A stretch of DNA of 48,489 nt, from positions 1 to 48,489 of the forward strand of contig JAIKZU010000004.1 of assembly GCA_024681985.1 (NCBI GenBank). Reading direction: 5' to 3'. Numbering within the stretch: position 1 is the stretch's first letter; each line of letters begins with the position of its first letter. This stretch comes from Lachnospiraceae bacterium (GTDB lineage Bacteria; Bacillota; Clostridia; Lachnospirales; Lachnospiraceae). Positions 1 to 48,489 of the stretch are shown here, one piece after another. The notes below the pieces were generated by a model. The model worked only from the letters and a program-made list of their open reading frames with translations. It had not been told where the DNA came from and did no database searches. Both the position numbers and the translations under genes were made by a program.

Positions 1-435
1 GTGGTGCTGGCCCAGGACGGAAAGTCCGTGATCCGGCTGACGGTATATGTAAACGGCGAGTTTTTATACTCCATCCAGGGGGATGGGATGATCTTTGCCA
101 CGCCCACGGGTTCCACGGCTTACAACCTTTCCGCCAACGGACCCATCGTGGATCCGAAGATGGAAGTGATCCTTATGACGCCCATCAATCCCCATACTTT
201 AAATTCCAGAAGCAGTATCGTTTTGGACACCCGGGATGAGATCTCCATCGAGATCACGCCCCGGCGATCCACGGCAAAGGAAGCCGCCACGGTACTCTTT
301 GACGGAAGCTTTCCCTATGAGGTGGAGCCGGGAGATAAGCTCATTGTGAAGAAAAGCCAGTACAAGACAAAGATGATCTTTATCAAGCAGATGAGTTTTT
401 TGGAGCGTATGCGAAATAAGATGCAGGAAAACTGA
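1..435 (+). CDS. nadK: NAD kinase, C-terminal part (cut by left edge)
   Basis: ATP-dependent phosphorylation of NAD to NADP in the cytoplasm. The visible 144 residues are the C-terminal half of a family about 280 long. They carry the signature GDGMIFATPTGSTAYNLSA at about residues 27-45, followed by the TPINPHTLNSR block and the late FDGS motif, all diagnostic of bacterial NAD kinases. The frame is open from the first base, so the GTG at position 1 is probably an internal codon and the true start lies left of the window. recN follows after 76 bases. In many Clostridia argR sits between nadK and recN; here there is no room for it. Frame and stop are clear and the family assignment is firm. Confidence 0.95.
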   Translation: MVLAQDGKSVIRLTVYVNGEFLYSIQGDGMIFATPTGSTAYNLSANGPIVDPKMEVILMTPINPHTLNSRSSIVLDTRDEISIEITPRRSTAKEAATVLFDGSFPYEVEPGDKLIVKKSQYKTKMIFIKQMSFLERMRNKMQEN

Positions 436-511
436 TTCCGATGAAACCGCTCTTGCTATTATTCATGCATTTGATAGAATGAATCTTGGAAAGAGTATCG
501 GAAAGGAAGAA

Positions 512-2191
512 ATGCTAGAAAGGTTACATGTAAAAAATTTTGCACTGATCAAAGAAGAGGAGATCAGCTTCGGCAGCGGATTAAATGTATTATCCGGTGA
601 GACCGGAGCCGGAAAGTCCATCATCCTGGGGGCTTTGGGATTAGCCCTGGGAGGAAAAGCAGACCATGATGTGCTGCGGGACGAGAATACGGAGGCTTTG
701 GTGGAGGCGGTGTTTTCCGTAAGTGAAGCCGAAGAAGAGATCCTCCGGGAAATGGATCTGTCCGTATATGATCACGAAGTGATCATGTCTCGAAAGATCA
801 CCGGTGAGCGCTCCTCTGCAAAGATCAACGGAGAGACTGTGCCGGCTGCCCGTATGCGGGATGTAGGCGCTTTTCTTTTGGACATTTACGGCCAGCATGA
901 AAACCAGTCTCTGTTGAACCGAAAGAAACATCTGGATCTTCTGGACGAATTTGCCAAGGGGACTTTGTCGGAGGTAAAAAAGGATCTGCAGGATGTCTAC
1001 ACTACCTATACGGCAAAGAAAAAAGAATACGAAAACGCCAATACGGATGCATCGGATCGTATCCGGGAGCTAGACTTCCTGACCCACGAGGTGGAGGAGA
1101 TCCAAAATGCTTCCCTTAAGCCGGGGGAGGATGAGCAACTGGAGGAGGCGTTTAAAAAACTCGTAAACGGTCAAAAGATCGCAGATGCCATCGGTGAAGC
1201 TTACAGCCTCACCGGCGGGATGGATGCGGCATCGGACCGGATCGGCAGGGCCCTTCGGGAGCTCTCCCCCGTAGAGGAATATGATGAGGACTTAAAACAG
1301 TTGGTATCCGTGCTCAGAGACGCGGATGGGATCTTAAGTGATTTTAACCGACAGATCGCCGATTATCGGGATCGGTTCGATCACTCCGAAGAAAGCTTCC
1401 GGCAGACGGAAGACCGCTTAAACGAGATCAATCATTTAAAGAGCAAATTCGGGAATACCATCGAAGAGGTTCTTCGGTCCATGGAGGAAAAAACCGAACA
1501 GATCGAAAAGCTGCAGAATTACGATGCCTATCTGGAAAACCTGAAAAAGGAGCTGGATGCAGCGGAAGAAAAGGTAAAAAGCCTTTCTTCCCAGCTTACC
1601 GTCTTACGGCAGCAGGCTTCGGTGAATCTGTGTGCACTGGTAAAGGATGCTCTGTTGGATCTGAATTTCATGGATGTCTGTTTTGATATGGCTTTTTCAA
1701 AAACGGAGGGCTATACCGCAAACGGTGTGGATGTGGCGGAGTTTATGATCTCCACCAACCCCGGGGAGCCGGTGCGGCCGCTGGCGGCCATCGCTTCCGG
1801 AGGTGAACTCTCCCGGGTGATGCTGGCCATAAAGACCATCCTGGCTCAAAGCGACTCCATCGATACCCTGATCTTTGATGAGATCGACGCCGGTATTTCC
1901 GGTCGCACCGCACAGGCGGTATCGGAAAAGATCTATCTGGTCTCCCGTGCCCATCAGGTGATCCTCATCACGCACCTGCCCCAGATCGCGGCTATGGCGG
2001 ATCATCATTTCCTCATTGAAAAGGATGTGGTGGAGGGTAGCACTGTTTCCTCCATTCAGGAACTGTATGCGGAACAGATCACATCGGAACTGGCCCGCAT
2101 GGTGGGAGGAGTGGAGATCACCAATGCCACCTTGGAAAATGCCAGGGAACTGAAAGAATTGGCTGATGAGAAAAAACAGACCATGAATTAA
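512..2191 (+). CDS. recN: DNA repair protein RecN
   Basis: SMC-like ATPase that acts early in double-strand break repair. The N-terminal ATPase half has a Walker A (SGETGAGKS, about residues 28-36). Two long charged coiled-coil arms occupy roughly residues 150-380. The C-terminal half has the ABC signature ASGGELSRVMLA and Walker B LIFDEIDAGISG, followed by ITHLPQIAA. I chose the ATG at 512 rather than an in-frame ATG at 479, because 512 has a purine-rich GGAAGA site just upstream and gives MLERLHVKNFALI, the usual RecN beginning, with 559 residues as expected for the family. It follows nadK, a common Firmicutes arrangement, and may be co-transcribed with it. No frameshift or missing motif. 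Confidence 0.96.
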   Translation: MLERLHVKNFALIKEEEISFGSGLNVLSGETGAGKSIILGALGLALGGKADHDVLRDENTEALVEAVFSVSEAEEEILREMDLSVYDHEVIMSRKITGERSSAKINGETVPAARMRDVGAFLLDIYGQHENQSLLNRKKHLDLLDEFAKGTLSEVKKDLQDVYTTYTAKKKEYENANTDASDRIRELDFLTHEVEEIQNASLKPGEDEQLEEAFKKLVNGQKIADAIGEAYSLTGGMDAASDRIGRALRELSPVEEYDEDLKQLVSVLRDADGILSDFNRQIADYRDRFDHSEESFRQTEDRLNEINHLKSKFGNTIEEVLRSMEEKTEQIEKLQNYDAYLENLKKELDAAEEKVKSLSSQLTVLRQQASVNLCALVKDALLDLNFMDVCFDMAFSKTEGYTANGVDVAEFMISTNPGEPVRPLAAIASGGELSRVMLAIKTILAQSDSIDTLIFDEIDAGISGRTAQAVSEKIYLVSRAHQVILITHLPQIAAMADHHFLIEKDVVEGSTVSSIQELYAEQITSELARMVGGVEITNATLENARELKELADEKKQTMN

Positions 2192-2213
2192 AAAACACAT
2201 ATCCTGATCTCGG

Positions 2214-2242
2214 TTGACATGCTCTTTTTCTTTCGCTAAAAT
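2214..2242 (+). promoter_or_regulatory. Sigma-A promoter of guaB
   Basis: A perfect -35 box TTGACA (2214-2219) is separated by exactly 17 bases from TAAAAT (2237-2242). It lies in the short gap between recN and guaB, about 45 bases before the guaB start, so guaB is very likely transcribed independently of nadK-recN. Confidence 0.85.
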
Positions 2243-2268
2243 AACCCTAATTATCAAGCATTCACTAA

Positions 2269-3753
<1,485 letters not shown>

Positions 3754-3766
3754 AACAAAACGGGAT

Positions 3767-3800
3767 AAAAAGTCTTCGGTAAGAACCGGAGACTTTTTTT
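3767..3800 (+). terminator. Rho-independent terminator of guaB
   Basis: A 12-base stem (AAAAGTCTTCGG with CCGGAGACTTTT, one G-U pair) closes a six-base TAAGAA loop and runs into a seven-T tract. It starts 14 bases after the guaB stop codon. Confidence 0.9.
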
Positions 3801-3887
3801 GGATTATCTGTCTCCAATGGATGCAAATAATAGTCAAAAGGGATAAAATAAAGTGGATAAAAGGATGACTATTTTTGGAGAAGAGAT

Positions 3888-4319
3888 ATGAGCAGATTTT
3901 TTAAAAATACAACCCAGGTAGTGACGGTGCTGGGACTCATCGCGGTATTTTGCGTGTTGATGATCATAGGGCTCTATGCAAGAGATTATGACTTAAAGGT
4001 GGAGGACGGGAAGCTGCAGTTCGTGTCGGAGATCGGCATCGCCACCCCCATGGTCCTAAGCTTAAACAATACGGACCCCGGCAAGATCACTGCCCAGACC
4101 CAAAAACTCCCCTCCGTGGACGGCTATCAGTTCCGGGTTTCCGGGAATTCCGCCTTCTTTTTGGCAAAGACCTATCGTTCCCAGATCGGGGGACATACAG
4201 AGGCAAACCTGAAAAAGGGAAAGACCTATTATTTTCAGGTCCGTGCCTACAAGGAGAATGAAGCCGGACGGGTGGTATATGGCAAATGGGGCGCAAAGAG
4301 AAGTATCGCGGCGAAGTAG
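3888..4319 (+). CDS. Small membrane-anchored protein with fibronectin III-like end
   Basis: A 143-residue protein with an N-terminal hydrophobic segment (about residues 8-30) preceded by MSRFFKN, so it is anchored with its bulk outside the membrane. No lipobox or obvious cleavage site is seen. The outer part ends in GKTYYFQVRAYKENEAG followed by YGKWGAKRS, the pattern of the last strands of fibronectin type III repeats common in extracellular clostridial proteins. Earlier strands are less clear and the domain may be incomplete. A GGAGAAGAG ribosome site precedes the ATG. The gene ends 21 bases before the hisA-like gene, so the two may be co-transcribed. The function is unknown; binding to a polymer or protein outside the cell is only a guess. 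Confidence 0.72.
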   Translation: MSRFFKNTTQVVTVLGLIAVFCVLMIIGLYARDYDLKVEDGKLQFVSEIGIATPMVLSLNNTDPGKITAQTQKLPSVDGYQFRVSGNSAFFLAKTYRSQIGGHTEANLKKGKTYYFQVRAYKENEAGRVVYGKWGAKRSIAAK

Positions 4320-4340
4320 CCGCTTTGAGAGGTTTTACAA

Positions 4341-5135
4341 ATGGAATTTCGACCATGTATCGACATACATAACGGCAAGGTCAAGCAGATCGTCGGCGAG
4401 AGTTTAAATGACGCCGAAAATAAAGCACAGGAGAACTTCGTCTCGGAAAGGGATGCGGATTTTTTTGCAAATTTCTACAAAGAGGAGGGCCTTTTGGGAG
4501 GTCATGTCATCCTCTTGAATAAATCGGATTCCCCTTATTACGAGGAGACAAAGGCGCAGGCCCTAAAAGCCCTTCGCGCTTATCCCAAAGGACTCCAGGT
4601 GGGAGGGGGCATCACCCCCGCCAATGCCCGGGAGTTTTTGGATGCGGGGGCATCGCACGTCATCGTTACTTCCTACGTTTTTTCCGACGGCAGGATCGAT
4701 TACGACCACTTAAGAGAAATGGTGGACTGCGTGGGCAGGGAGCACCTGGTATTGGATTTAAGCTGTCGGAAGAAGCATGTGAACTATTATGTGGTGACGG
4801 ATCGGTGGCAGAAGTTTACGGAGGAGAAGGTCACGTTGGATTTCCTCCGGGAGATGTCCGCTTACTGCGATGAGTTTTTGATCCATGCGGTGGACGTGGA
4901 AGGCAAGGACCAGGGTGTGGAAAAGGATCTGATCCGGCTGTTATCTGACTGGGACGGCATTCCCATCACCTACGCCGGAGGCGTAGCTTCCTACGAGGAT
5001 ATCGAGCTGATCAGGGAGCAGGGCTCCGGTCGCATCAACGTTACCGTCGGGTCTGCTCTGGATCTCTTCGGCGGAGATCTAAACTACGAGACGGTACTTC
5101 TGATGTGCAAGGGATATGTGCCCCGGGCGGATTAG
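4341..5135 (+). CDS. hisA: Eukaryote-type ProFAR isomerase (HisA/HIS6-like)
   Basis: Expected to isomerise the aminoaldose ProFAR to the aminoketose PRFAR in histidine synthesis, using a (beta/alpha)8 barrel. The start RPCIDIHNGKVKQIV places the first catalytic aspartate at residue 8. LQVGGGIT and YAGGVAS are phosphate-binding loops. The central LVLDLSCRKK and YYVVTDRWQKFTEE are typical of the eukaryotic HIS6-like branch rather than ordinary bacterial HisA. The length, 264 residues, also fits that branch, which is slightly longer than the usual 240. No other early his gene is adjacent; hisC lies at 31247 in an unrelated setting. Identification as a HisA-family barrel is firm, and placement in the eukaryote-like branch is from memory of that family. 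Confidence 0.88.
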   Translation: MEFRPCIDIHNGKVKQIVGESLNDAENKAQENFVSERDADFFANFYKEEGLLGGHVILLNKSDSPYYEETKAQALKALRAYPKGLQVGGGITPANAREFLDAGASHVIVTSYVFSDGRIDYDHLREMVDCVGREHLVLDLSCRKKHVNYYVVTDRWQKFTEEKVTLDFLREMSAYCDEFLIHAVDVEGKDQGVEKDLIRLLSDWDGIPITYAGGVASYEDIELIREQGSGRINVTVGSALDLFGGDLNYETVLLMCKGYVPRAD

Positions 5136-5224
5136 GATATCCCGGTACGGCAGCAGAAGACCTATGCTGGAGTGGAAAAAGGAAGGCTTCTTGCCATGGT
5201 GACGGAATTATAAAAAGTGAAGGG

Positions 5225-6124
5225 ATGGTGAACTTTTTGAGATTTATAAAGATGCAGGGGTGCGGTAACGATTATGTGTATATCGACTGCACCAAAGAAA
5301 CAGTGAATGATCCAAAGGAGGCAGCGGTCTTTTTGAGCGACCGCCATTTTGGCGTTGGATCCGACGGCTTGATCCTCATCAAACCATCGGATGTGGCAGA
5401 TTTTGAGATGGAAATGTACAATTCCGACGGCTCCCGGGGGGAGATGTGCGGAAACGGGATCCGTTCCGTGGCCAAGTACGTATATGACTTTGGGCTGACG
5501 GACAAAAAACAGATCACCATTGAGACCCTGGCCGGGATCAAGACCCTGGCGCTCAACGTATCCGAGGGAAAGGTGGATACGGTTCGGGTGGATATGGGAG
5601 CTCCCATCTTGGAAGCGGCGCAGATCCCCGTTACCTATCCGGAAAAGGAGTTGATCAATAAACCACTGGAGGTGGACGGTACCATCTATCATGTCTCCTG
5701 TGTGTCCATGGGCAATCCCCACTGTGTCACCTTTTTGGAGGAGGATGTGCGGCAGCTTCCTCTGGATCGGATCGGACCCAAATTTGAAGCGCACAAGATC
5801 TTTCCCAAGCGGGTAAATACGGAGTTTGCAAATATCATCGACCGAAAGCATATCCGCATGCGGGTATGGGAGAGGGGAGCCGGAGAGACTTTAGCCTGCG
5901 GTACCGGCGCATGCGCCACGGCGGTGGCTGCCGTCTTAAACGGCCTGACAGAAGATACGGTGGATGTGGAATTATTGGGAGGTCATTTGGAGATCACCTA
6001 TGACCGGGTGGCAAACACCGTTTATATGACCGGACCTGCCAAGGTGGTGTTCACCGGTGAGATCGATCTGCCGGAGTCTTTCGAAAAAGACGATGTAAAG
6101 ATCTATTCAAGAAATAGTTTTTAA
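5225..6124 (+). CDS. dapF: Diaminopimelate epimerase
   Basis: Converts LL- to meso-diaminopimelate without a cofactor, for lysine and peptidoglycan. Both catalytic cysteines are present: C75 in NSDGSRGEMCGNGIR and C225 in GETLACGTGACATA. The usual opening FIKMQGCGNDYVYID is intact. The frame is open further upstream, to 5105, but that stretch has no family resemblance. ATG 5225 gives 299 residues; TTG 5237 would give MRFIKMQGCGN, closer to the family's usual first residues, so the start is uncertain by four codons. A strong terminator follows. The partner dapL lies about 11 kb away at 16900, so the pathway genes are dispersed. Confidence 0.96.
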   Translation: MVNFLRFIKMQGCGNDYVYIDCTKETVNDPKEAAVFLSDRHFGVGSDGLILIKPSDVADFEMEMYNSDGSRGEMCGNGIRSVAKYVYDFGLTDKKQITIETLAGIKTLALNVSEGKVDTVRVDMGAPILEAAQIPVTYPEKELINKPLEVDGTIYHVSCVSMGNPHCVTFLEEDVRQLPLDRIGPKFEAHKIFPKRVNTEFANIIDRKHIRMRVWERGAGETLACGTGACATAVAAVLNGLTEDTVDVELLGGHLEITYDRVANTVYMTGPAKVVFTGEIDLPESFEKDDVKIYSRNSF

Positions 6125-6143
6125 AATGATATCGATCTAAGAG

Positions 6144-6189
6144 AAAAATCCTTGTAACCGCGAGATAACGCGGTTTTCAAGGATTTTTT
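6144..6189 (+). terminator. Rho-independent terminator after dapF
   Basis: A long stem pairs AAAATCCTTG plus AACCGCG with CGCGGTT plus CAAGGATTTT around an AGATAA loop, with a small internal bulge, and runs into six Ts. It begins about 20 bases after the dapF stop and separates the housekeeping genes from the signalling block that follows. Confidence 0.92.
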
Positions 6190-6293
6190 ATGGTAATTGT
6201 CAAAACACTATGATAAAATAATAACATTGTTGCACTATTGTTGCAGGAAGTGAACTACAATCACACTGTAATTTGCTTTTGTGGAGGCAGATC

Positions 6294-7625
6294 ATGAAGC
6301 GAAAAAAAACATCTGAGGCCGTTGAATTCAAGTCGGTTTATGAAGTTCTACAGGTGGACGAGGAAACAGATCCGGAAGGATTTAGACCCTACGATGCGAA
6401 GGATTTGGTTGAAGGCATTAAAGTGTATGACTTTATGTTGAACACAGTCAACAGTGGACTGGATGATTATGTGAGGGCTTATGAAAAAGATCCCTCCGAT
6501 CGGACTACAATCCAGGCAGCGTATACTTTTAAGATAGATGTCCTGGCCGGCATGGCCAAGACCTTCCGTCCCCTTTCCGCATACGGAAGAGACCGTCTGG
6601 GAGAGGTCAAAAAATGCAGTCGGGAGTATGCGTCATTTGTGGCACCCTTGATCACAAATATCACGCCGGATAAAGCGGAGTCCTTTTCAAAAGTCCTGAC
6701 CGAGGATATGAGAGAGGACGTGGAAGTCGGCAAAGTGAAAGCTCTCGGTGCGGTTCGTTACAGAGACGGGAAACTGTACGGAGCAGGGGCCATCGTATAT
6801 AAAGTAGAATACTCGCCCATCATCGGCGGAAATGTGGGCAGGATCCTTTGGCTGTATGTGCACGAGGATTTTAGAGAACAGGGAGTCGGAGATCACCTGA
6901 TGGCCGAACTCCTGGGCAGCATGTTGGAAAACGGGATCGAACATGTCACCATTGACGGGCTCACCGGGGATGAGATCGAATTGGATCGCCTGAAGGCATA
7001 TCTCATGTCCTCCTGGATGTTCGATCTGGAGACCACGCTGAATACGGATGCGTTGATTCGGGTAGGGAATATTAAGAACCTCAGCAAGTTCAAGGATCTG
7101 GTCAAAGGTGTCAAATCCCTTTCCGAACTTAAGGACGGAGAGAATTCCAACGGAGTGAAAAACGCACTTAAGCGTATGGGACGCCCCGGCTACCTTTCCG
7201 ATAAGCTTTTAAAAACGGATTATATCGACCCTGAGCTGAGCTTTTACCTGGGCACGGAGACTACCGTTACGGCGCTCCTTTTAGCCCACAGGCTCCCTTC
7301 GGGCAAAATACGTGTGGAGTATCTGAACTCCGAAGACGGTTCCTTTGAACCACAGCAGAAACTGATCTCAGCCTTTTTCAAAAAAACGTCTATTCAATGC
7401 AGCGAAGAAACCCTGCTTTACATACCCGTTGATTCGGCAGAAAATGCGATCTTTATTGAAGAGATCTGTCCGATCCAGTTGGGACAGTACATGTTGGAGG
7501 GGCTTTTAGCTCCCCGCATCGGTTCCGATGAGGATATCGATGCAAAGATGGTGGCAGCACTGTTAGAATTTGATGAAGATGAAATAGAGGAACTGGATGG
7601 TATGATCAAGGCCGCAAAGGAATGA
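6294..7625 (+). CDS. GNAT-fold protein at head of signalling block
   Basis: A 443-residue protein. The middle contains a GNAT acetyl-CoA-binding motif: ILWLYVHEDFREQGVGDHL at about residues 183-201, preceded by the beta strands YGAGAIVYKVEY. The family's Q/R-x-x-G-x-G/A signature is present as REQGVGD. The first 150 residues and the last 170 match nothing I recognise; the C-terminal part (FYLGTETTVTALLLAHRLP onward) may be a second degenerate GNAT fold. The ATG at 6294 is chosen because GGAGG sits six bases upstream; an earlier TTG at 6273 lacks such a site. The gene 10609-11463 has a similar two-part plan. A coiled-coil gene follows after 22 bases. Substrate unknown. Confidence 0.75.
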   Translation: MKRKKTSEAVEFKSVYEVLQVDEETDPEGFRPYDAKDLVEGIKVYDFMLNTVNSGLDDYVRAYEKDPSDRTTIQAAYTFKIDVLAGMAKTFRPLSAYGRDRLGEVKKCSREYASFVAPLITNITPDKAESFSKVLTEDMREDVEVGKVKALGAVRYRDGKLYGAGAIVYKVEYSPIIGGNVGRILWLYVHEDFREQGVGDHLMAELLGSMLENGIEHVTIDGLTGDEIELDRLKAYLMSSWMFDLETTLNTDALIRVGNIKNLSKFKDLVKGVKSLSELKDGENSNGVKNALKRMGRPGYLSDKLLKTDYIDPELSFYLGTETTVTALLLAHRLPSGKIRVEYLNSEDGSFEPQQKLISAFFKKTSIQCSEETLLYIPVDSAENAIFIEEICPIQLGQYMLEGLLAPRIGSDEDIDAKMVAALLEFDEDEIEELDGMIKAAKE

Positions 7626-7647
7626 AATGAGAGGGAGGTAACCGATC

Positions 7648-8808
7648 ATGAAGGAAAAGCTGAATGAGAGCTTTATGCTGGATGAGAGTTTTATCCAGGA
7701 AGAGGAATTTGAGCAAAAGCAGGAGAACGAGTATGCGGACAATCTCCAGATGAATCTGCAAAAACAGCAGGACAATCTGCAGCAGAACGCCCAGAAGTCA
7801 GGGACACTGCAGGCAACTCCTCAGGAGATGGTAGAGCAGAAGATCAGTGATTCCTTCCCGATCACCAAGGAAAATGTCAATACGCCCGAAGGTCCCGTTC
7901 CGGTGGAACCTCAGCCTGTTGTTCTCGAAAGAAAGTATGAAGCTATACTCGGTAAACTGGATAAAGACTACAACAATGTTATGGAGACTTGGGGTTATTA
8001 TCAGAGGATGGAAGAAACCCGTGAACCTTTGAAGTTTCGCATTAAGCAATTGGAGATTGTGGATACCAACGCCAGTCGGTATACTCGTTGGAAGATTGGC
8101 TTCTTCATGAACAAGAAGAGTGAGAAATTTGCACGCTTCCAGCAGATCAGTGACATGAAGAATTTTGCGAGAGCCAAACTCAAGCAGCTCAGAGCAGAAT
8201 ATAAGATAGAGCAGGAAAAAGAAAAAGAGAATATATCCCATAAGGGAAAAATAGATTATGAATTCGTTGATCGTACGGGGGAACTGATAAACAGTCGTCC
8301 TTTACCGGCCAAAATGCTGTTTCAGCTAACCGGTGGCATTATCGCCGGATTGCAGAAACTCGGCAGGAAAATATTTGCACTTCAAGCCGATTCCAATTAT
8401 AGAGAAAACAGTTTTATTGTTAAAAAGAACGATTTTGCGGAAAAGACAAGGGATTTCCTCCTGTTAAGATTCAAGAAGGACAGCGTAGCCGCCAAGAATA
8501 AAAGGATCGAGAACGAAGACGATAGAAATGAATTAAATGACTACGGCAGTGACCAGGAATTCATGGACTACGAACAGATCTATGATACCTATGAGAGTCT
8601 TGTAAAGAACAAGGAAGTTCTTTTGGCTGAATACCAAAAGAGAAATAAAGACAGCGCAAAGATAGAGGCGCTTCAGCAGATGATCGAAAAACAGCAGGAT
8701 GAAATCGATGCCTATAACAAGAACGTGGAGGATGAGCGTTTTATCCTGACGACGAACATTTCTGATGAACTTGATCAGAAGATCAAAAAAGTAAGATTTA
8801 AAAAGTAG
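7648..8808 (+). CDS. Glutamine/lysine-rich coiled-coil protein of unknown function
   Basis: I do not recognise this 386-residue protein. It starts acidic and glutamine-rich (residues about 1-60, with repeated LQ and QQ patches), then has several stretches with heptad-like spacing of hydrophobic residues among K, E and Q, ending in a basic KIKKVRFKK tail. There is no signal peptide or clear membrane span; one mildly hydrophobic patch (MLFQLTGGIIAGLQ, about residue 222) is too short. It is likely cytoplasmic and elongated. A GGGAGG ribosome site precedes the ATG, and the next gene begins five bases after the stop, so it belongs to the same transcript as the GNAT and membrane genes. A scaffold or adaptor role in that block is possible but not shown. 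Confidence 0.7.
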   Translation: MKEKLNESFMLDESFIQEEEFEQKQENEYADNLQMNLQKQQDNLQQNAQKSGTLQATPQEMVEQKISDSFPITKENVNTPEGPVPVEPQPVVLERKYEAILGKLDKDYNNVMETWGYYQRMEETREPLKFRIKQLEIVDTNASRYTRWKIGFFMNKKSEKFARFQQISDMKNFARAKLKQLRAEYKIEQEKEKENISHKGKIDYEFVDRTGELINSRPLPAKMLFQLTGGIIAGLQKLGRKIFALQADSNYRENSFIVKKNDFAEKTRDFLLLRFKKDSVAAKNKRIENEDDRNELNDYGSDQEFMDYEQIYDTYESLVKNKEVLLAEYQKRNKDSAKIEALQQMIEKQQDEIDAYNKNVEDERFILTTNISDELDQKIKKVRFKK

Positions 8809-8813
8809 GGATT

Positions 8814-9518
8814 ATGATTGAATTATCACATTTGAATTATGCCACCATTATTCTGGATATCAGTGCCGTTATCCTGGTATACGGAATCTTGCGGCAGACC
8901 AGGATCATGAGAAAGAGCAGGCTGGAATCGGACAGCCTGTTCTTTGGCATGTTGATACTAACGGTGGTCATGGCTTTATCCGACATCGTGGGATACATCA
9001 CCGAGGATAAACCGGGTTGGATCCTGATCAATATCCAGATCATATCCATGACCATCTTTTATATCGCTTTTATATTTTTAGCCATGCGGTGGTTTGATTA
9101 CTGCACTTTCCGGTTCCGGGACAAGGGACGGGTGAAAAAGATCGGGATGCAGCCTGCGCTGATCCCCGGAGTACTGACCTTTGGCCTCATCTTTCTCAAC
9201 CAATCCACCGGGATCATCTTTTCCGTGGATGAAGTGGGAGGATACCACCGGGAGGCTCTGTTCATTCCCATGTACATCGTGATCGTAGCTTACCTGGCCA
9301 CAGGTTTTTACTACATTGCCAGATACCGTACCAGTGATAAAAAGGTGCTGATCCCCATGTGGCTCTATGTCATGCCCATTGTGGTCAGTTCATTTATCAC
9401 CTTTGTGGTGGGAGAGGTTTCCATGGCTGCTTTGGGAACGGCCATTACCATCGCCTTTACCCACCTTGGTACCATGAACGAAGTGGCGGAGATCAGTATG
9501 AAGGAGAGTGTGCAGTGA
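8814..9518 (+). CDS. Polytopic membrane protein, sensor half without output domain
   Basis: A 234-residue protein with six or seven hydrophobic segments and short loops, resembling the membrane sensor halves of the GGDEF proteins at 9518, 11548 and 12612. Unlike them it has no cytoplasmic domain: after the last span only about 15 residues remain (ending EISMKESVQ). It could be a relative that has lost its output domain, or one subunit working with the next gene, since its stop codon overlaps the next ATG by one base. No frameshift joining the two is apparent, as the following gene has its own full set of membrane spans. Role unknown. Confidence 0.72.
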   Translation: MIELSHLNYATIILDISAVILVYGILRQTRIMRKSRLESDSLFFGMLILTVVMALSDIVGYITEDKPGWILINIQIISMTIFYIAFIFLAMRWFDYCTFRFRDKGRVKKIGMQPALIPGVLTFGLIFLNQSTGIIFSVDEVGGYHREALFIPMYIVIVAYLATGFYYIARYRTSDKKVLIPMWLYVMPIVVSSFITFVVGEVSMAALGTAITIAFTHLGTMNEVAEISMKESVQ

Positions 9519-10576
9519 TGTTTTTGGATGAGATTCATGTAACATTTTATGCGGATGTCGCTGCCGCCATGCTTTCCCTGGGTGTGCTGGTGCTTTGCAG
9601 CAGAGGCATCATCAAAGATGACTTTTTAGGTGGTCTTTTCCGTCTGCTGTTGGTGGTGTCCATTTGCCTGTCGGCCATCGATGCGGCCACCTATGCCAGG
9701 AAATATCATGAGTTTCCCGGCGCTTACCCTCTGGCCATGGGATTACAGACACTTCTGGAATTGGTCTTAAACTTTATCATATTCTTATGGCTTCTCTACG
9801 CCAACTATAAGATCTATCGCAGTCGCGACAGCATCAAGCGAAAGTTTTATCAGTTTATGATCCCTCTCTTCGTACTCATGGGAGTGGATATCATCAACGT
9901 TTTTACCGGAATCCTTTTCTACTACGACGAGCACGTGATGTATCATACCACCTGGCTTGTGATCCCATACTATTTGATCCGGTACTTTTATTTCTTTTCC
10001 ATTGTCATTCAGATCGCCCTTCACAAGAGGCATAACAGGAATCTTAAATTTTTTGACCTGGGTGGTTTTATCATACCGGTGCTGGTGGGCGGACTCGTAA
10101 CGAATTTAAGTCCCTATTCCGTTATGGCGTTAGGCTTTGCCATCGGTCTTTGCAATGAATATGCGGGCATCATTAACGAACGGAGCTTTATGGACCGACA
10201 GACGGGATACTTTAACAGATTCTATCTGAGATATTTAAAAAATGATATCGACCGGGAAGTTTTCTCCCCCAGGAGCGGCATCATTTTTCGACTGACGGAT
10301 CCGGAGGACATGGGGGATTTTGCTGAGATCCTGTCTTCCCTCCTTCCCAAGAAATGCGAGGTGATCCGTTACAACGAGGATACAGTGGTAATGCTGGCAG
10401 AGACCGCGAACAAGGGCGGCCTCCATATGATGTCGGAGGACGTGAACCTGGCAGTGGAGAAGTTTAACACAGACCATAAGGACAGAACTCTGTCGGTATC
10501 TATGGATACGATCAGCAAGAAGAAAAAAGAAACCTCCAAGGGCTTTTATGAGATGTTGATCAGAAGGATAGGGTGA
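9518..10576 (+). CDS. Membrane protein with severely degenerate GGDEF domain
   Basis: A 352-residue protein. Six or seven transmembrane segments fill residues 8-230. A cytoplasmic domain then starts with DRQTGYFNRFYLRYLK, the counterpart of the DxLTGLxNRR opening of diguanylate cyclases. Where GGDEF should stand there is RYNEDTVVMLAE, so metal and GTP binding residues are absent and cyclase activity is very unlikely. The ATG at 9518 overlaps the preceding stop (TGATG), indicating translational coupling; the frame is open upstream to 9359 but that part overlaps the previous gene and is not family-like. It probably acts as a sensor or scaffold rather than an enzyme. Confidence 0.75.
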   Translation: MFLDEIHVTFYADVAAAMLSLGVLVLCSRGIIKDDFLGGLFRLLLVVSICLSAIDAATYARKYHEFPGAYPLAMGLQTLLELVLNFIIFLWLLYANYKIYRSRDSIKRKFYQFMIPLFVLMGVDIINVFTGILFYYDEHVMYHTTWLVIPYYLIRYFYFFSIVIQIALHKRHNRNLKFFDLGGFIIPVLVGGLVTNLSPYSVMALGFAIGLCNEYAGIINERSFMDRQTGYFNRFYLRYLKNDIDREVFSPRSGIIFRLTDPEDMGDFAEILSSLLPKKCEVIRYNEDTVVMLAETANKGGLHMMSEDVNLAVEKFNTDHKDRTLSVSMDTISKKKKETSKGFYEMLIRRIG

Positions 10577-10608
10577 CCCTAAAGACGGCTTTGTGAAGGA
10601 AAATAATT

Positions 10609-11463
10609 ATGAATGTGTTTGAGATATCTGACGAGAATTTAGAAGAGTTCGCCGAGATCCTGGGCATGGACATGATGGACGACATGCAGAGGTCTTTCTA
10701 TCGTGGATACGGCACCAGTGGTGAGGACGGAAACATCAACGGTGTCCTGGTCTACGAGGTAAAGGGCCTGGAAGACGACGACCGGGATACTTTAAGCCAG
10801 ATGCTTTTGGTGAAAGCGGATAATGAGGAATCCTACGAAAAGCTCCATGAGATCTACCGGGAGGAAGGCGTGGAAGATGAGGAGATCGTGGAGACCTTTT
10901 ATGAGTTTGAGGACGCTGCCATGGCCGACTCCTGTGAGAAGGCAGGTTTTTCCAAGGGCAAAAAGGAAAGCCAGATCATCCGGCTCAAACTGAAGGACGC
11001 TTCTGCTCTCGATTTTGTCAATAAGATCAAAAAGGTACCGGACTACATCGTGGGGCTGGAAAAACTGTCGGTGACCCAATACCGAGCAGGTGTAAAGAAC
11101 TGTATCTTCAACGGACAGACCGGTATCCTGGAAGACTTAAGTTATCTTTCCATGGGATGGTTCGATACGGGGATCTCCTCCTGTACCATTACGGACGAGG
11201 AGGTAAACGGATTCTTTTTCATCCGTACCACACCTTCGGGAGTGATCGTCCCGGTACTTTTGTATGCATACGGACCCGATTACATTAAGAACCTGGCGCT
11301 TATGATCGCCCATAGTGTAAAGGAGGCGGAGAAGCGATATCCGCCGGATACCGAGATCGTCATTCATCGTGCCAGAAAAGCCTCGGCGGAGCTGACCAAA
11401 AAGCTCATGCCCCGGATCAAGGGGATGGAGGCATTCTTTGGCGAAAGAATGGAAAATAAATGA
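10609..11463 (+). CDS. GNAT-like protein, paralogue-like partner of the 6294 gene
   Basis: A 284-residue soluble acidic protein. The first 120 residues read like a GNAT fold: an N-terminal helix rich in D/E, then GNINGVLVYEVKG and a strand QMLLVKADNEES where the acetyl-CoA motif would begin. The usual Q/R-x-x-G-x-G/A loop is missing, so this copy is probably not an acetyltransferase. The C-terminal half (GFFFIRTTPSGVIVPVLLYA onward) has an alternating strand/helix pattern like the C-terminal part of the protein at 6294. It lies between two degenerate GGDEF genes in the same direction, suggesting a shared regulatory circuit. I would not assign a reaction. Confidence 0.65.
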   Translation: MNVFEISDENLEEFAEILGMDMMDDMQRSFYRGYGTSGEDGNINGVLVYEVKGLEDDDRDTLSQMLLVKADNEESYEKLHEIYREEGVEDEEIVETFYEFEDAAMADSCEKAGFSKGKKESQIIRLKLKDASALDFVNKIKKVPDYIVGLEKLSVTQYRAGVKNCIFNGQTGILEDLSYLSMGWFDTGISSCTITDEEVNGFFFIRTTPSGVIVPVLLYAYGPDYIKNLALMIAHSVKEAEKRYPPDTEIVIHRARKASAELTKKLMPRIKGMEAFFGERMENK

Positions 11464-11547
11464 TCGCTGCCGGGAGAGAATACGAAAGATACAGGAGATC
11501 ATAATGCGTCCCGGAGGAATGGGTTTAAAAAAGGAGAGGGAAATAAA

Positions 11548-12603
11548 GTGATTAACAGTGAAACCATGATCATCACTACGGAAGTTGTAAGCGTCATTTT
11601 TTTGGCCGTCATATTGTGCGGATCCCTGTTCGGATACTACGGAAGAGACAAGGCGGCGTTTTTTTACCGGTGCTGTCTCATCACCACCATCATAGGACTT
11701 TTGACCGATGCGTTCAGTTATGTGATCGATGGTCGGGTGAACGAGACCCTTTTGATCCTGATCAATATGGTCACCTATATTACCTGGGTTTTGATCGTCT
11801 TGTTCTTTGCCCTTTATACCATCGCCATGATCGAAAAACGAGTGGTGGTTCGGAAGTGGACCGTGGTGCCGGTTGCGGTTATTACGGGGCTTTTGATCCT
11901 GGCATGTGTCGTCGGTTCTTTTAACGGAGCGCTTTTGTATCTGGAGGACGGATACTTTGAGGAAGGCCCCTGGGGCAATGCCATCAGCATTTGGCTTTGC
12001 GTCTGCACGGTCTATGTGTACGGGGTTTTGTTCTATTACAGAAAGGCTCTGGAGCGAAGCGCTCTGGTTGCCATCGCCGCATTTTTGTTCTTCCCTTTTT
12101 TGGATACGCTGGTCTCTTTGTGTCTGGAGATCGACTACTCTTATCCCATCCTGTCGGTGGCACTCATGGTGGTATATGTGGTCGTTCAGGAAAAGACCGT
12201 TTCAGAAGACAACATCCGAAAAAAAATATATGAAGAAGATTCCTATTCTGATCCGGTGACCCGGGTGAAAAACCGCAGAGCATTTGATGACATCATAAAA
12301 GCGGATGTTCGGGGCAGGGCAAAGGGCGTGGCCTGTTTTAAACTCCAGGATCTTTCAGATGAGAATGCAGGCAGGTTCGCGAAGCTGATGAGAGAGGTCT
12401 TTGAAGGCGGGGATATATTCCGGATCTCCGAGGATGAATTTCAGGTGTTTACGTATAAGACCGGTCGGGAATATTTGGAAAAGAAGATGCATCGTATGAG
12501 AGAGATCTTAAAGGAAGAGGGGATTGAATCCTCCTTCGGTTATGCATACGACGAAGAGGCCGCTCTTTCGGATATGACAGAAAGAGCCCGGGCAGAGGTA
12601 TAG
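11548..12603 (+). CDS. Membrane protein with degenerate GGDEF domain (RISEDEF)
   Basis: A 351-residue protein starting at GTG 11548, with AAGGAGAGG about seven bases upstream. Seven hydrophobic segments occupy about residues 8-225, and a connecting helix (VVVQEKTVSEDNIRKKI) leads to a shortened GGDEF-like domain. The opening SDPVTRVKNRRAFDD is well kept, but the signature is RISEDEFQVF instead of GGDEF, the preceding metal-binding region is shortened and the domain is only about 110 residues instead of 160. Catalysis is unlikely; the fold may still bind a nucleotide or pair with another domain. The next gene starts nine bases after its stop and is a close relative, so this is probably a tandem duplication. 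Confidence 0.78.
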   Translation: MINSETMIITTEVVSVIFLAVILCGSLFGYYGRDKAAFFYRCCLITTIIGLLTDAFSYVIDGRVNETLLILINMVTYITWVLIVLFFALYTIAMIEKRVVVRKWTVVPVAVITGLLILACVVGSFNGALLYLEDGYFEEGPWGNAISIWLCVCTVYVYGVLFYYRKALERSALVAIAAFLFFPFLDTLVSLCLEIDYSYPILSVALMVVYVVVQEKTVSEDNIRKKIYEEDSYSDPVTRVKNRRAFDDIIKADVRGRAKGVACFKLQDLSDENAGRFAKLMREVFEGGDIFRISEDEFQVFTYKTGREYLEKKMHRMREILKEEGIESSFGYAYDEEAALSDMTERARAEV

Positions 12604-12611
12604 GAGGTAAA

Positions 12612-13697
12612 ATGGATCTGATCATCATTTCTGCGGACATCGTAAGTTTTGTTTTTCTCTTTGTCCTTTTATGCGGTTCACTGTTTGGATCAAAGGATGG
12701 TGGACAAAGTACGATATGGTTCAGTTGCTGCCTTTTGGTGGGGCTCTTGGGCACTGTGGCGGATGCTGTGGGGTATCTGACCGTAGATCCTTCCGAAAGC
12801 GGCAGCGGGATCCTCTTTGCCTGTATGATGTCCTATATTCTGTGTGCGGGGGAGTTTGCGGTATTTACTTTTTATTTCTTTTCCGTACTTAAGACCAGAG
12901 CGACCCTTCCCAAGTGGGCCATCCTTCCGGTGCTTTTGATCAGTGTGGCGGATAGCATTCTCTGCATACTGGGCACTGTAAACGGAAAAATGCTCTACGT
13001 GGAAGAAGGCATCGTCATAGACGGTGATTGGGCGGTTTATCCCAGTATTCTGCTGTTTTTGGGCATACTGTATCTATATTATGTGTTGTCCTCTTATCGG
13101 AAGGCATTAAGCCCCAATCAGGTATTGGCTTTCGGAGGATTCCTGTTCTTCCCCATTTTGGATTCCTGGATCACTCTCTTTAGTCCGGATATGGACTTTA
13201 CCTATCCTATCATCGCGCTGGCTTTTCTGGTGATCTACGTGATCGTCCAGGAGCATGCGGTGGCAGAGGAGATCCTGCGCCAAAAGGTTTCCGAAGAGGA
13301 TGCCCATGTGGATCCTCTGACACGTTTCAAAAACCGCCGTGCCTACGAGGAGGCACTGGAGGCGGAGAGGCGGGGCAGAGCAAAGGGCGTACTGTATTGC
13401 ACCGTCAATCACATAGATGAGATCAGAGAAAAAGACGGGCCGGAAGCGGTGGATCGGCACGTGGTCAGGTTCGCTGATCTCATGGGAGAGAACTTCCCGA
13501 AAGCGGAGATATGCAGGATTTCCGAGAAAGGCTTTGCGGCTTTTTTGTATAAGATGAGTGAAGAAGCCATGGAAAAGAAGGTTCGTGTTTTTAAAGAGAT
13601 CCTGGAGCAGAACGACGACATGGCATCCTTTGGATTTGTATACAGCGAAGAGGCACCCTTGATGGATATGGTCAGGGATGCCCAGCAGAAGATATAA
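12612..13697 (+). CDS. Membrane protein with degenerate GGDEF domain (RISEKGF)
   Basis: A 361-residue tandem relative of the gene just upstream. It has the same seven-span membrane part, the same connector (VIVQEHAVAEEILRQKV) and the same domain opening (VDPLTRFKNRRAYEEALE). The signature has decayed further, to RISEKGFAAF. Shared phrases such as GRAKGV and SFGFVYSEEAPL (SFGYAYDEEAAL in the neighbour) show common descent. A GGAGG site lies four bases before the ATG. The hybrid kinase gene follows after 40 bases. It probably acts as a membrane sensor or partner of that kinase; no enzymatic role is expected. Confidence 0.78.
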   Translation: MDLIIISADIVSFVFLFVLLCGSLFGSKDGGQSTIWFSCCLLVGLLGTVADAVGYLTVDPSESGSGILFACMMSYILCAGEFAVFTFYFFSVLKTRATLPKWAILPVLLISVADSILCILGTVNGKMLYVEEGIVIDGDWAVYPSILLFLGILYLYYVLSSYRKALSPNQVLAFGGFLFFPILDSWITLFSPDMDFTYPIIALAFLVIYVIVQEHAVAEEILRQKVSEEDAHVDPLTRFKNRRAYEEALEAERRGRAKGVLYCTVNHIDEIREKDGPEAVDRHVVRFADLMGENFPKAEICRISEKGFAAFLYKMSEEAMEKKVRVFKEILEQNDDMASFGFVYSEEAPLMDMVRDAQQKI

Positions 13698-13737
13698 GGG
13701 CGGATCGAGCATTTTTTTCGGCCCGGAGAGATGAAAT

Positions 13738-16700
13738 ATGGAACAAAAGAAAAAAAGTATCATAGTGTTGCATCTGCTTTTTCTGGCTGCCATCGCCCTG
13801 TGGCTGATCGTAGTCTTGTTAAGAGCGGCCCTGACCGAGGGTGATCAGATCGCTTATCGTTCGGGAGATGTATTTTTGTGCGCCGACGGCTGGTATGACG
13901 ACGAGGGAAATAAGTGCAATATCGAAAAGTACGTCTTTACAAGGGCCGATGTAGGTAAGGAAAAAGTTTTTCATTACAAAGTGCCGGAGGGGGTCAGTTT
14001 TGAAGGAGATACGGCACTTTGCTTTTTTAGCAGAGGGATGAACTTCCGCATCTATTCCACGGCGCAAAAAGACAGCCCCTATTACGGTCTGGAAGGTTCC
14101 GGATCCCAGGAGATCTTTGCCTACGATCAGAAAGCAGCAAGACTTTCCGGCACCGATATCGGTCTTACGGTGCATGTGGCACCCCTTCGGATGACGGACA
14201 AGCAAAGCGAGATCTCCATCGCCATCACTCCCACAGAGTATTCCGCATTCATCCTGCAGATCCGTATTCAAAAGGCATCTGATTTCATCACCGGTTCCAT
14301 CATGTCCGTAATGCCACGTTTTATAGGCAGTGTGTTTATCCTGTTTTTCGGCATTTCCATCATGGTCTACACCTTTTTCGCTGTGGATGACAAACGGGAT
14401 ACCAAGGTGGGGCTTTATGCCTGGGGTATGTTTTCTGTGGCCCTGGGAATTCTTCTTTTGATCCAGTCCCAAATGATACAGATCTTAACCGGTCGACCGG
14501 AGTTTTGGACGACGCTGAAGTATGCACTGGTATTGATCAGCTGTTATTTCATCGCATTGCTCTGTGATTATATCACGCGGGCGCCTCATAAGCGGTACTC
14601 CCATGTGATCGGATATATCGTGGTGACCCTTTTGATCGTCGAGACTCTGGGATCCCTGTTTAACGTATTGTCCTTTTACCGGCTGTGGTATCTGTCGGCT
14701 ATCATTAATGCCTTTAACGGTTTGGCTGCCATCCGCTATCTGATCATGGAGATCAAGTATAACAAGTGGCATAAAAAAGAGGGGATTTCCGTTTTCCTTT
14801 TGGTGATGATCCTGGCGGAAATGACGGCGCTGACTGCGGATCTGGCCATATATGCCGCAGCTTCCAGACATATGACGGATTGGGGAAGACTGACCCGTAT
14901 CGTCTATATTGCGTTTATCTTTATCATGATCATCGCGCTTCTTCGTTTTTCCATCATTCGAAATCGGGAGGTTGGATTGGTCAATAAATACCGGAGTGAA
15001 TCCCGGGCAAAGAGCAGTTTCCTGGCCAATATGTCCCACGAGATCCGAACGCCCATCAATGCAGTGTTGGGTATGAACGAAATGATACTTCGGGAAAGCC
15101 ACGAGGAGGAGATCATCACCTACGCCGCCAATGTAAAGGCCGCGGGAAATAACCTTCTGGGGATCATCAATGATATTTTGGACTTTTCGAAGATCGAAGC
15201 GGGGAAGATGGAGATCGTTCCCGTGGATTACGATATGTCCTCCGTGATCAACGATCTGGTGAATATGATCCAGACCAAGGCGGATGCAAAGGGCCTTGAA
15301 CTGATCTTAAAGATCGATCCGAACATACCGAAGCTGTTAAATGGCGACGAGGTGCGGATCAAGCAGGTGATCACAAATATTCTCTCCAATGCGGTGAAAT
15401 ATACGGAAAAAGGCAGCGTGACCTTCGGTATTTCCTCCGAAAAGAATCCCTATGACGCGGACTCCGTTATCCTGGATGTTTACGTGGAGGATACGGGAAT
15501 CGGTATCAAGCGGGAGGATTTAGATAAGCTCTTCTCCGAGTTTGAGCGGATCGAGGAGGAACGGAACAGAAACGTGGAAGGCACAGGCCTTGGTATGACC
15601 ATCACCCGCCGGCTTCTCCAAATGATGGGAAGTTCTATGAATGTGGAAAGCGAATACGAAAAAGGTTCCAAGTTTTCCTTCCGTCTGGGACAGCGTGTGG
15701 TCAGATGGGATCCTCTGGGTGATTATGAGAAATCCTACCGCAGTGCTTTGGCACAGCGCAGCAAGTATAAAGAAAAGTTTGTGGCTCCCGACGCAAAGGT
15801 TCTCATGGTGGATGACAGTGAGATGAACCGGGTAGTATTCCAAAGCCTGATCAAAAAGACGTTGATACAGATCGACCTGGCGGCTGACGGAAATGAAGGA
15901 CTTTCCAAGCTCCGAAAGAAGAAATACGACATCGTATTCCTTGATCATCTGATGCCCGGAAAGGACGGTATTGAGACTCTTCGAGAGTTGAAGGATGACC
16001 CCGGTAATCCGAATCTGAAGACCCCCATGATCTGCCTGACCGCAAACGCCATCTCCGGTTCCAGAGAAAAATATATAGCCGCAGGTTTTCATGACTATAT
16101 TTCCAAGCCCATCGATCCGGATGCCTTGGAAAACCTGCTGATGGCGTATCTGCCGGAGAATCTGGTGAAAAGTACGGCGGATGAAAAAGAGGAGCCTGTA
16201 ACTGCATCTGCCGATACGGAGGTTCCCGCGGAGCTTTTGGCTCTGCAGGGATCGGAATTGATCGATATCGAAAGCGGCATGAAGCATGCCGGCTCTGCGG
16301 ACGCCTATCTGGCAACCTTAAAGATCTACCATGATTCTTTGGATACAAATGCCGAGATACTAAAGCAGGCTTTGGAGGGGGAGGACTTTAAAAACTACAC
16401 CATCAAAGTCCATGCCTTAAAGAGTTCCCTTCGCACCATCGGTGCCGAAGCTCTGGGAGAAGAGGCCCAAACGCTGGAAGAGGCAGGAAAGAAAGAAGAT
16501 GTTGCGCTCATCCGCGCCCATGGAGAGGACTTTATCCAAAGGTGCAAGAGTTTAAGAGATGCCCTGACGCCTGTTTTTGAAAAAGAAGAAGAAAAAGAGG
16601 AGAAACCTCAGGCAGATCCGGAACTTCTGGCGGAGGTTTATGAGGCGTTAAGAAATGCCGCGGAAGAGATGGATTCCGACGAATTGGAAGCGGCCTTTGC

Positions 16701-16812
16701 CCGACTGGAGGAGTATGCGATTCCTGCGACGGATGCAGATCTTTGTAAGGAATTAAAAGCAGCATCGGCCGCCTTTGACTATGAGAAGATCACGCAACTT
16801 TTGCAGACGTAG
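13738..16812 (+). CDS. Hybrid histidine kinase with 7TM sensor, receiver and HPt domains
   Basis: A 1024-residue phosphorelay protein. An N-terminal span (about 8-28) is followed by an extracytoplasmic domain to about 185, then about seven spans to about 410, a layout like 7TMR-DISM sensors. The HisKA box NMSHEIRTPINAVLG places the phosphorylated histidine at H434. The ATPase domain has the N box (NILSNAVKYTE), VEDTGIGI and GTGLGMTITRR. The receiver has the acidic pair at D692 and the acceptor D736 (IVFLDHLMPGKDG), with K in YISKPID. The HPt domain has H892 in VHALKSSLRTIGA. All catalytic positions look intact. No DNA-binding response regulator is next to it, so the final phosphate acceptor is unknown. 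It closes the operon-like series of sensor genes starting at 6294. Confidence 0.93.
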   Translation: MEQKKKSIIVLHLLFLAAIALWLIVVLLRAALTEGDQIAYRSGDVFLCADGWYDDEGNKCNIEKYVFTRADVGKEKVFHYKVPEGVSFEGDTALCFFSRGMNFRIYSTAQKDSPYYGLEGSGSQEIFAYDQKAARLSGTDIGLTVHVAPLRMTDKQSEISIAITPTEYSAFILQIRIQKASDFITGSIMSVMPRFIGSVFILFFGISIMVYTFFAVDDKRDTKVGLYAWGMFSVALGILLLIQSQMIQILTGRPEFWTTLKYALVLISCYFIALLCDYITRAPHKRYSHVIGYIVVTLLIVETLGSLFNVLSFYRLWYLSAIINAFNGLAAIRYLIMEIKYNKWHKKEGISVFLLVMILAEMTALTADLAIYAAASRHMTDWGRLTRIVYIAFIFIMIIALLRFSIIRNREVGLVNKYRSESRAKSSFLANMSHEIRTPINAVLGMNEMILRESHEEEIITYAANVKAAGNNLLGIINDILDFSKIEAGKMEIVPVDYDMSSVINDLVNMIQTKADAKGLELILKIDPNIPKLLNGDEVRIKQVITNILSNAVKYTEKGSVTFGISSEKNPYDADSVILDVYVEDTGIGIKREDLDKLFSEFERIEEERNRNVEGTGLGMTITRRLLQMMGSSMNVESEYEKGSKFSFRLGQRVVRWDPLGDYEKSYRSALAQRSKYKEKFVAPDAKVLMVDDSEMNRVVFQSLIKKTLIQIDLAADGNEGLSKLRKKKYDIVFLDHLMPGKDGIETLRELKDDPGNPNLKTPMICLTANAISGSREKYIAAGFHDYISKPIDPDALENLLMAYLPENLVKSTADEKEEPVTASADTEVPAELLALQGSELIDIESGMKHAGSADAYLATLKIYHDSLDTNAEILKQALEGEDFKNYTIKVHALKSSLRTIGAEALGEEAQTLEEAGKKEDVALIRAHGEDFIQRCKSLRDALTPVFEKEEEKEEKPQADPELLAEVYEALRNAAEEMDSDELEAAFARLEEYAIPATDADLCKELKAASAAFDYEKITQLLQT

Positions 16813-16899
16813 GGGAACGGCAACCAAAGAAACTAATGGCTGGAAGTGGAGCCCTTCGAAATAGCCATTGGAAAATAAATGAAAGAAAGTGAAGAGGAA

Positions 16900-18114
16900 A
16901 TGTTTAGAGTAAATCAGGATTATCAAAAGTTACCCGGAAGCTATCTGTTTTCAACCATTGCAAAAAAGGTGAAAGCCTATCAAGATGCAAACCCCGATGC
17001 GGCCATTATCCGCCTGGGTATCGGCGATGTGACCAGACCCCTTTCCAAGAGCGTCATTGACGCACTGCATGTGGCAGTGGATGAGATGGGGGACGAGAGC
17101 ACCTTCCGGGGATATGCGCCAGATCTGGGATATGATTTTTTGCGGGAGGCCATCGTAAAAATCGACTATGCAAAGCGGGGCTGTGATATTGCAGCGGATG
17201 AGATCTTTGTGTCGGATGGCGCAAAATCCGATTCCGGAAATATCCAGGAGCTTTTTTCAAAGGACTGTCGGATCGCCGTGTGTGATCCCGTGTATCCCGT
17301 ATATGTGGATTCCAATGTGATGGGAGGCCGCTGCGGCACCTATGATGCCGACAAAGAGCAGTGGAGCGACATCATCTACATGCCCACCACGGCGGAAAAC
17401 GGCTTCGTGCCGGAGTTCCCGAAGGAGACGCCGGACGTGATCTATCTGTGCCTGCCCAATAACCCGACAGGAACGACGATCCCAAAAAGCGAGCTGCAAA
17501 AATGGGTGGACTATGCAAACAAAAACAAAGCCCTCATCATCTATGATGCGGCTTATGAGGCTTATATATCAGAGTCTGATGTAGCTCATTCCATCTATGA
17601 ATGTGAGGGCGCAAAGACCTGCGCCATCGAGATCCGAAGCTTCTCAAAGAACGCGGGCTTTACGGGACTTCGTCTGGGCTTTACCGTGGTTCCGAAGGAA
17701 CTTGTTTTTGACGGTGTATCCGTAAACGGCATGTGGGCACGCCGCCACGGCACCAAGTTCAACGGTGCACCTTACATCGTACAGCGCGCGGGAGAAGCGG
17801 TATATTCCGAAGCCGGACAAAAAGAGATCCGGGAATTGGTGGGCTACTATATGCAAAACGCTGCTCTGATCCGCAGTGGCTTAGCGGATGCGGGCTATGA
17901 AGTATATGGTGGCGTGAACGCTCCCTATATCTGGCTGAAGACTCCGAACCAGATGACCTCCTGGGAGTTCTTTGACTATCTGTTGGAAAAAGCCAATGTG
18001 GTGGGGACACCGGGATCCGGATTCGGTCCCAGCGGAGAGCATTATTTTAGACTTACCGCCTTCGGCACTGTGGAGAATTCCAAGATCGCCTTAGAGCGCA
18101 TCAAGGCACTGTAG
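16900..18114 (+). CDS. dapL: LL-diaminopimelate aminotransferase
   Basis: PLP enzyme making LL-diaminopimelate directly from tetrahydrodipicolinate and glutamate, bypassing the succinyl/acetyl steps of lysine synthesis. The opening FRVNQDYQKLPGSYLFS is characteristic of DapL. Other visible motifs are LGIGDVTRPL, DPVYPVYVDSN, LPNNPTGT, IYDAAYEAYI, and the PLP lysine K250 in SFSKNAGFTGLRLGF. ATG 16900 gives 404 residues, the normal length, and has GAAGAGG just upstream; an ATG at 16879 would add seven residues that are unlike the family. Its product is the substrate of DapF (5225). The 66-base stretch upstream contains a weak stem (AATGGCT/AGCCATT), which I do not interpret. Confidence 0.96.
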   Translation: MFRVNQDYQKLPGSYLFSTIAKKVKAYQDANPDAAIIRLGIGDVTRPLSKSVIDALHVAVDEMGDESTFRGYAPDLGYDFLREAIVKIDYAKRGCDIAADEIFVSDGAKSDSGNIQELFSKDCRIAVCDPVYPVYVDSNVMGGRCGTYDADKEQWSDIIYMPTTAENGFVPEFPKETPDVIYLCLPNNPTGTTIPKSELQKWVDYANKNKALIIYDAAYEAYISESDVAHSIYECEGAKTCAIEIRSFSKNAGFTGLRLGFTVVPKELVFDGVSVNGMWARRHGTKFNGAPYIVQRAGEAVYSEAGQKEIRELVGYYMQNAALIRSGLADAGYEVYGGVNAPYIWLKTPNQMTSWEFFDYLLEKANVVGTPGSGFGPSGEHYFRLTAFGTVENSKIALERIKAL

Positions 18115-18128
18115 GATGTCGGGATGTC

Positions 18129-19019
18129 ATGAAGCGGATCTATCTGGATTTTGAAAAAACATCTTTGGATCAAGAAGAGCAGGAATTTCTGTCTGCATTC
18201 ATCCGTGATATGCAAAGCGAAGGTTTCGAAATGCAGCATACAGGGGCGGTTCCCATGCCTGAAATACAGGCCATGGGTACCGTCTCTTTGCATGGGACGG
18301 AGGATGTGACGGTGGCGATCTGTGACGATCCAAAGCGGCTGCAGGCCTTTAAAGAGCGTGGGATCCCTGTCATCGGCTACGAAGCAGGCACCGGGAAGCA
18401 TCTGGATGCCAAGTGGATCCTTTTGTCTTTGGAGGGGGCAGATGCGGATTATGTAAAGAAGGTATACTGCCGCACCAAAGGCCTGCCCCTTACGATCTTA
18501 GAAACAGAGCGTACCCTCATCCGGGAGATCTGCATGGAGGATATGGATGCTCTCTTTCGGGTCTATGAGGGAGAGCATATCACAGACTATCTGGAACCTC
18601 TGTATGACAGACCGGTAGAAGAGGCCTACGAAAGAAACTACATCGAAAAGATCTACGGCTTTTACGACTATGGCATGTGGGTGGTCTTCGACAAGGCCAC
18701 CGGAGAGCTCATCGGTCGGGCCGGGGTGGAAAGCCGCGGGGCTTACGAAAGCGCTTCCTGCGCCGAAAAAGATCGGTGGATGTATGCGCCGGACACGGTG
18801 GAGTTCGGATTTGTCATCCGGGAAGATCATCAGCACTTAGGGTATGGTACTGAGGTGGGCCGCGCCATCCTTTCCTACACCAAAAATGTTCTTCACAAAC
18901 GTGTGGTCTTTGCCAAATCCCATCCCGCCAACACCGCAGCCCATAAAGCATTGCGGTCAATTGGGTTTAGGGAACACGGTAGCATTGGTGACGATCGAAT
19001 TTTTATAATTTATATTTAA
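18129..19019 (+). CDS. GNAT N-acetyltransferase with Rossmann/HAD-like N-terminal domain
   Basis: A 296-residue fusion. The C-terminal 170 residues (from ETERTLIREICMEDMDALF) follow the RimJ/RimL-type GNAT pattern, with VEFGFVIREDHQHLGYGTE carrying the acetyl-CoA loop, then the asparagine/alanine helix (HPANTAAHKALRSIGF) and the last strand. The N-terminal part has VTVAICDDPKRLQAFKERG followed by IPVIGYE, similar to the C-terminal half of HAD-type phosphatase folds, but lacks the nucleophile DxD motif, so it is probably a binding domain. The ribosome site is weak. It starts 14 bases after dapL and may be co-transcribed. The acetylated substrate cannot be read from the sequence. Confidence 0.8.
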   Translation: MKRIYLDFEKTSLDQEEQEFLSAFIRDMQSEGFEMQHTGAVPMPEIQAMGTVSLHGTEDVTVAICDDPKRLQAFKERGIPVIGYEAGTGKHLDAKWILLSLEGADADYVKKVYCRTKGLPLTILETERTLIREICMEDMDALFRVYEGEHITDYLEPLYDRPVEEAYERNYIEKIYGFYDYGMWVVFDKATGELIGRAGVESRGAYESASCAEKDRWMYAPDTVEFGFVIREDHQHLGYGTEVGRAILSYTKNVLHKRVVFAKSHPANTAAHKALRSIGFREHGSIGDDRIFIIYI

Positions 19020-19062
19020 TAAAGAAAACGAATAAGGTATAATTGAACCTATCCGATTTACA

Positions 19063-19209
19063 CTAAATTTCGGAGGAGAAGTGGCAAAAGGCAGCGAGGA
19101 CCTGATTTTTCGTCGGTACTTAATGAACGAAGTGAATTTAGCACCGCTACGGAAAATCAAGAACGAGAGTGTGCCGAGCGGTTTTGCCCACTTCGACGAC
19201 GAAAACAAG
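19063..19209. repeat. 147-base imperfect palindrome upstream of the AAA gene
   Basis: The sequence folds back on itself at three levels. The outer arm GAAGTGGCAAAA (19078-19089) pairs with TTTTGCCCACTTC (19182-19194), with one bulged base. The middle arm GATTTTTCGT (19104-19113) pairs with ACGGAAAATC (19149-19158), with one G-U. The apical arm CGGTACT (19114-19120) pairs with AGCACCG (19140-19146), with one mismatch. Weaker pairing continues outward to 19063/19209 (CTAAATTTCG with CGAAAACAAG). It could be a structured leader RNA of the downstream gene or a worn miniature inverted-repeat element. It also spans a 43-codon frame listed separately. Confidence 0.6.
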
Positions 19210-19212
19210 TAA
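19081..19212 (+). CDS. Possible small protein, 43 residues, inside the palindrome
   Basis: A GTG start at 19081 lies two bases after a near-perfect GGAGGAG site (19072-19078), and TATAAT at 19038-19043 could be a -10 box, though no good -35 is seen. The predicted protein begins MAKGSEDLIFRRYLMNEVN and ends FAHFDDENK; it is soluble, charged and without cysteines. The AAA gene begins 24 bases later. Against coding: nearly the whole frame coincides with a long imperfect palindrome, which constrains the bases in a way coding genes rarely show. I recognise no family. It should be read as an alternative to, or overlay on, the structural interpretation. Confidence 0.4.
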   Translation: MAKGSEDLIFRRYLMNEVNLAPLRKIKNESVPSGFAHFDDENK

Positions 19213-19236
19213 ACAATAAATATAACGAGGAAAATT

Positions 19237-20598
19237 ATGGTAACCAGAACATCCGAATTAAAACAATTACAGAAACTATACGAGAGCGCCGGTAATCAGC
19301 TCGTCCTGCTAAGCGGCACTGCCCGCAGCGAAAAAGAGCGCCTCATCACCGATTTCTGCAAAGACAAAAAGCACTTCTATTTCCGTGCCCGAAACATCTC
19401 CGGCACAGAACAGCTGCAGCAGTTTAAAACCCAGGTCCAACACACCTACGACATCAAACTCCAAAAGGACAGCTACGACGAATGCTTTACCCGCATGAAG
19501 TCCGGCAACGCCTCCAAACTGGTGGTGGTCATCGACGAATTTCAGACCTTGCTCAAAAACGACGGGGCATTTTTTGAAAGTGTGCTGCGTTTGAAAAACC
19601 GACAGCTCTACCCGGGACCGGTGATGATCCTGTTGGCGAATTCCTCGCTGAGCTTTACGAGACGCACCATGGCGGATATGCTGGGGGACGGCTATGACGC
19701 CATCGACAGTGTGGTGGAGCTGAAGGATTTTTCTTTTTTGGATATCGTCCGCGCCTGTCCGGGATACAGTCTGTATGACACGGTATGTGTGTATGGCATC
19801 GTGGGAGGCATCAGCGCCTACCTGTCCCGATGGGACAGCACAAAGAGCGTTAAGGATAACGTGTGTCATCTGATCTTAAACCCTTACGGTGCTCTGTTTA
19901 CGGAAGCGGAGGATTTTATCGGGACGGAACTTCGGGAACTGTCGGTGTATGATACGATTCTTTATGCCATGGCATCCGGCAACGAAAAGCTAAACGACCT
20001 GTATAAAGCCACGGGTTACTCCCGGGCAAAGATCTCCGTATATTTAAAGAACTTGGCGGCCTTTGATGTGATCGAAAAGGTGGTCTCCTTTGAGACCGGA
20101 GGTTGGGAAAATGCAAAAAAAGGCATCTACCGCATCAAGAATCCTTTTATCCGTTTTTGGTTCCATTTCATCTATCCTCACCAGTCCGAACTCTGGACTT
20201 TGGGAACGGATGACTTTTATGAGAACTATATCGAAGGGGAGCTGCGCAGTTATCTGACCCCTTATTTTTCCAAGGTCTGCACAGAGTACCTGGAACTTTT
20301 GAACCGGGTGGGCAAGACCCCCATTCCCATCACGAAGATGGGAACTTGGATCGGGAAAGAGGGCACCATCGATATCGTGGGCATGAGCGAAGAGGGAGAG
20401 TGCGTCACCGGTATCTGCAACTGGGAAAAGATCCGCATGATGTACGATGATTATCAGGATCTGCTCTATGCCATGAAGCAGGCCCGGATCCATGCAAAGG
20501 TGACCTATCTGTTTTCCGCAACGGAATTTGATGTGCGCTTAAAGGAACTGGCAAAAAGAGAACCCACCTTAGAACTGGTGGATATGAAGGAATTGTAG
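19237..20598 (+). CDS. AAA-type ATP-binding protein with degenerate P-loop (DUF234-like end)
   Basis: A 453-residue protein of the archaeal-type ATPase group often annotated 'ATP-binding protein, DUF234'. The Walker A position reads LSGTARSEKERL (residues 25-36): the lysine K33 is kept, but the glycine before it and the Ser/Thr after it are both glutamate, so ATP binding is doubtful. Walker B is intact (LVVVIDEFQ, D100/E101). A winged-helix-like section follows (LYKATGYSRAKISVYLKNLA), then the C-terminal nuclease-like region with TPIPITKMGTWIGKEGTIDI, where the D and downstream E/K spacing recalls restriction-endonuclease folds. topB starts 12 bases after its stop, so the two are probably co-transcribed. 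A DNA-related role is an inference. Confidence 0.8.
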   Translation: MVTRTSELKQLQKLYESAGNQLVLLSGTARSEKERLITDFCKDKKHFYFRARNISGTEQLQQFKTQVQHTYDIKLQKDSYDECFTRMKSGNASKLVVVIDEFQTLLKNDGAFFESVLRLKNRQLYPGPVMILLANSSLSFTRRTMADMLGDGYDAIDSVVELKDFSFLDIVRACPGYSLYDTVCVYGIVGGISAYLSRWDSTKSVKDNVCHLILNPYGALFTEAEDFIGTELRELSVYDTILYAMASGNEKLNDLYKATGYSRAKISVYLKNLAAFDVIEKVVSFETGGWENAKKGIYRIKNPFIRFWFHFIYPHQSELWTLGTDDFYENYIEGELRSYLTPYFSKVCTEYLELLNRVGKTPIPITKMGTWIGKEGTIDIVGMSEEGECVTGICNWEKIRMMYDDYQDLLYAMKQARIHAKVTYLFSATEFDVRLKELAKREPTLELVDMKEL

Positions 20599-20610
20599 GA
20601 AAGACTGGAT

Positions 20611-22737
20611 ATGGGAAAATCCTTGTTTATCGCGGAGAAACCCTCCGTGGCTCAGTCCTTTGCCGATGTCATGGGAGAAAAACTGACCCGGCGGGACGGC
20701 TACCAGGAAGGGGAAAATGTCATCGTCACCTGGTGTGTGGGACATCTGGTGGGGATGAGTTATCCGGAAGTATATGATGAAAAATTAAAACGGTGGACCA
20801 TGGACACCCTGCCCTTTCTGCCGAAGGAATACAAATACGAAGTGCAGCCCAATGTAAAAAAGCAGTTTTCCATTGTAAGCTCTTTGTTAAACAGGGATGA
20901 TGTGGATACCATCTACGTCTGCACCGATGCCGGACGGGAGGGAGAATACATCTATCGTCTGGTGCGGCAGGAGGCAAAGGTCCATGACAAAGATGAGCGG
21001 AGAGTCTGGATCGACTCCCAGACGGAAGAGGAGATGAAGCGGGGGATCCGGGAGGCCAAGCCCTTAAGTGCCTATGACAACCTTTCTGCCGCTGCTTATA
21101 TCCGGGCAAAGATCGATTACTCCATGGGTATCAATTTTTCCAGGGTGTTGTCTTTAAAATACGGCCGGACCATGGCCTCTTTTTTGAATGAGAAATTCTG
21201 CTCCGTGGCAGTGGGGCGGGTGATGACCTGTGTACTGGGCATGGTGGTAAAGCGGGAACGGGACATCCGTGAGTTCGAAAAAACCCCTTTTTACCGGGTG
21301 ATCTCCGACGGATCCGTGATGGATGCAAGGCTGCAGCTGGAATGGAAGGCTGTGGAGGGGACGAAGTATTACAACAGTCCGCTTTTGTACAAAGAAAACG
21401 GTTTCAACGAAAAGGGCAGTGCCCTAAAGCTGATCTCCGAGGTCTCCGGCATACCGGCAGAAGAGCTGGACTTTGACGAGGAAGAAAAGGCAAAGGTATC
21501 CTGCGAAGCCGTCATTGAAAAGGTGGAAAAAAAGACGGAAAAAAAGAATCCGCCGCTTTTGTACAACCTGGCGGAGATCCAGAACGACTGCTCCAAGCTG
21601 TTTAAGATCTCTCCGGAGCAGACCCTGGAACAGGTCCAGTCCTTATACGAAAAGAAAATGGTCACCTATCCCCGAACGGATGCCAGAGTGTTGTCCTCCG
21701 CTATTGCAAAGGAGATCGACAAAAACATCCGGGGCCTGGGGGGACTTTCCATGATGAAGCCCTTTGTGGATGAGATCCTGGAAAAGGGCAGCTTCAAGGG
21801 CCTGGAAAAGACCAAGTATGTCAACGACAAACAGATCACGGATCACTATGCCATCATCCCTACGGGCCAGGGCTTAAACGCGCTTCGCTCCTTAACAGCT
21901 TTGGAACTGAAGGTGTATGAGATCATCGTCCGCAGGTTTTTGGCCATTTTTTTGCCGCCGGCGGTATTTGAAAAGATCTCTCTGACCGTTGATTGCAGAG
22001 GAGAGAAGTTTTTCGCCTCCGAAAAGTATGTAAAGGAAGAGGGATATCTCTCGGTGATGCACTATACCTTCTCCAAGAAAAAGGGGGAGGAAAAGGCCGA
22101 GGAAAAAAAGGAAGATTCTAAAGGAACAGACAGCTCGGAAGAAACGGAAGAGGAAGAAGAGGAACTGAAAAACACCGCTCTTCGTCAGATCGCTCCTAAT
22201 CTGAAAAAAGGGGTGGCCATGCAATTTGAAAAGATGTACGTCAAGGAAGGGGAGACCTCCCCGCCGAAGCGTTTTACTTCCGGCTCCATGATCCTGGCTA
22301 TGGAAAATGCAGGGAATCTCATCGAGGACGAGGAGTTAAGAGAGCAGATCAAAGGCAACGGCATCGGCACCTCCGCCACCCGGGCGGAGATCATCGCCAA
22401 GCTGGAGCGGGACCGGTACATCGCTTTAAACAAAAAGACCCAGGTCATCACCCCCACCCTGTTGGGAGAGATGGTGTATGACGTGGTATTCTTTTCCGTG
22501 CGGCAGCTCTTAAATCCGGAGCTTACCGCCAGCTGGGAAAAGGGTTTGAGTTACGTGGAGGAGGGAAGTGTCACCTCCGAGGAATACATGGAAAAATTGG
22601 AGGCCTTTGTTACCAAGTACGTAAATTCCGTTAAGGGATTAAACAACGCCTACAGTTTAAACCGGTATTTTCATAATGCTTCCCAGTATTATACAAAGAA
22701 TACGAAAAAGACAAAGACCAAAGAAAAGAAAGAGTAA
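20611..22737 (+). CDS. topB: DNA topoisomerase III
   Basis: Type IA topoisomerase that relaxes and decatenates DNA by single-strand passage. The Toprim domain (from KSLFIAEKPSVAQS) contains the acidic motif CTDAGREGEYIYRL. The active-site tyrosine is Y353 in KMVTYPRTDAR. GNGIGTSATRAEII marks the later conserved block. At 708 residues it is close to the family norm. An acidic/lysine-rich insertion lies at about residues 488-520, between strands near the gate domain, and the C-terminus is short, basic (TKKTKTKEKKE) and without zinc fingers. It follows the AAA protein by 12 bases and precedes an acyltransferase-like gene by 11. Confidence 0.96.
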   Translation: MGKSLFIAEKPSVAQSFADVMGEKLTRRDGYQEGENVIVTWCVGHLVGMSYPEVYDEKLKRWTMDTLPFLPKEYKYEVQPNVKKQFSIVSSLLNRDDVDTIYVCTDAGREGEYIYRLVRQEAKVHDKDERRVWIDSQTEEEMKRGIREAKPLSAYDNLSAAAYIRAKIDYSMGINFSRVLSLKYGRTMASFLNEKFCSVAVGRVMTCVLGMVVKRERDIREFEKTPFYRVISDGSVMDARLQLEWKAVEGTKYYNSPLLYKENGFNEKGSALKLISEVSGIPAEELDFDEEEKAKVSCEAVIEKVEKKTEKKNPPLLYNLAEIQNDCSKLFKISPEQTLEQVQSLYEKKMVTYPRTDARVLSSAIAKEIDKNIRGLGGLSMMKPFVDEILEKGSFKGLEKTKYVNDKQITDHYAIIPTGQGLNALRSLTALELKVYEIIVRRFLAIFLPPAVFEKISLTVDCRGEKFFASEKYVKEEGYLSVMHYTFSKKKGEEKAEEKKEDSKGTDSSEETEEEEEELKNTALRQIAPNLKKGVAMQFEKMYVKEGETSPPKRFTSGSMILAMENAGNLIEDEELREQIKGNGIGTSATRAEIIAKLERDRYIALNKKTQVITPTLLGEMVYDVVFFSVRQLLNPELTASWEKGLSYVEEGSVTSEEYMEKLEAFVTKYVNSVKGLNNAYSLNRYFHNASQYYTKNTKKTKTKEKKE

Positions 22738-22748
22738 AGGATAAACAT

Positions 22749-23426
22749 ATGGAAAACGCAAAGATCAGTGCAATGTATGACCTGAAGGAAACCATTGCAA
22801 AGGAACTTTTTGAAGGAAAGACCTATCCCTGGGAAGTGTTAAAGGAGATCGGGGAGTTCATCTTAAAGCTGGGTCCCACCTTGGATCCGGCCGTCTTCGA
22901 AAAAAAAGGAGAAAATATCTGGATCGCAAGATCCGTTACCGTGGCGCCTACAGCGACTTTAAACGGCCCCCTCATCATCGATGAGGACACGGAGGTCCGC
23001 CCCGGGGCTTTTATCCGGGGGAATGCCATCATCGGAAAAAACTGTGTTATCGGCAATTCTACGGAGATCAAAAACGACGTGATCTTTAACAATGTGCAGG
23101 TGCCCCATTACAACTATGTGGGAGATTCGGTCTTAGGCTTTCATTCCCATATGGGTGCAGGCTCCATCACTTCCAACGTAAAGAGTGATAAGACTTTGGT
23201 GGTGGTAAAAGATGCATTTGCCAAGGAATCCATTGAGACTGGACTAAAGAAGTTCGGTGCCATGCTGGGAGACTATGTGGAAGTGGGATGCAACAGTGTC
23301 TTAAATCCGGGAACCGTCATTGGTCCCCGCTCCACCGTATATCCTGTGTCCATGGTACGGGGTGTCATTCCGGCGGACTGCATTTACAAGAATAAGAGTG
23401 AATTTGAGATCGTGCCGAAAGAGTAA
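22749..23426 (+). CDS. Left-handed beta-helix (hexapeptide) acyl/nucleotidyl-transferase-like protein
   Basis: A 225-residue protein. After a helical N-terminus (about 1-55) come hexapeptide repeats: SVTVAPTATLNGPLIID, then EVRPGAFIRGNAIIGKNCVI, and a second run ending GCNSVLNPGTVIGPRSTVYP. This is the parallel beta-helix of GlmU C-terminal domains and sugar O/N-acyltransferases. There is no N-terminal nucleotidyltransferase domain, so it is not full GlmU. Such proteins usually act as trimers using acetyl-CoA. The insertion HYNYVGDSVLGFHSHMGAGS resembles the GlmU-type acetyl acceptor loop, pointing to a sugar nucleotide substrate. Convergent with the minus-strand gene beyond it. Confidence 0.85.
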   Translation: MENAKISAMYDLKETIAKELFEGKTYPWEVLKEIGEFILKLGPTLDPAVFEKKGENIWIARSVTVAPTATLNGPLIIDEDTEVRPGAFIRGNAIIGKNCVIGNSTEIKNDVIFNNVQVPHYNYVGDSVLGFHSHMGAGSITSNVKSDKTLVVVKDAFAKESIETGLKKFGAMLGDYVEVGCNSVLNPGTVIGPRSTVYPVSMVRGVIPADCIYKNKSEFEIVPKE

Positions 23427-23449
23427 AAAAGGGGACGTACCCTGTCCCC
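23425..23449 (-). terminator. Terminator for the minus-strand membrane gene
   Basis: Read on the minus strand, GGGGAC pairs with GTCCCC around a seven-base loop and runs into six Ts. It sits directly after the end of the minus-strand gene at 23454 and overlaps the last codons of the convergent acyltransferase gene. On the plus strand it has no T tract, so it works mainly leftward. Confidence 0.7.
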
Positions 23450-23453
23450 CCCT

Positions 23454-24497
23454 TCAGATCCGCTTGCTTAAGAAAGCCATGAGTTTTCGGATCAGCACAA
23501 AGTCCCCCTGGATCTCTTCCACGGCCTTGCGGTTCTCCTCGGAGAAGCCCACCAGGATATTGTGGTTGGCCTCTGCCAGATAGTCCATGATACCGTCGAT
23601 GTTGGTCTTTGTGTTCTTCGGGCATTTGATGTACTGTCGTTTCTCTCCGGTGATGTAAAGGGTGTAGGAAATGGAAAAATGATGCCATAGGAATTTGTGC
23701 AGGGTGGAGTATTTGTAGATCCAGATGATTTTTTGGATGGGCACCACAGCCACTCCGTAACCGGAGGTCTCAATAAAAAAGTGTTCCGTAATAAACATAT
23801 CCTCGGTGGCCAGCTGAGGGAGAGTCAACAGTTCTTCCTCCGCGACAGCGAGGATTTTTTTCGGGTTACCGTAGGGGGCCAGCTTGCGGATGGCGGGACT
23901 AAAGTCCGGACGGATGATGTATAAAAGGTCCAAAAGAATGCAGACCACGGAATACAACACCGCCAGTTCAATAAACAGCCGCAGCAGATTGATACGGATG
24001 CCGTTTCCTGCGGGTTCCGAGAGCATATAAGAGGACATGATATTGTGGATCCCCTCCGACGTCCAGGAAAGATCATCTGCCAGATGGGAGAGAAGCTTTT
24101 GCTCGGAAGTGGCATTATGGATGATCTGTCCGATGACATTTAATTCCTCAATCTCAGGCAATCCCTGCTGGCAGGTCTTCGGTCGAAGGAGCACCACCAC
24201 ACAGTCATCTCCGTACATGGTGTAGTAGAAGTACCCGATATCAAAGCCCAAGATACTCTTTTTATAGCCGGTGAAATACAGTTGGTGCAGATCCAACCGG
24301 ATGTACTGGCTGCGGACATCATACAGCTTTGCAAAGGAATCTCCCTCCGTCACGGCGGTGGGAAACATCATGTTTACGATGGGAAAAAAGAAGGAGATGG
24401 CGGCTAAAAGCAGCAAAAATAAAAGCGGAGAAACAAGTCTCCTGCTGTAAAAAGAACGGATGCTTTTGGATATGTAATTCCGGTAATCGTTGTTCAT
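23454..24497 (-). CDS. Two-span membrane protein of unknown function
   Basis: The only convincing minus-strand gene in the window, 347 residues. The start is set at the ATG whose complement lies at 24495-24497, because GAGGTGG precedes it by five bases; an upstream ATG at 24539 lacks such a site and lies in the palindrome. Spans occur at about residues 22-45 and 190-215. The loop between them faces outside and holds a YFYYTMYGDDCVVVLL core. After span two, a cytoplasmic domain of about 130 residues contains VVPIQKIIWIYKYS and YTLYITGEKRQYIKC, like the PH-like membrane-protein domains seen in Firmicutes. I do not recognise the family. It has its own terminator and a striking palindrome in its leader. 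Confidence 0.8.
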   Translation of the reverse strand: MNNDYRNYISKSIRSFYSRRLVSPLLFLLLLAAISFFFPIVNMMFPTAVTEGDSFAKLYDVRSQYIRLDLHQLYFTGYKKSILGFDIGYFYYTMYGDDCVVVLLRPKTCQQGLPEIEELNVIGQIIHNATSEQKLLSHLADDLSWTSEGIHNIMSSYMLSEPAGNGIRINLLRLFIELAVLYSVVCILLDLLYIIRPDFSPAIRKLAPYGNPKKILAVAEEELLTLPQLATEDMFITEHFFIETSGYGVAVVPIQKIIWIYKYSTLHKFLWHHFSISYTLYITGEKRQYIKCPKNTKTNIDGIMDYLAEANHNILVGFSEENRKAVEEIQGDFVLIRKLMAFLSKRI

Positions 24498-24513
24498 GAA
24501 GCCACCTCGATGA

Positions 24514-24542
24514 ATAGTGAACGCAATCAATACGTTCACTAT
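24514..24542. promoter_or_regulatory. Perfect 10-base inverted repeat, operator-like
   Basis: ATAGTGAACG (24514-24523) and CGTTCACTAT (24533-24542) are exact reverse complements separated by nine bases. The site lies between the divergent genes at 24497 (minus) and 24665 (plus), and immediately downstream of a possible minus-strand -10 box TATAGT that overlaps the outer edge of the palindrome. The size and spacing fit a dimeric repressor site. A hairpin in the leader RNA of the minus gene is the alternative. No nearby gene encodes an obvious repressor for it. Confidence 0.65.
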
Positions 24543-24574
24543 ATCATTTCGGATTTTATAATGAAATAGAGTAT

Positions 24575-24602
24575 TTGAAGAAAAAGAGAAATGTGCTAAA
24601 AT
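24575..24602 (+). promoter_or_regulatory. Promoter of hslO-nadE
   Basis: TTGAAG (24575-24580) is followed after 16 bases by TAAAAT (24597-24602), with TG one base before the -10 (extended -10). It lies about 60 bases ahead of the hslO start and points away from the minus-strand gene. Confidence 0.65.
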
Positions 24603-24664
24603 TATATGACTGCTTATGTTAAAAAATAAACAGAGTAAATTAATAGGACAAACGGGAGCTAATC

Positions 24665-25573
24665 ATGGCAGATTATGTGGTACGCGCGACAGCTGCGAAG
24701 GAGCAGATTCGCGCATTTTCCATCACAAGTAAAGAGATGACGGAGTATGCGAGAAAAGCGCATGACACGAGCCCGGTGGTGACGGCGGCTTTGGGCAGGA
24801 CCATGGCGGCGGCTTCCATGATGGGTACCATGATGAAAAGCCCTACGGACGTGATGACCATACAGCTCATGGGAGCAGGTCCCATGAAATCCCTTACGGT
24901 GACATCGGATGTAGCTGGGAATGTTAAGGGCTTTGCAGCCAATCCCCAGGTGATCCTTCCGGCAAAGAATGGCAAGCTGGATGTAGGTGGTGCCATCGGC
25001 ATGGGGGTGCTCCGTGTCATTCGGGATCTGGGATTAAAAGAACCCTATGTGGGCACTGTGGAGCTTAAGACCGGTGAAGTGGCGGAGGATCTGACTTACT
25101 ATTTTGCTACCTCCGAGCAGACCCCTTCCTCCGTGGGACTGGGGGTTCTGATGACCCCTGACAATACCGTGGATGTGGCAGGAGGATTCATCGTGCAGCT
25201 GATGCCGGATACGACCGACGAAGTCATCGACCGGCTGGAGGAGAATATCAAGAAACTGGAACCGGTGACCACCATGCTAAAAAACGGCATGACTCCGGAG
25301 GATATGCTCTCCACCGTGTTGGAAGGACTGGAGCTTTGCATCACGGATAAGAGCAATGTGGGATTTGTCTGCGACTGTTCCAGGGAGCGGGTGCACAGGA
25401 GCTTGTCCGCGTTGGGCGTTGAGGACTTAAACAGCATCCTCGAGGACGATAAGCCGGTGGAGGTGCGATGCCAGTTTTGCAACAAGGATTACCAGTTTTC
25501 ATTGGATGAGATACGCAAGATCCTTTCCGCGCGAAAGGAAAAAATATCGTCTTCCGGGGGAGAGGAACAATGA
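24665..25573 (+). CDS. hslO: Redox-regulated chaperone Hsp33
   Basis: Cytoplasmic holdase chaperone switched on by oxidation when its zinc is released. The 302 residues match the family. The N-terminal domain starts DYVVRATAAKEQIRAFSI, and the core includes MGAGPMKSLTVTSD and GFIVQLMP. The zinc cysteines are all present: C236 and C238 (FVCDCSRERV) and C269 and C272 (VRCQFCNKDY). The ATG follows a GGGAG site. Its stop overlaps the nadE start (ATGA), so the two are translationally coupled; the pairing with a NAD synthase is unusual and has no obvious functional reason apart from redox state. Confidence 0.97.
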   Translation: MADYVVRATAAKEQIRAFSITSKEMTEYARKAHDTSPVVTAALGRTMAAASMMGTMMKSPTDVMTIQLMGAGPMKSLTVTSDVAGNVKGFAANPQVILPAKNGKLDVGGAIGMGVLRVIRDLGLKEPYVGTVELKTGEVAEDLTYYFATSEQTPSSVGLGVLMTPDNTVDVAGGFIVQLMPDTTDEVIDRLEENIKKLEPVTTMLKNGMTPEDMLSTVLEGLELCITDKSNVGFVCDCSRERVHRSLSALGVEDLNSILEDDKPVEVRCQFCNKDYQFSLDEIRKILSARKEKISSSGGEEQ

Positions 25574-27504
25574 AGGATGGATTTATAAAGACAGCCGCTG
25601 TCACACCCCGGGTGAGTGTGGCCGGTGTGGATGAAAATGTGCAGGTGATCAAAAGCTATATGGAGCTTGCCACCGACGAGCATGTGAAGGTCTGTGTGTT
25701 TCCTGAGCTTTGCATCACCGGATATTCCTGTGGAGATCTGTTCTATCAGGACAGGCTTCTGTTAGATGCAGCAAAGGGGCTTATGACCCTTCGGGATGCC
25801 ACCCGGGACCTGGAAGGTCTCTTTTTTGTGGGACTTCCCTTTTTGCATCGGGACAAGATCTACAACGTAGCGGCAGCCCTTTCCGGCGGAGAGGTGCTGG
25901 GTCTCGTACAAAAGACCCATGTGCCTGCTTATAACGAATTTTACGAAAGCCGGCAGTTCACCGCCGGTTTCGCGGACACCGAAGAAGCCATACTTCCCGA
26001 TGGAAGCAGAACTTATATTGGGACGAAGCTTTTATTTCGGTGTGAGAATATGAAGCAGCTTACGGTGGCGGCGGAGATCTGCGAGGATCTGTGGGTTGCA
26101 AACCCTCCCAGTATCGCCCATACCGCAGCAGGGGCGACTTTAGTGGTAAACCTTTCCGCCAGTGATGAGCTTACAGGCAAGCGGGCCTACCGAAAGACAT
26201 TGGTAGAGACCCAGTCTGCCAGACTTTATTGTGGATATGTATATGCGGGAGCGGGAGCGGGAGAGTCTACCCAGGATGTGGTCTACAGCGGCCACAGCAT
26301 GATCTGTGAAAACGGCAGGACCCTGATGGAAAGCGAACCTTTTTCCGATGGCATGATCCTGTCGGAGATCGATCTGGACATCATCTCTTTCCGTCGGAGG
26401 AACACCACCACTTATGGGACGGTGCCTCCGGGAGACTATCATATATCCACCTTTCATCTTTCGGAAGAAGAGACGCAATTGAGTAGGTCCATAGACCCCA
26501 TGCCCTTTGTGCCCGATGATGATACAGACCGGAGAGCCCGTTGCGAGGAGATCCTGGACATTCAGTCCTTCGGCCTCGTAAAGCGCTTGGATCATACAAA
26601 GTCAAAAAAGGCAGTGGTGGGTATATCCGGTGGTCTGGATTCCACTTTGGCACTGTTGGTGACGGCCCGTGCCTTTGACATTTTGGAACTTTCCCGAAAG
26701 GGGATCATCGCTGTCACCATGCCGGGCTTCGGCACCACGGATCGGACCTATCAAAATGCCCTTTCCATGGTGCATGCTTTGGGAGCTACCCTGATGGAAG
26801 TGGATATCAAAGCTTCCGTGCGGCAGCATTTTTCGGATATCGGACAGGATGAAGATGTCCATGATACCACTTACGAAAACGCCCAAGCCAGGGAACGGAC
26901 CCAGATCCTCATGGATCTGGCCAATAAAGAGGGCGGCCTGGTGGTGGGCACCGGGGACCTTTCGGAACTGGCTTTGGGCTGGGCCACCTACAATGGCGAC
27001 CATATGTCCATGTACGGCGTGAACGCCTCCGTTCCGAAGACGCTGGTACGGCATTTGGTAAAGTATTACGCCGATGTCTGCGCAGCTTCGGATGATACTT
27101 TAAAAAATGTGCTTTACGATGTTTTAGACACTCCGGTCTCCCCGGAGCTTCTTCCTCCAGAGAACGGACAGATCGCCCAAAAGACGGAGGAGCTGGTGGG
27201 ACCTTATGAACTGCATGATTTCTTCTTGTATCACATGCTGCGTTTGGGGCGTACGCCGAAAAAGATCTTTCGTCTGGCAAGGATCGCCTTTGCAGGCACC
27301 TATGATGCATCGGAGATCCTAAAGTGGCTGGAGACATTTTACAGACGTTTTTTCGCACAGCAGTACAAACGGTCATGTCTGCCGGACGGACCGAAGGTGG
27401 GAACGGTTTCCCTTTCTCCCAGAGGAGATCTCAGGATGCCGTCGGATGCCGTGGCAGATCAATGGATAAAGGAAATTGAGGAACTTAAATCTTTGGGGAA
27501 ATAG
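25570..27504 (+). CDS. nadE: Glutamine-dependent NAD synthase
   Basis: Converts deamido-NAD to NAD using glutamine as amide donor. The N-terminal nitrilase-type glutaminase has its triad at E46 (FPELCITGYSCGD), K115 (GLVQKTHVPAYNEF) and C171 (AAEICEDLW). The C-terminal synthetase has the pyrophosphate loop GISGGLDSTLALL (about residue 352 on) and GTGDLSELALGWATY. At 644 residues it matches the long two-domain form. It overlaps hslO by four bases and probably shares its promoter. Together with nadK at the left edge, the window holds the last two steps of NAD(P) synthesis in separate places. Confidence 0.97.
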   Translation: MKDGFIKTAAVTPRVSVAGVDENVQVIKSYMELATDEHVKVCVFPELCITGYSCGDLFYQDRLLLDAAKGLMTLRDATRDLEGLFFVGLPFLHRDKIYNVAAALSGGEVLGLVQKTHVPAYNEFYESRQFTAGFADTEEAILPDGSRTYIGTKLLFRCENMKQLTVAAEICEDLWVANPPSIAHTAAGATLVVNLSASDELTGKRAYRKTLVETQSARLYCGYVYAGAGAGESTQDVVYSGHSMICENGRTLMESEPFSDGMILSEIDLDIISFRRRNTTTYGTVPPGDYHISTFHLSEEETQLSRSIDPMPFVPDDDTDRRARCEEILDIQSFGLVKRLDHTKSKKAVVGISGGLDSTLALLVTARAFDILELSRKGIIAVTMPGFGTTDRTYQNALSMVHALGATLMEVDIKASVRQHFSDIGQDEDVHDTTYENAQARERTQILMDLANKEGGLVVGTGDLSELALGWATYNGDHMSMYGVNASVPKTLVRHLVKYYADVCAASDDTLKNVLYDVLDTPVSPELLPPENGQIAQKTEELVGPYELHDFFLYHMLRLGRTPKKIFRLARIAFAGTYDASEILKWLETFYRRFFAQQYKRSCLPDGPKVGTVSLSPRGDLRMPSDAVADQWIKEIEELKSLGK

Positions 27505-27528
27505 ACTTAAATACTTAGGAGTTGGAAA

Positions 27529-29565
27529 ATGAAGGACAGAAAGAGTATCGGCGTCTTTGTTGCAAACAGTCATACGGATCATCCCGGAAAGATCATCAAG
27601 GGGATCTATCAGTATTTCAGTAAGCAGGACGTGGATGTTCACTTTTTTTTGGGAACGGAAGTAGCGGGGTTTCATGACAAGGGAGACGATCAGTCGGACA
27701 GTTTAAATTTCGATTATCAGTATCTCTCCTTATACGATTATGCCAAATTCGAAAAATTTGACATGATCCTCATCGGGTTGGGTACCATATCCACCTTCCA
27801 GCGGATGTTGGACAAGCAGCTGTTTTTGGAACAGTTCGATCCTACGCCGATCTTGGTTTTGGAAGATGTGACAAAGCCGAAGACGGGCTTTAATCTGATC
27901 ATCGACAACTACGGCGGCATGAAGCAGATCGTGGAGCATCTGATCCTTGAACACGGCAGAAAAGACATCTGTTATCTCAGCGGCCCGGAGGAAAACTATG
28001 ACTCCCAGCAGCGTCTAAAGGCTTATCTGGACACCATGATCGAGAACGGCCTTTTGGTGACGGATGAGATGATCGAATATGGGGATTATTCGGAGCAGGT
28101 GGACGAACAGGTGAATAACCTGTTTGCCAATAATGAACGCGTGGAAGCAGTGGTATGTGCCAATGACGATATGACCCGTTCCGTATACCGCTATTGTGAA
28201 AATCACGATCTGGTGGTGGGCAAGGACGTTTTAGTCACCGGATTCGACAATGTCAGCTGGGCCTGGGCGGCGCAGCCGGGACTGACTACCGTAAAGCAGA
28301 AGAGTACCACTATGGGACGTATCGCCGCAGAACTGGCGCTGCGCTACTTAAACGGTGAAGAGGTGCAACCGGAGGCTATCGGCACCTCCATCATCACCCG
28401 ACATTCCTGCGGTTGTACTTCTGCCAGAAACCGGGCCACGGAAAAAGAAGAAACCAACGTATACTCGGCATTAAGTGAGTCCAGACGGATCTGGAACCAT
28501 GCCGTGGCGGGACCTTTGCATCTTAGAGAGATGATCCAGACCACGGACAATGAGCATGCATTTTTCTCTACCATTGCACGGCAACTGATCCGCATGGGTA
28601 TCAAATCCTCCTTTATGTTCCTTTTGAAGGAGCCTATGCTAAATGAAAAAGGTAAGCCCTGGAAACTGGATGAGGAACTTTATGTGGTATTCCGCCAATA
28701 CGGCGAGACCTTCCATATCCACGGGGTGGAGGAAGCGAAAACAGTAAAGGTGGGAGAGGGACTGATCCCCAAGCGGCAGTTCAGGGATGACGGACCGCAC
28801 AGTTATTTTTCCTTCCTTCTGTTTGACGGGAACCGACAGTATGGCATACTGACGGTGGAGATCGAGCCGGAGAATGTCTCCGTGTTCTACCTCTATGCAT
28901 CCCAGATCGGTATCGCATTCCACTTTAGAGAGCTGTCCTTCCAAGCAGAGGAAGACAAAGAAAAACTGCAGGAGCAGAATGCCCTGTTAAACTATTCCGC
29001 TTCTTCGGATGCGCTGACGGGACTTTTAAACCGCCGGGGTGTACTGGAGCAGATGCAGCGGTTGAACCTGACCAACGAAGGCAAACAGGCCTGCATCTTC
29101 ATCGGGGATCTGGACCATTTGAAGCAGATCAACGACACCTTCGGACATGCGGAGGGAGATTTTGCCATCAAGGCGGCATCGGAGCTTCTTCGTCGCGTGA
29201 TCGGCGGAAGCGAACCTTTGGGACGTATCGGCGGCGATGAGTTTTTGGGTATGTTCTTGATCGAGGACGGAGAGGATCCCCAGGAGGTCATCAAGAAAAA
29301 GATCTCCGATGCAAAGCTGTCGGCGGAACTGTTTAATACGGTCTCCGGTAAGCCTTATTATCTGGGAGTGTCCATTGGTGCGCATGCCTTTGTGTGCTCA
29401 CCGGATGTGGTGGTCTCCAATCTCATCAAAGATGCGGACCGTCAGCTTTACATTGCAAAAAAGAGCAGGAGGGAATCTGTATGCCGGGAAGTTCCGGTTA
29501 CGGAAGACCGAGAGGATTTTCATATAGATGACACCGTGCTTTACGATACGGAGGACGATGATTAA
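27529..29565 (+). CDS. Cytoplasmic diguanylate cyclase with LacI-type ligand-binding sensor
   Basis: A 678-residue soluble protein. Residues about 8-290 form a periplasmic-binding-like domain of the LacI/GalR type (SIGVFVANSHTDHPGKIIKG, VTGFDNVSWAW, TRHSCGCTS) but with no helix-turn-helix ahead of it and no signal peptide, so it should sense a small ligand inside the cell. A middle region (about 300-480) is GAF-like. The GGDEF domain starts at SSDALTGLLNRRG (about 490) and has an intact RIGGDEF at 566-572, so it should make cyclic di-GMP. The RxxD product-inhibition site is missing (sequence GGSEPLG). It contrasts with the dead GGDEF proteins at 9518-13697. No EAL or HD-GYP protein is in the window. 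Confidence 0.9.
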   Translation: MKDRKSIGVFVANSHTDHPGKIIKGIYQYFSKQDVDVHFFLGTEVAGFHDKGDDQSDSLNFDYQYLSLYDYAKFEKFDMILIGLGTISTFQRMLDKQLFLEQFDPTPILVLEDVTKPKTGFNLIIDNYGGMKQIVEHLILEHGRKDICYLSGPEENYDSQQRLKAYLDTMIENGLLVTDEMIEYGDYSEQVDEQVNNLFANNERVEAVVCANDDMTRSVYRYCENHDLVVGKDVLVTGFDNVSWAWAAQPGLTTVKQKSTTMGRIAAELALRYLNGEEVQPEAIGTSIITRHSCGCTSARNRATEKEETNVYSALSESRRIWNHAVAGPLHLREMIQTTDNEHAFFSTIARQLIRMGIKSSFMFLLKEPMLNEKGKPWKLDEELYVVFRQYGETFHIHGVEEAKTVKVGEGLIPKRQFRDDGPHSYFSFLLFDGNRQYGILTVEIEPENVSVFYLYASQIGIAFHFRELSFQAEEDKEKLQEQNALLNYSASSDALTGLLNRRGVLEQMQRLNLTNEGKQACIFIGDLDHLKQINDTFGHAEGDFAIKAASELLRRVIGGSEPLGRIGGDEFLGMFLIEDGEDPQEVIKKKISDAKLSAELFNTVSGKPYYLGVSIGAHAFVCSPDVVVSNLIKDADRQLYIAKKSRRESVCREVPVTEDREDFHIDDTVLYDTEDDD

Positions 29566-29568
29566 CAG

Positions 29569-31254
29569 ATGTTGGATTGGATAAAAGAAAAACTTAAGAT
29601 CGTAGGGATCATACTGTTGATCCTTTTGGCACTCTACATCGTGCTGTCCGTGTATTTTATGAAGCACTTCTATCTGCACAGCACCGTTAACGGTGTGCCT
29701 TCGAACGGTGCCTCTGTGGAAAAGGTCAAAGAATCCATCGGAGATGCAGCGAAGGATTATTCCCTTACGGTGGTGGATGAGGCCAACGACAAAGAGTATT
29801 CCATCGATGGGGAGGATCTGGGACTGGAGACCTCCTTTGCGGACGGAAAGCTGGAGTCTTTGATCGAGGACCAAAACGGCTTCAAGTGGATCTACTACCT
29901 GTTCAAAGGAAAGAAATATTTTTCCGATACGGTGGTCACCTTTGATGCGACGGCACTGAAAAAGATGGTGAACGAAATGGAACCCGTCACCACTACGGAT
30001 TACATCGAGACCAAGGATGCCACCTGTGAATTCGACGGGAATTCCTATGTCATCGTGGAGGAAGTGTACGGTACCAACATTGACAAAGAAGCCTTTCTGG
30101 CAGCCCTTGCCACAAAGATCGAATCCATGCAGACGGTGGTGGGCTTAGAGGCAGACAAATGTTACGTGCAGCCTAAGATACTCTCCGATTCGAAAGAGTT
30201 AAAACAGCGGGTGTCCGAGCTGAACAAGCGTCTGGACATGAATATCAATTATACTTTGGGTGGAAAAGTGGAAGTGGTCCCTCGGGAGACCATCGCCACC
30301 TGGATCTATCCGGACGAAAAGGGAAATATCGCCTATGACGGGGATGCCATTGCCGCCTTCGTGGCAGAAATGGGCAAAAAATACAATACCTTCGGTCAGG
30401 CAAAGACCTTAAATACATCCTGGGGGACCACGGTGACGGTACCGGGGGGTACCTACGGATGGAAGATCGATGAAGAGGGAGAGACGGAGCAGCTCATAGC
30501 GGATCTGGAAAAAGGAGAGGATGTATCCCGCGACTTCGTGTATAAATACACAGCCAATTCCCACGATGGAAATGATTACGGCAACAGCTATGTGGAGATC
30601 AACCTCACCGCCCAGCACCTCTACCTCTATGTAGACGGCAGCTGCGTCTTGGATACGGATTTTGTCTCCGGTAATACCTCCAAGGGAAACGGCACCCACG
30701 TGGGAGCATACTATGTGATGTATTGTGAAAAAAATGCCACCCTCCGGGGAGATAACTATACCACCCCCGTCAGCTTCTGGATGCCCTTCCACGGCAATGA
30801 GGGGATGCATGATGCCACCTGGCGTTCGGCCTTCGGCGGCCAGTTGTACAAGACAGGCGGTTCCCATGGCTGTGTGAACCTGCCTTATTCCGCGGCACAG
30901 ACCATCTTCGGATATGTTTCCGATGGCTTCCCGGTTTTGGTTTACGAGCTTCCGGGAACCCAGAATCTGCGGTACGAGCGGGAAGTGGCAGAGACCGCCA
31001 TGACCGCCATCGATCAGATCGGGGAGGTATCACTTGACAAAAAACCTTCCATCGATAATGCCAGAGCCGTGTATGACGGATTAAACGACGAACAGAAATC
31101 CTTTGTCACCAATTATGATGTGCTGGTGCAGGCGGAGCAGACCTACCAGGCGCTGTTGGATGAAAAGGAAAAGAAAGATAAAGATAAAACGAAAAAAGAA
31201 AAAGAAGTCGAAGAGGAAGAAGACGGGGAAGACGAGGAAGAAGCGGATGAGTAG
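29569..31254 (+). CDS. Membrane-anchored L,D-transpeptidase (YkuD)
   Basis: Cell-wall enzyme forming 3-3 cross-links or attaching proteins to peptidoglycan. An N-terminal span (about residues 12-32) anchors it. Two repeats of a PG_binding_4-like domain follow (about 45-300). The YkuD domain begins YVEINLTAQHLYLYVDGS and holds the catalytic C435 in GGSHGCVNLPY, with the conserved histidine of MPFHGNEGMHD. After the domain is a FIVAR-like helical stretch (SIDNARAVYDGLNDEQKSFV) and a highly charged tail of alternating K/D/E runs (residues about 525-561), possibly for wall or surface interaction. The last eight bases overlap the start of hisC. Compared with Enterococcus Ldtfm-type enzymes the layout is normal apart from this tail. 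Confidence 0.92.
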   Translation: MLDWIKEKLKIVGIILLILLALYIVLSVYFMKHFYLHSTVNGVPSNGASVEKVKESIGDAAKDYSLTVVDEANDKEYSIDGEDLGLETSFADGKLESLIEDQNGFKWIYYLFKGKKYFSDTVVTFDATALKKMVNEMEPVTTTDYIETKDATCEFDGNSYVIVEEVYGTNIDKEAFLAALATKIESMQTVVGLEADKCYVQPKILSDSKELKQRVSELNKRLDMNINYTLGGKVEVVPRETIATWIYPDEKGNIAYDGDAIAAFVAEMGKKYNTFGQAKTLNTSWGTTVTVPGGTYGWKIDEEGETEQLIADLEKGEDVSRDFVYKYTANSHDGNDYGNSYVEINLTAQHLYLYVDGSCVLDTDFVSGNTSKGNGTHVGAYYVMYCEKNATLRGDNYTTPVSFWMPFHGNEGMHDATWRSAFGGQLYKTGGSHGCVNLPYSAAQTIFGYVSDGFPVLVYELPGTQNLRYEREVAETAMTAIDQIGEVSLDKKPSIDNARAVYDGLNDEQKSFVTNYDVLVQAEQTYQALLDEKEKKDKDKTKKEKEVEEEEDGEDEEEADE

Positions 31255-32299
31255 CTGGGAAGATAATGTGCGGCGCACCACCCCCTATGTCTTTGGCGAA
31301 CAGCCCAAGGCAAAGGATATTATCAAATTAAATACCAACGAGAATCCCTATCCCCCTTCGCCGAAGGTGGAAGAGGTATTGCGTTCCTTTGATTGCTCCC
31401 TGCTTCGGAAATATCCGGACCCCCTGATCTCGGAGCTTACCAATGCCTTGGCGGCGGAATACCATCTGCCGGCGGATCGGATCTTTGTGGGGGTGGGCAG
31501 CGATGACGTTTTGGCCATGAGCTTTCTGACCTTTTTCCACGGGAAAAAGCCTGTTTTGTTTCCGGATATCACCTACTCCTTTTATGATGTATGGGCAGAT
31601 CTTTTTGAGATCCCTTATGAATGCCCGGCCCTAAAGGATGATCTTTCCATATGCAAAGAAGATTATCTAAAAGAAAACGGCGGTATCGTTATCCCCAATC
31701 CCAATGCGCCTACGGGACTTTTATGTCCCCTTTCGGATCTGGAGGAGATCGTCAAAATGAATCCCGCTTCCGTGGTGATCATCGATGAGGCTTACGGAGA
31801 TTTTTCCGGAGAGTCCATGCTGCCTCTGACGGAAAAATACGATAACCTTCTGGTGGTGATGACTTTTTCCAAATCCCGCTCCTTGGCAGGCAGCCGCATC
31901 GGATTTGCCTTTGGAAGCAAAAAACTCATCGCCCGACTGCAGGACATCAAGTTTTCCTTTAATTCCTATACCATGGATATGCTCTCCATCAAGGTGGGTG
32001 TGGCAGCCCTTTCGGACAGGGACTATTTCCGCAGCCGTGTGGAAGAGATCATTGCCACCCGGGAGTGGACGAAAGAGGAACTGCAAAAGCTTGGGTTCTC
32101 GTTTCCGGATTCTAAAACGAATTTCATTTTTGCCACCCATGAGAAGGTGCGGGCAGAGGTGATCTTTGAAAAACTAAAAGAAAAAAATATCTATGTGCGG
32201 TACTTTAACAAACCGAGGATCGATAACTATCTTCGGATCTCCATCGGCACCAAAGAGGAGATGGAGCACTTGATCACGGTACTGAAAGAGATATTGTAG
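31247..32299 (+). CDS. hisC: Histidinol-phosphate aminotransferase (HisC type)
   Basis: PLP aminotransferase expected to act on histidinol phosphate/imidazole acetol phosphate in histidine synthesis; related enzymes use aromatic amino acids, so the substrate is not certain. Motifs are KLNTNENPYPPSPKV, IPNPNAPTGL, VVIIDEAYGDF, and TFSKSRSLAGSRIGFA with the PLP lysine K209; NYLRISIGT closes the fold. The ATG at 31247 lies inside the end of the L,D-transpeptidase gene and gives 350 residues, the normal size; the frame is open farther left but only as a lysine-rich shadow of the transpeptidase tail. Translational coupling to a cell-wall gene is unusual. No other his gene is nearby. Confidence 0.9.
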   Translation: MSSWEDNVRRTTPYVFGEQPKAKDIIKLNTNENPYPPSPKVEEVLRSFDCSLLRKYPDPLISELTNALAAEYHLPADRIFVGVGSDDVLAMSFLTFFHGKKPVLFPDITYSFYDVWADLFEIPYECPALKDDLSICKEDYLKENGGIVIPNPNAPTGLLCPLSDLEEIVKMNPASVVIIDEAYGDFSGESMLPLTEKYDNLLVVMTFSKSRSLAGSRIGFAFGSKKLIARLQDIKFSFNSYTMDMLSIKVGVAALSDRDYFRSRVEEIIATREWTKEELQKLGFSFPDSKTNFIFATHEKVRAEVIFEKLKEKNIYVRYFNKPRIDNYLRISIGTKEEMEHLITVLKEIL

Positions 32300-32311
32300 A
32301 AAGGTTTATTT

Positions 32312-32812
32312 ATGGACGCACTTGTTGAATTTTTTACAGCCACCCTGGGACAGTATGTTTCCGCCGAGGTGGTGGTGTTTCTCATTTCCATGGTTCCTAT
32401 CTTAGAATTGAGAGGCGGGCTTTTGGCGGCATCTCTTTTGCAGATCCCCATTACCAAGGCCATTCCCATCTGTATCATCGGAAACATCATACCCATTCCC
32501 TTCATACTTTTGTTTATCAAAGCCATCTTCAAATGGATGAAGAACCACAACATTCTAAAAGGCGTGGTGGAGCGCATCGAAGAACATGCCATGAAACGGA
32601 GCGGACAGGTATCCAATGCGGAGTTTATCGGACTGATGCTCTTTGTGGGGATCCCGCTGCCGGGTACCGGCGCATGGACCGGATCCCTCATCGCATCCCT
32701 TTTGGACGTGGATTTTAAAAAGGCAGTCATTGCCGAACTTTGCGGCATCGCCATCGCAACGGTGATCATGAGTATCGTATCCTACGGGCTTTTGGGTTCC
32801 GTCATCCGCTAA
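32312..32812 (+). CDS. COG2426-type small membrane protein ('small multidrug export' family)
   Basis: A 166-residue integral membrane protein with four or five spans. The motif SMVPILELRGGLLAA near the first spans and VGIPLPGTGAWTGSLIAS in the second half are hallmarks of the family Pfam names Sm_multidrug_ex (COG2426). Despite the name, transport activity is not well established for the family; the paired proline/glycine re-entrant motifs resemble DedA-like membrane proteins. It starts 12 bases after hisC and ends 25 bases before a CapA-like gene. Confidence 0.88.
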   Translation: MDALVEFFTATLGQYVSAEVVVFLISMVPILELRGGLLAASLLQIPITKAIPICIIGNIIPIPFILLFIKAIFKWMKNHNILKGVVERIEEHAMKRSGQVSNAEFIGLMLFVGIPLPGTGAWTGSLIASLLDVDFKKAVIAELCGIAIATVIMSIVSYGLLGSVIR

Positions 32813-32837
32813 AGAAACTGACCAAAACAGAACGTAT

Positions 32838-34058
32838 ATGGCAAAACGAAAAAAGACGAAAAAAAACAGAACCCTGATCTGGAGCATATTGATCCTGCTT
32901 TTGGCCGGCGCCCTTGCCACCGGTATCTATTTCCGTGTGGATGAAGCGCTTATTGCGCTGATGACGGATGAGAAGGGCAGCACGGAAGTCCTGGCAAAAA
33001 AGCAGACACAGGATAAGTCCGGATCCGATGGGGATAAAAAGACCAAGACCAAAGACGGAAAAAAGAAGACCGAAGCAAAAGACGATAAAGCAAAAACGAA
33101 AAAAGACAAAACAAAGACCGAGGAAAAAGACACCGTTGTTGTCCTCACTGGGGACATCGAACTGTCCTCTTATGTGCAGAAGAACTACGATGCGGGAGGG
33201 ATCGAACAGGTGGTTTCCGCCGGTCTTCGTCAGTATTTAACGGATGCGGACATCCTGGAAGTAAATAACGAATTTGCATTTTCCACCCGTGGCACCCCGG
33301 CGCCGGATAAACAATATACCTTTCGGGTAAACCCCTCTTATGTTTCCGTGCTGACGGATCTGGGAGTGGATGTGGCCGGTCTGGCAAACAACCACAGCTT
33401 AGACTACGGAAAGGAAGCCTTGACGGATACCTTTACCACCCTGTCGGATGCGGGCATCGCATACACGGGAGCGGGAAATGATCTTGCCGATGCGTCAAAG
33501 CTTGTCATCAAGGAAGCAAACGGTAAAAAGATCGGCTTTCTGGCCGCCAGCCGGGTGATCCCCGTGGGTTCCTGGAATGTGGAAAATTCCCGACCGGGCA
33601 TTTTTACCTGCTACGATACCACGGCGCTTATAAATGCCATAAAGGAGGCCAGGCCGAAGGTAGACGTGTTGTTCGTCTGTGTGCACTGGGGCACGGAGCA
33701 TACGGATGTGCTGACGGATTATCAAAAGGCCAACGGGCGTGCTTATATCGACGCCGGGGCGGATGCCGTCATCGGTGCCCACCCGCATGTGCTGCAGGGG
33801 ATCGAATACTACAACGGAAAGCCCATCTTTTACAGCCTGGGGAATTTCATTTTCAATCAGAACATCAACTCCACCATGGCGGTGCAGTTTACCATATCTC
33901 CAAAGAATGAGATCAGGATCCGGCTCCATCCGGCCACTGCGGTAAACGCCACCACCTCCTATGCCACGCCGGAGAAATCCGAAGCCATCTTTTCGTATCT
34001 GATGAGCATTTCTCCCGGCGTTTCCATCGACAAAGAGGGGAACATGACGCCGAAGTAA
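32838..34058 (+). CDS. CapA family protein, membrane-anchored metallophosphatase-like
   Basis: A 406-residue protein. A basic start and a hydrophobic segment (about residues 12-31) anchor it. A linker of about 40 residues made almost entirely of K, D, T and E (about 56-95) leads to the outer catalytic domain. This domain has the PGA_cap (metallophosphatase-like) motifs: VLTGDIELSS, LEVNNEFAFS (commonly NLE/GP in relatives), DVAGLANNHSLDYG, VCVHWGTEH, GAHPHVLQGIEYYNGK and YSLGNFIFNQ. Family members act in capsule polyglutamate synthesis or have unknown roles. No capB/capC partners are present, so capsule production is not implied. The C-terminus ends shortly after the domain. Confidence 0.9.
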   Translation: MAKRKKTKKNRTLIWSILILLLAGALATGIYFRVDEALIALMTDEKGSTEVLAKKQTQDKSGSDGDKKTKTKDGKKKTEAKDDKAKTKKDKTKTEEKDTVVVLTGDIELSSYVQKNYDAGGIEQVVSAGLRQYLTDADILEVNNEFAFSTRGTPAPDKQYTFRVNPSYVSVLTDLGVDVAGLANNHSLDYGKEALTDTFTTLSDAGIAYTGAGNDLADASKLVIKEANGKKIGFLAASRVIPVGSWNVENSRPGIFTCYDTTALINAIKEARPKVDVLFVCVHWGTEHTDVLTDYQKANGRAYIDAGADAVIGAHPHVLQGIEYYNGKPIFYSLGNFIFNQNINSTMAVQFTISPKNEIRIRLHPATAVNATTSYATPEKSEAIFSYLMSISPGVSIDKEGNMTPK

Positions 34059-34091
34059 TGTAAATTGACACATAATTTCCACAAATTTTTC

Positions 34092-34120
34092 TTTTGGGAT
34101 GAAAAAAAGAGTGGTAAAAT
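34092..34120 (+). promoter_or_regulatory. Probable extended -10 promoter of the 34151 cluster
   Basis: TGGTAAAAT (34112-34120) is a good extended -10 box, and a weak TTTTGG (34092-34097) lies 17 bases upstream as -35. A separate TTGACA at 34065-34070 has no matching -10 at the right distance. The site would start transcription about 25 bases before the regulator gene. Confidence 0.45.
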
Positions 34121-34150
34121 AAGAGTTGTTTCATTTCTTTGCGTGGATGT

Positions 34151-34705
34151 ATGAGGCGGGGTTCGACAGTGTATGTGCAGATAATTAGCGAAGATCCCTC
34201 TTCGCAGGAAGAAAAACAGAAGACAAAAGCGCTGTTGGCTCTGTTGAAAAAGGAACAGCCGGACTTAAGATGTGAGGTTGTTACGAAGCAGAAAGAGAAG
34301 CCCATCCGTGTACAGTGTTTCGGAGAATTCGAAGTCTTTGGACGGGAAGGTCCCGTTACCTTTAAGCGGGCCCGCACAAAGGAACTTCTGGCGGTTTTGG
34401 TATGTCATCGGGGCAGCATGCTGACCATGGGAACCATTATGTCCATCCTTTGGGAGGACGGAGAGGATTCCGATTCCGATCGCAGTTACCTGCGTACGCT
34501 GATCAGTGATCTGAAAAAGACCTTCGCCGAGAACGGCGCTGACGATACCATCATTAAAAACTATAACAGTATCGGCTTGAATACCGGCAGCATCCAGTGT
34601 GATTATTACGATTTTCTGGACGGAAAGGTAGAAGCGGTCAAAAGCTATAACGGACAGTTCATGAAACAGTATTCGTGGGCCGAATATGAGATATCTTGGA
34701 TATGA
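34151..34705 (+). CDS. SARP/OmpR-type winged-helix regulator, receiver-less
   Basis: A 184-residue probable transcription factor. Residues about 50-150 match the Trans_reg_C/SARP DNA-binding fold: IRVQCFGEFEVFGREGPVTF, then KRARTKELLAVLVCHRGSML, and RSYLRTLISDLKKTFAENG. A short helical end (DYYDFLDGKVEAV) resembles the start of a bacterial transcriptional activation domain, but the TPR-like remainder is missing. The first 45 residues are one beta-alpha-beta unit, perhaps the remnant of a receiver domain; no phosphorylation aspartate is seen. ATG 34151 has a poor ribosome site, while GTG 34169 has GAGGCGGGG upstream and could be the true start. Its stop overlaps the next gene (ATGA). It probably regulates this cluster. 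Confidence 0.75.
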   Translation: MRRGSTVYVQIISEDPSSQEEKQKTKALLALLKKEQPDLRCEVVTKQKEKPIRVQCFGEFEVFGREGPVTFKRARTKELLAVLVCHRGSMLTMGTIMSILWEDGEDSDSDRSYLRTLISDLKKTFAENGADDTIIKNYNSIGLNTGSIQCDYYDFLDGKVEAVKSYNGQFMKQYSWAEYEISWI

Positions 34706-35205
34706 ATAAAAAAAAGGCAGCAAACTTCCTTACGGGGCTGATCATCGTTTTGATGTTGGTGGTCGCGGTTCTCGTGATCCTTAAGGTGAGAGGCGTTCCG
34801 AAACTGAATCTAGACCCCGGACGCGAAGAGAGGAAGGAAAAAAGAGAAGCGACCCAGGAAAACCTCATGGGAGAGTGGGTTGCCCCGGATGACGAGGATT
34901 TTGTCATAGACATCTGGCGGGACGAAAAAGGAATGTTCCGCGCCATCGTCAACCAAACAGACGAAGAAGGGACCGTGCTCTATTGGGAGATGTCCGGTGT
35001 ATGGAATGATTCCATGGGAGGTTTTTCTTATACCAAGGGCACCAAAAAGCAGGTTACCTACGATATAGACGGAAACGTGACGCAGGAGGTCATCTATACG
35101 GACGGCACCGGGAAGTTTACCGGTGACGGTGAGGGGCTGAAATGGAAAGATGACAAAGAGAAAATCGCTTCAAAGATAACATTTACCTATTCAGGAGAGT
35201 ATTGA
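34702..35205 (+). CDS. Single-span anchored protein with lipocalin-like beta domain
   Basis: A 167-residue protein starting at an ATG that overlaps the regulator's stop codon by four bases. MNKKKAANF is followed by a span (about residues 12-30), then a charged linker and a beta-rich outer domain of about 115 residues beginning LMGEWVAPDDEDFVIDIWRD. The phrase 'GEWV...DFVIDIWRDEKG' and the strand-turn pattern after it recall small lipocalin-like or META-like beta barrels. I do not recognise a family with confidence. It lies directly ahead of the 622-residue protein in the same cluster, so it is likely an extracytoplasmic component of the same assembly. Confidence 0.68.
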   Translation: MNKKKAANFLTGLIIVLMLVVAVLVILKVRGVPKLNLDPGREERKEKREATQENLMGEWVAPDDEDFVIDIWRDEKGMFRAIVNQTDEEGTVLYWEMSGVWNDSMGGFSYTKGTKKQVTYDIDGNVTQEVIYTDGTGKFTGDGEGLKWKDDKEKIASKITFTYSGEY

Positions 35206-35223
35206 CCAGGAAGGGAGATAATT

Positions 35224-37092
35224 ATGAACAATACGCAGCTGTATCCTTTTGAGAGAAACCGCTACTATCCGAGAAAGCGTATGTCCAGCGGAGACTTCAC
35301 CGCTGAGCAGACCTACATGAACAACAAACGCCGTTTCTTAAACGGTCTGATGTTTGGTTCCGGCGTGGTCTGCGGACTTGGAGTTTTCTCCCTGGATGAT
35401 CTTTCCTTCATGGTGGAAAGCGGTGTGGCCATTGATGGCATGGGTCGTGAGATCGTGGTGGAGACTTCACAGGTGAAAAAACTCTCCGCCATTGAAGGCT
35501 TCGATTCCCTGCGCACCAATCAGGTCAGCCTTTGCCTGCGCTACAAGGAAGACGATGTACACAAAGTATACTCCGTAGATCAGGACGATCCCACGGCGGA
35601 GTTCCAGTATAACCGTGTGAGAGAAGGATATACCCTGTTTTTGATCGATCAGGAAGATATCCCGGGAACCTACGACATGGAGAATGAATTCCTGTTAAGT
35701 TCCGTTCTCTATTCCAGCGCGAATTACATGGTGACCTATCGGATGCCCGCATCCGCCTGCCGCGGTCATGTGATCAAAGGGGAAGTCATCGTGGAAAAAC
35801 TCTCCGATGAGGATGTGAGCCTGACCTATTCTGCCAGACTGCAGACACCGGCCTTTTTATCCTCCGAAGGAAAGAACATCCTTCCGGTGGAGATCACGGA
35901 TCTGACCCTTAATCAGGGAGAGACCAGAGTCATCGAATACTGGATGGAGACATTGGATTCTCCCGTCAATACCACGAACATCATCATCGAAAGCGGTTCT
36001 GCCAGTGCCTTTGAAAACGACGTGGCAGCGGAGATCTTTGCCAACTTCATGATGGAGATCGTACTGACGGACTTAAAGCCCAGACAGCTTGTAAACCGTG
36101 AGATCGGCCGTATGAACCTGGAAATGAAGAACATCGGCGGACAGGGGGATTACATCCGTCTGGCTGATTTCACCCTGGTACGTACCGAGAGTGCCTACAT
36201 CATCGAGGAAGTGATAGAGACTACCGTAAAGCAGTATGTGGCAGCTCCCGCCCAGGACTTAAAGAGAGGTGATTACCTCGAGTATTTCGTAAAAGAAGCG
36301 GATATCCGTGCACCTAAGCTGGATATGAACCTTCCCCTTTTACACAGTGATTTTGCAGCTCCCGCCAAAACCGGCGGTCCCCAGATCGCTACGGGAACCT
36401 TAGAGATCCCTCTGGGTGACGACGCCAGAAAAGGCGATATCTTCTATTCCGGCGAGATCCTGCATGGATTGGGCCCCGGCAATGTTTACGTGGAAGTCGG
36501 CTACGAGATGATGTCCGACGAAGGTTTAGTGGGCTCCTCCGCAAAGAGCACCATCTACGGAAACCCGGAGATCTTCGGACATGAGGTAAATTCCGTAGTG
36601 AAGGCACAGACCGCAGTGCGCGTCTTAAACGACAAGGGAAGCTTTGTGGTGGGCGCAAAGATCTTAGACACCGTGGATTACCTGATCCTGACCTATCGCT
36701 GGGTTGCCATCCGCTTCCAGTCCGGAGAGGACTTAGAGCAGGATGTGGACGTCACCGGCATCAGTATTTCACCCGAGATGCCTACCGTTCGCATGTTGAC
36801 AAAGGAAAGCCATTACTTCGGCGTTCGCTTCGAGGGTACGGCACCCGTATCCGTCTCCTACGAACTGACGGAGGAGAACGCCGGCGATATCACGGCGGAC
36901 GGCGTATATACTGCGCCTGCCAAAGCCGGTGTATATGAGATCCGTATCTACTGCACCGATATGCCCAAGGTATGTACCTACGCCTATGCGGTGGTGGAGA
37001 AGAAGGGTATGGAAGACACTGCCGAAGATCCGAAGATCGCAGAAAAGTTGGGACTTTCCCAGGGCACAAATCTCGGTAACGTAATCAAATAA
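35224..37092 (+). CDS. 622-residue protein with N-terminal module resembling contractile-injection/phage-tail-locus proteins
   Basis: No signal peptide or membrane span. The N-terminus reads RYYPRKRMSSGDFTAEQTYM, then KRRFLNGLMFGSGVVCGLGV, and later VESGVAIDGMGREIVVETSQ. I associate this pattern (acquired 'F-x-x-EQ-Y', 'N-x-x-x-x-G-x-GVVCGL', 'G-x-AID-x-x-GREIVV') with proteins encoded in contractile injection and phage-tail-like loci; this is recollection, not a search. The rest is beta-rich, with several immunoglobulin-like segments and a late Ig-like domain (VTGISISPEMPTVRM ... GVYTAPAKAGVYEIRIYC) of the Big_2 kind. No sheath, tube or baseplate gene is in the window. A GGGAG site precedes the ATG. 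It is probably a structural or binding subunit, possibly cytoplasmic or released. Confidence 0.7.
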   Translation: MNNTQLYPFERNRYYPRKRMSSGDFTAEQTYMNNKRRFLNGLMFGSGVVCGLGVFSLDDLSFMVESGVAIDGMGREIVVETSQVKKLSAIEGFDSLRTNQVSLCLRYKEDDVHKVYSVDQDDPTAEFQYNRVREGYTLFLIDQEDIPGTYDMENEFLLSSVLYSSANYMVTYRMPASACRGHVIKGEVIVEKLSDEDVSLTYSARLQTPAFLSSEGKNILPVEITDLTLNQGETRVIEYWMETLDSPVNTTNIIIESGSASAFENDVAAEIFANFMMEIVLTDLKPRQLVNREIGRMNLEMKNIGGQGDYIRLADFTLVRTESAYIIEEVIETTVKQYVAAPAQDLKRGDYLEYFVKEADIRAPKLDMNLPLLHSDFAAPAKTGGPQIATGTLEIPLGDDARKGDIFYSGEILHGLGPGNVYVEVGYEMMSDEGLVGSSAKSTIYGNPEIFGHEVNSVVKAQTAVRVLNDKGSFVVGAKILDTVDYLILTYRWVAIRFQSGEDLEQDVDVTGISISPEMPTVRMLTKESHYFGVRFEGTAPVSVSYELTEENAGDITADGVYTAPAKAGVYEIRIYCTDMPKVCTYAYAVVEKKGMEDTAEDPKIAEKLGLSQGTNLGNVIK

Positions 37093-37108
37093 CAGGGGGA
37101 TTCTCGCA

Positions 37109-37957
37109 TTGGAATATCACTCACAGGGTATGAGGCTTTCCGAGGTGCAGTTGATCTCGGAAAACGAATACGGACGGGTTACGGTCTGCGAAGATCTCTC
37201 ATCTTCGGAACGTACCAGATATGCGGTGTATATTACGGATGATCACGAGATCATCTCTAAACTGCATCGCGTATACCACAATGCCACGAATATTCCTTCG
37301 GATACTGAAATTTCTTATTTTTCGGACCAAGGACATTTTCTGGTGGTATTTCCGTACGTGCCTGCCAGAGAATTATTAAAGTTTTATATGGGATCCACTA
37401 TGCCGATTCCGGAATGCGAGGAAGTGTTCAAGAACTATGTCATCACCTGTATGACATCCAATCTTCCATGGCCGGTTTTATATTTGGCATTATCCCAGTC
37501 ACAGGTGAATGTGGCCCGGGACGGTTCCGTTTATCTGTCTTATTCTTTCGATCTCTCCGGACTGAATGAAGAGATCAAGGAGGGAGACTGTGTTGCTCTA
37601 TGCGTCCGGGATCTGATGGACATGCTGTCTCAGAAGCCTGCCAATATCCGCTGGGATCTTAGGGAACTTCTGACGAAGCGCAGCAAACGGGCAGTATTTA
37701 CGAGATTCACCGAGCTCTATCGGGACATAGAGGTGGCTTCCGGCAGAAATCGTAAGGGAGGCTTTTTCCGTCGTATTCTTCTTTGGTTTTCCGACAACAA
37801 AGACCAGTTGTTCCGGTTTTTTTTGACCATCAGCATCATTTTGGTGATCTTTACCATTGTCACATTTTTGACCAATGCCATTTTCGGAGATGTTCCATGG
37901 CTTCGGTTGTTCATTCGTAGCTTTGAGCGTATAGGCACCCAATCATTGACGGAGTAG
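37109..37957 (+). CDS. Membrane pseudokinase-like protein
   Basis: A 282-residue protein starting at TTG 37109, with GGGGGA eight bases upstream; an ATG at 37130 has a poorer site. Residues about 15-210 show a worn protein-kinase outline: GRVTVCEDLSSSERTRYAVY as an N-lobe, HFLVVFPYVPARELLKFYM as the hinge, and LSQSQVNVARDGSVYLSYSF where the catalytic loop and DFG should be. The catalytic HRD aspartate, the VAIK lysine and DFG are absent, so it cannot be an active kinase. One span at about 236-260 then leaves about 20 residues outside. The topology recalls EssB/YukC of type VII secretion, another membrane pseudokinase, but no other type VII gene is present. Confidence 0.68.
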   Translation: MEYHSQGMRLSEVQLISENEYGRVTVCEDLSSSERTRYAVYITDDHEIISKLHRVYHNATNIPSDTEISYFSDQGHFLVVFPYVPARELLKFYMGSTMPIPECEEVFKNYVITCMTSNLPWPVLYLALSQSQVNVARDGSVYLSYSFDLSGLNEEIKEGDCVALCVRDLMDMLSQKPANIRWDLRELLTKRSKRAVFTRFTELYRDIEVASGRNRKGGFFRRILLWFSDNKDQLFRFFLTISIILVIFTIVTFLTNAIFGDVPWLRLFIRSFERIGTQSLTE

Positions 37958-37961
37958 TTTT

Positions 37962-40424
37962 ATGAGTAAATTTGGAAATCGGATTATTCTTTTTGCTTGC
38001 GGCATCTGGGCTTTGCTCATCTTTGGCATCACCGGCGCACTGCATTTGAATCCAAATGAGAGAGCGGTGTATTCCATGTCCAGCGACAGTGTAAATTTCA
38101 TGGATTACACCTATGTCAGCGACAATACCTACGGCGTAGGAAATATCTATCAGATCGACAAAACCGGAAAAGTGAAAAAGATCTACCAGACCGGCGGACG
38201 GAACTACGTGGCGGGATGGAGCGTGCTTCATCTGGCCACAGACGGCAATGAAGGCCGTTCCGGTGGAGATTTCTACGCTATTTTAAAAGGCGGAGAAAAT
38301 GAGATGGGGTATGCTTCCTACCGGATCGTGGCCTACACGGACAATCTGGGCACGGATACCATGTCCCCGGCCTTCTATATTCACAGTTTTACCAAGGTGA
38401 CGGGCTTTTCCTACGAAGAGGGAATATTCTATATCACTGCGGTGACCAATAACCGACAGGAAGTATTGCTCTACAGTTTCAATGAGACGGAAATGATCCC
38501 CATTGCGGGTATAGATACCAACAAAAGTGAGAAACTGGCGGCGGGAGCTACTGAGTTAAGCCCCATCAGTTCCGAACGAAATTCTTCCGGACAGCTCTTC
38601 TCCGATGCAGAGTATGCCAATTCCATGCTCTATGTACGTACAGACGAGCAGGAAGTCGGTGAGTACTTTGCGGTGGATGAAGAGAAACAGCGGATCTTTG
38701 ACACCCGTCAGGAAGGTATTTTGGATCGGCTGACAGCAGAGGGCGTATCCCTTGTGACAGTGATCGCTCTCATCATCGTAGGCTGCGTGATCCTGCTCAT
38801 CGTCGGTATCGTCTTGGAACACCGCCGTCGCATCGTATATCGGGTGGTGGTGGTAGAAGCCCTGGTGGCTGCCGTATTTATCATATTTATCGCCTTTACC
38901 TGTCTACAGGGACAGGATTCGGCCACACGGGAATTCGTGCGAAGTGAACGACGCATCCTGACGGCCTTCGGTGATGGCACTCCTACGGATTTTGCTACGG
39001 AAGAATTCTTTACATCTTCCGAATATGACGCTTATTACAGCGCTATGCAGACTTTGGCGGAGGATCCCGGAGCTGTGGCGGATATCATGGATATCTGTGT
39101 GACGGAAGGTACCACCGGCGATATCGTTTTGAACCTGAAAGGTAATTCAAACCTGACCGCCGGTTATGTATACGGAGAGACGGCACAGCGTATTGCTACT
39201 GCGCAGGACGGAGTTTACAGTTCCTACGGCAAGCTGGGCGGAGAAAAGGTAATGTTCGTTTCCGCACCGGTTTCCGCAGCGCCCCAGTATCGGGTCTTGT
39301 GTGTGGCAAAGGTGCTGACACCGCTGGAGTACCTCTTCAGATTTGACCGCCTGCTGTTGCTTTTGGCCTTTGTGACATTTGTTCTGGTGGCGATTTTAGT
39401 AGCCCGTCTGATCATATACGATAGCCGCGTGCTTTTGCAGGTGAGCGAAGCATTGGAGATGCTGGGACTGACCGGAGATACCGAGGTGATCCCCGAAGGA
39501 CTTCCCGGGTATGATACCCGTCGGATCTGGGCCAGTATCAATGAGATCAGCAGGAGCTTAAAAGAAGCGAACCGCTTCGGTTATCTGACCTATGAGGCCT
39601 ACTATCGGTTCGCACCGAAACGGATCGAAACCATTTTAGGAAAGAATGCCATTACGGAAGTGGACGTGGGAGATACCCGCAGGGTCTACGGAACCGTGGC
39701 ATTTATTCATACACCCACATCCGTCGGGTTAGACAGAACTTCTCTCAAAGAAAAGAATCTGTTTTTGGAAAATGTGAGCAAATATGCTTCCGCTACGGAT
39801 GGTATCATCGTATCCGCTGAATCAGATCTTTCCGCGGTGCGGCTACTCTTTACCGATGAGAACCACAACAGCATCCGTTTCGGAACGGATCTGGCCCAGG
39901 AAGCCTATGCGGAATCGCCCGAGCAGCGACCTACCATCATCTTACATTACGGTGATTATGTTTACGGCGTGGCAGGTACCGATACCATTGCTTATACCTT
40001 CCTGTCCGGTGAGGACGAATTTGCCATCGAAGGATGCGCCAAGTGGCTGGGAAGCCTGGGCGTGACCATGGCCATCACCGAAAATGTTATGGAGCGGGAA
40101 AAGGGTGCATGGGATGTTCGTTACATCGGATTCATCTTACCCAACAGTCAGGATCGGGAACATCGCATTAAGCTCTACGAAGTATTGGATGCCCAGGACC
40201 AAAGTTCCCGTATCGACAAGCGTCGCATGGCGGAAGATTTCGACAGCGCACTAAAGCTTTTTTACGAGAGCGACTTCTATTTTGCCAGAAATGCCTTTAC
40301 GGATATCCTTAGGGAAGCGCCCACAGATGATGTGGCAAAGTGGTATCTGTTTGAATGTGAGCGACTGTTAAACGAGCAGGCATCCCCGGATTTTGTGGGA
40401 GAACTGCATTTTGACCAGAACTAG
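37962..40424 (+). CDS. Four-span membrane protein with degenerate class III cyclase-like domain
   Basis: An 820-residue protein. Span 1 is about residues 7-27, an outer beta-rich domain about 28-258 (propeller-like strands such as NIYQIDKTGKVKKIYQ), spans 2 and 3 about 261-317, a second outer sensor-like domain about 320-455, and span 4 about 464-486. The cytoplasmic end follows adenylate cyclase family order: YRFAPKRIETILGK, then RVYGTVAFIHTPTSVG where FADIRGFT is expected, TIILHYGDYVYGVAGTDT, GCAKWLGSLGVTMAITENVM, and an FDSALKLFYESDFYFARNAF tail. Metal-binding aspartates are missing, so catalysis is very unlikely. It starts four bases after the pseudokinase gene and probably forms a complex with it. 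Confidence 0.75.
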   Translation: MSKFGNRIILFACGIWALLIFGITGALHLNPNERAVYSMSSDSVNFMDYTYVSDNTYGVGNIYQIDKTGKVKKIYQTGGRNYVAGWSVLHLATDGNEGRSGGDFYAILKGGENEMGYASYRIVAYTDNLGTDTMSPAFYIHSFTKVTGFSYEEGIFYITAVTNNRQEVLLYSFNETEMIPIAGIDTNKSEKLAAGATELSPISSERNSSGQLFSDAEYANSMLYVRTDEQEVGEYFAVDEEKQRIFDTRQEGILDRLTAEGVSLVTVIALIIVGCVILLIVGIVLEHRRRIVYRVVVVEALVAAVFIIFIAFTCLQGQDSATREFVRSERRILTAFGDGTPTDFATEEFFTSSEYDAYYSAMQTLAEDPGAVADIMDICVTEGTTGDIVLNLKGNSNLTAGYVYGETAQRIATAQDGVYSSYGKLGGEKVMFVSAPVSAAPQYRVLCVAKVLTPLEYLFRFDRLLLLLAFVTFVLVAILVARLIIYDSRVLLQVSEALEMLGLTGDTEVIPEGLPGYDTRRIWASINEISRSLKEANRFGYLTYEAYYRFAPKRIETILGKNAITEVDVGDTRRVYGTVAFIHTPTSVGLDRTSLKEKNLFLENVSKYASATDGIIVSAESDLSAVRLLFTDENHNSIRFGTDLAQEAYAESPEQRPTIILHYGDYVYGVAGTDTIAYTFLSGEDEFAIEGCAKWLGSLGVTMAITENVMEREKGAWDVRYIGFILPNSQDREHRIKLYEVLDAQDQSSRIDKRRMAEDFDSALKLFYESDFYFARNAFTDILREAPTDDVAKWYLFECERLLNEQASPDFVGELHFDQN

Positions 40425-40460
40425 GGACAAAAATCGAACTTTTATACCAAGGGGTAGTTT

Positions 40461-41702
40461 ATGAACCTACGTAACATACTTATAAATGTCCTTCGGACCA
40501 AAATACTGCCCATCTTTACACGGATGCAGCTTCTGTTAAACCCCCGGTTCATGGCCGGACGTATAACAGAATTTGTCCGCGGGTTTATCCAGAAGGTCTT
40601 AGACATCCGTCCACGGCACAAGGACGATTATTATCCCATTGGCCGTTGGCTGGTTTCCAAGCGACTGGCCTATGCCGTGGTGATCGTCGCTGCAGTTCTC
40701 TGTATCGTCTATATCGTCAGCCAGAAGAACGCGCTGTTTCCCAGCTTGAACGATGACCATATCAAAACCTATAACTACAATTCCATTTTGCTGAAATACG
40801 CCAAAGGAAAAGTTCGCATTCGCGGAAAATCCGGGTGGCTGGCTTATGAAGGAGAAGTTTCGGATGCCGCCTGTAACGGCAAGGGAACCCTCTTTAATCC
40901 TGAAGGTACGGTGATCTACGAAGGAAACTTCGAATCCAGTATGTACGAAGAGGACGGCACCCAGTATTATGATTCCGGCGCTTTACACTACGAGGGCAAG
41001 TTCCACGAAAACGAATACTCCGGCGAAGGTAAACTGTTCAGGGAGACCGGAAGCCTCGAATATGAAGGAGACTTTTTCCATAATGCCAAGGAAGGAAGCG
41101 GCATCCTCTACAACCTAAGCGGTGAGGAGATCTACAACGGACAGTTCACCCAGGATGAGATCAATTACTCCTATATGGTGGGTAAATCCGCAGCGGAGAT
41201 GGCTGCTATTTACAGCGGTGAGCGGACGCTTTACGAGGCGGAGACGGAACGTGTCCGTGTCATGGATGAGATAGGTGTCATGACCGAGGAGATTCAGGAT
41301 GAATCCTCCGTGGATGATATGGCCACTGTCAGTGCCGTTTACGTCATGGACAATACCATCCGTATCGGCAATCAGGATTACAATAGTTTCGATGGTTTGG
41401 AACAAGCTTTGGGAGAAGCTACTTACGTGGGTGATTCCTATGCCACCCTGCCGGAGCTTATGATCATCAACCGCTTAAACGAAGCTTCCAGCGTCAGTGT
41501 CATGAACGGTGTGGCGGAAGTAGTAGAGAACGAAGTCTACACGGAGTACACGGAAGTGGCTTCCTATGATACGGATTACGTGGTATATCTGCATTCCTAT
41601 GAACGGGACGGTCTGGTCTACAACTTCGTATCCATGCCGGAGGATGAAAACTTCTCCTTCTATTACATCCTGCAGAGAAATGCCAGCGATGACGCTGCAT
41701 AA
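40461..41702 (+). CDS. Membrane-anchored MORN-repeat protein
   Basis: A 413-residue protein with an amphipathic, basic N-terminus (about 1-65), one span at about 70-88 (YAVVIVAAVLCIVYIVS), and an outer part. Residues about 128-235 contain four and a half MORN-type repeats of about 23 residues, each with a YEG-x-F core (YEGEV, YEGNF, YEGKF, YEGDF, YNGQF) and a G-x-G turn. The last 180 residues are acidic and unassigned. Outside location of MORN repeats is implied by the positive residues before the span. A GGGG ribosome site precedes the ATG, and a terminator follows at 41733, making it the last gene of the cluster that starts at 34151. Confidence 0.8.
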   Translation: MNLRNILINVLRTKILPIFTRMQLLLNPRFMAGRITEFVRGFIQKVLDIRPRHKDDYYPIGRWLVSKRLAYAVVIVAAVLCIVYIVSQKNALFPSLNDDHIKTYNYNSILLKYAKGKVRIRGKSGWLAYEGEVSDAACNGKGTLFNPEGTVIYEGNFESSMYEEDGTQYYDSGALHYEGKFHENEYSGEGKLFRETGSLEYEGDFFHNAKEGSGILYNLSGEEIYNGQFTQDEINYSYMVGKSAAEMAAIYSGERTLYEAETERVRVMDEIGVMTEEIQDESSVDDMATVSAVYVMDNTIRIGNQDYNSFDGLEQALGEATYVGDSYATLPELMIINRLNEASSVSVMNGVAEVVENEVYTEYTEVASYDTDYVVYLHSYERDGLVYNFVSMPEDENFSFYYILQRNASDDAA

Positions 41703-41732
41703 CGGATACGTTATGAATGAATAGGTTAACTG

Positions 41733-41769
41733 CACATCCATTTTCCTGTGAGAAAATGGATGTGTTGCT
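41733..41769 (+). terminator. Hairpin terminator closing the 34151-41702 cluster
   Basis: CACATCCATTTTC (41733-41745) and GAAAATGGATGTG (41752-41764) form a perfect 13-base stem with a six-base loop, followed by a T-rich TTGCTTTT run. It separates the MORN gene from the exporter genes and rules out the longest reading of the following gene, whose frame extends through it. Confidence 0.7.
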
Positions 41770-41812
41770 TTTATGTGAGGGAAAGAACCCTTTTTTGAAA
41801 AAGAGGAGGTCA

Positions 41813-43990
41813 ATGCCCCGAATGTCAGAAAACCCCCGGATCAAAAATAAAGGCGTGGCGAAGGTTCCTGTGATCATGCAGATGGAAAGCAGGGAATGCG
41901 GAGCGGCGTGCCTGTCTATGGTGTTGGCCTATTACGGCAGGTGGGTGCCTTTGGAGCAGATGCGCAGGGAGTGCGGTGTTTCAAGAAGCGGTGTCAGTGC
42001 CGGCTCCATCCTCCGGGTTGCCAGGGATCACGGCTGTGAAGCAAAGGGCTACACCTTAGAGACAAAGAATCTGCGTGCGTGCATACACTTTCCCTGCATC
42101 ATTCATTGGGAGTACGAGCATTTTGCAGTGCTCTGCGGCTTTAAGGGAAAGCACGCCGTGCTCATCAATCCCCGGAAGGGCATGATCCGACTGGACTTAG
42201 AGACTTTTGAAAAAAACTTTTCCGGTCTGTGCCTGGATATTTATCCCGGTAGGGATTTTCAAAAGGCAGGGAGCAGACACAGTGTCTTTTCTTTTATCAA
42301 AGACAGACTAAAGACCATGATACCGGCGGTTTCCGTACTGACGGTGGTGATGGTATTAAATTCCCTTTTCGGTTACATCGATCCCCGGATCAATCAACGA
42401 TTTTTGGATACGGTTCTGACTGCAGGAAGCGCGGAGAGACTTTATGCTTTTATCCGTCTGGCAGCACTCATAGCTTTTCTGGAGATCTGTGTGGCTTTTG
42501 CCCAGCGGATCTTTCGACTGCTGATCTCCGGCACCCTCTTCGAAAGGGAGAGCACTTCTTTCATGAAAACGCTGATGAGTCTTCCAGAGCGGTTTTACGA
42601 CCAACGGAGATCCACGGAGCTTCTTGGGCGGTTTTCCCGCAGTACCAATGTCTCTTTGGCCATTGTCAATACCTTTGCGCCTCTTTTGGTACAGTCGGTG
42701 ATGATGGTTTTCTTTCTCACGGTAATGGTACGATCCTCTTTGCTTTTGTCGGCAGTGGGACTTTGCACCGTGATCATTAATCTAGCAGTCACCCGATGGA
42801 TGGCACAACGGCGAACGGAATACGCCAGGGTGATGATCAACGATACCTCGAAGCTTAACAGCGCCACCGTTACGGGGATCGAGATGATGGAGACCCTGCG
42901 GGCTTCCGGGGCGGAAGAAGGATATCTAAAGCGCTGGAAGGGCTACCAAAAGGATATGTTTGACCGGCAGAGCGAGTTCGCAAAAAAGGATCTGTTCCTT
43001 TCCGTATGGCCTGCCTACCTTTCCGTGTTTGCCAATTATCTGGTGATGATCATCGGTGTGTACTTAACCATGCAAGGCAGCTTTACCTTGGGACTGATGA
43101 CTGCCTTCGGCGGTTATCTGTCTGCATTTTTCATGCCGGCCAATACCCTGATCGACACCGGAAAGAACATCTTTGAGATGCGGGTGGACATGGAACGCAT
43201 CCGGGATGTAACGGATTACCCGAAGGATCCGTTTCTGGAAGAAAAAACGGGACGATATAACGGAAGGCTTTCGGGAGAGGCGAGCCTTACAAGTGTCAGT
43301 TTTTCCTATGACAAAGGAGACGACCCGGCGGTAGCGGAGGTTTCATTGCGGATCACCCCCGGAAAGCGGATCGCCCTGGTGGGAAAGAGCGGCTGCGGAA
43401 AGACCACTCTGCTAAAACTTATGACGGGGATCTATCAGCCGGATGCCGGAGACATCACCTATGACGGTCATGCCCTTTTGGATATTTCCCATAAAGCTTA
43501 TACGGACAGCGTTGCCATCGTATCCCAGGACACCCGTCTTTTTGATGAGAGCATCTTGGAAAATATCCGTCTCTGGGACGAGAGCATTCCCGAAAAAAAG
43601 GTGGAGGAGGCGGCAAAAGCGGCAGCCATCCATGAAGAGATCCTGACCATGGAGGGAGGATATGCGCATCGTCTCTCAGATCGGGGATATAACCTTTCCG
43701 GAGGACAGCGGCAGCGGATAGAAATTGCCCGGGCTTTGGCAAAGGATCCGGCTCTCTTGCTTCTGGATGAAGCCACTTCAGCTTTGGATGCCCGGACGGA
43801 AAAGCAGATATTCGATTCTGTAAAAGAGAGAAAAATCGCCTGTATCATCGTATCCCATCGCATATCCGCCGTTAGGGATTGTGATGAGATCCTGGTGATG
43901 GAAAAAGGAAGAATCGTTGCCCGGGGAGCGCATGCAGCCCTTTTGGACAACTGTGAAGCATACAAAGAACTGATCGCCGATGAATCATAG
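41813..43990 (+). CDS. NHLP-type peptidase/permease/ATPase ABC transporter (C39)
   Basis: A 725-residue exporter that removes double-glycine leaders and exports the peptide. An N-terminal C39 peptidase (about 18-140) has the catalytic cysteine C29 in ESRECGAACLSMVLAYYG and histidine H103 in EHFAVLCGF; the third residue, usually aspartate in a DP motif, is asparagine here (LINPRKG). A six-span permease domain fills about 160-460. The ATPase has Walker A VGKSGCGKTTLLK, signature NLSGGQRQRIEIARA and Walker B LLLLDEATSALD. The ATG at 41813 is chosen because GGAGG is just upstream; 41822 is the alternative. The frame extends left through a terminator, which is not credible. The gene overlaps the next ABC gene. 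Confidence 0.92.
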   Translation: MPRMSENPRIKNKGVAKVPVIMQMESRECGAACLSMVLAYYGRWVPLEQMRRECGVSRSGVSAGSILRVARDHGCEAKGYTLETKNLRACIHFPCIIHWEYEHFAVLCGFKGKHAVLINPRKGMIRLDLETFEKNFSGLCLDIYPGRDFQKAGSRHSVFSFIKDRLKTMIPAVSVLTVVMVLNSLFGYIDPRINQRFLDTVLTAGSAERLYAFIRLAALIAFLEICVAFAQRIFRLLISGTLFERESTSFMKTLMSLPERFYDQRRSTELLGRFSRSTNVSLAIVNTFAPLLVQSVMMVFFLTVMVRSSLLLSAVGLCTVIINLAVTRWMAQRRTEYARVMINDTSKLNSATVTGIEMMETLRASGAEEGYLKRWKGYQKDMFDRQSEFAKKDLFLSVWPAYLSVFANYLVMIIGVYLTMQGSFTLGLMTAFGGYLSAFFMPANTLIDTGKNIFEMRVDMERIRDVTDYPKDPFLEEKTGRYNGRLSGEASLTSVSFSYDKGDDPAVAEVSLRITPGKRIALVGKSGCGKTTLLKLMTGIYQPDAGDITYDGHALLDISHKAYTDSVAIVSQDTRLFDESILENIRLWDESIPEKKVEEAAKAAAIHEEILTMEGGYAHRLSDRGYNLSGGQRQRIEIARALAKDPALLLLDEATSALDARTEKQIFDSVKERKIACIIVSHRISAVRDCDEILVMEKGRIVARGAHAALLDNCEAYKELIADES

Positions 43991-45719
43991 AGGAATGACC
44001 ATAAAAAAGCATATGGAAACAGAGCCCCTAAAGGTCCGGGACCTGTTGCGGTTTCGGCTGGAAAGTATTGCGCCTGTGGATGCTTTTGTGTTTGTTCTCT
44101 GTTCTCTGGTGGCGCTGGGACTGTCTCTTTTGGTGCCGGTGATGATCCGGGCCTTGACGGGGGAGGTGCTGGAAAGGGGAAGCCTTCTTTTGCTTATGGG
44201 AGTGGGAGTGGTGCTCCTTTCTTCCGCTCTGTTTGAAGAACTCATAAAGATCCCCAAGTCTCTGGCGGGACTTCGTCTCCGGAGAAAGACCAAAAACGCT
44301 TTGGAGGAAACTCTTATGCGTCGGGTCCTAAACCTGCCCATCGATGTGGCAAAACGTTATCCGGTGGGAGAATTGAAAAAACGAATGGAGGATGCGGCAG
44401 AACTTTCCGATGTGGGGATGGATACAGCCATTGCTTTAAGCACCGGGATCTTTACCGCAGCCGCTTTTTTTATCCAGATGCTGCATTTTGAAGTCCATTT
44501 GGTGGCACCGGCTTTTTTGATCCTGGGAGTGACCATAGTCCTTACGGTAATCAATGCCCGTGCCCTCACCGGACAGAAAGCAAAGATCCAGCGGTCGGAA
44601 GCGGATCTAAGCGGTGTGGAGCTGGAGATGCTTTCCGCCCTGACAAAACTCAAGCAGACCGGAGCCGGAGAGAGAGCATACCACCGTTGGGAAGAAAAGT
44701 TTTTAAAAAATGTAAAGGATACCTATGCGCCCCCGGTTTTCCTTCGCGTCATGCCGGTGTGCATCACCGCCGTTAAACTTTTAGGTACGTTGCTTTTATA
44801 CGCGGCAGCAGCATCATGGGGCACGAAGACTGCGGACTATCTGGCGTTTTTGGCTGCTTACGGCGGCATGACCGCCGCTCTTTTGTCCCTTACGGAGTTG
44901 TCCGGAAAGATCGCGGAGATCCCCTCGCTATATGAGATGGCCTCTCCCATTTTAGATGTGGCACTACCGAAGGAAGCAGAACGGCCACCGGTAGAACCTC
45001 TTAAGGGAGACATTAGCATACGGGATTTAAGCTTTTCCTATGTGCCGGGGATCCCGGTGATCCGGGGACTGAATCTGGATATATCTGCCGGCGAATGCAT
45101 CGGTATTGCCGGGGCTACGGGCTGCGGAAAGACCACCCTGGTCCGTCTGCTTTTGGGACTTTTGACCCCTTCGGAGGGGAGCATCGCCTATGACGGTGCC
45201 GATATGAAAAATCTGGATAAAACTACCCTTCGCCGACAGATGGGGACGGTGATGCAGGACGGATTTTTGATGGCGGACGATATCCGCTCCAATGTGGCGC
45301 TGACCCGGCCGGAAGCTTCAGATGAGGAGATATGGGAAGCTCTGGATGCCGTGGGGATGAAAGACTATATCGAAGAGCTGCCACCGGGACTGGATACCCA
45401 AATCTACGAAAACGCCGGCGGTTTTTCCGGAGGGGAAAAAGCCAGACTCATGATCGCCCGGGCACTTTTGAACAAGCCGAGGATCCTGCTTTTGGACGAG
45501 GCCACAGGACCTTTGGATGTCAGGACGGAGCGAAGGGTGATGGATGCCGTCAAAGGTTATGGGGGAACAAAGATCATCGTGGCGCACCGCCTGTCAGCCT
45601 TAAAAAACTGCGACCGGATCTGTTATATGGAAAAAGGTTGCATAAAAGAGTGCGGAACCTTTGAAGAATTAGTGCAAAATGACAGAAAATTTGCTAGAAT
45701 GGTAAAAGGGCAATTTTGA
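43980..45719 (+). CDS. Second NHLP-type ABC transporter subunit (permease/ATPase)
   Basis: A 579-residue half transporter with six spans (about 35-310) and an ATPase domain: Walker A IAGATGCGKTTLVRLL, signature GFSGGEKARLMIARA, Walker B ILLLDEATGPLD and the histidine of IIVAHRLSALK. No peptidase domain. It lacks the long N-terminal extension found in some NHLP second subunits. It starts inside the end of the C39-ABC gene (ATG 43980, stop at 43990), so the pair is translationally coupled and probably forms a heterodimer. No membrane-fusion (HlyD-like) gene is seen in the window. ATG 43995, preceded by AGAGGA, is an alternative start. Confidence 0.9.
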   Translation: MNHRGMTIKKHMETEPLKVRDLLRFRLESIAPVDAFVFVLCSLVALGLSLLVPVMIRALTGEVLERGSLLLLMGVGVVLLSSALFEELIKIPKSLAGLRLRRKTKNALEETLMRRVLNLPIDVAKRYPVGELKKRMEDAAELSDVGMDTAIALSTGIFTAAAFFIQMLHFEVHLVAPAFLILGVTIVLTVINARALTGQKAKIQRSEADLSGVELEMLSALTKLKQTGAGERAYHRWEEKFLKNVKDTYAPPVFLRVMPVCITAVKLLGTLLLYAAAASWGTKTADYLAFLAAYGGMTAALLSLTELSGKIAEIPSLYEMASPILDVALPKEAERPPVEPLKGDISIRDLSFSYVPGIPVIRGLNLDISAGECIGIAGATGCGKTTLVRLLLGLLTPSEGSIAYDGADMKNLDKTTLRRQMGTVMQDGFLMADDIRSNVALTRPEASDEEIWEALDAVGMKDYIEELPPGLDTQIYENAGGFSGGEKARLMIARALLNKPRILLLDEATGPLDVRTERRVMDAVKGYGGTKIIVAHRLSALKNCDRICYMEKGCIKECGTFEELVQNDRKFARMVKGQF

Positions 45720-45798
45720 GAAAATCCCTATCCGGAAGTTGCACTTGTGTTGCAGTGGCTGTGATAGGATGTGCATAGAATTAAGGAGGAGAAGTGCC

Positions 45799-46134
45799 AT
45801 GAAACAGATGGAGCGCTATATTAAAACCTTAACCCCCGAATTGCAGGCAAAGATGCGGGGGGCAAATACCGTAGAGGATGTCTTTCGTATAGCCCGACAG
45901 GAAAACATGGAACTTCCCGAGGAAGCGTTGGATTCCATATACGGTGGTTGCGGCACTTCCTATACATGGAAATACGAAGAATACTATAAATGCAGGATCT
46001 GTGACAGCAAGGTCAGCTTAAAGTCTGTGGGACATGATGGATTTCCCGATGTGTACTATTGCCCGAACTGCCTGACCACAAAGGACGAGACCGAGGTATA
46101 CCACTTCAGCCGCTCGTGGCAGGAGATCAAGTAA
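45799..46134 (+). CDS. Double-glycine precursor peptide with Nif11-like leader and CxxC/CxxC core
   Basis: A 111-residue secreted-peptide precursor directly downstream of the two exporter genes. The ATG at 45799 has AAGGAGGAG nine bases upstream. Residues 1-50 look like a Nif11-type leader: TPELQAKMRGANTVEDVFRI, then LPEEALDSIYGG ending in the double-glycine cleavage site used by C39 peptidases. The 61-residue remainder starts with cysteine and has C65, C68, C88 and C91 in two CxxC pairs (CRIC and CPNC) 19 residues apart, the spacing of a zinc ribbon rather than a typical bacteriocin. No modification enzyme is visible. The charge and tyrosine content are moderate. It could be a bacteriocin-like peptide, signal or structural peptide. 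Confidence 0.82.
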   Translation: MKQMERYIKTLTPELQAKMRGANTVEDVFRIARQENMELPEEALDSIYGGCGTSYTWKYEEYYKCRICDSKVSLKSVGHDGFPDVYYCPNCLTTKDETEVYHFSRSWQEIK

Positions 46135-46164
46135 GACGAGACATACAGATAGAGGAGAATTCCT

Positions 46165-48489
46165 TTGAAACATATGGGTTTTGGAAAAATATATAAGCGG
46201 ATCATCAGCATTATGCTTGCAGTTGCGCTGCTCTCGGGCAGCTTTTCTTCGACTTCATACGCAGCGGTGACCATTTCCCACAGTGAAAAGTCTACGAGCC
46301 TGGATCTTTTAATGGAAGTTGCTTCCGCAAACCTGGCCGTCTATGGTATGCAAACCACCAAAGAAAATGTTAAAAAAGCTCTTTTGGCAGCAGGCTATGA
46401 ACATGATCTTTTGCTCATCAGCGAAGACGAACGGGAGTCTTTTGAGGCATCTCTCACGGGATGGATCACTGTCGACAGTGACACAGAAGAGGATTCAGAG
46501 ATACCTCCCGCTAAGGTGGATCAGATTACTTCTGTTACCATTAACGATATCATCAATAAGCTGGTGGATCAGTACAATACCGCAAACGGTTGGGATATTG
46601 CGACAAAAGAACCCTTGCAGATCACTGATCCGGAGACGGGGAAGGTATCCCAGGGTTCCACCACAGCCAAGTATGTCACCTTTGATGCGGCCAAGGGATT
46701 ATCCTATGCCGGTTCGGTGCTGACCACCGGATATACCTACGGGGGGATGATGGTTGAGTATGTCCGTGAGAAGGATCCTTCCGTCAGAGTCATGTATAAC
46801 GACGATATCCTTTCGGCCATCAAGGAAAAAGTGACCACGGACACACCGGACGCCTCCATGTCGGATATCCTTTCTGCCGTACATGAGCAGGCACAGCTTG
46901 TCAGAGATACATATTCCAGCGGCACGGACAAGGACTACATAACCGAGTTTTTAGGCAAGCATGCCGTGACATATTTTGAATACACCGATGGCGGAGTCGA
47001 CGAAAGCAAGGTCCCGGCGGGAACCCTTTTTATCGGGACTTTTCTCATCGATGCCCAGACGGTAAATGACGTGTATTACCGTTACGCAAAGGACAGCATG
47101 GGCATGGCGAACCAGCCCATCATGTATTACAAATCCGAACTGGATGAAGGTCACTGGAAAGATATCGTTTCCGCAGTGGGACTGACGGATATCCTGCCTG
47201 CATCCGCCAACGTGGAAACTGCTGATCTGATGCGCCGCAACATCACCTGCGTCATCGGAAGTGACGGTATTCCCAGATACCCGGATGACGGAACGGAAGC
47301 GGATATCTTTACCATGTCAAATCCCTACGACATGGCGCAGGTACCGGAACTTTTACCTCTAAAGACACTTTTGGATTCCGGTGCCGTAAGCCAGAATACT
47401 TCCGATATATCCAACCGCTATGCGGCAGATGCGTTGTTCCGTTTTTTTAATTATGACGGATGCGGCGATAACGATTCCATGATGATCATCAGGAACAAAG
47501 CTTATCGGGATTATCTTTACGACCATTCGGATGCGGAGACCATCAAAAAAACCACCGGACCCAATCCCATCAAGCGGGCGGTGCCGGTAAACATCACACA
47601 GGAAGAGATGGATTACATCGTTTCCATGACCACACAGCAGTTAAAGCTGGAGTGTAACATGCCCCAGTGCGAGGATAAATACGCAGGGCACGGAGATGCT
47701 TTTTATGATCAGATCCTTGCCTGGGCAGAGTACTACGGGAACGATAAGTTCAAGATCAATAATACCTACGGTGGGAACGTATCCCATCCCTACATCTTTC
47801 CCATTGAGGATATGGCAGCCTCCGAATGGGAATTGGATAACCGGAGAGCCGATTGGAAGAACCCCCAGAGTTATATGATCATCATCAACGGCAAGATCGG
47901 AACCGATGATCAGAAAGCTTTTGTTGACAGATGGCTGAAAGACAGCACATATTTGGCTCCGGACAATATAACCTATACAATGAGCGGACAGTTTGCTGCC
48001 AATCACGGTGATAACATCAACGATATGTTTTACGCCTATACCGGGCTGAACTATTGGGGCGGAGATACTTCAACAAAATTCGAACTAGGCAGTAAATGGA
48101 ATGAGTTCTCCATCATGATCTACCACTTCATGGATTGGATGCGAAATATGTACGACATCCGAGACGAGGAAACGGATAAGACAGACCAGACTTTACGGGA
48201 ATTAAATGCGCTCTATCGTCAGAAGAGAGATATCGCAAATACAGTAGATGAAGAGGAAGAAGGAGAGGATGAGGAAAGCGAAGAAGCCAAAGCAGCCAGA
48301 GCAGCCAGAGCTACGGCCAGGGAAAATGCCAAGAACGAAGCAGATACGCTGATGCGGCTCATGAGCCGTGTGGATGCCACCCGGCGGGCTCGGATCTATT
48401 ACAACCTGGTCTACAATGAAAAGAATAACTACATCGTGGGACCCACGCTGCCCTACTTATTAAACCTTTTGGAAAACGGTATCGGCCCC
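46165..48489 (+). CDS. Large secreted protein of unknown function, open to right edge
   Basis: The frame beginning at TTG 46165 (AGAGGAG seven bases upstream; an in-frame ATG at 46174 is possible) has no stop in 775 codons and continues past the window. It starts with a signal peptide: MKHMGFGKIYKRIISIMLAV, followed by a hydrophobic core and SYAAV as a likely cleavage site. The mature part (ISHSEKSTSLDLLMEVASAN onward) is mixed alpha/beta. A charged segment near codons 695-725 alternates acidic (DEEEEGEDEESEE) and Ala/Arg-rich runs. I recognise no domain. It lies 30 bases after the precursor gene, and may be exported machinery, immunity or an effector of that locus. Confidence 0.82.
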   Translation, partial: MKHMGFGKIYKRIISIMLAVALLSGSFSSTSYAAVTISHSEKSTSLDLLMEVASANLAVYGMQTTKENVKKALLAAGYEHDLLLISEDERESFEASLTGWITVDSDTEEDSEIPPAKVDQITSVTINDIINKLVDQYNTANGWDIATKEPLQITDPETGKVSQGSTTAKYVTFDAAKGLSYAGSVLTTGYTYGGMMVEYVREKDPSVRVMYNDDILSAIKEKVTTDTPDASMSDILSAVHEQAQLVRDTYSSGTDKDYITEFLGKHAVTYFEYTDGGVDESKVPAGTLFIGTFLIDAQTVNDVYYRYAKDSMGMANQPIMYYKSELDEGHWKDIVSAVGLTDILPASANVETADLMRRNITCVIGSDGIPRYPDDGTEADIFTMSNPYDMAQVPELLPLKTLLDSGAVSQNTSDISNRYAADALFRFFNYDGCGDNDSMMIIRNKAYRDYLYDHSDAETIKKTTGPNPIKRAVPVNITQEEMDYIVSMTTQQLKLECNMPQCEDKYAGHGDAFYDQILAWAEYYGNDKFKINNTYGGNVSHPYIFPIEDMAASEWELDNRRADWKNPQSYMIIINGKIGTDDQKAFVDRWLKDSTYLAPDNITYTMSGQFAANHGDNINDMFYAYTGLNYWGGDTSTKFELGSKWNEFSIMIYHFMDWMRNMYDIRDEETDKTDQTLRELNALYRQKRDIANTVDEEEEGEDEESEEAKAARAARATARENAKNEADTLMRLMSRVDATRRARIYYNLVYNEKNNYIVGPTLPYLLNLLENGIGP

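Follow-up and report, generated by a model that had tools for sequence, protein, structure and literature searches.

A conserved gene set with a pseudokinase and a pseudocyclase in contractile injection system loci of Lachnospiraceae and other Clostridia: a probable membrane module

Results

The genes of the locus

The sequence analysed here, referred to throughout as the window, is the whole stretch of 48,489 nucleotides from positions 1-48,489 of contig JAIKZU010000004.1 (assembly GCA_024681985.1, Lachnospiraceae bacterium). The six open reading frames (ORFs) that occupy positions 34151-41702 are designated A to F, and the ORFs downstream of them, up to the end of the window, are designated G to J (Table 1). 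An initial annotation of the six had depicted a tightly spaced, single-strand cluster acting as one unit. The spacing is as described, with all six ORFs on the + strand and intergenic gaps, in order from A to F, of -10, 18, 16, 4 and 36 bases. The unit itself did not survive comparison with other genomes: A and B are clade-specific and lie outside the conserved core, which is C, D, F and usually E, while the locus extends far past position 41702. The arrangement is nevertheless not a product of chance, because the C-D-E-F order recurs across many genera.

Table 1. Features of the window, with examples from other loci
Feature	Position	Strand	Description
A	34151..34705	+	Receiver-less winged-helix protein (OmpR/SARP-type DNA-binding domain); clade-specific neighbour, not core
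B	34696..35205	+	One N-terminal membrane helix, beta-rich outer part; clade-specific neighbour, not core
C	35224..37092	+	622 aa; soluble baseplate-adaptor candidate; CIS13_fam-like N-terminus, beta-rich rest
D	37109..37957	+	Membrane pseudokinase; cytosolic kinase fold, one helix, short outer tail with conserved IGT motif
E	37962..40424	+	Four-span; two domains outside, a HAMP-like linker, then a catalytically dead domain of class III cyclase type (about 545-745) and TPR-like helices at the C-terminus
F	40461..41702	+	Single membrane helix (69-87), followed by five MORN-like repeats of 24 residues with a predicted location outside the cell
Hairpin	41732-41765	+	14 pairs, one G-U; lies between F and the ABC gene, where it may mark an operon boundary
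G	41813..43990	+	NHLP-type peptidase C39 ABC exporter; TIGR03796 726 bits, under the cut-off of 853
H	43980..45719	+	Second NHLP-type ABC exporter subunit; TIGR03797 423 bits, under the cut-off of 709
I	45799..46134	+	111-aa peptide; leader ends YGG; core with two CxxC pairs
J	46165..48489	+	Secreted, with a signal peptide; a conserved member of the CIS locus; truncated at the end of the contig
D in L032	11806-12579		
TolC/OEP-like examples	L046:10108-12267; G000:C140:6108-10514 (L130); L131		

The two clade-specific genes were correctly described at the outset. A, a receiver-less SARP-like regulator, scores over the Pfam cut-off for the winged helix Trans_reg_C (PF00486; 30.2 bits against 26.2) and contains no other domain in the Pfam scan, and B, an anchored beta protein, has its membrane helix at residues 9-27 by hydropathy. 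Clear relatives of A are found at the same place only in close relatives (loci L021, L022, L023 and L031), to which relatives of B at that place are also restricted; other loci show weak similarity to A.

For C, an N-terminus reminiscent of tail loci had been suspected, and residues 8-142 indeed match the NCBIfam family CIS13_fam (NF053767; E=6.3e-24). The match covers 135 N-terminal residues only, at 84.9 bits against a curated cut-off of 370 bits, and C is thus a relative of the CIS13_fam N-terminal domain, not a filed member of the family. No convincing membrane helix is present, a Gly-rich stretch at 39-57 that rises just over the hydropathy threshold not being counted. C occurs in 26/26 loci examined and, in many relatives, Cis12 is encoded directly 5' of it. 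The one match of C to a contractile injection system (CIS) protein in the PDB is weak (E 0.46, chain All3314 of the Anabaena structure 7b5h). This chain is probably Cis11 and not Cis13, because Cis12 and Cis13 are All3315 and All3316, and the identification of C with the Anabaena tail-fibre protein Cis13 was rejected as unsupported. We infer a link between C and the baseplate from the N-terminal residues together with gene position.

The designation of D as a membrane pseudokinase is borne out in each of its parts. Hydropathy places a single helix at residues 237-255, near the C-terminus. When an AlphaFold2 model built from ten relatives (pLDDT 80) was compared with the PDB using Foldseek, 1205 chains were retrieved at E<=0.001, and the best 50 of these 1205 are almost all titled protein kinases; the family profile likewise finds kinases as its best PDB matches (best E 0.0022, 60 matches listed). 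Structure prediction and PDB searches by structure and by profile thus concur on a kinase fold. HRD and DFG are absent from D and its family, so that the catalytic Asp of each motif is missing. Where kinases have HRDxKxxN...DFG, the family has QxQINxxKDGSVYFxYxxDL, a residue mapping based on the fold and on a profile alignment of 16 residues. As only 16 residues were aligned by hhalign between D and the kinases of related genomes, it is structure and the PDB profile search that carry the kinase claim. D, like C, is found in 26/26 loci examined. The membrane protein EssB of type VIIb secretion combines a cytosolic pseudokinase domain with a single membrane helix, and D shares this architecture with EssB/YukC. 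D nonetheless has no YukC/EssB match in Pfam or among the 60 PDB profile matches listed, and the machine to which it is genetically linked is a CIS; an assignment to type VII secretion was rejected on these grounds.

E had been described as a four-span protein with a degenerate cyclase domain, and it is one. Its membrane helices lie at 8-26, 267-285, 295-313 and 467-485 by hydropathy. The model of the whole protein is fair (pLDDT 66), with most of the C-terminal domain at about 75-90. This domain matches class III cyclases (CyaB, 3r5g, TM 0.66-0.68 of target), its profile aligns over the whole domain with cyclases of related genomes (hhalign, E 5e-7), and the relative in genome G022 exceeds the Pfam cut-off for Guanylate_cyc (PF00211), all of which identifies a class III cyclase fold. 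Two relatives of E have a recognisable HAMP domain, and a TPR-like helical tail follows the cyclase domain. Alignment with five intact cyclases reveals that both metal-binding Asp residues and the transition-state Asn/Arg pair are missing from E and its relatives. D and E contain the sole enzyme-like domains in the cluster; the assertion that every such domain has lost its catalytic residues is therefore accurate, with 'every' meaning two. The further proposal, of a scaffold that uses its folds for binding only, is plausible. Dead kinase and cyclase folds are most simply read as binding or sensing domains.

The distribution of E is less strict than that of the other core genes. E was found in 22 CIS genomes and in one genome without a detected CIS (G125, 85% complete, where a 916-aa relative is encoded at G125:C30:13517, L095). 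It is missing from two otherwise complete loci (G085 and G104) and is placed elsewhere in much of a sister lineage. Thus, the pseudocyclase family is not exclusive to CIS and E is not strictly required. Weak matches to E in many genomes (E 1e-8 to 1e-4) fall mostly on the linker/HAMP-like stretch and were not counted.

F, a membrane MORN protein as first annotated, has a 68-residue inner part before its helix (hydropathy). Its repeat period is exactly 24 residues, from 129 to 225, and its MORN match (E=1.5e-4) is just under the Pfam cut-off. F is present in 24/24 loci that hold the region. The hairpin reported to close the six genes is real and folds better than shuffled sequences (z -3.5). 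Its T-run is weak and terminator-like sites were over-called in the scan (25 found against 11.8 expected), and termination by this hairpin is therefore not claimed.

The ORF of G opens at 41717, the start with a ribosome-binding site being at 41813. G occurs at the same place in close relative G200 (L031), as a clade-specific insertion in the CIS locus, and a homologue of I is also found at the corresponding place there (E 4e-38); judged by its sequence, I is likely the substrate of the G/H exporter. The cassette of exporter pair and I (41813-46134) sits between F and J, the G200 version adds a radical SAM/SPASM enzyme, and it is possible that a modified peptide is exported from within the CIS locus. 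A tie between the C-D-E-F genes and NHLP peptide export was considered and rejected, the exporter being a one-clade insertion and most loci being without it. J occurs as tandem duplicates in G180, G200 and G201, in long, low-identity copies of 900-1440 aa (L046:12277-18423; G200:C144, L088).

Linkage of C-D-E-F to a contractile injection system

C, D, E and F belong to a CIS locus. As the initial annotation had suggested might be found, the genes recur in order across Lachnospiraceae, C-D-(E)-F being either adjacent to or embedded in a complete CIS operon (with genes for sheath, tube, hub, spike, gp25, two baseplate-J proteins, Cis12 and an AAA+ ATPase). Throughout the sister lineage (G196, G022, G016, G188, G106, L030, L032 and L033), C comes right after Cis12 in the structural operon and is followed by D and F, with E between D and F or a few genes on. 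Two of these loci, L032 (uncultured Clostridia bacterium) and L033 (Oscillospiraceae bacterium), have C directly 3' of two baseplate-J genes and Cis12. Spike and gp25 genes closely precede these, and L033 encodes a CIS-type AAA+ protein further on. A different layout is seen in G180, G080, G041, G129 and G149, where E and the baseplate genes downstream of it share a contig at a distance of about 20-27 kb and the syntenic order is C-D-E-F-OEP-like-J-Pvc16-x-PAAR-sheath-tube-...-CIS_tube proteins-hub-spike-gp25-BJ1-BJ2-Cis12-STAS-....

The window contig (C9 of its assembly) ends inside J, and the structural CIS genes of the same genome are found on contigs C40 and C140: sheath (PF04984, E 2e-18, on C40), tube (PF06841, E 7e-29, on C40), two CIS_tube proteins, hub, spike, gp25, two baseplate-J proteins, Cis12 and AAA. 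C40 carries the genes from PAAR to the start of AAA, C140 carries the rest of AAA and then further genes, and the Pvc16 gene falls in an unassembled gap. In G200 the entire locus lies on one contig, in the order SARP-B-C-D-E-F-radicalSAM-ABC1-ABC2-I-J-J-Pvc16-x-PAAR-sheath-...-Cis12-STAS-AAA, which removes the doubt raised by the broken assembly. The locus is also present in a named strain, Pseudobutyrivibrio MD2005 (L027).

By gene content the system is a CIS. Sheath and inner tube occur in the same order in G200, G180 and others. The baseplate set comprises gp25, two baseplate J-like proteins and Cis12/TIGR02242, with a VgrG-like hub and spike and a PAAR tip. An AAA+ ATPase and a Pvc16-type terminator are also encoded (PF14065 and PF00004 in relatives, the AAA family on C40/C140 of the window's genome). 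No capsid or other phage gene was recognised among the family-scanned proteins of the locus, and TssJ, TssL and TssM had no match among A-J, the scanned C40 proteins and the scanned relatives.

Loci of the Lachnospiraceae type consistently encode a 99-aa STAS protein (PF01740; L057:17392-17691) between Cis12 and the AAA ATPase, and histidine-kinase-like and ABC ATPase genes lie near it in several loci. Control of the CIS by partner switching is possible.

Co-occurrence and co-divergence

The link extends to the presence and absence of genes across genomes. Of 200 Lachnospiraceae genomes, 20 had at least three matches to the CIS baseplate family and were taken as CIS genomes; the remaining matches to this family were single and weak, as phage baseplates would give. 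D occurs in 14/200 genomes, all 14 of which are among the 20 CIS genomes (Fisher p=3e-17); the test envisaged at the outset, of co-occurrence with sheath and tube genes, is strongly positive. Strong matches to E occur in 17/200 genomes, 16 of the 17 with a CIS (Fisher p=5e-19). A class-wide sample gave five strong D matches, all in CIS genomes; weaker D matches in this sample, some of them to proteins built differently, were left out of the count. Pairwise distances correlate with those of the baseplate protein BJ2 at r=0.93 for C and r=0.91 for D, with 0.95 for BJ2 against Cis12, a pattern that shows co-inheritance of C and D with the baseplate and to which shared species history contributes.

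A secreted TolC-like family

The CIS locus also encodes a secreted OEP/TolC-like protein, with Pfam OEP matches up to 1.5e-11 and best PDB profile matches in the TolC family. At 680-1470 aa, these proteins are constant in the Lachnospiraceae-type CIS loci of monoderm Lachnospiraceae; they were not found in the sister-lineage genomes G022 and G196. Loss of the gene in the window's clade was rejected, there being a copy on C140 of the window's own genome and another shortly after F in G202. As a hypothesis, a TolC-like protein in a cell with no outer membrane may form a channel or needle through the wall.

Discussion

We consider it probable, at about 0.68, that C, D, E and F constitute a conserved membrane module of the CIS of gut Lachnospiraceae and other Clostridia, working as set out in the model below. 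CIS loci in Firmicutes are, as such, already known (PMC8213781), CIS in Gram-positive bacteria have been little studied (PMC10066040), and rumen and gut Lachnospiraceae are mentioned barely, and in passing only, in the open-access CIS literature that was searched. The same literature returned no paper combining contractile injection with a pseudokinase, MORN or Butyrivibrio, an absence that is not proof. The original contention that no described system has this gene set thus requires division: the genes are not free-standing and form part of a known CIS class, while no description of the module was found in the open-access papers searched. The machine is, therefore, of a familiar type, and its membrane module is of a new one.

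Membrane attachment of other CIS is achieved by proteins encoded at or near this place, or by separate membrane proteins. The thylakoid tCIS of Anabaena (PMC8894136) is similar in having a baseplate J, Cis12 and a Cis12-adjacent protein through which the baseplate is attached to a membrane within the producing cell, a role that C may share. There, however, contact is made by an extension of Cis12 and by the tail fibre Cis13, which has its own membrane helix, whereas here C, with no convincing helix, is followed by three separate membrane proteins, two of them pseudoenzymes. CisA, the membrane protein of the Streptomyces coelicolor CIS (PMC12237407), acts alone, as opposed to a four-protein set, and the accessible part of that report mentions neither a kinase nor a cyclase fold for it. 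The haloarchaeal T6SS (PMC11566945), whose report places Cis11 of Bacillota as closest relatives, has a putative anchor, Hbor_38620, with six membrane helices and a cytoplasmic domain of ~150 residues; the accessible part of that report mentions no pseudokinase, pseudocyclase or MORN protein. In the T6SS membrane complexes (TssJLM, T6SS-iv and the T6SS of Bacteroidota) the baseplate is docked on the inner membrane before firing, as may also be the case here, but no TssJ/L/M-type gene was recognised in the locus scans and the membrane parts have other folds.

A dead kinase and a dead cyclase within a CIS module point to an undescribed means of docking and triggering in single-membrane bacteria, functions that we infer for C-D-E-F. 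In a working model, C would sit on the baseplate beside Cis12 and connect the baseplate with D. The dock at the inner membrane would consist of D, which has one span and its kinase fold on the inside, the four-span E, and F with its repeats on the outside. The outer domains of E may sense contact, wall state or damage, and the HAMP-like linker would carry the signal on to the dead cyclase/TPR part. The two pseudoenzymes, D and E, could then pass it to the baseplate through a change in conformation or a rearrangement of dimers, making or transferring neither nucleotides nor phosphate, whereupon the sheath would fire. Secreted J and the TolC-like proteins may continue the path through the cell wall. 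The broader view to which this model belongs, that the CIS of Clostridia are cell-anchored, T6SS-like systems of single-membrane bacteria whose trans-envelope complex is unrelated to TssJLM, with D/E/F as dock and trigger and the TolC-like protein and J traversing the thick wall, is tentative, and we put it slightly short of even odds.

The receptor-like layout of E, with outer domains, HAMP-like linker and output domain, also suits a stress or damage sensor, and STAS, ATPase and histidine-kinase-like genes are found in the same loci. D-E-F would on this account not be a physical dock; it would control the making or triggering of the CIS, for instance in a self-lysis programme as in Streptomyces, where a single membrane protein, CisA, is needed for contraction of particles that themselves have no membrane-binding part (PMC12237407). 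It is the sensor-like E, however, that can be missing; C, D and F are as constant as the baseplate genes, diverge with the baseplate and, in the sister lineage, come right after Cis12, and neither D nor F has a sensor or output signature. We therefore regard a pure sensor as unlikely, though the best placed of the alternatives.

Release of the particles as extracellular CIS, with the module serving release, wall passage or protection of the producer, is more doubtful still. Related CIS of Actinobacteria and Bacteroidota are extracellular or cytoplasmic (PMC10066040, PMC12210884), and J or the OEP-like proteins could act outside the cell. No tail fibre gene (Afp13-type) was recognised by family scans of the locus. 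Against release, no lysis cassette was recognised among the genes scanned, and a three-protein membrane set conserved with the baseplate suggests anchoring instead. That the six genes are an independent sensory scaffold, or part of the NHLP exporter, and adjoin a CIS by chance is very improbable: the structural CIS genes of the window's genome do lie on other contigs, with an exporter as the nearest recognisable system, but chance is contradicted by the co-occurrence statistics, by synteny in more than 20 loci, most without an exporter, and by the single contiguous locus in G200.

A CIS with C-D-E-F as its membrane module, the reading preferred here, bears on the way in which phage-tail-like machines dock on single-membrane cells with a thick wall and fire through them. 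The locus provides a defined candidate gene set for such a dock, namely C-D-E-F plus the secreted OEP-like and J proteins, in which what seems to be one mechanical device has recruited two enzyme folds, one of a kinase and one of a cyclase, stripped of their chemistry.

Other genes of the loci

Two further regions deserve mention. Between the tube and CIS_tube genes, at L057:3307-6688, are two poorly conserved proteins of about 450 and 666 aa, the first with a weak tube-like (gp19) patch and the second with no convincing family; both are candidates for cargo or tape measure. Within the window, at 6273-13697 and >20 kb upstream of C, lie genes for GNAT-like and multi-span membrane proteins. Some relatives of these directly adjoin CIS genes in G041, L024, L026/L027 and G200, and the window genes are possible accessory or effector genes of the CIS.
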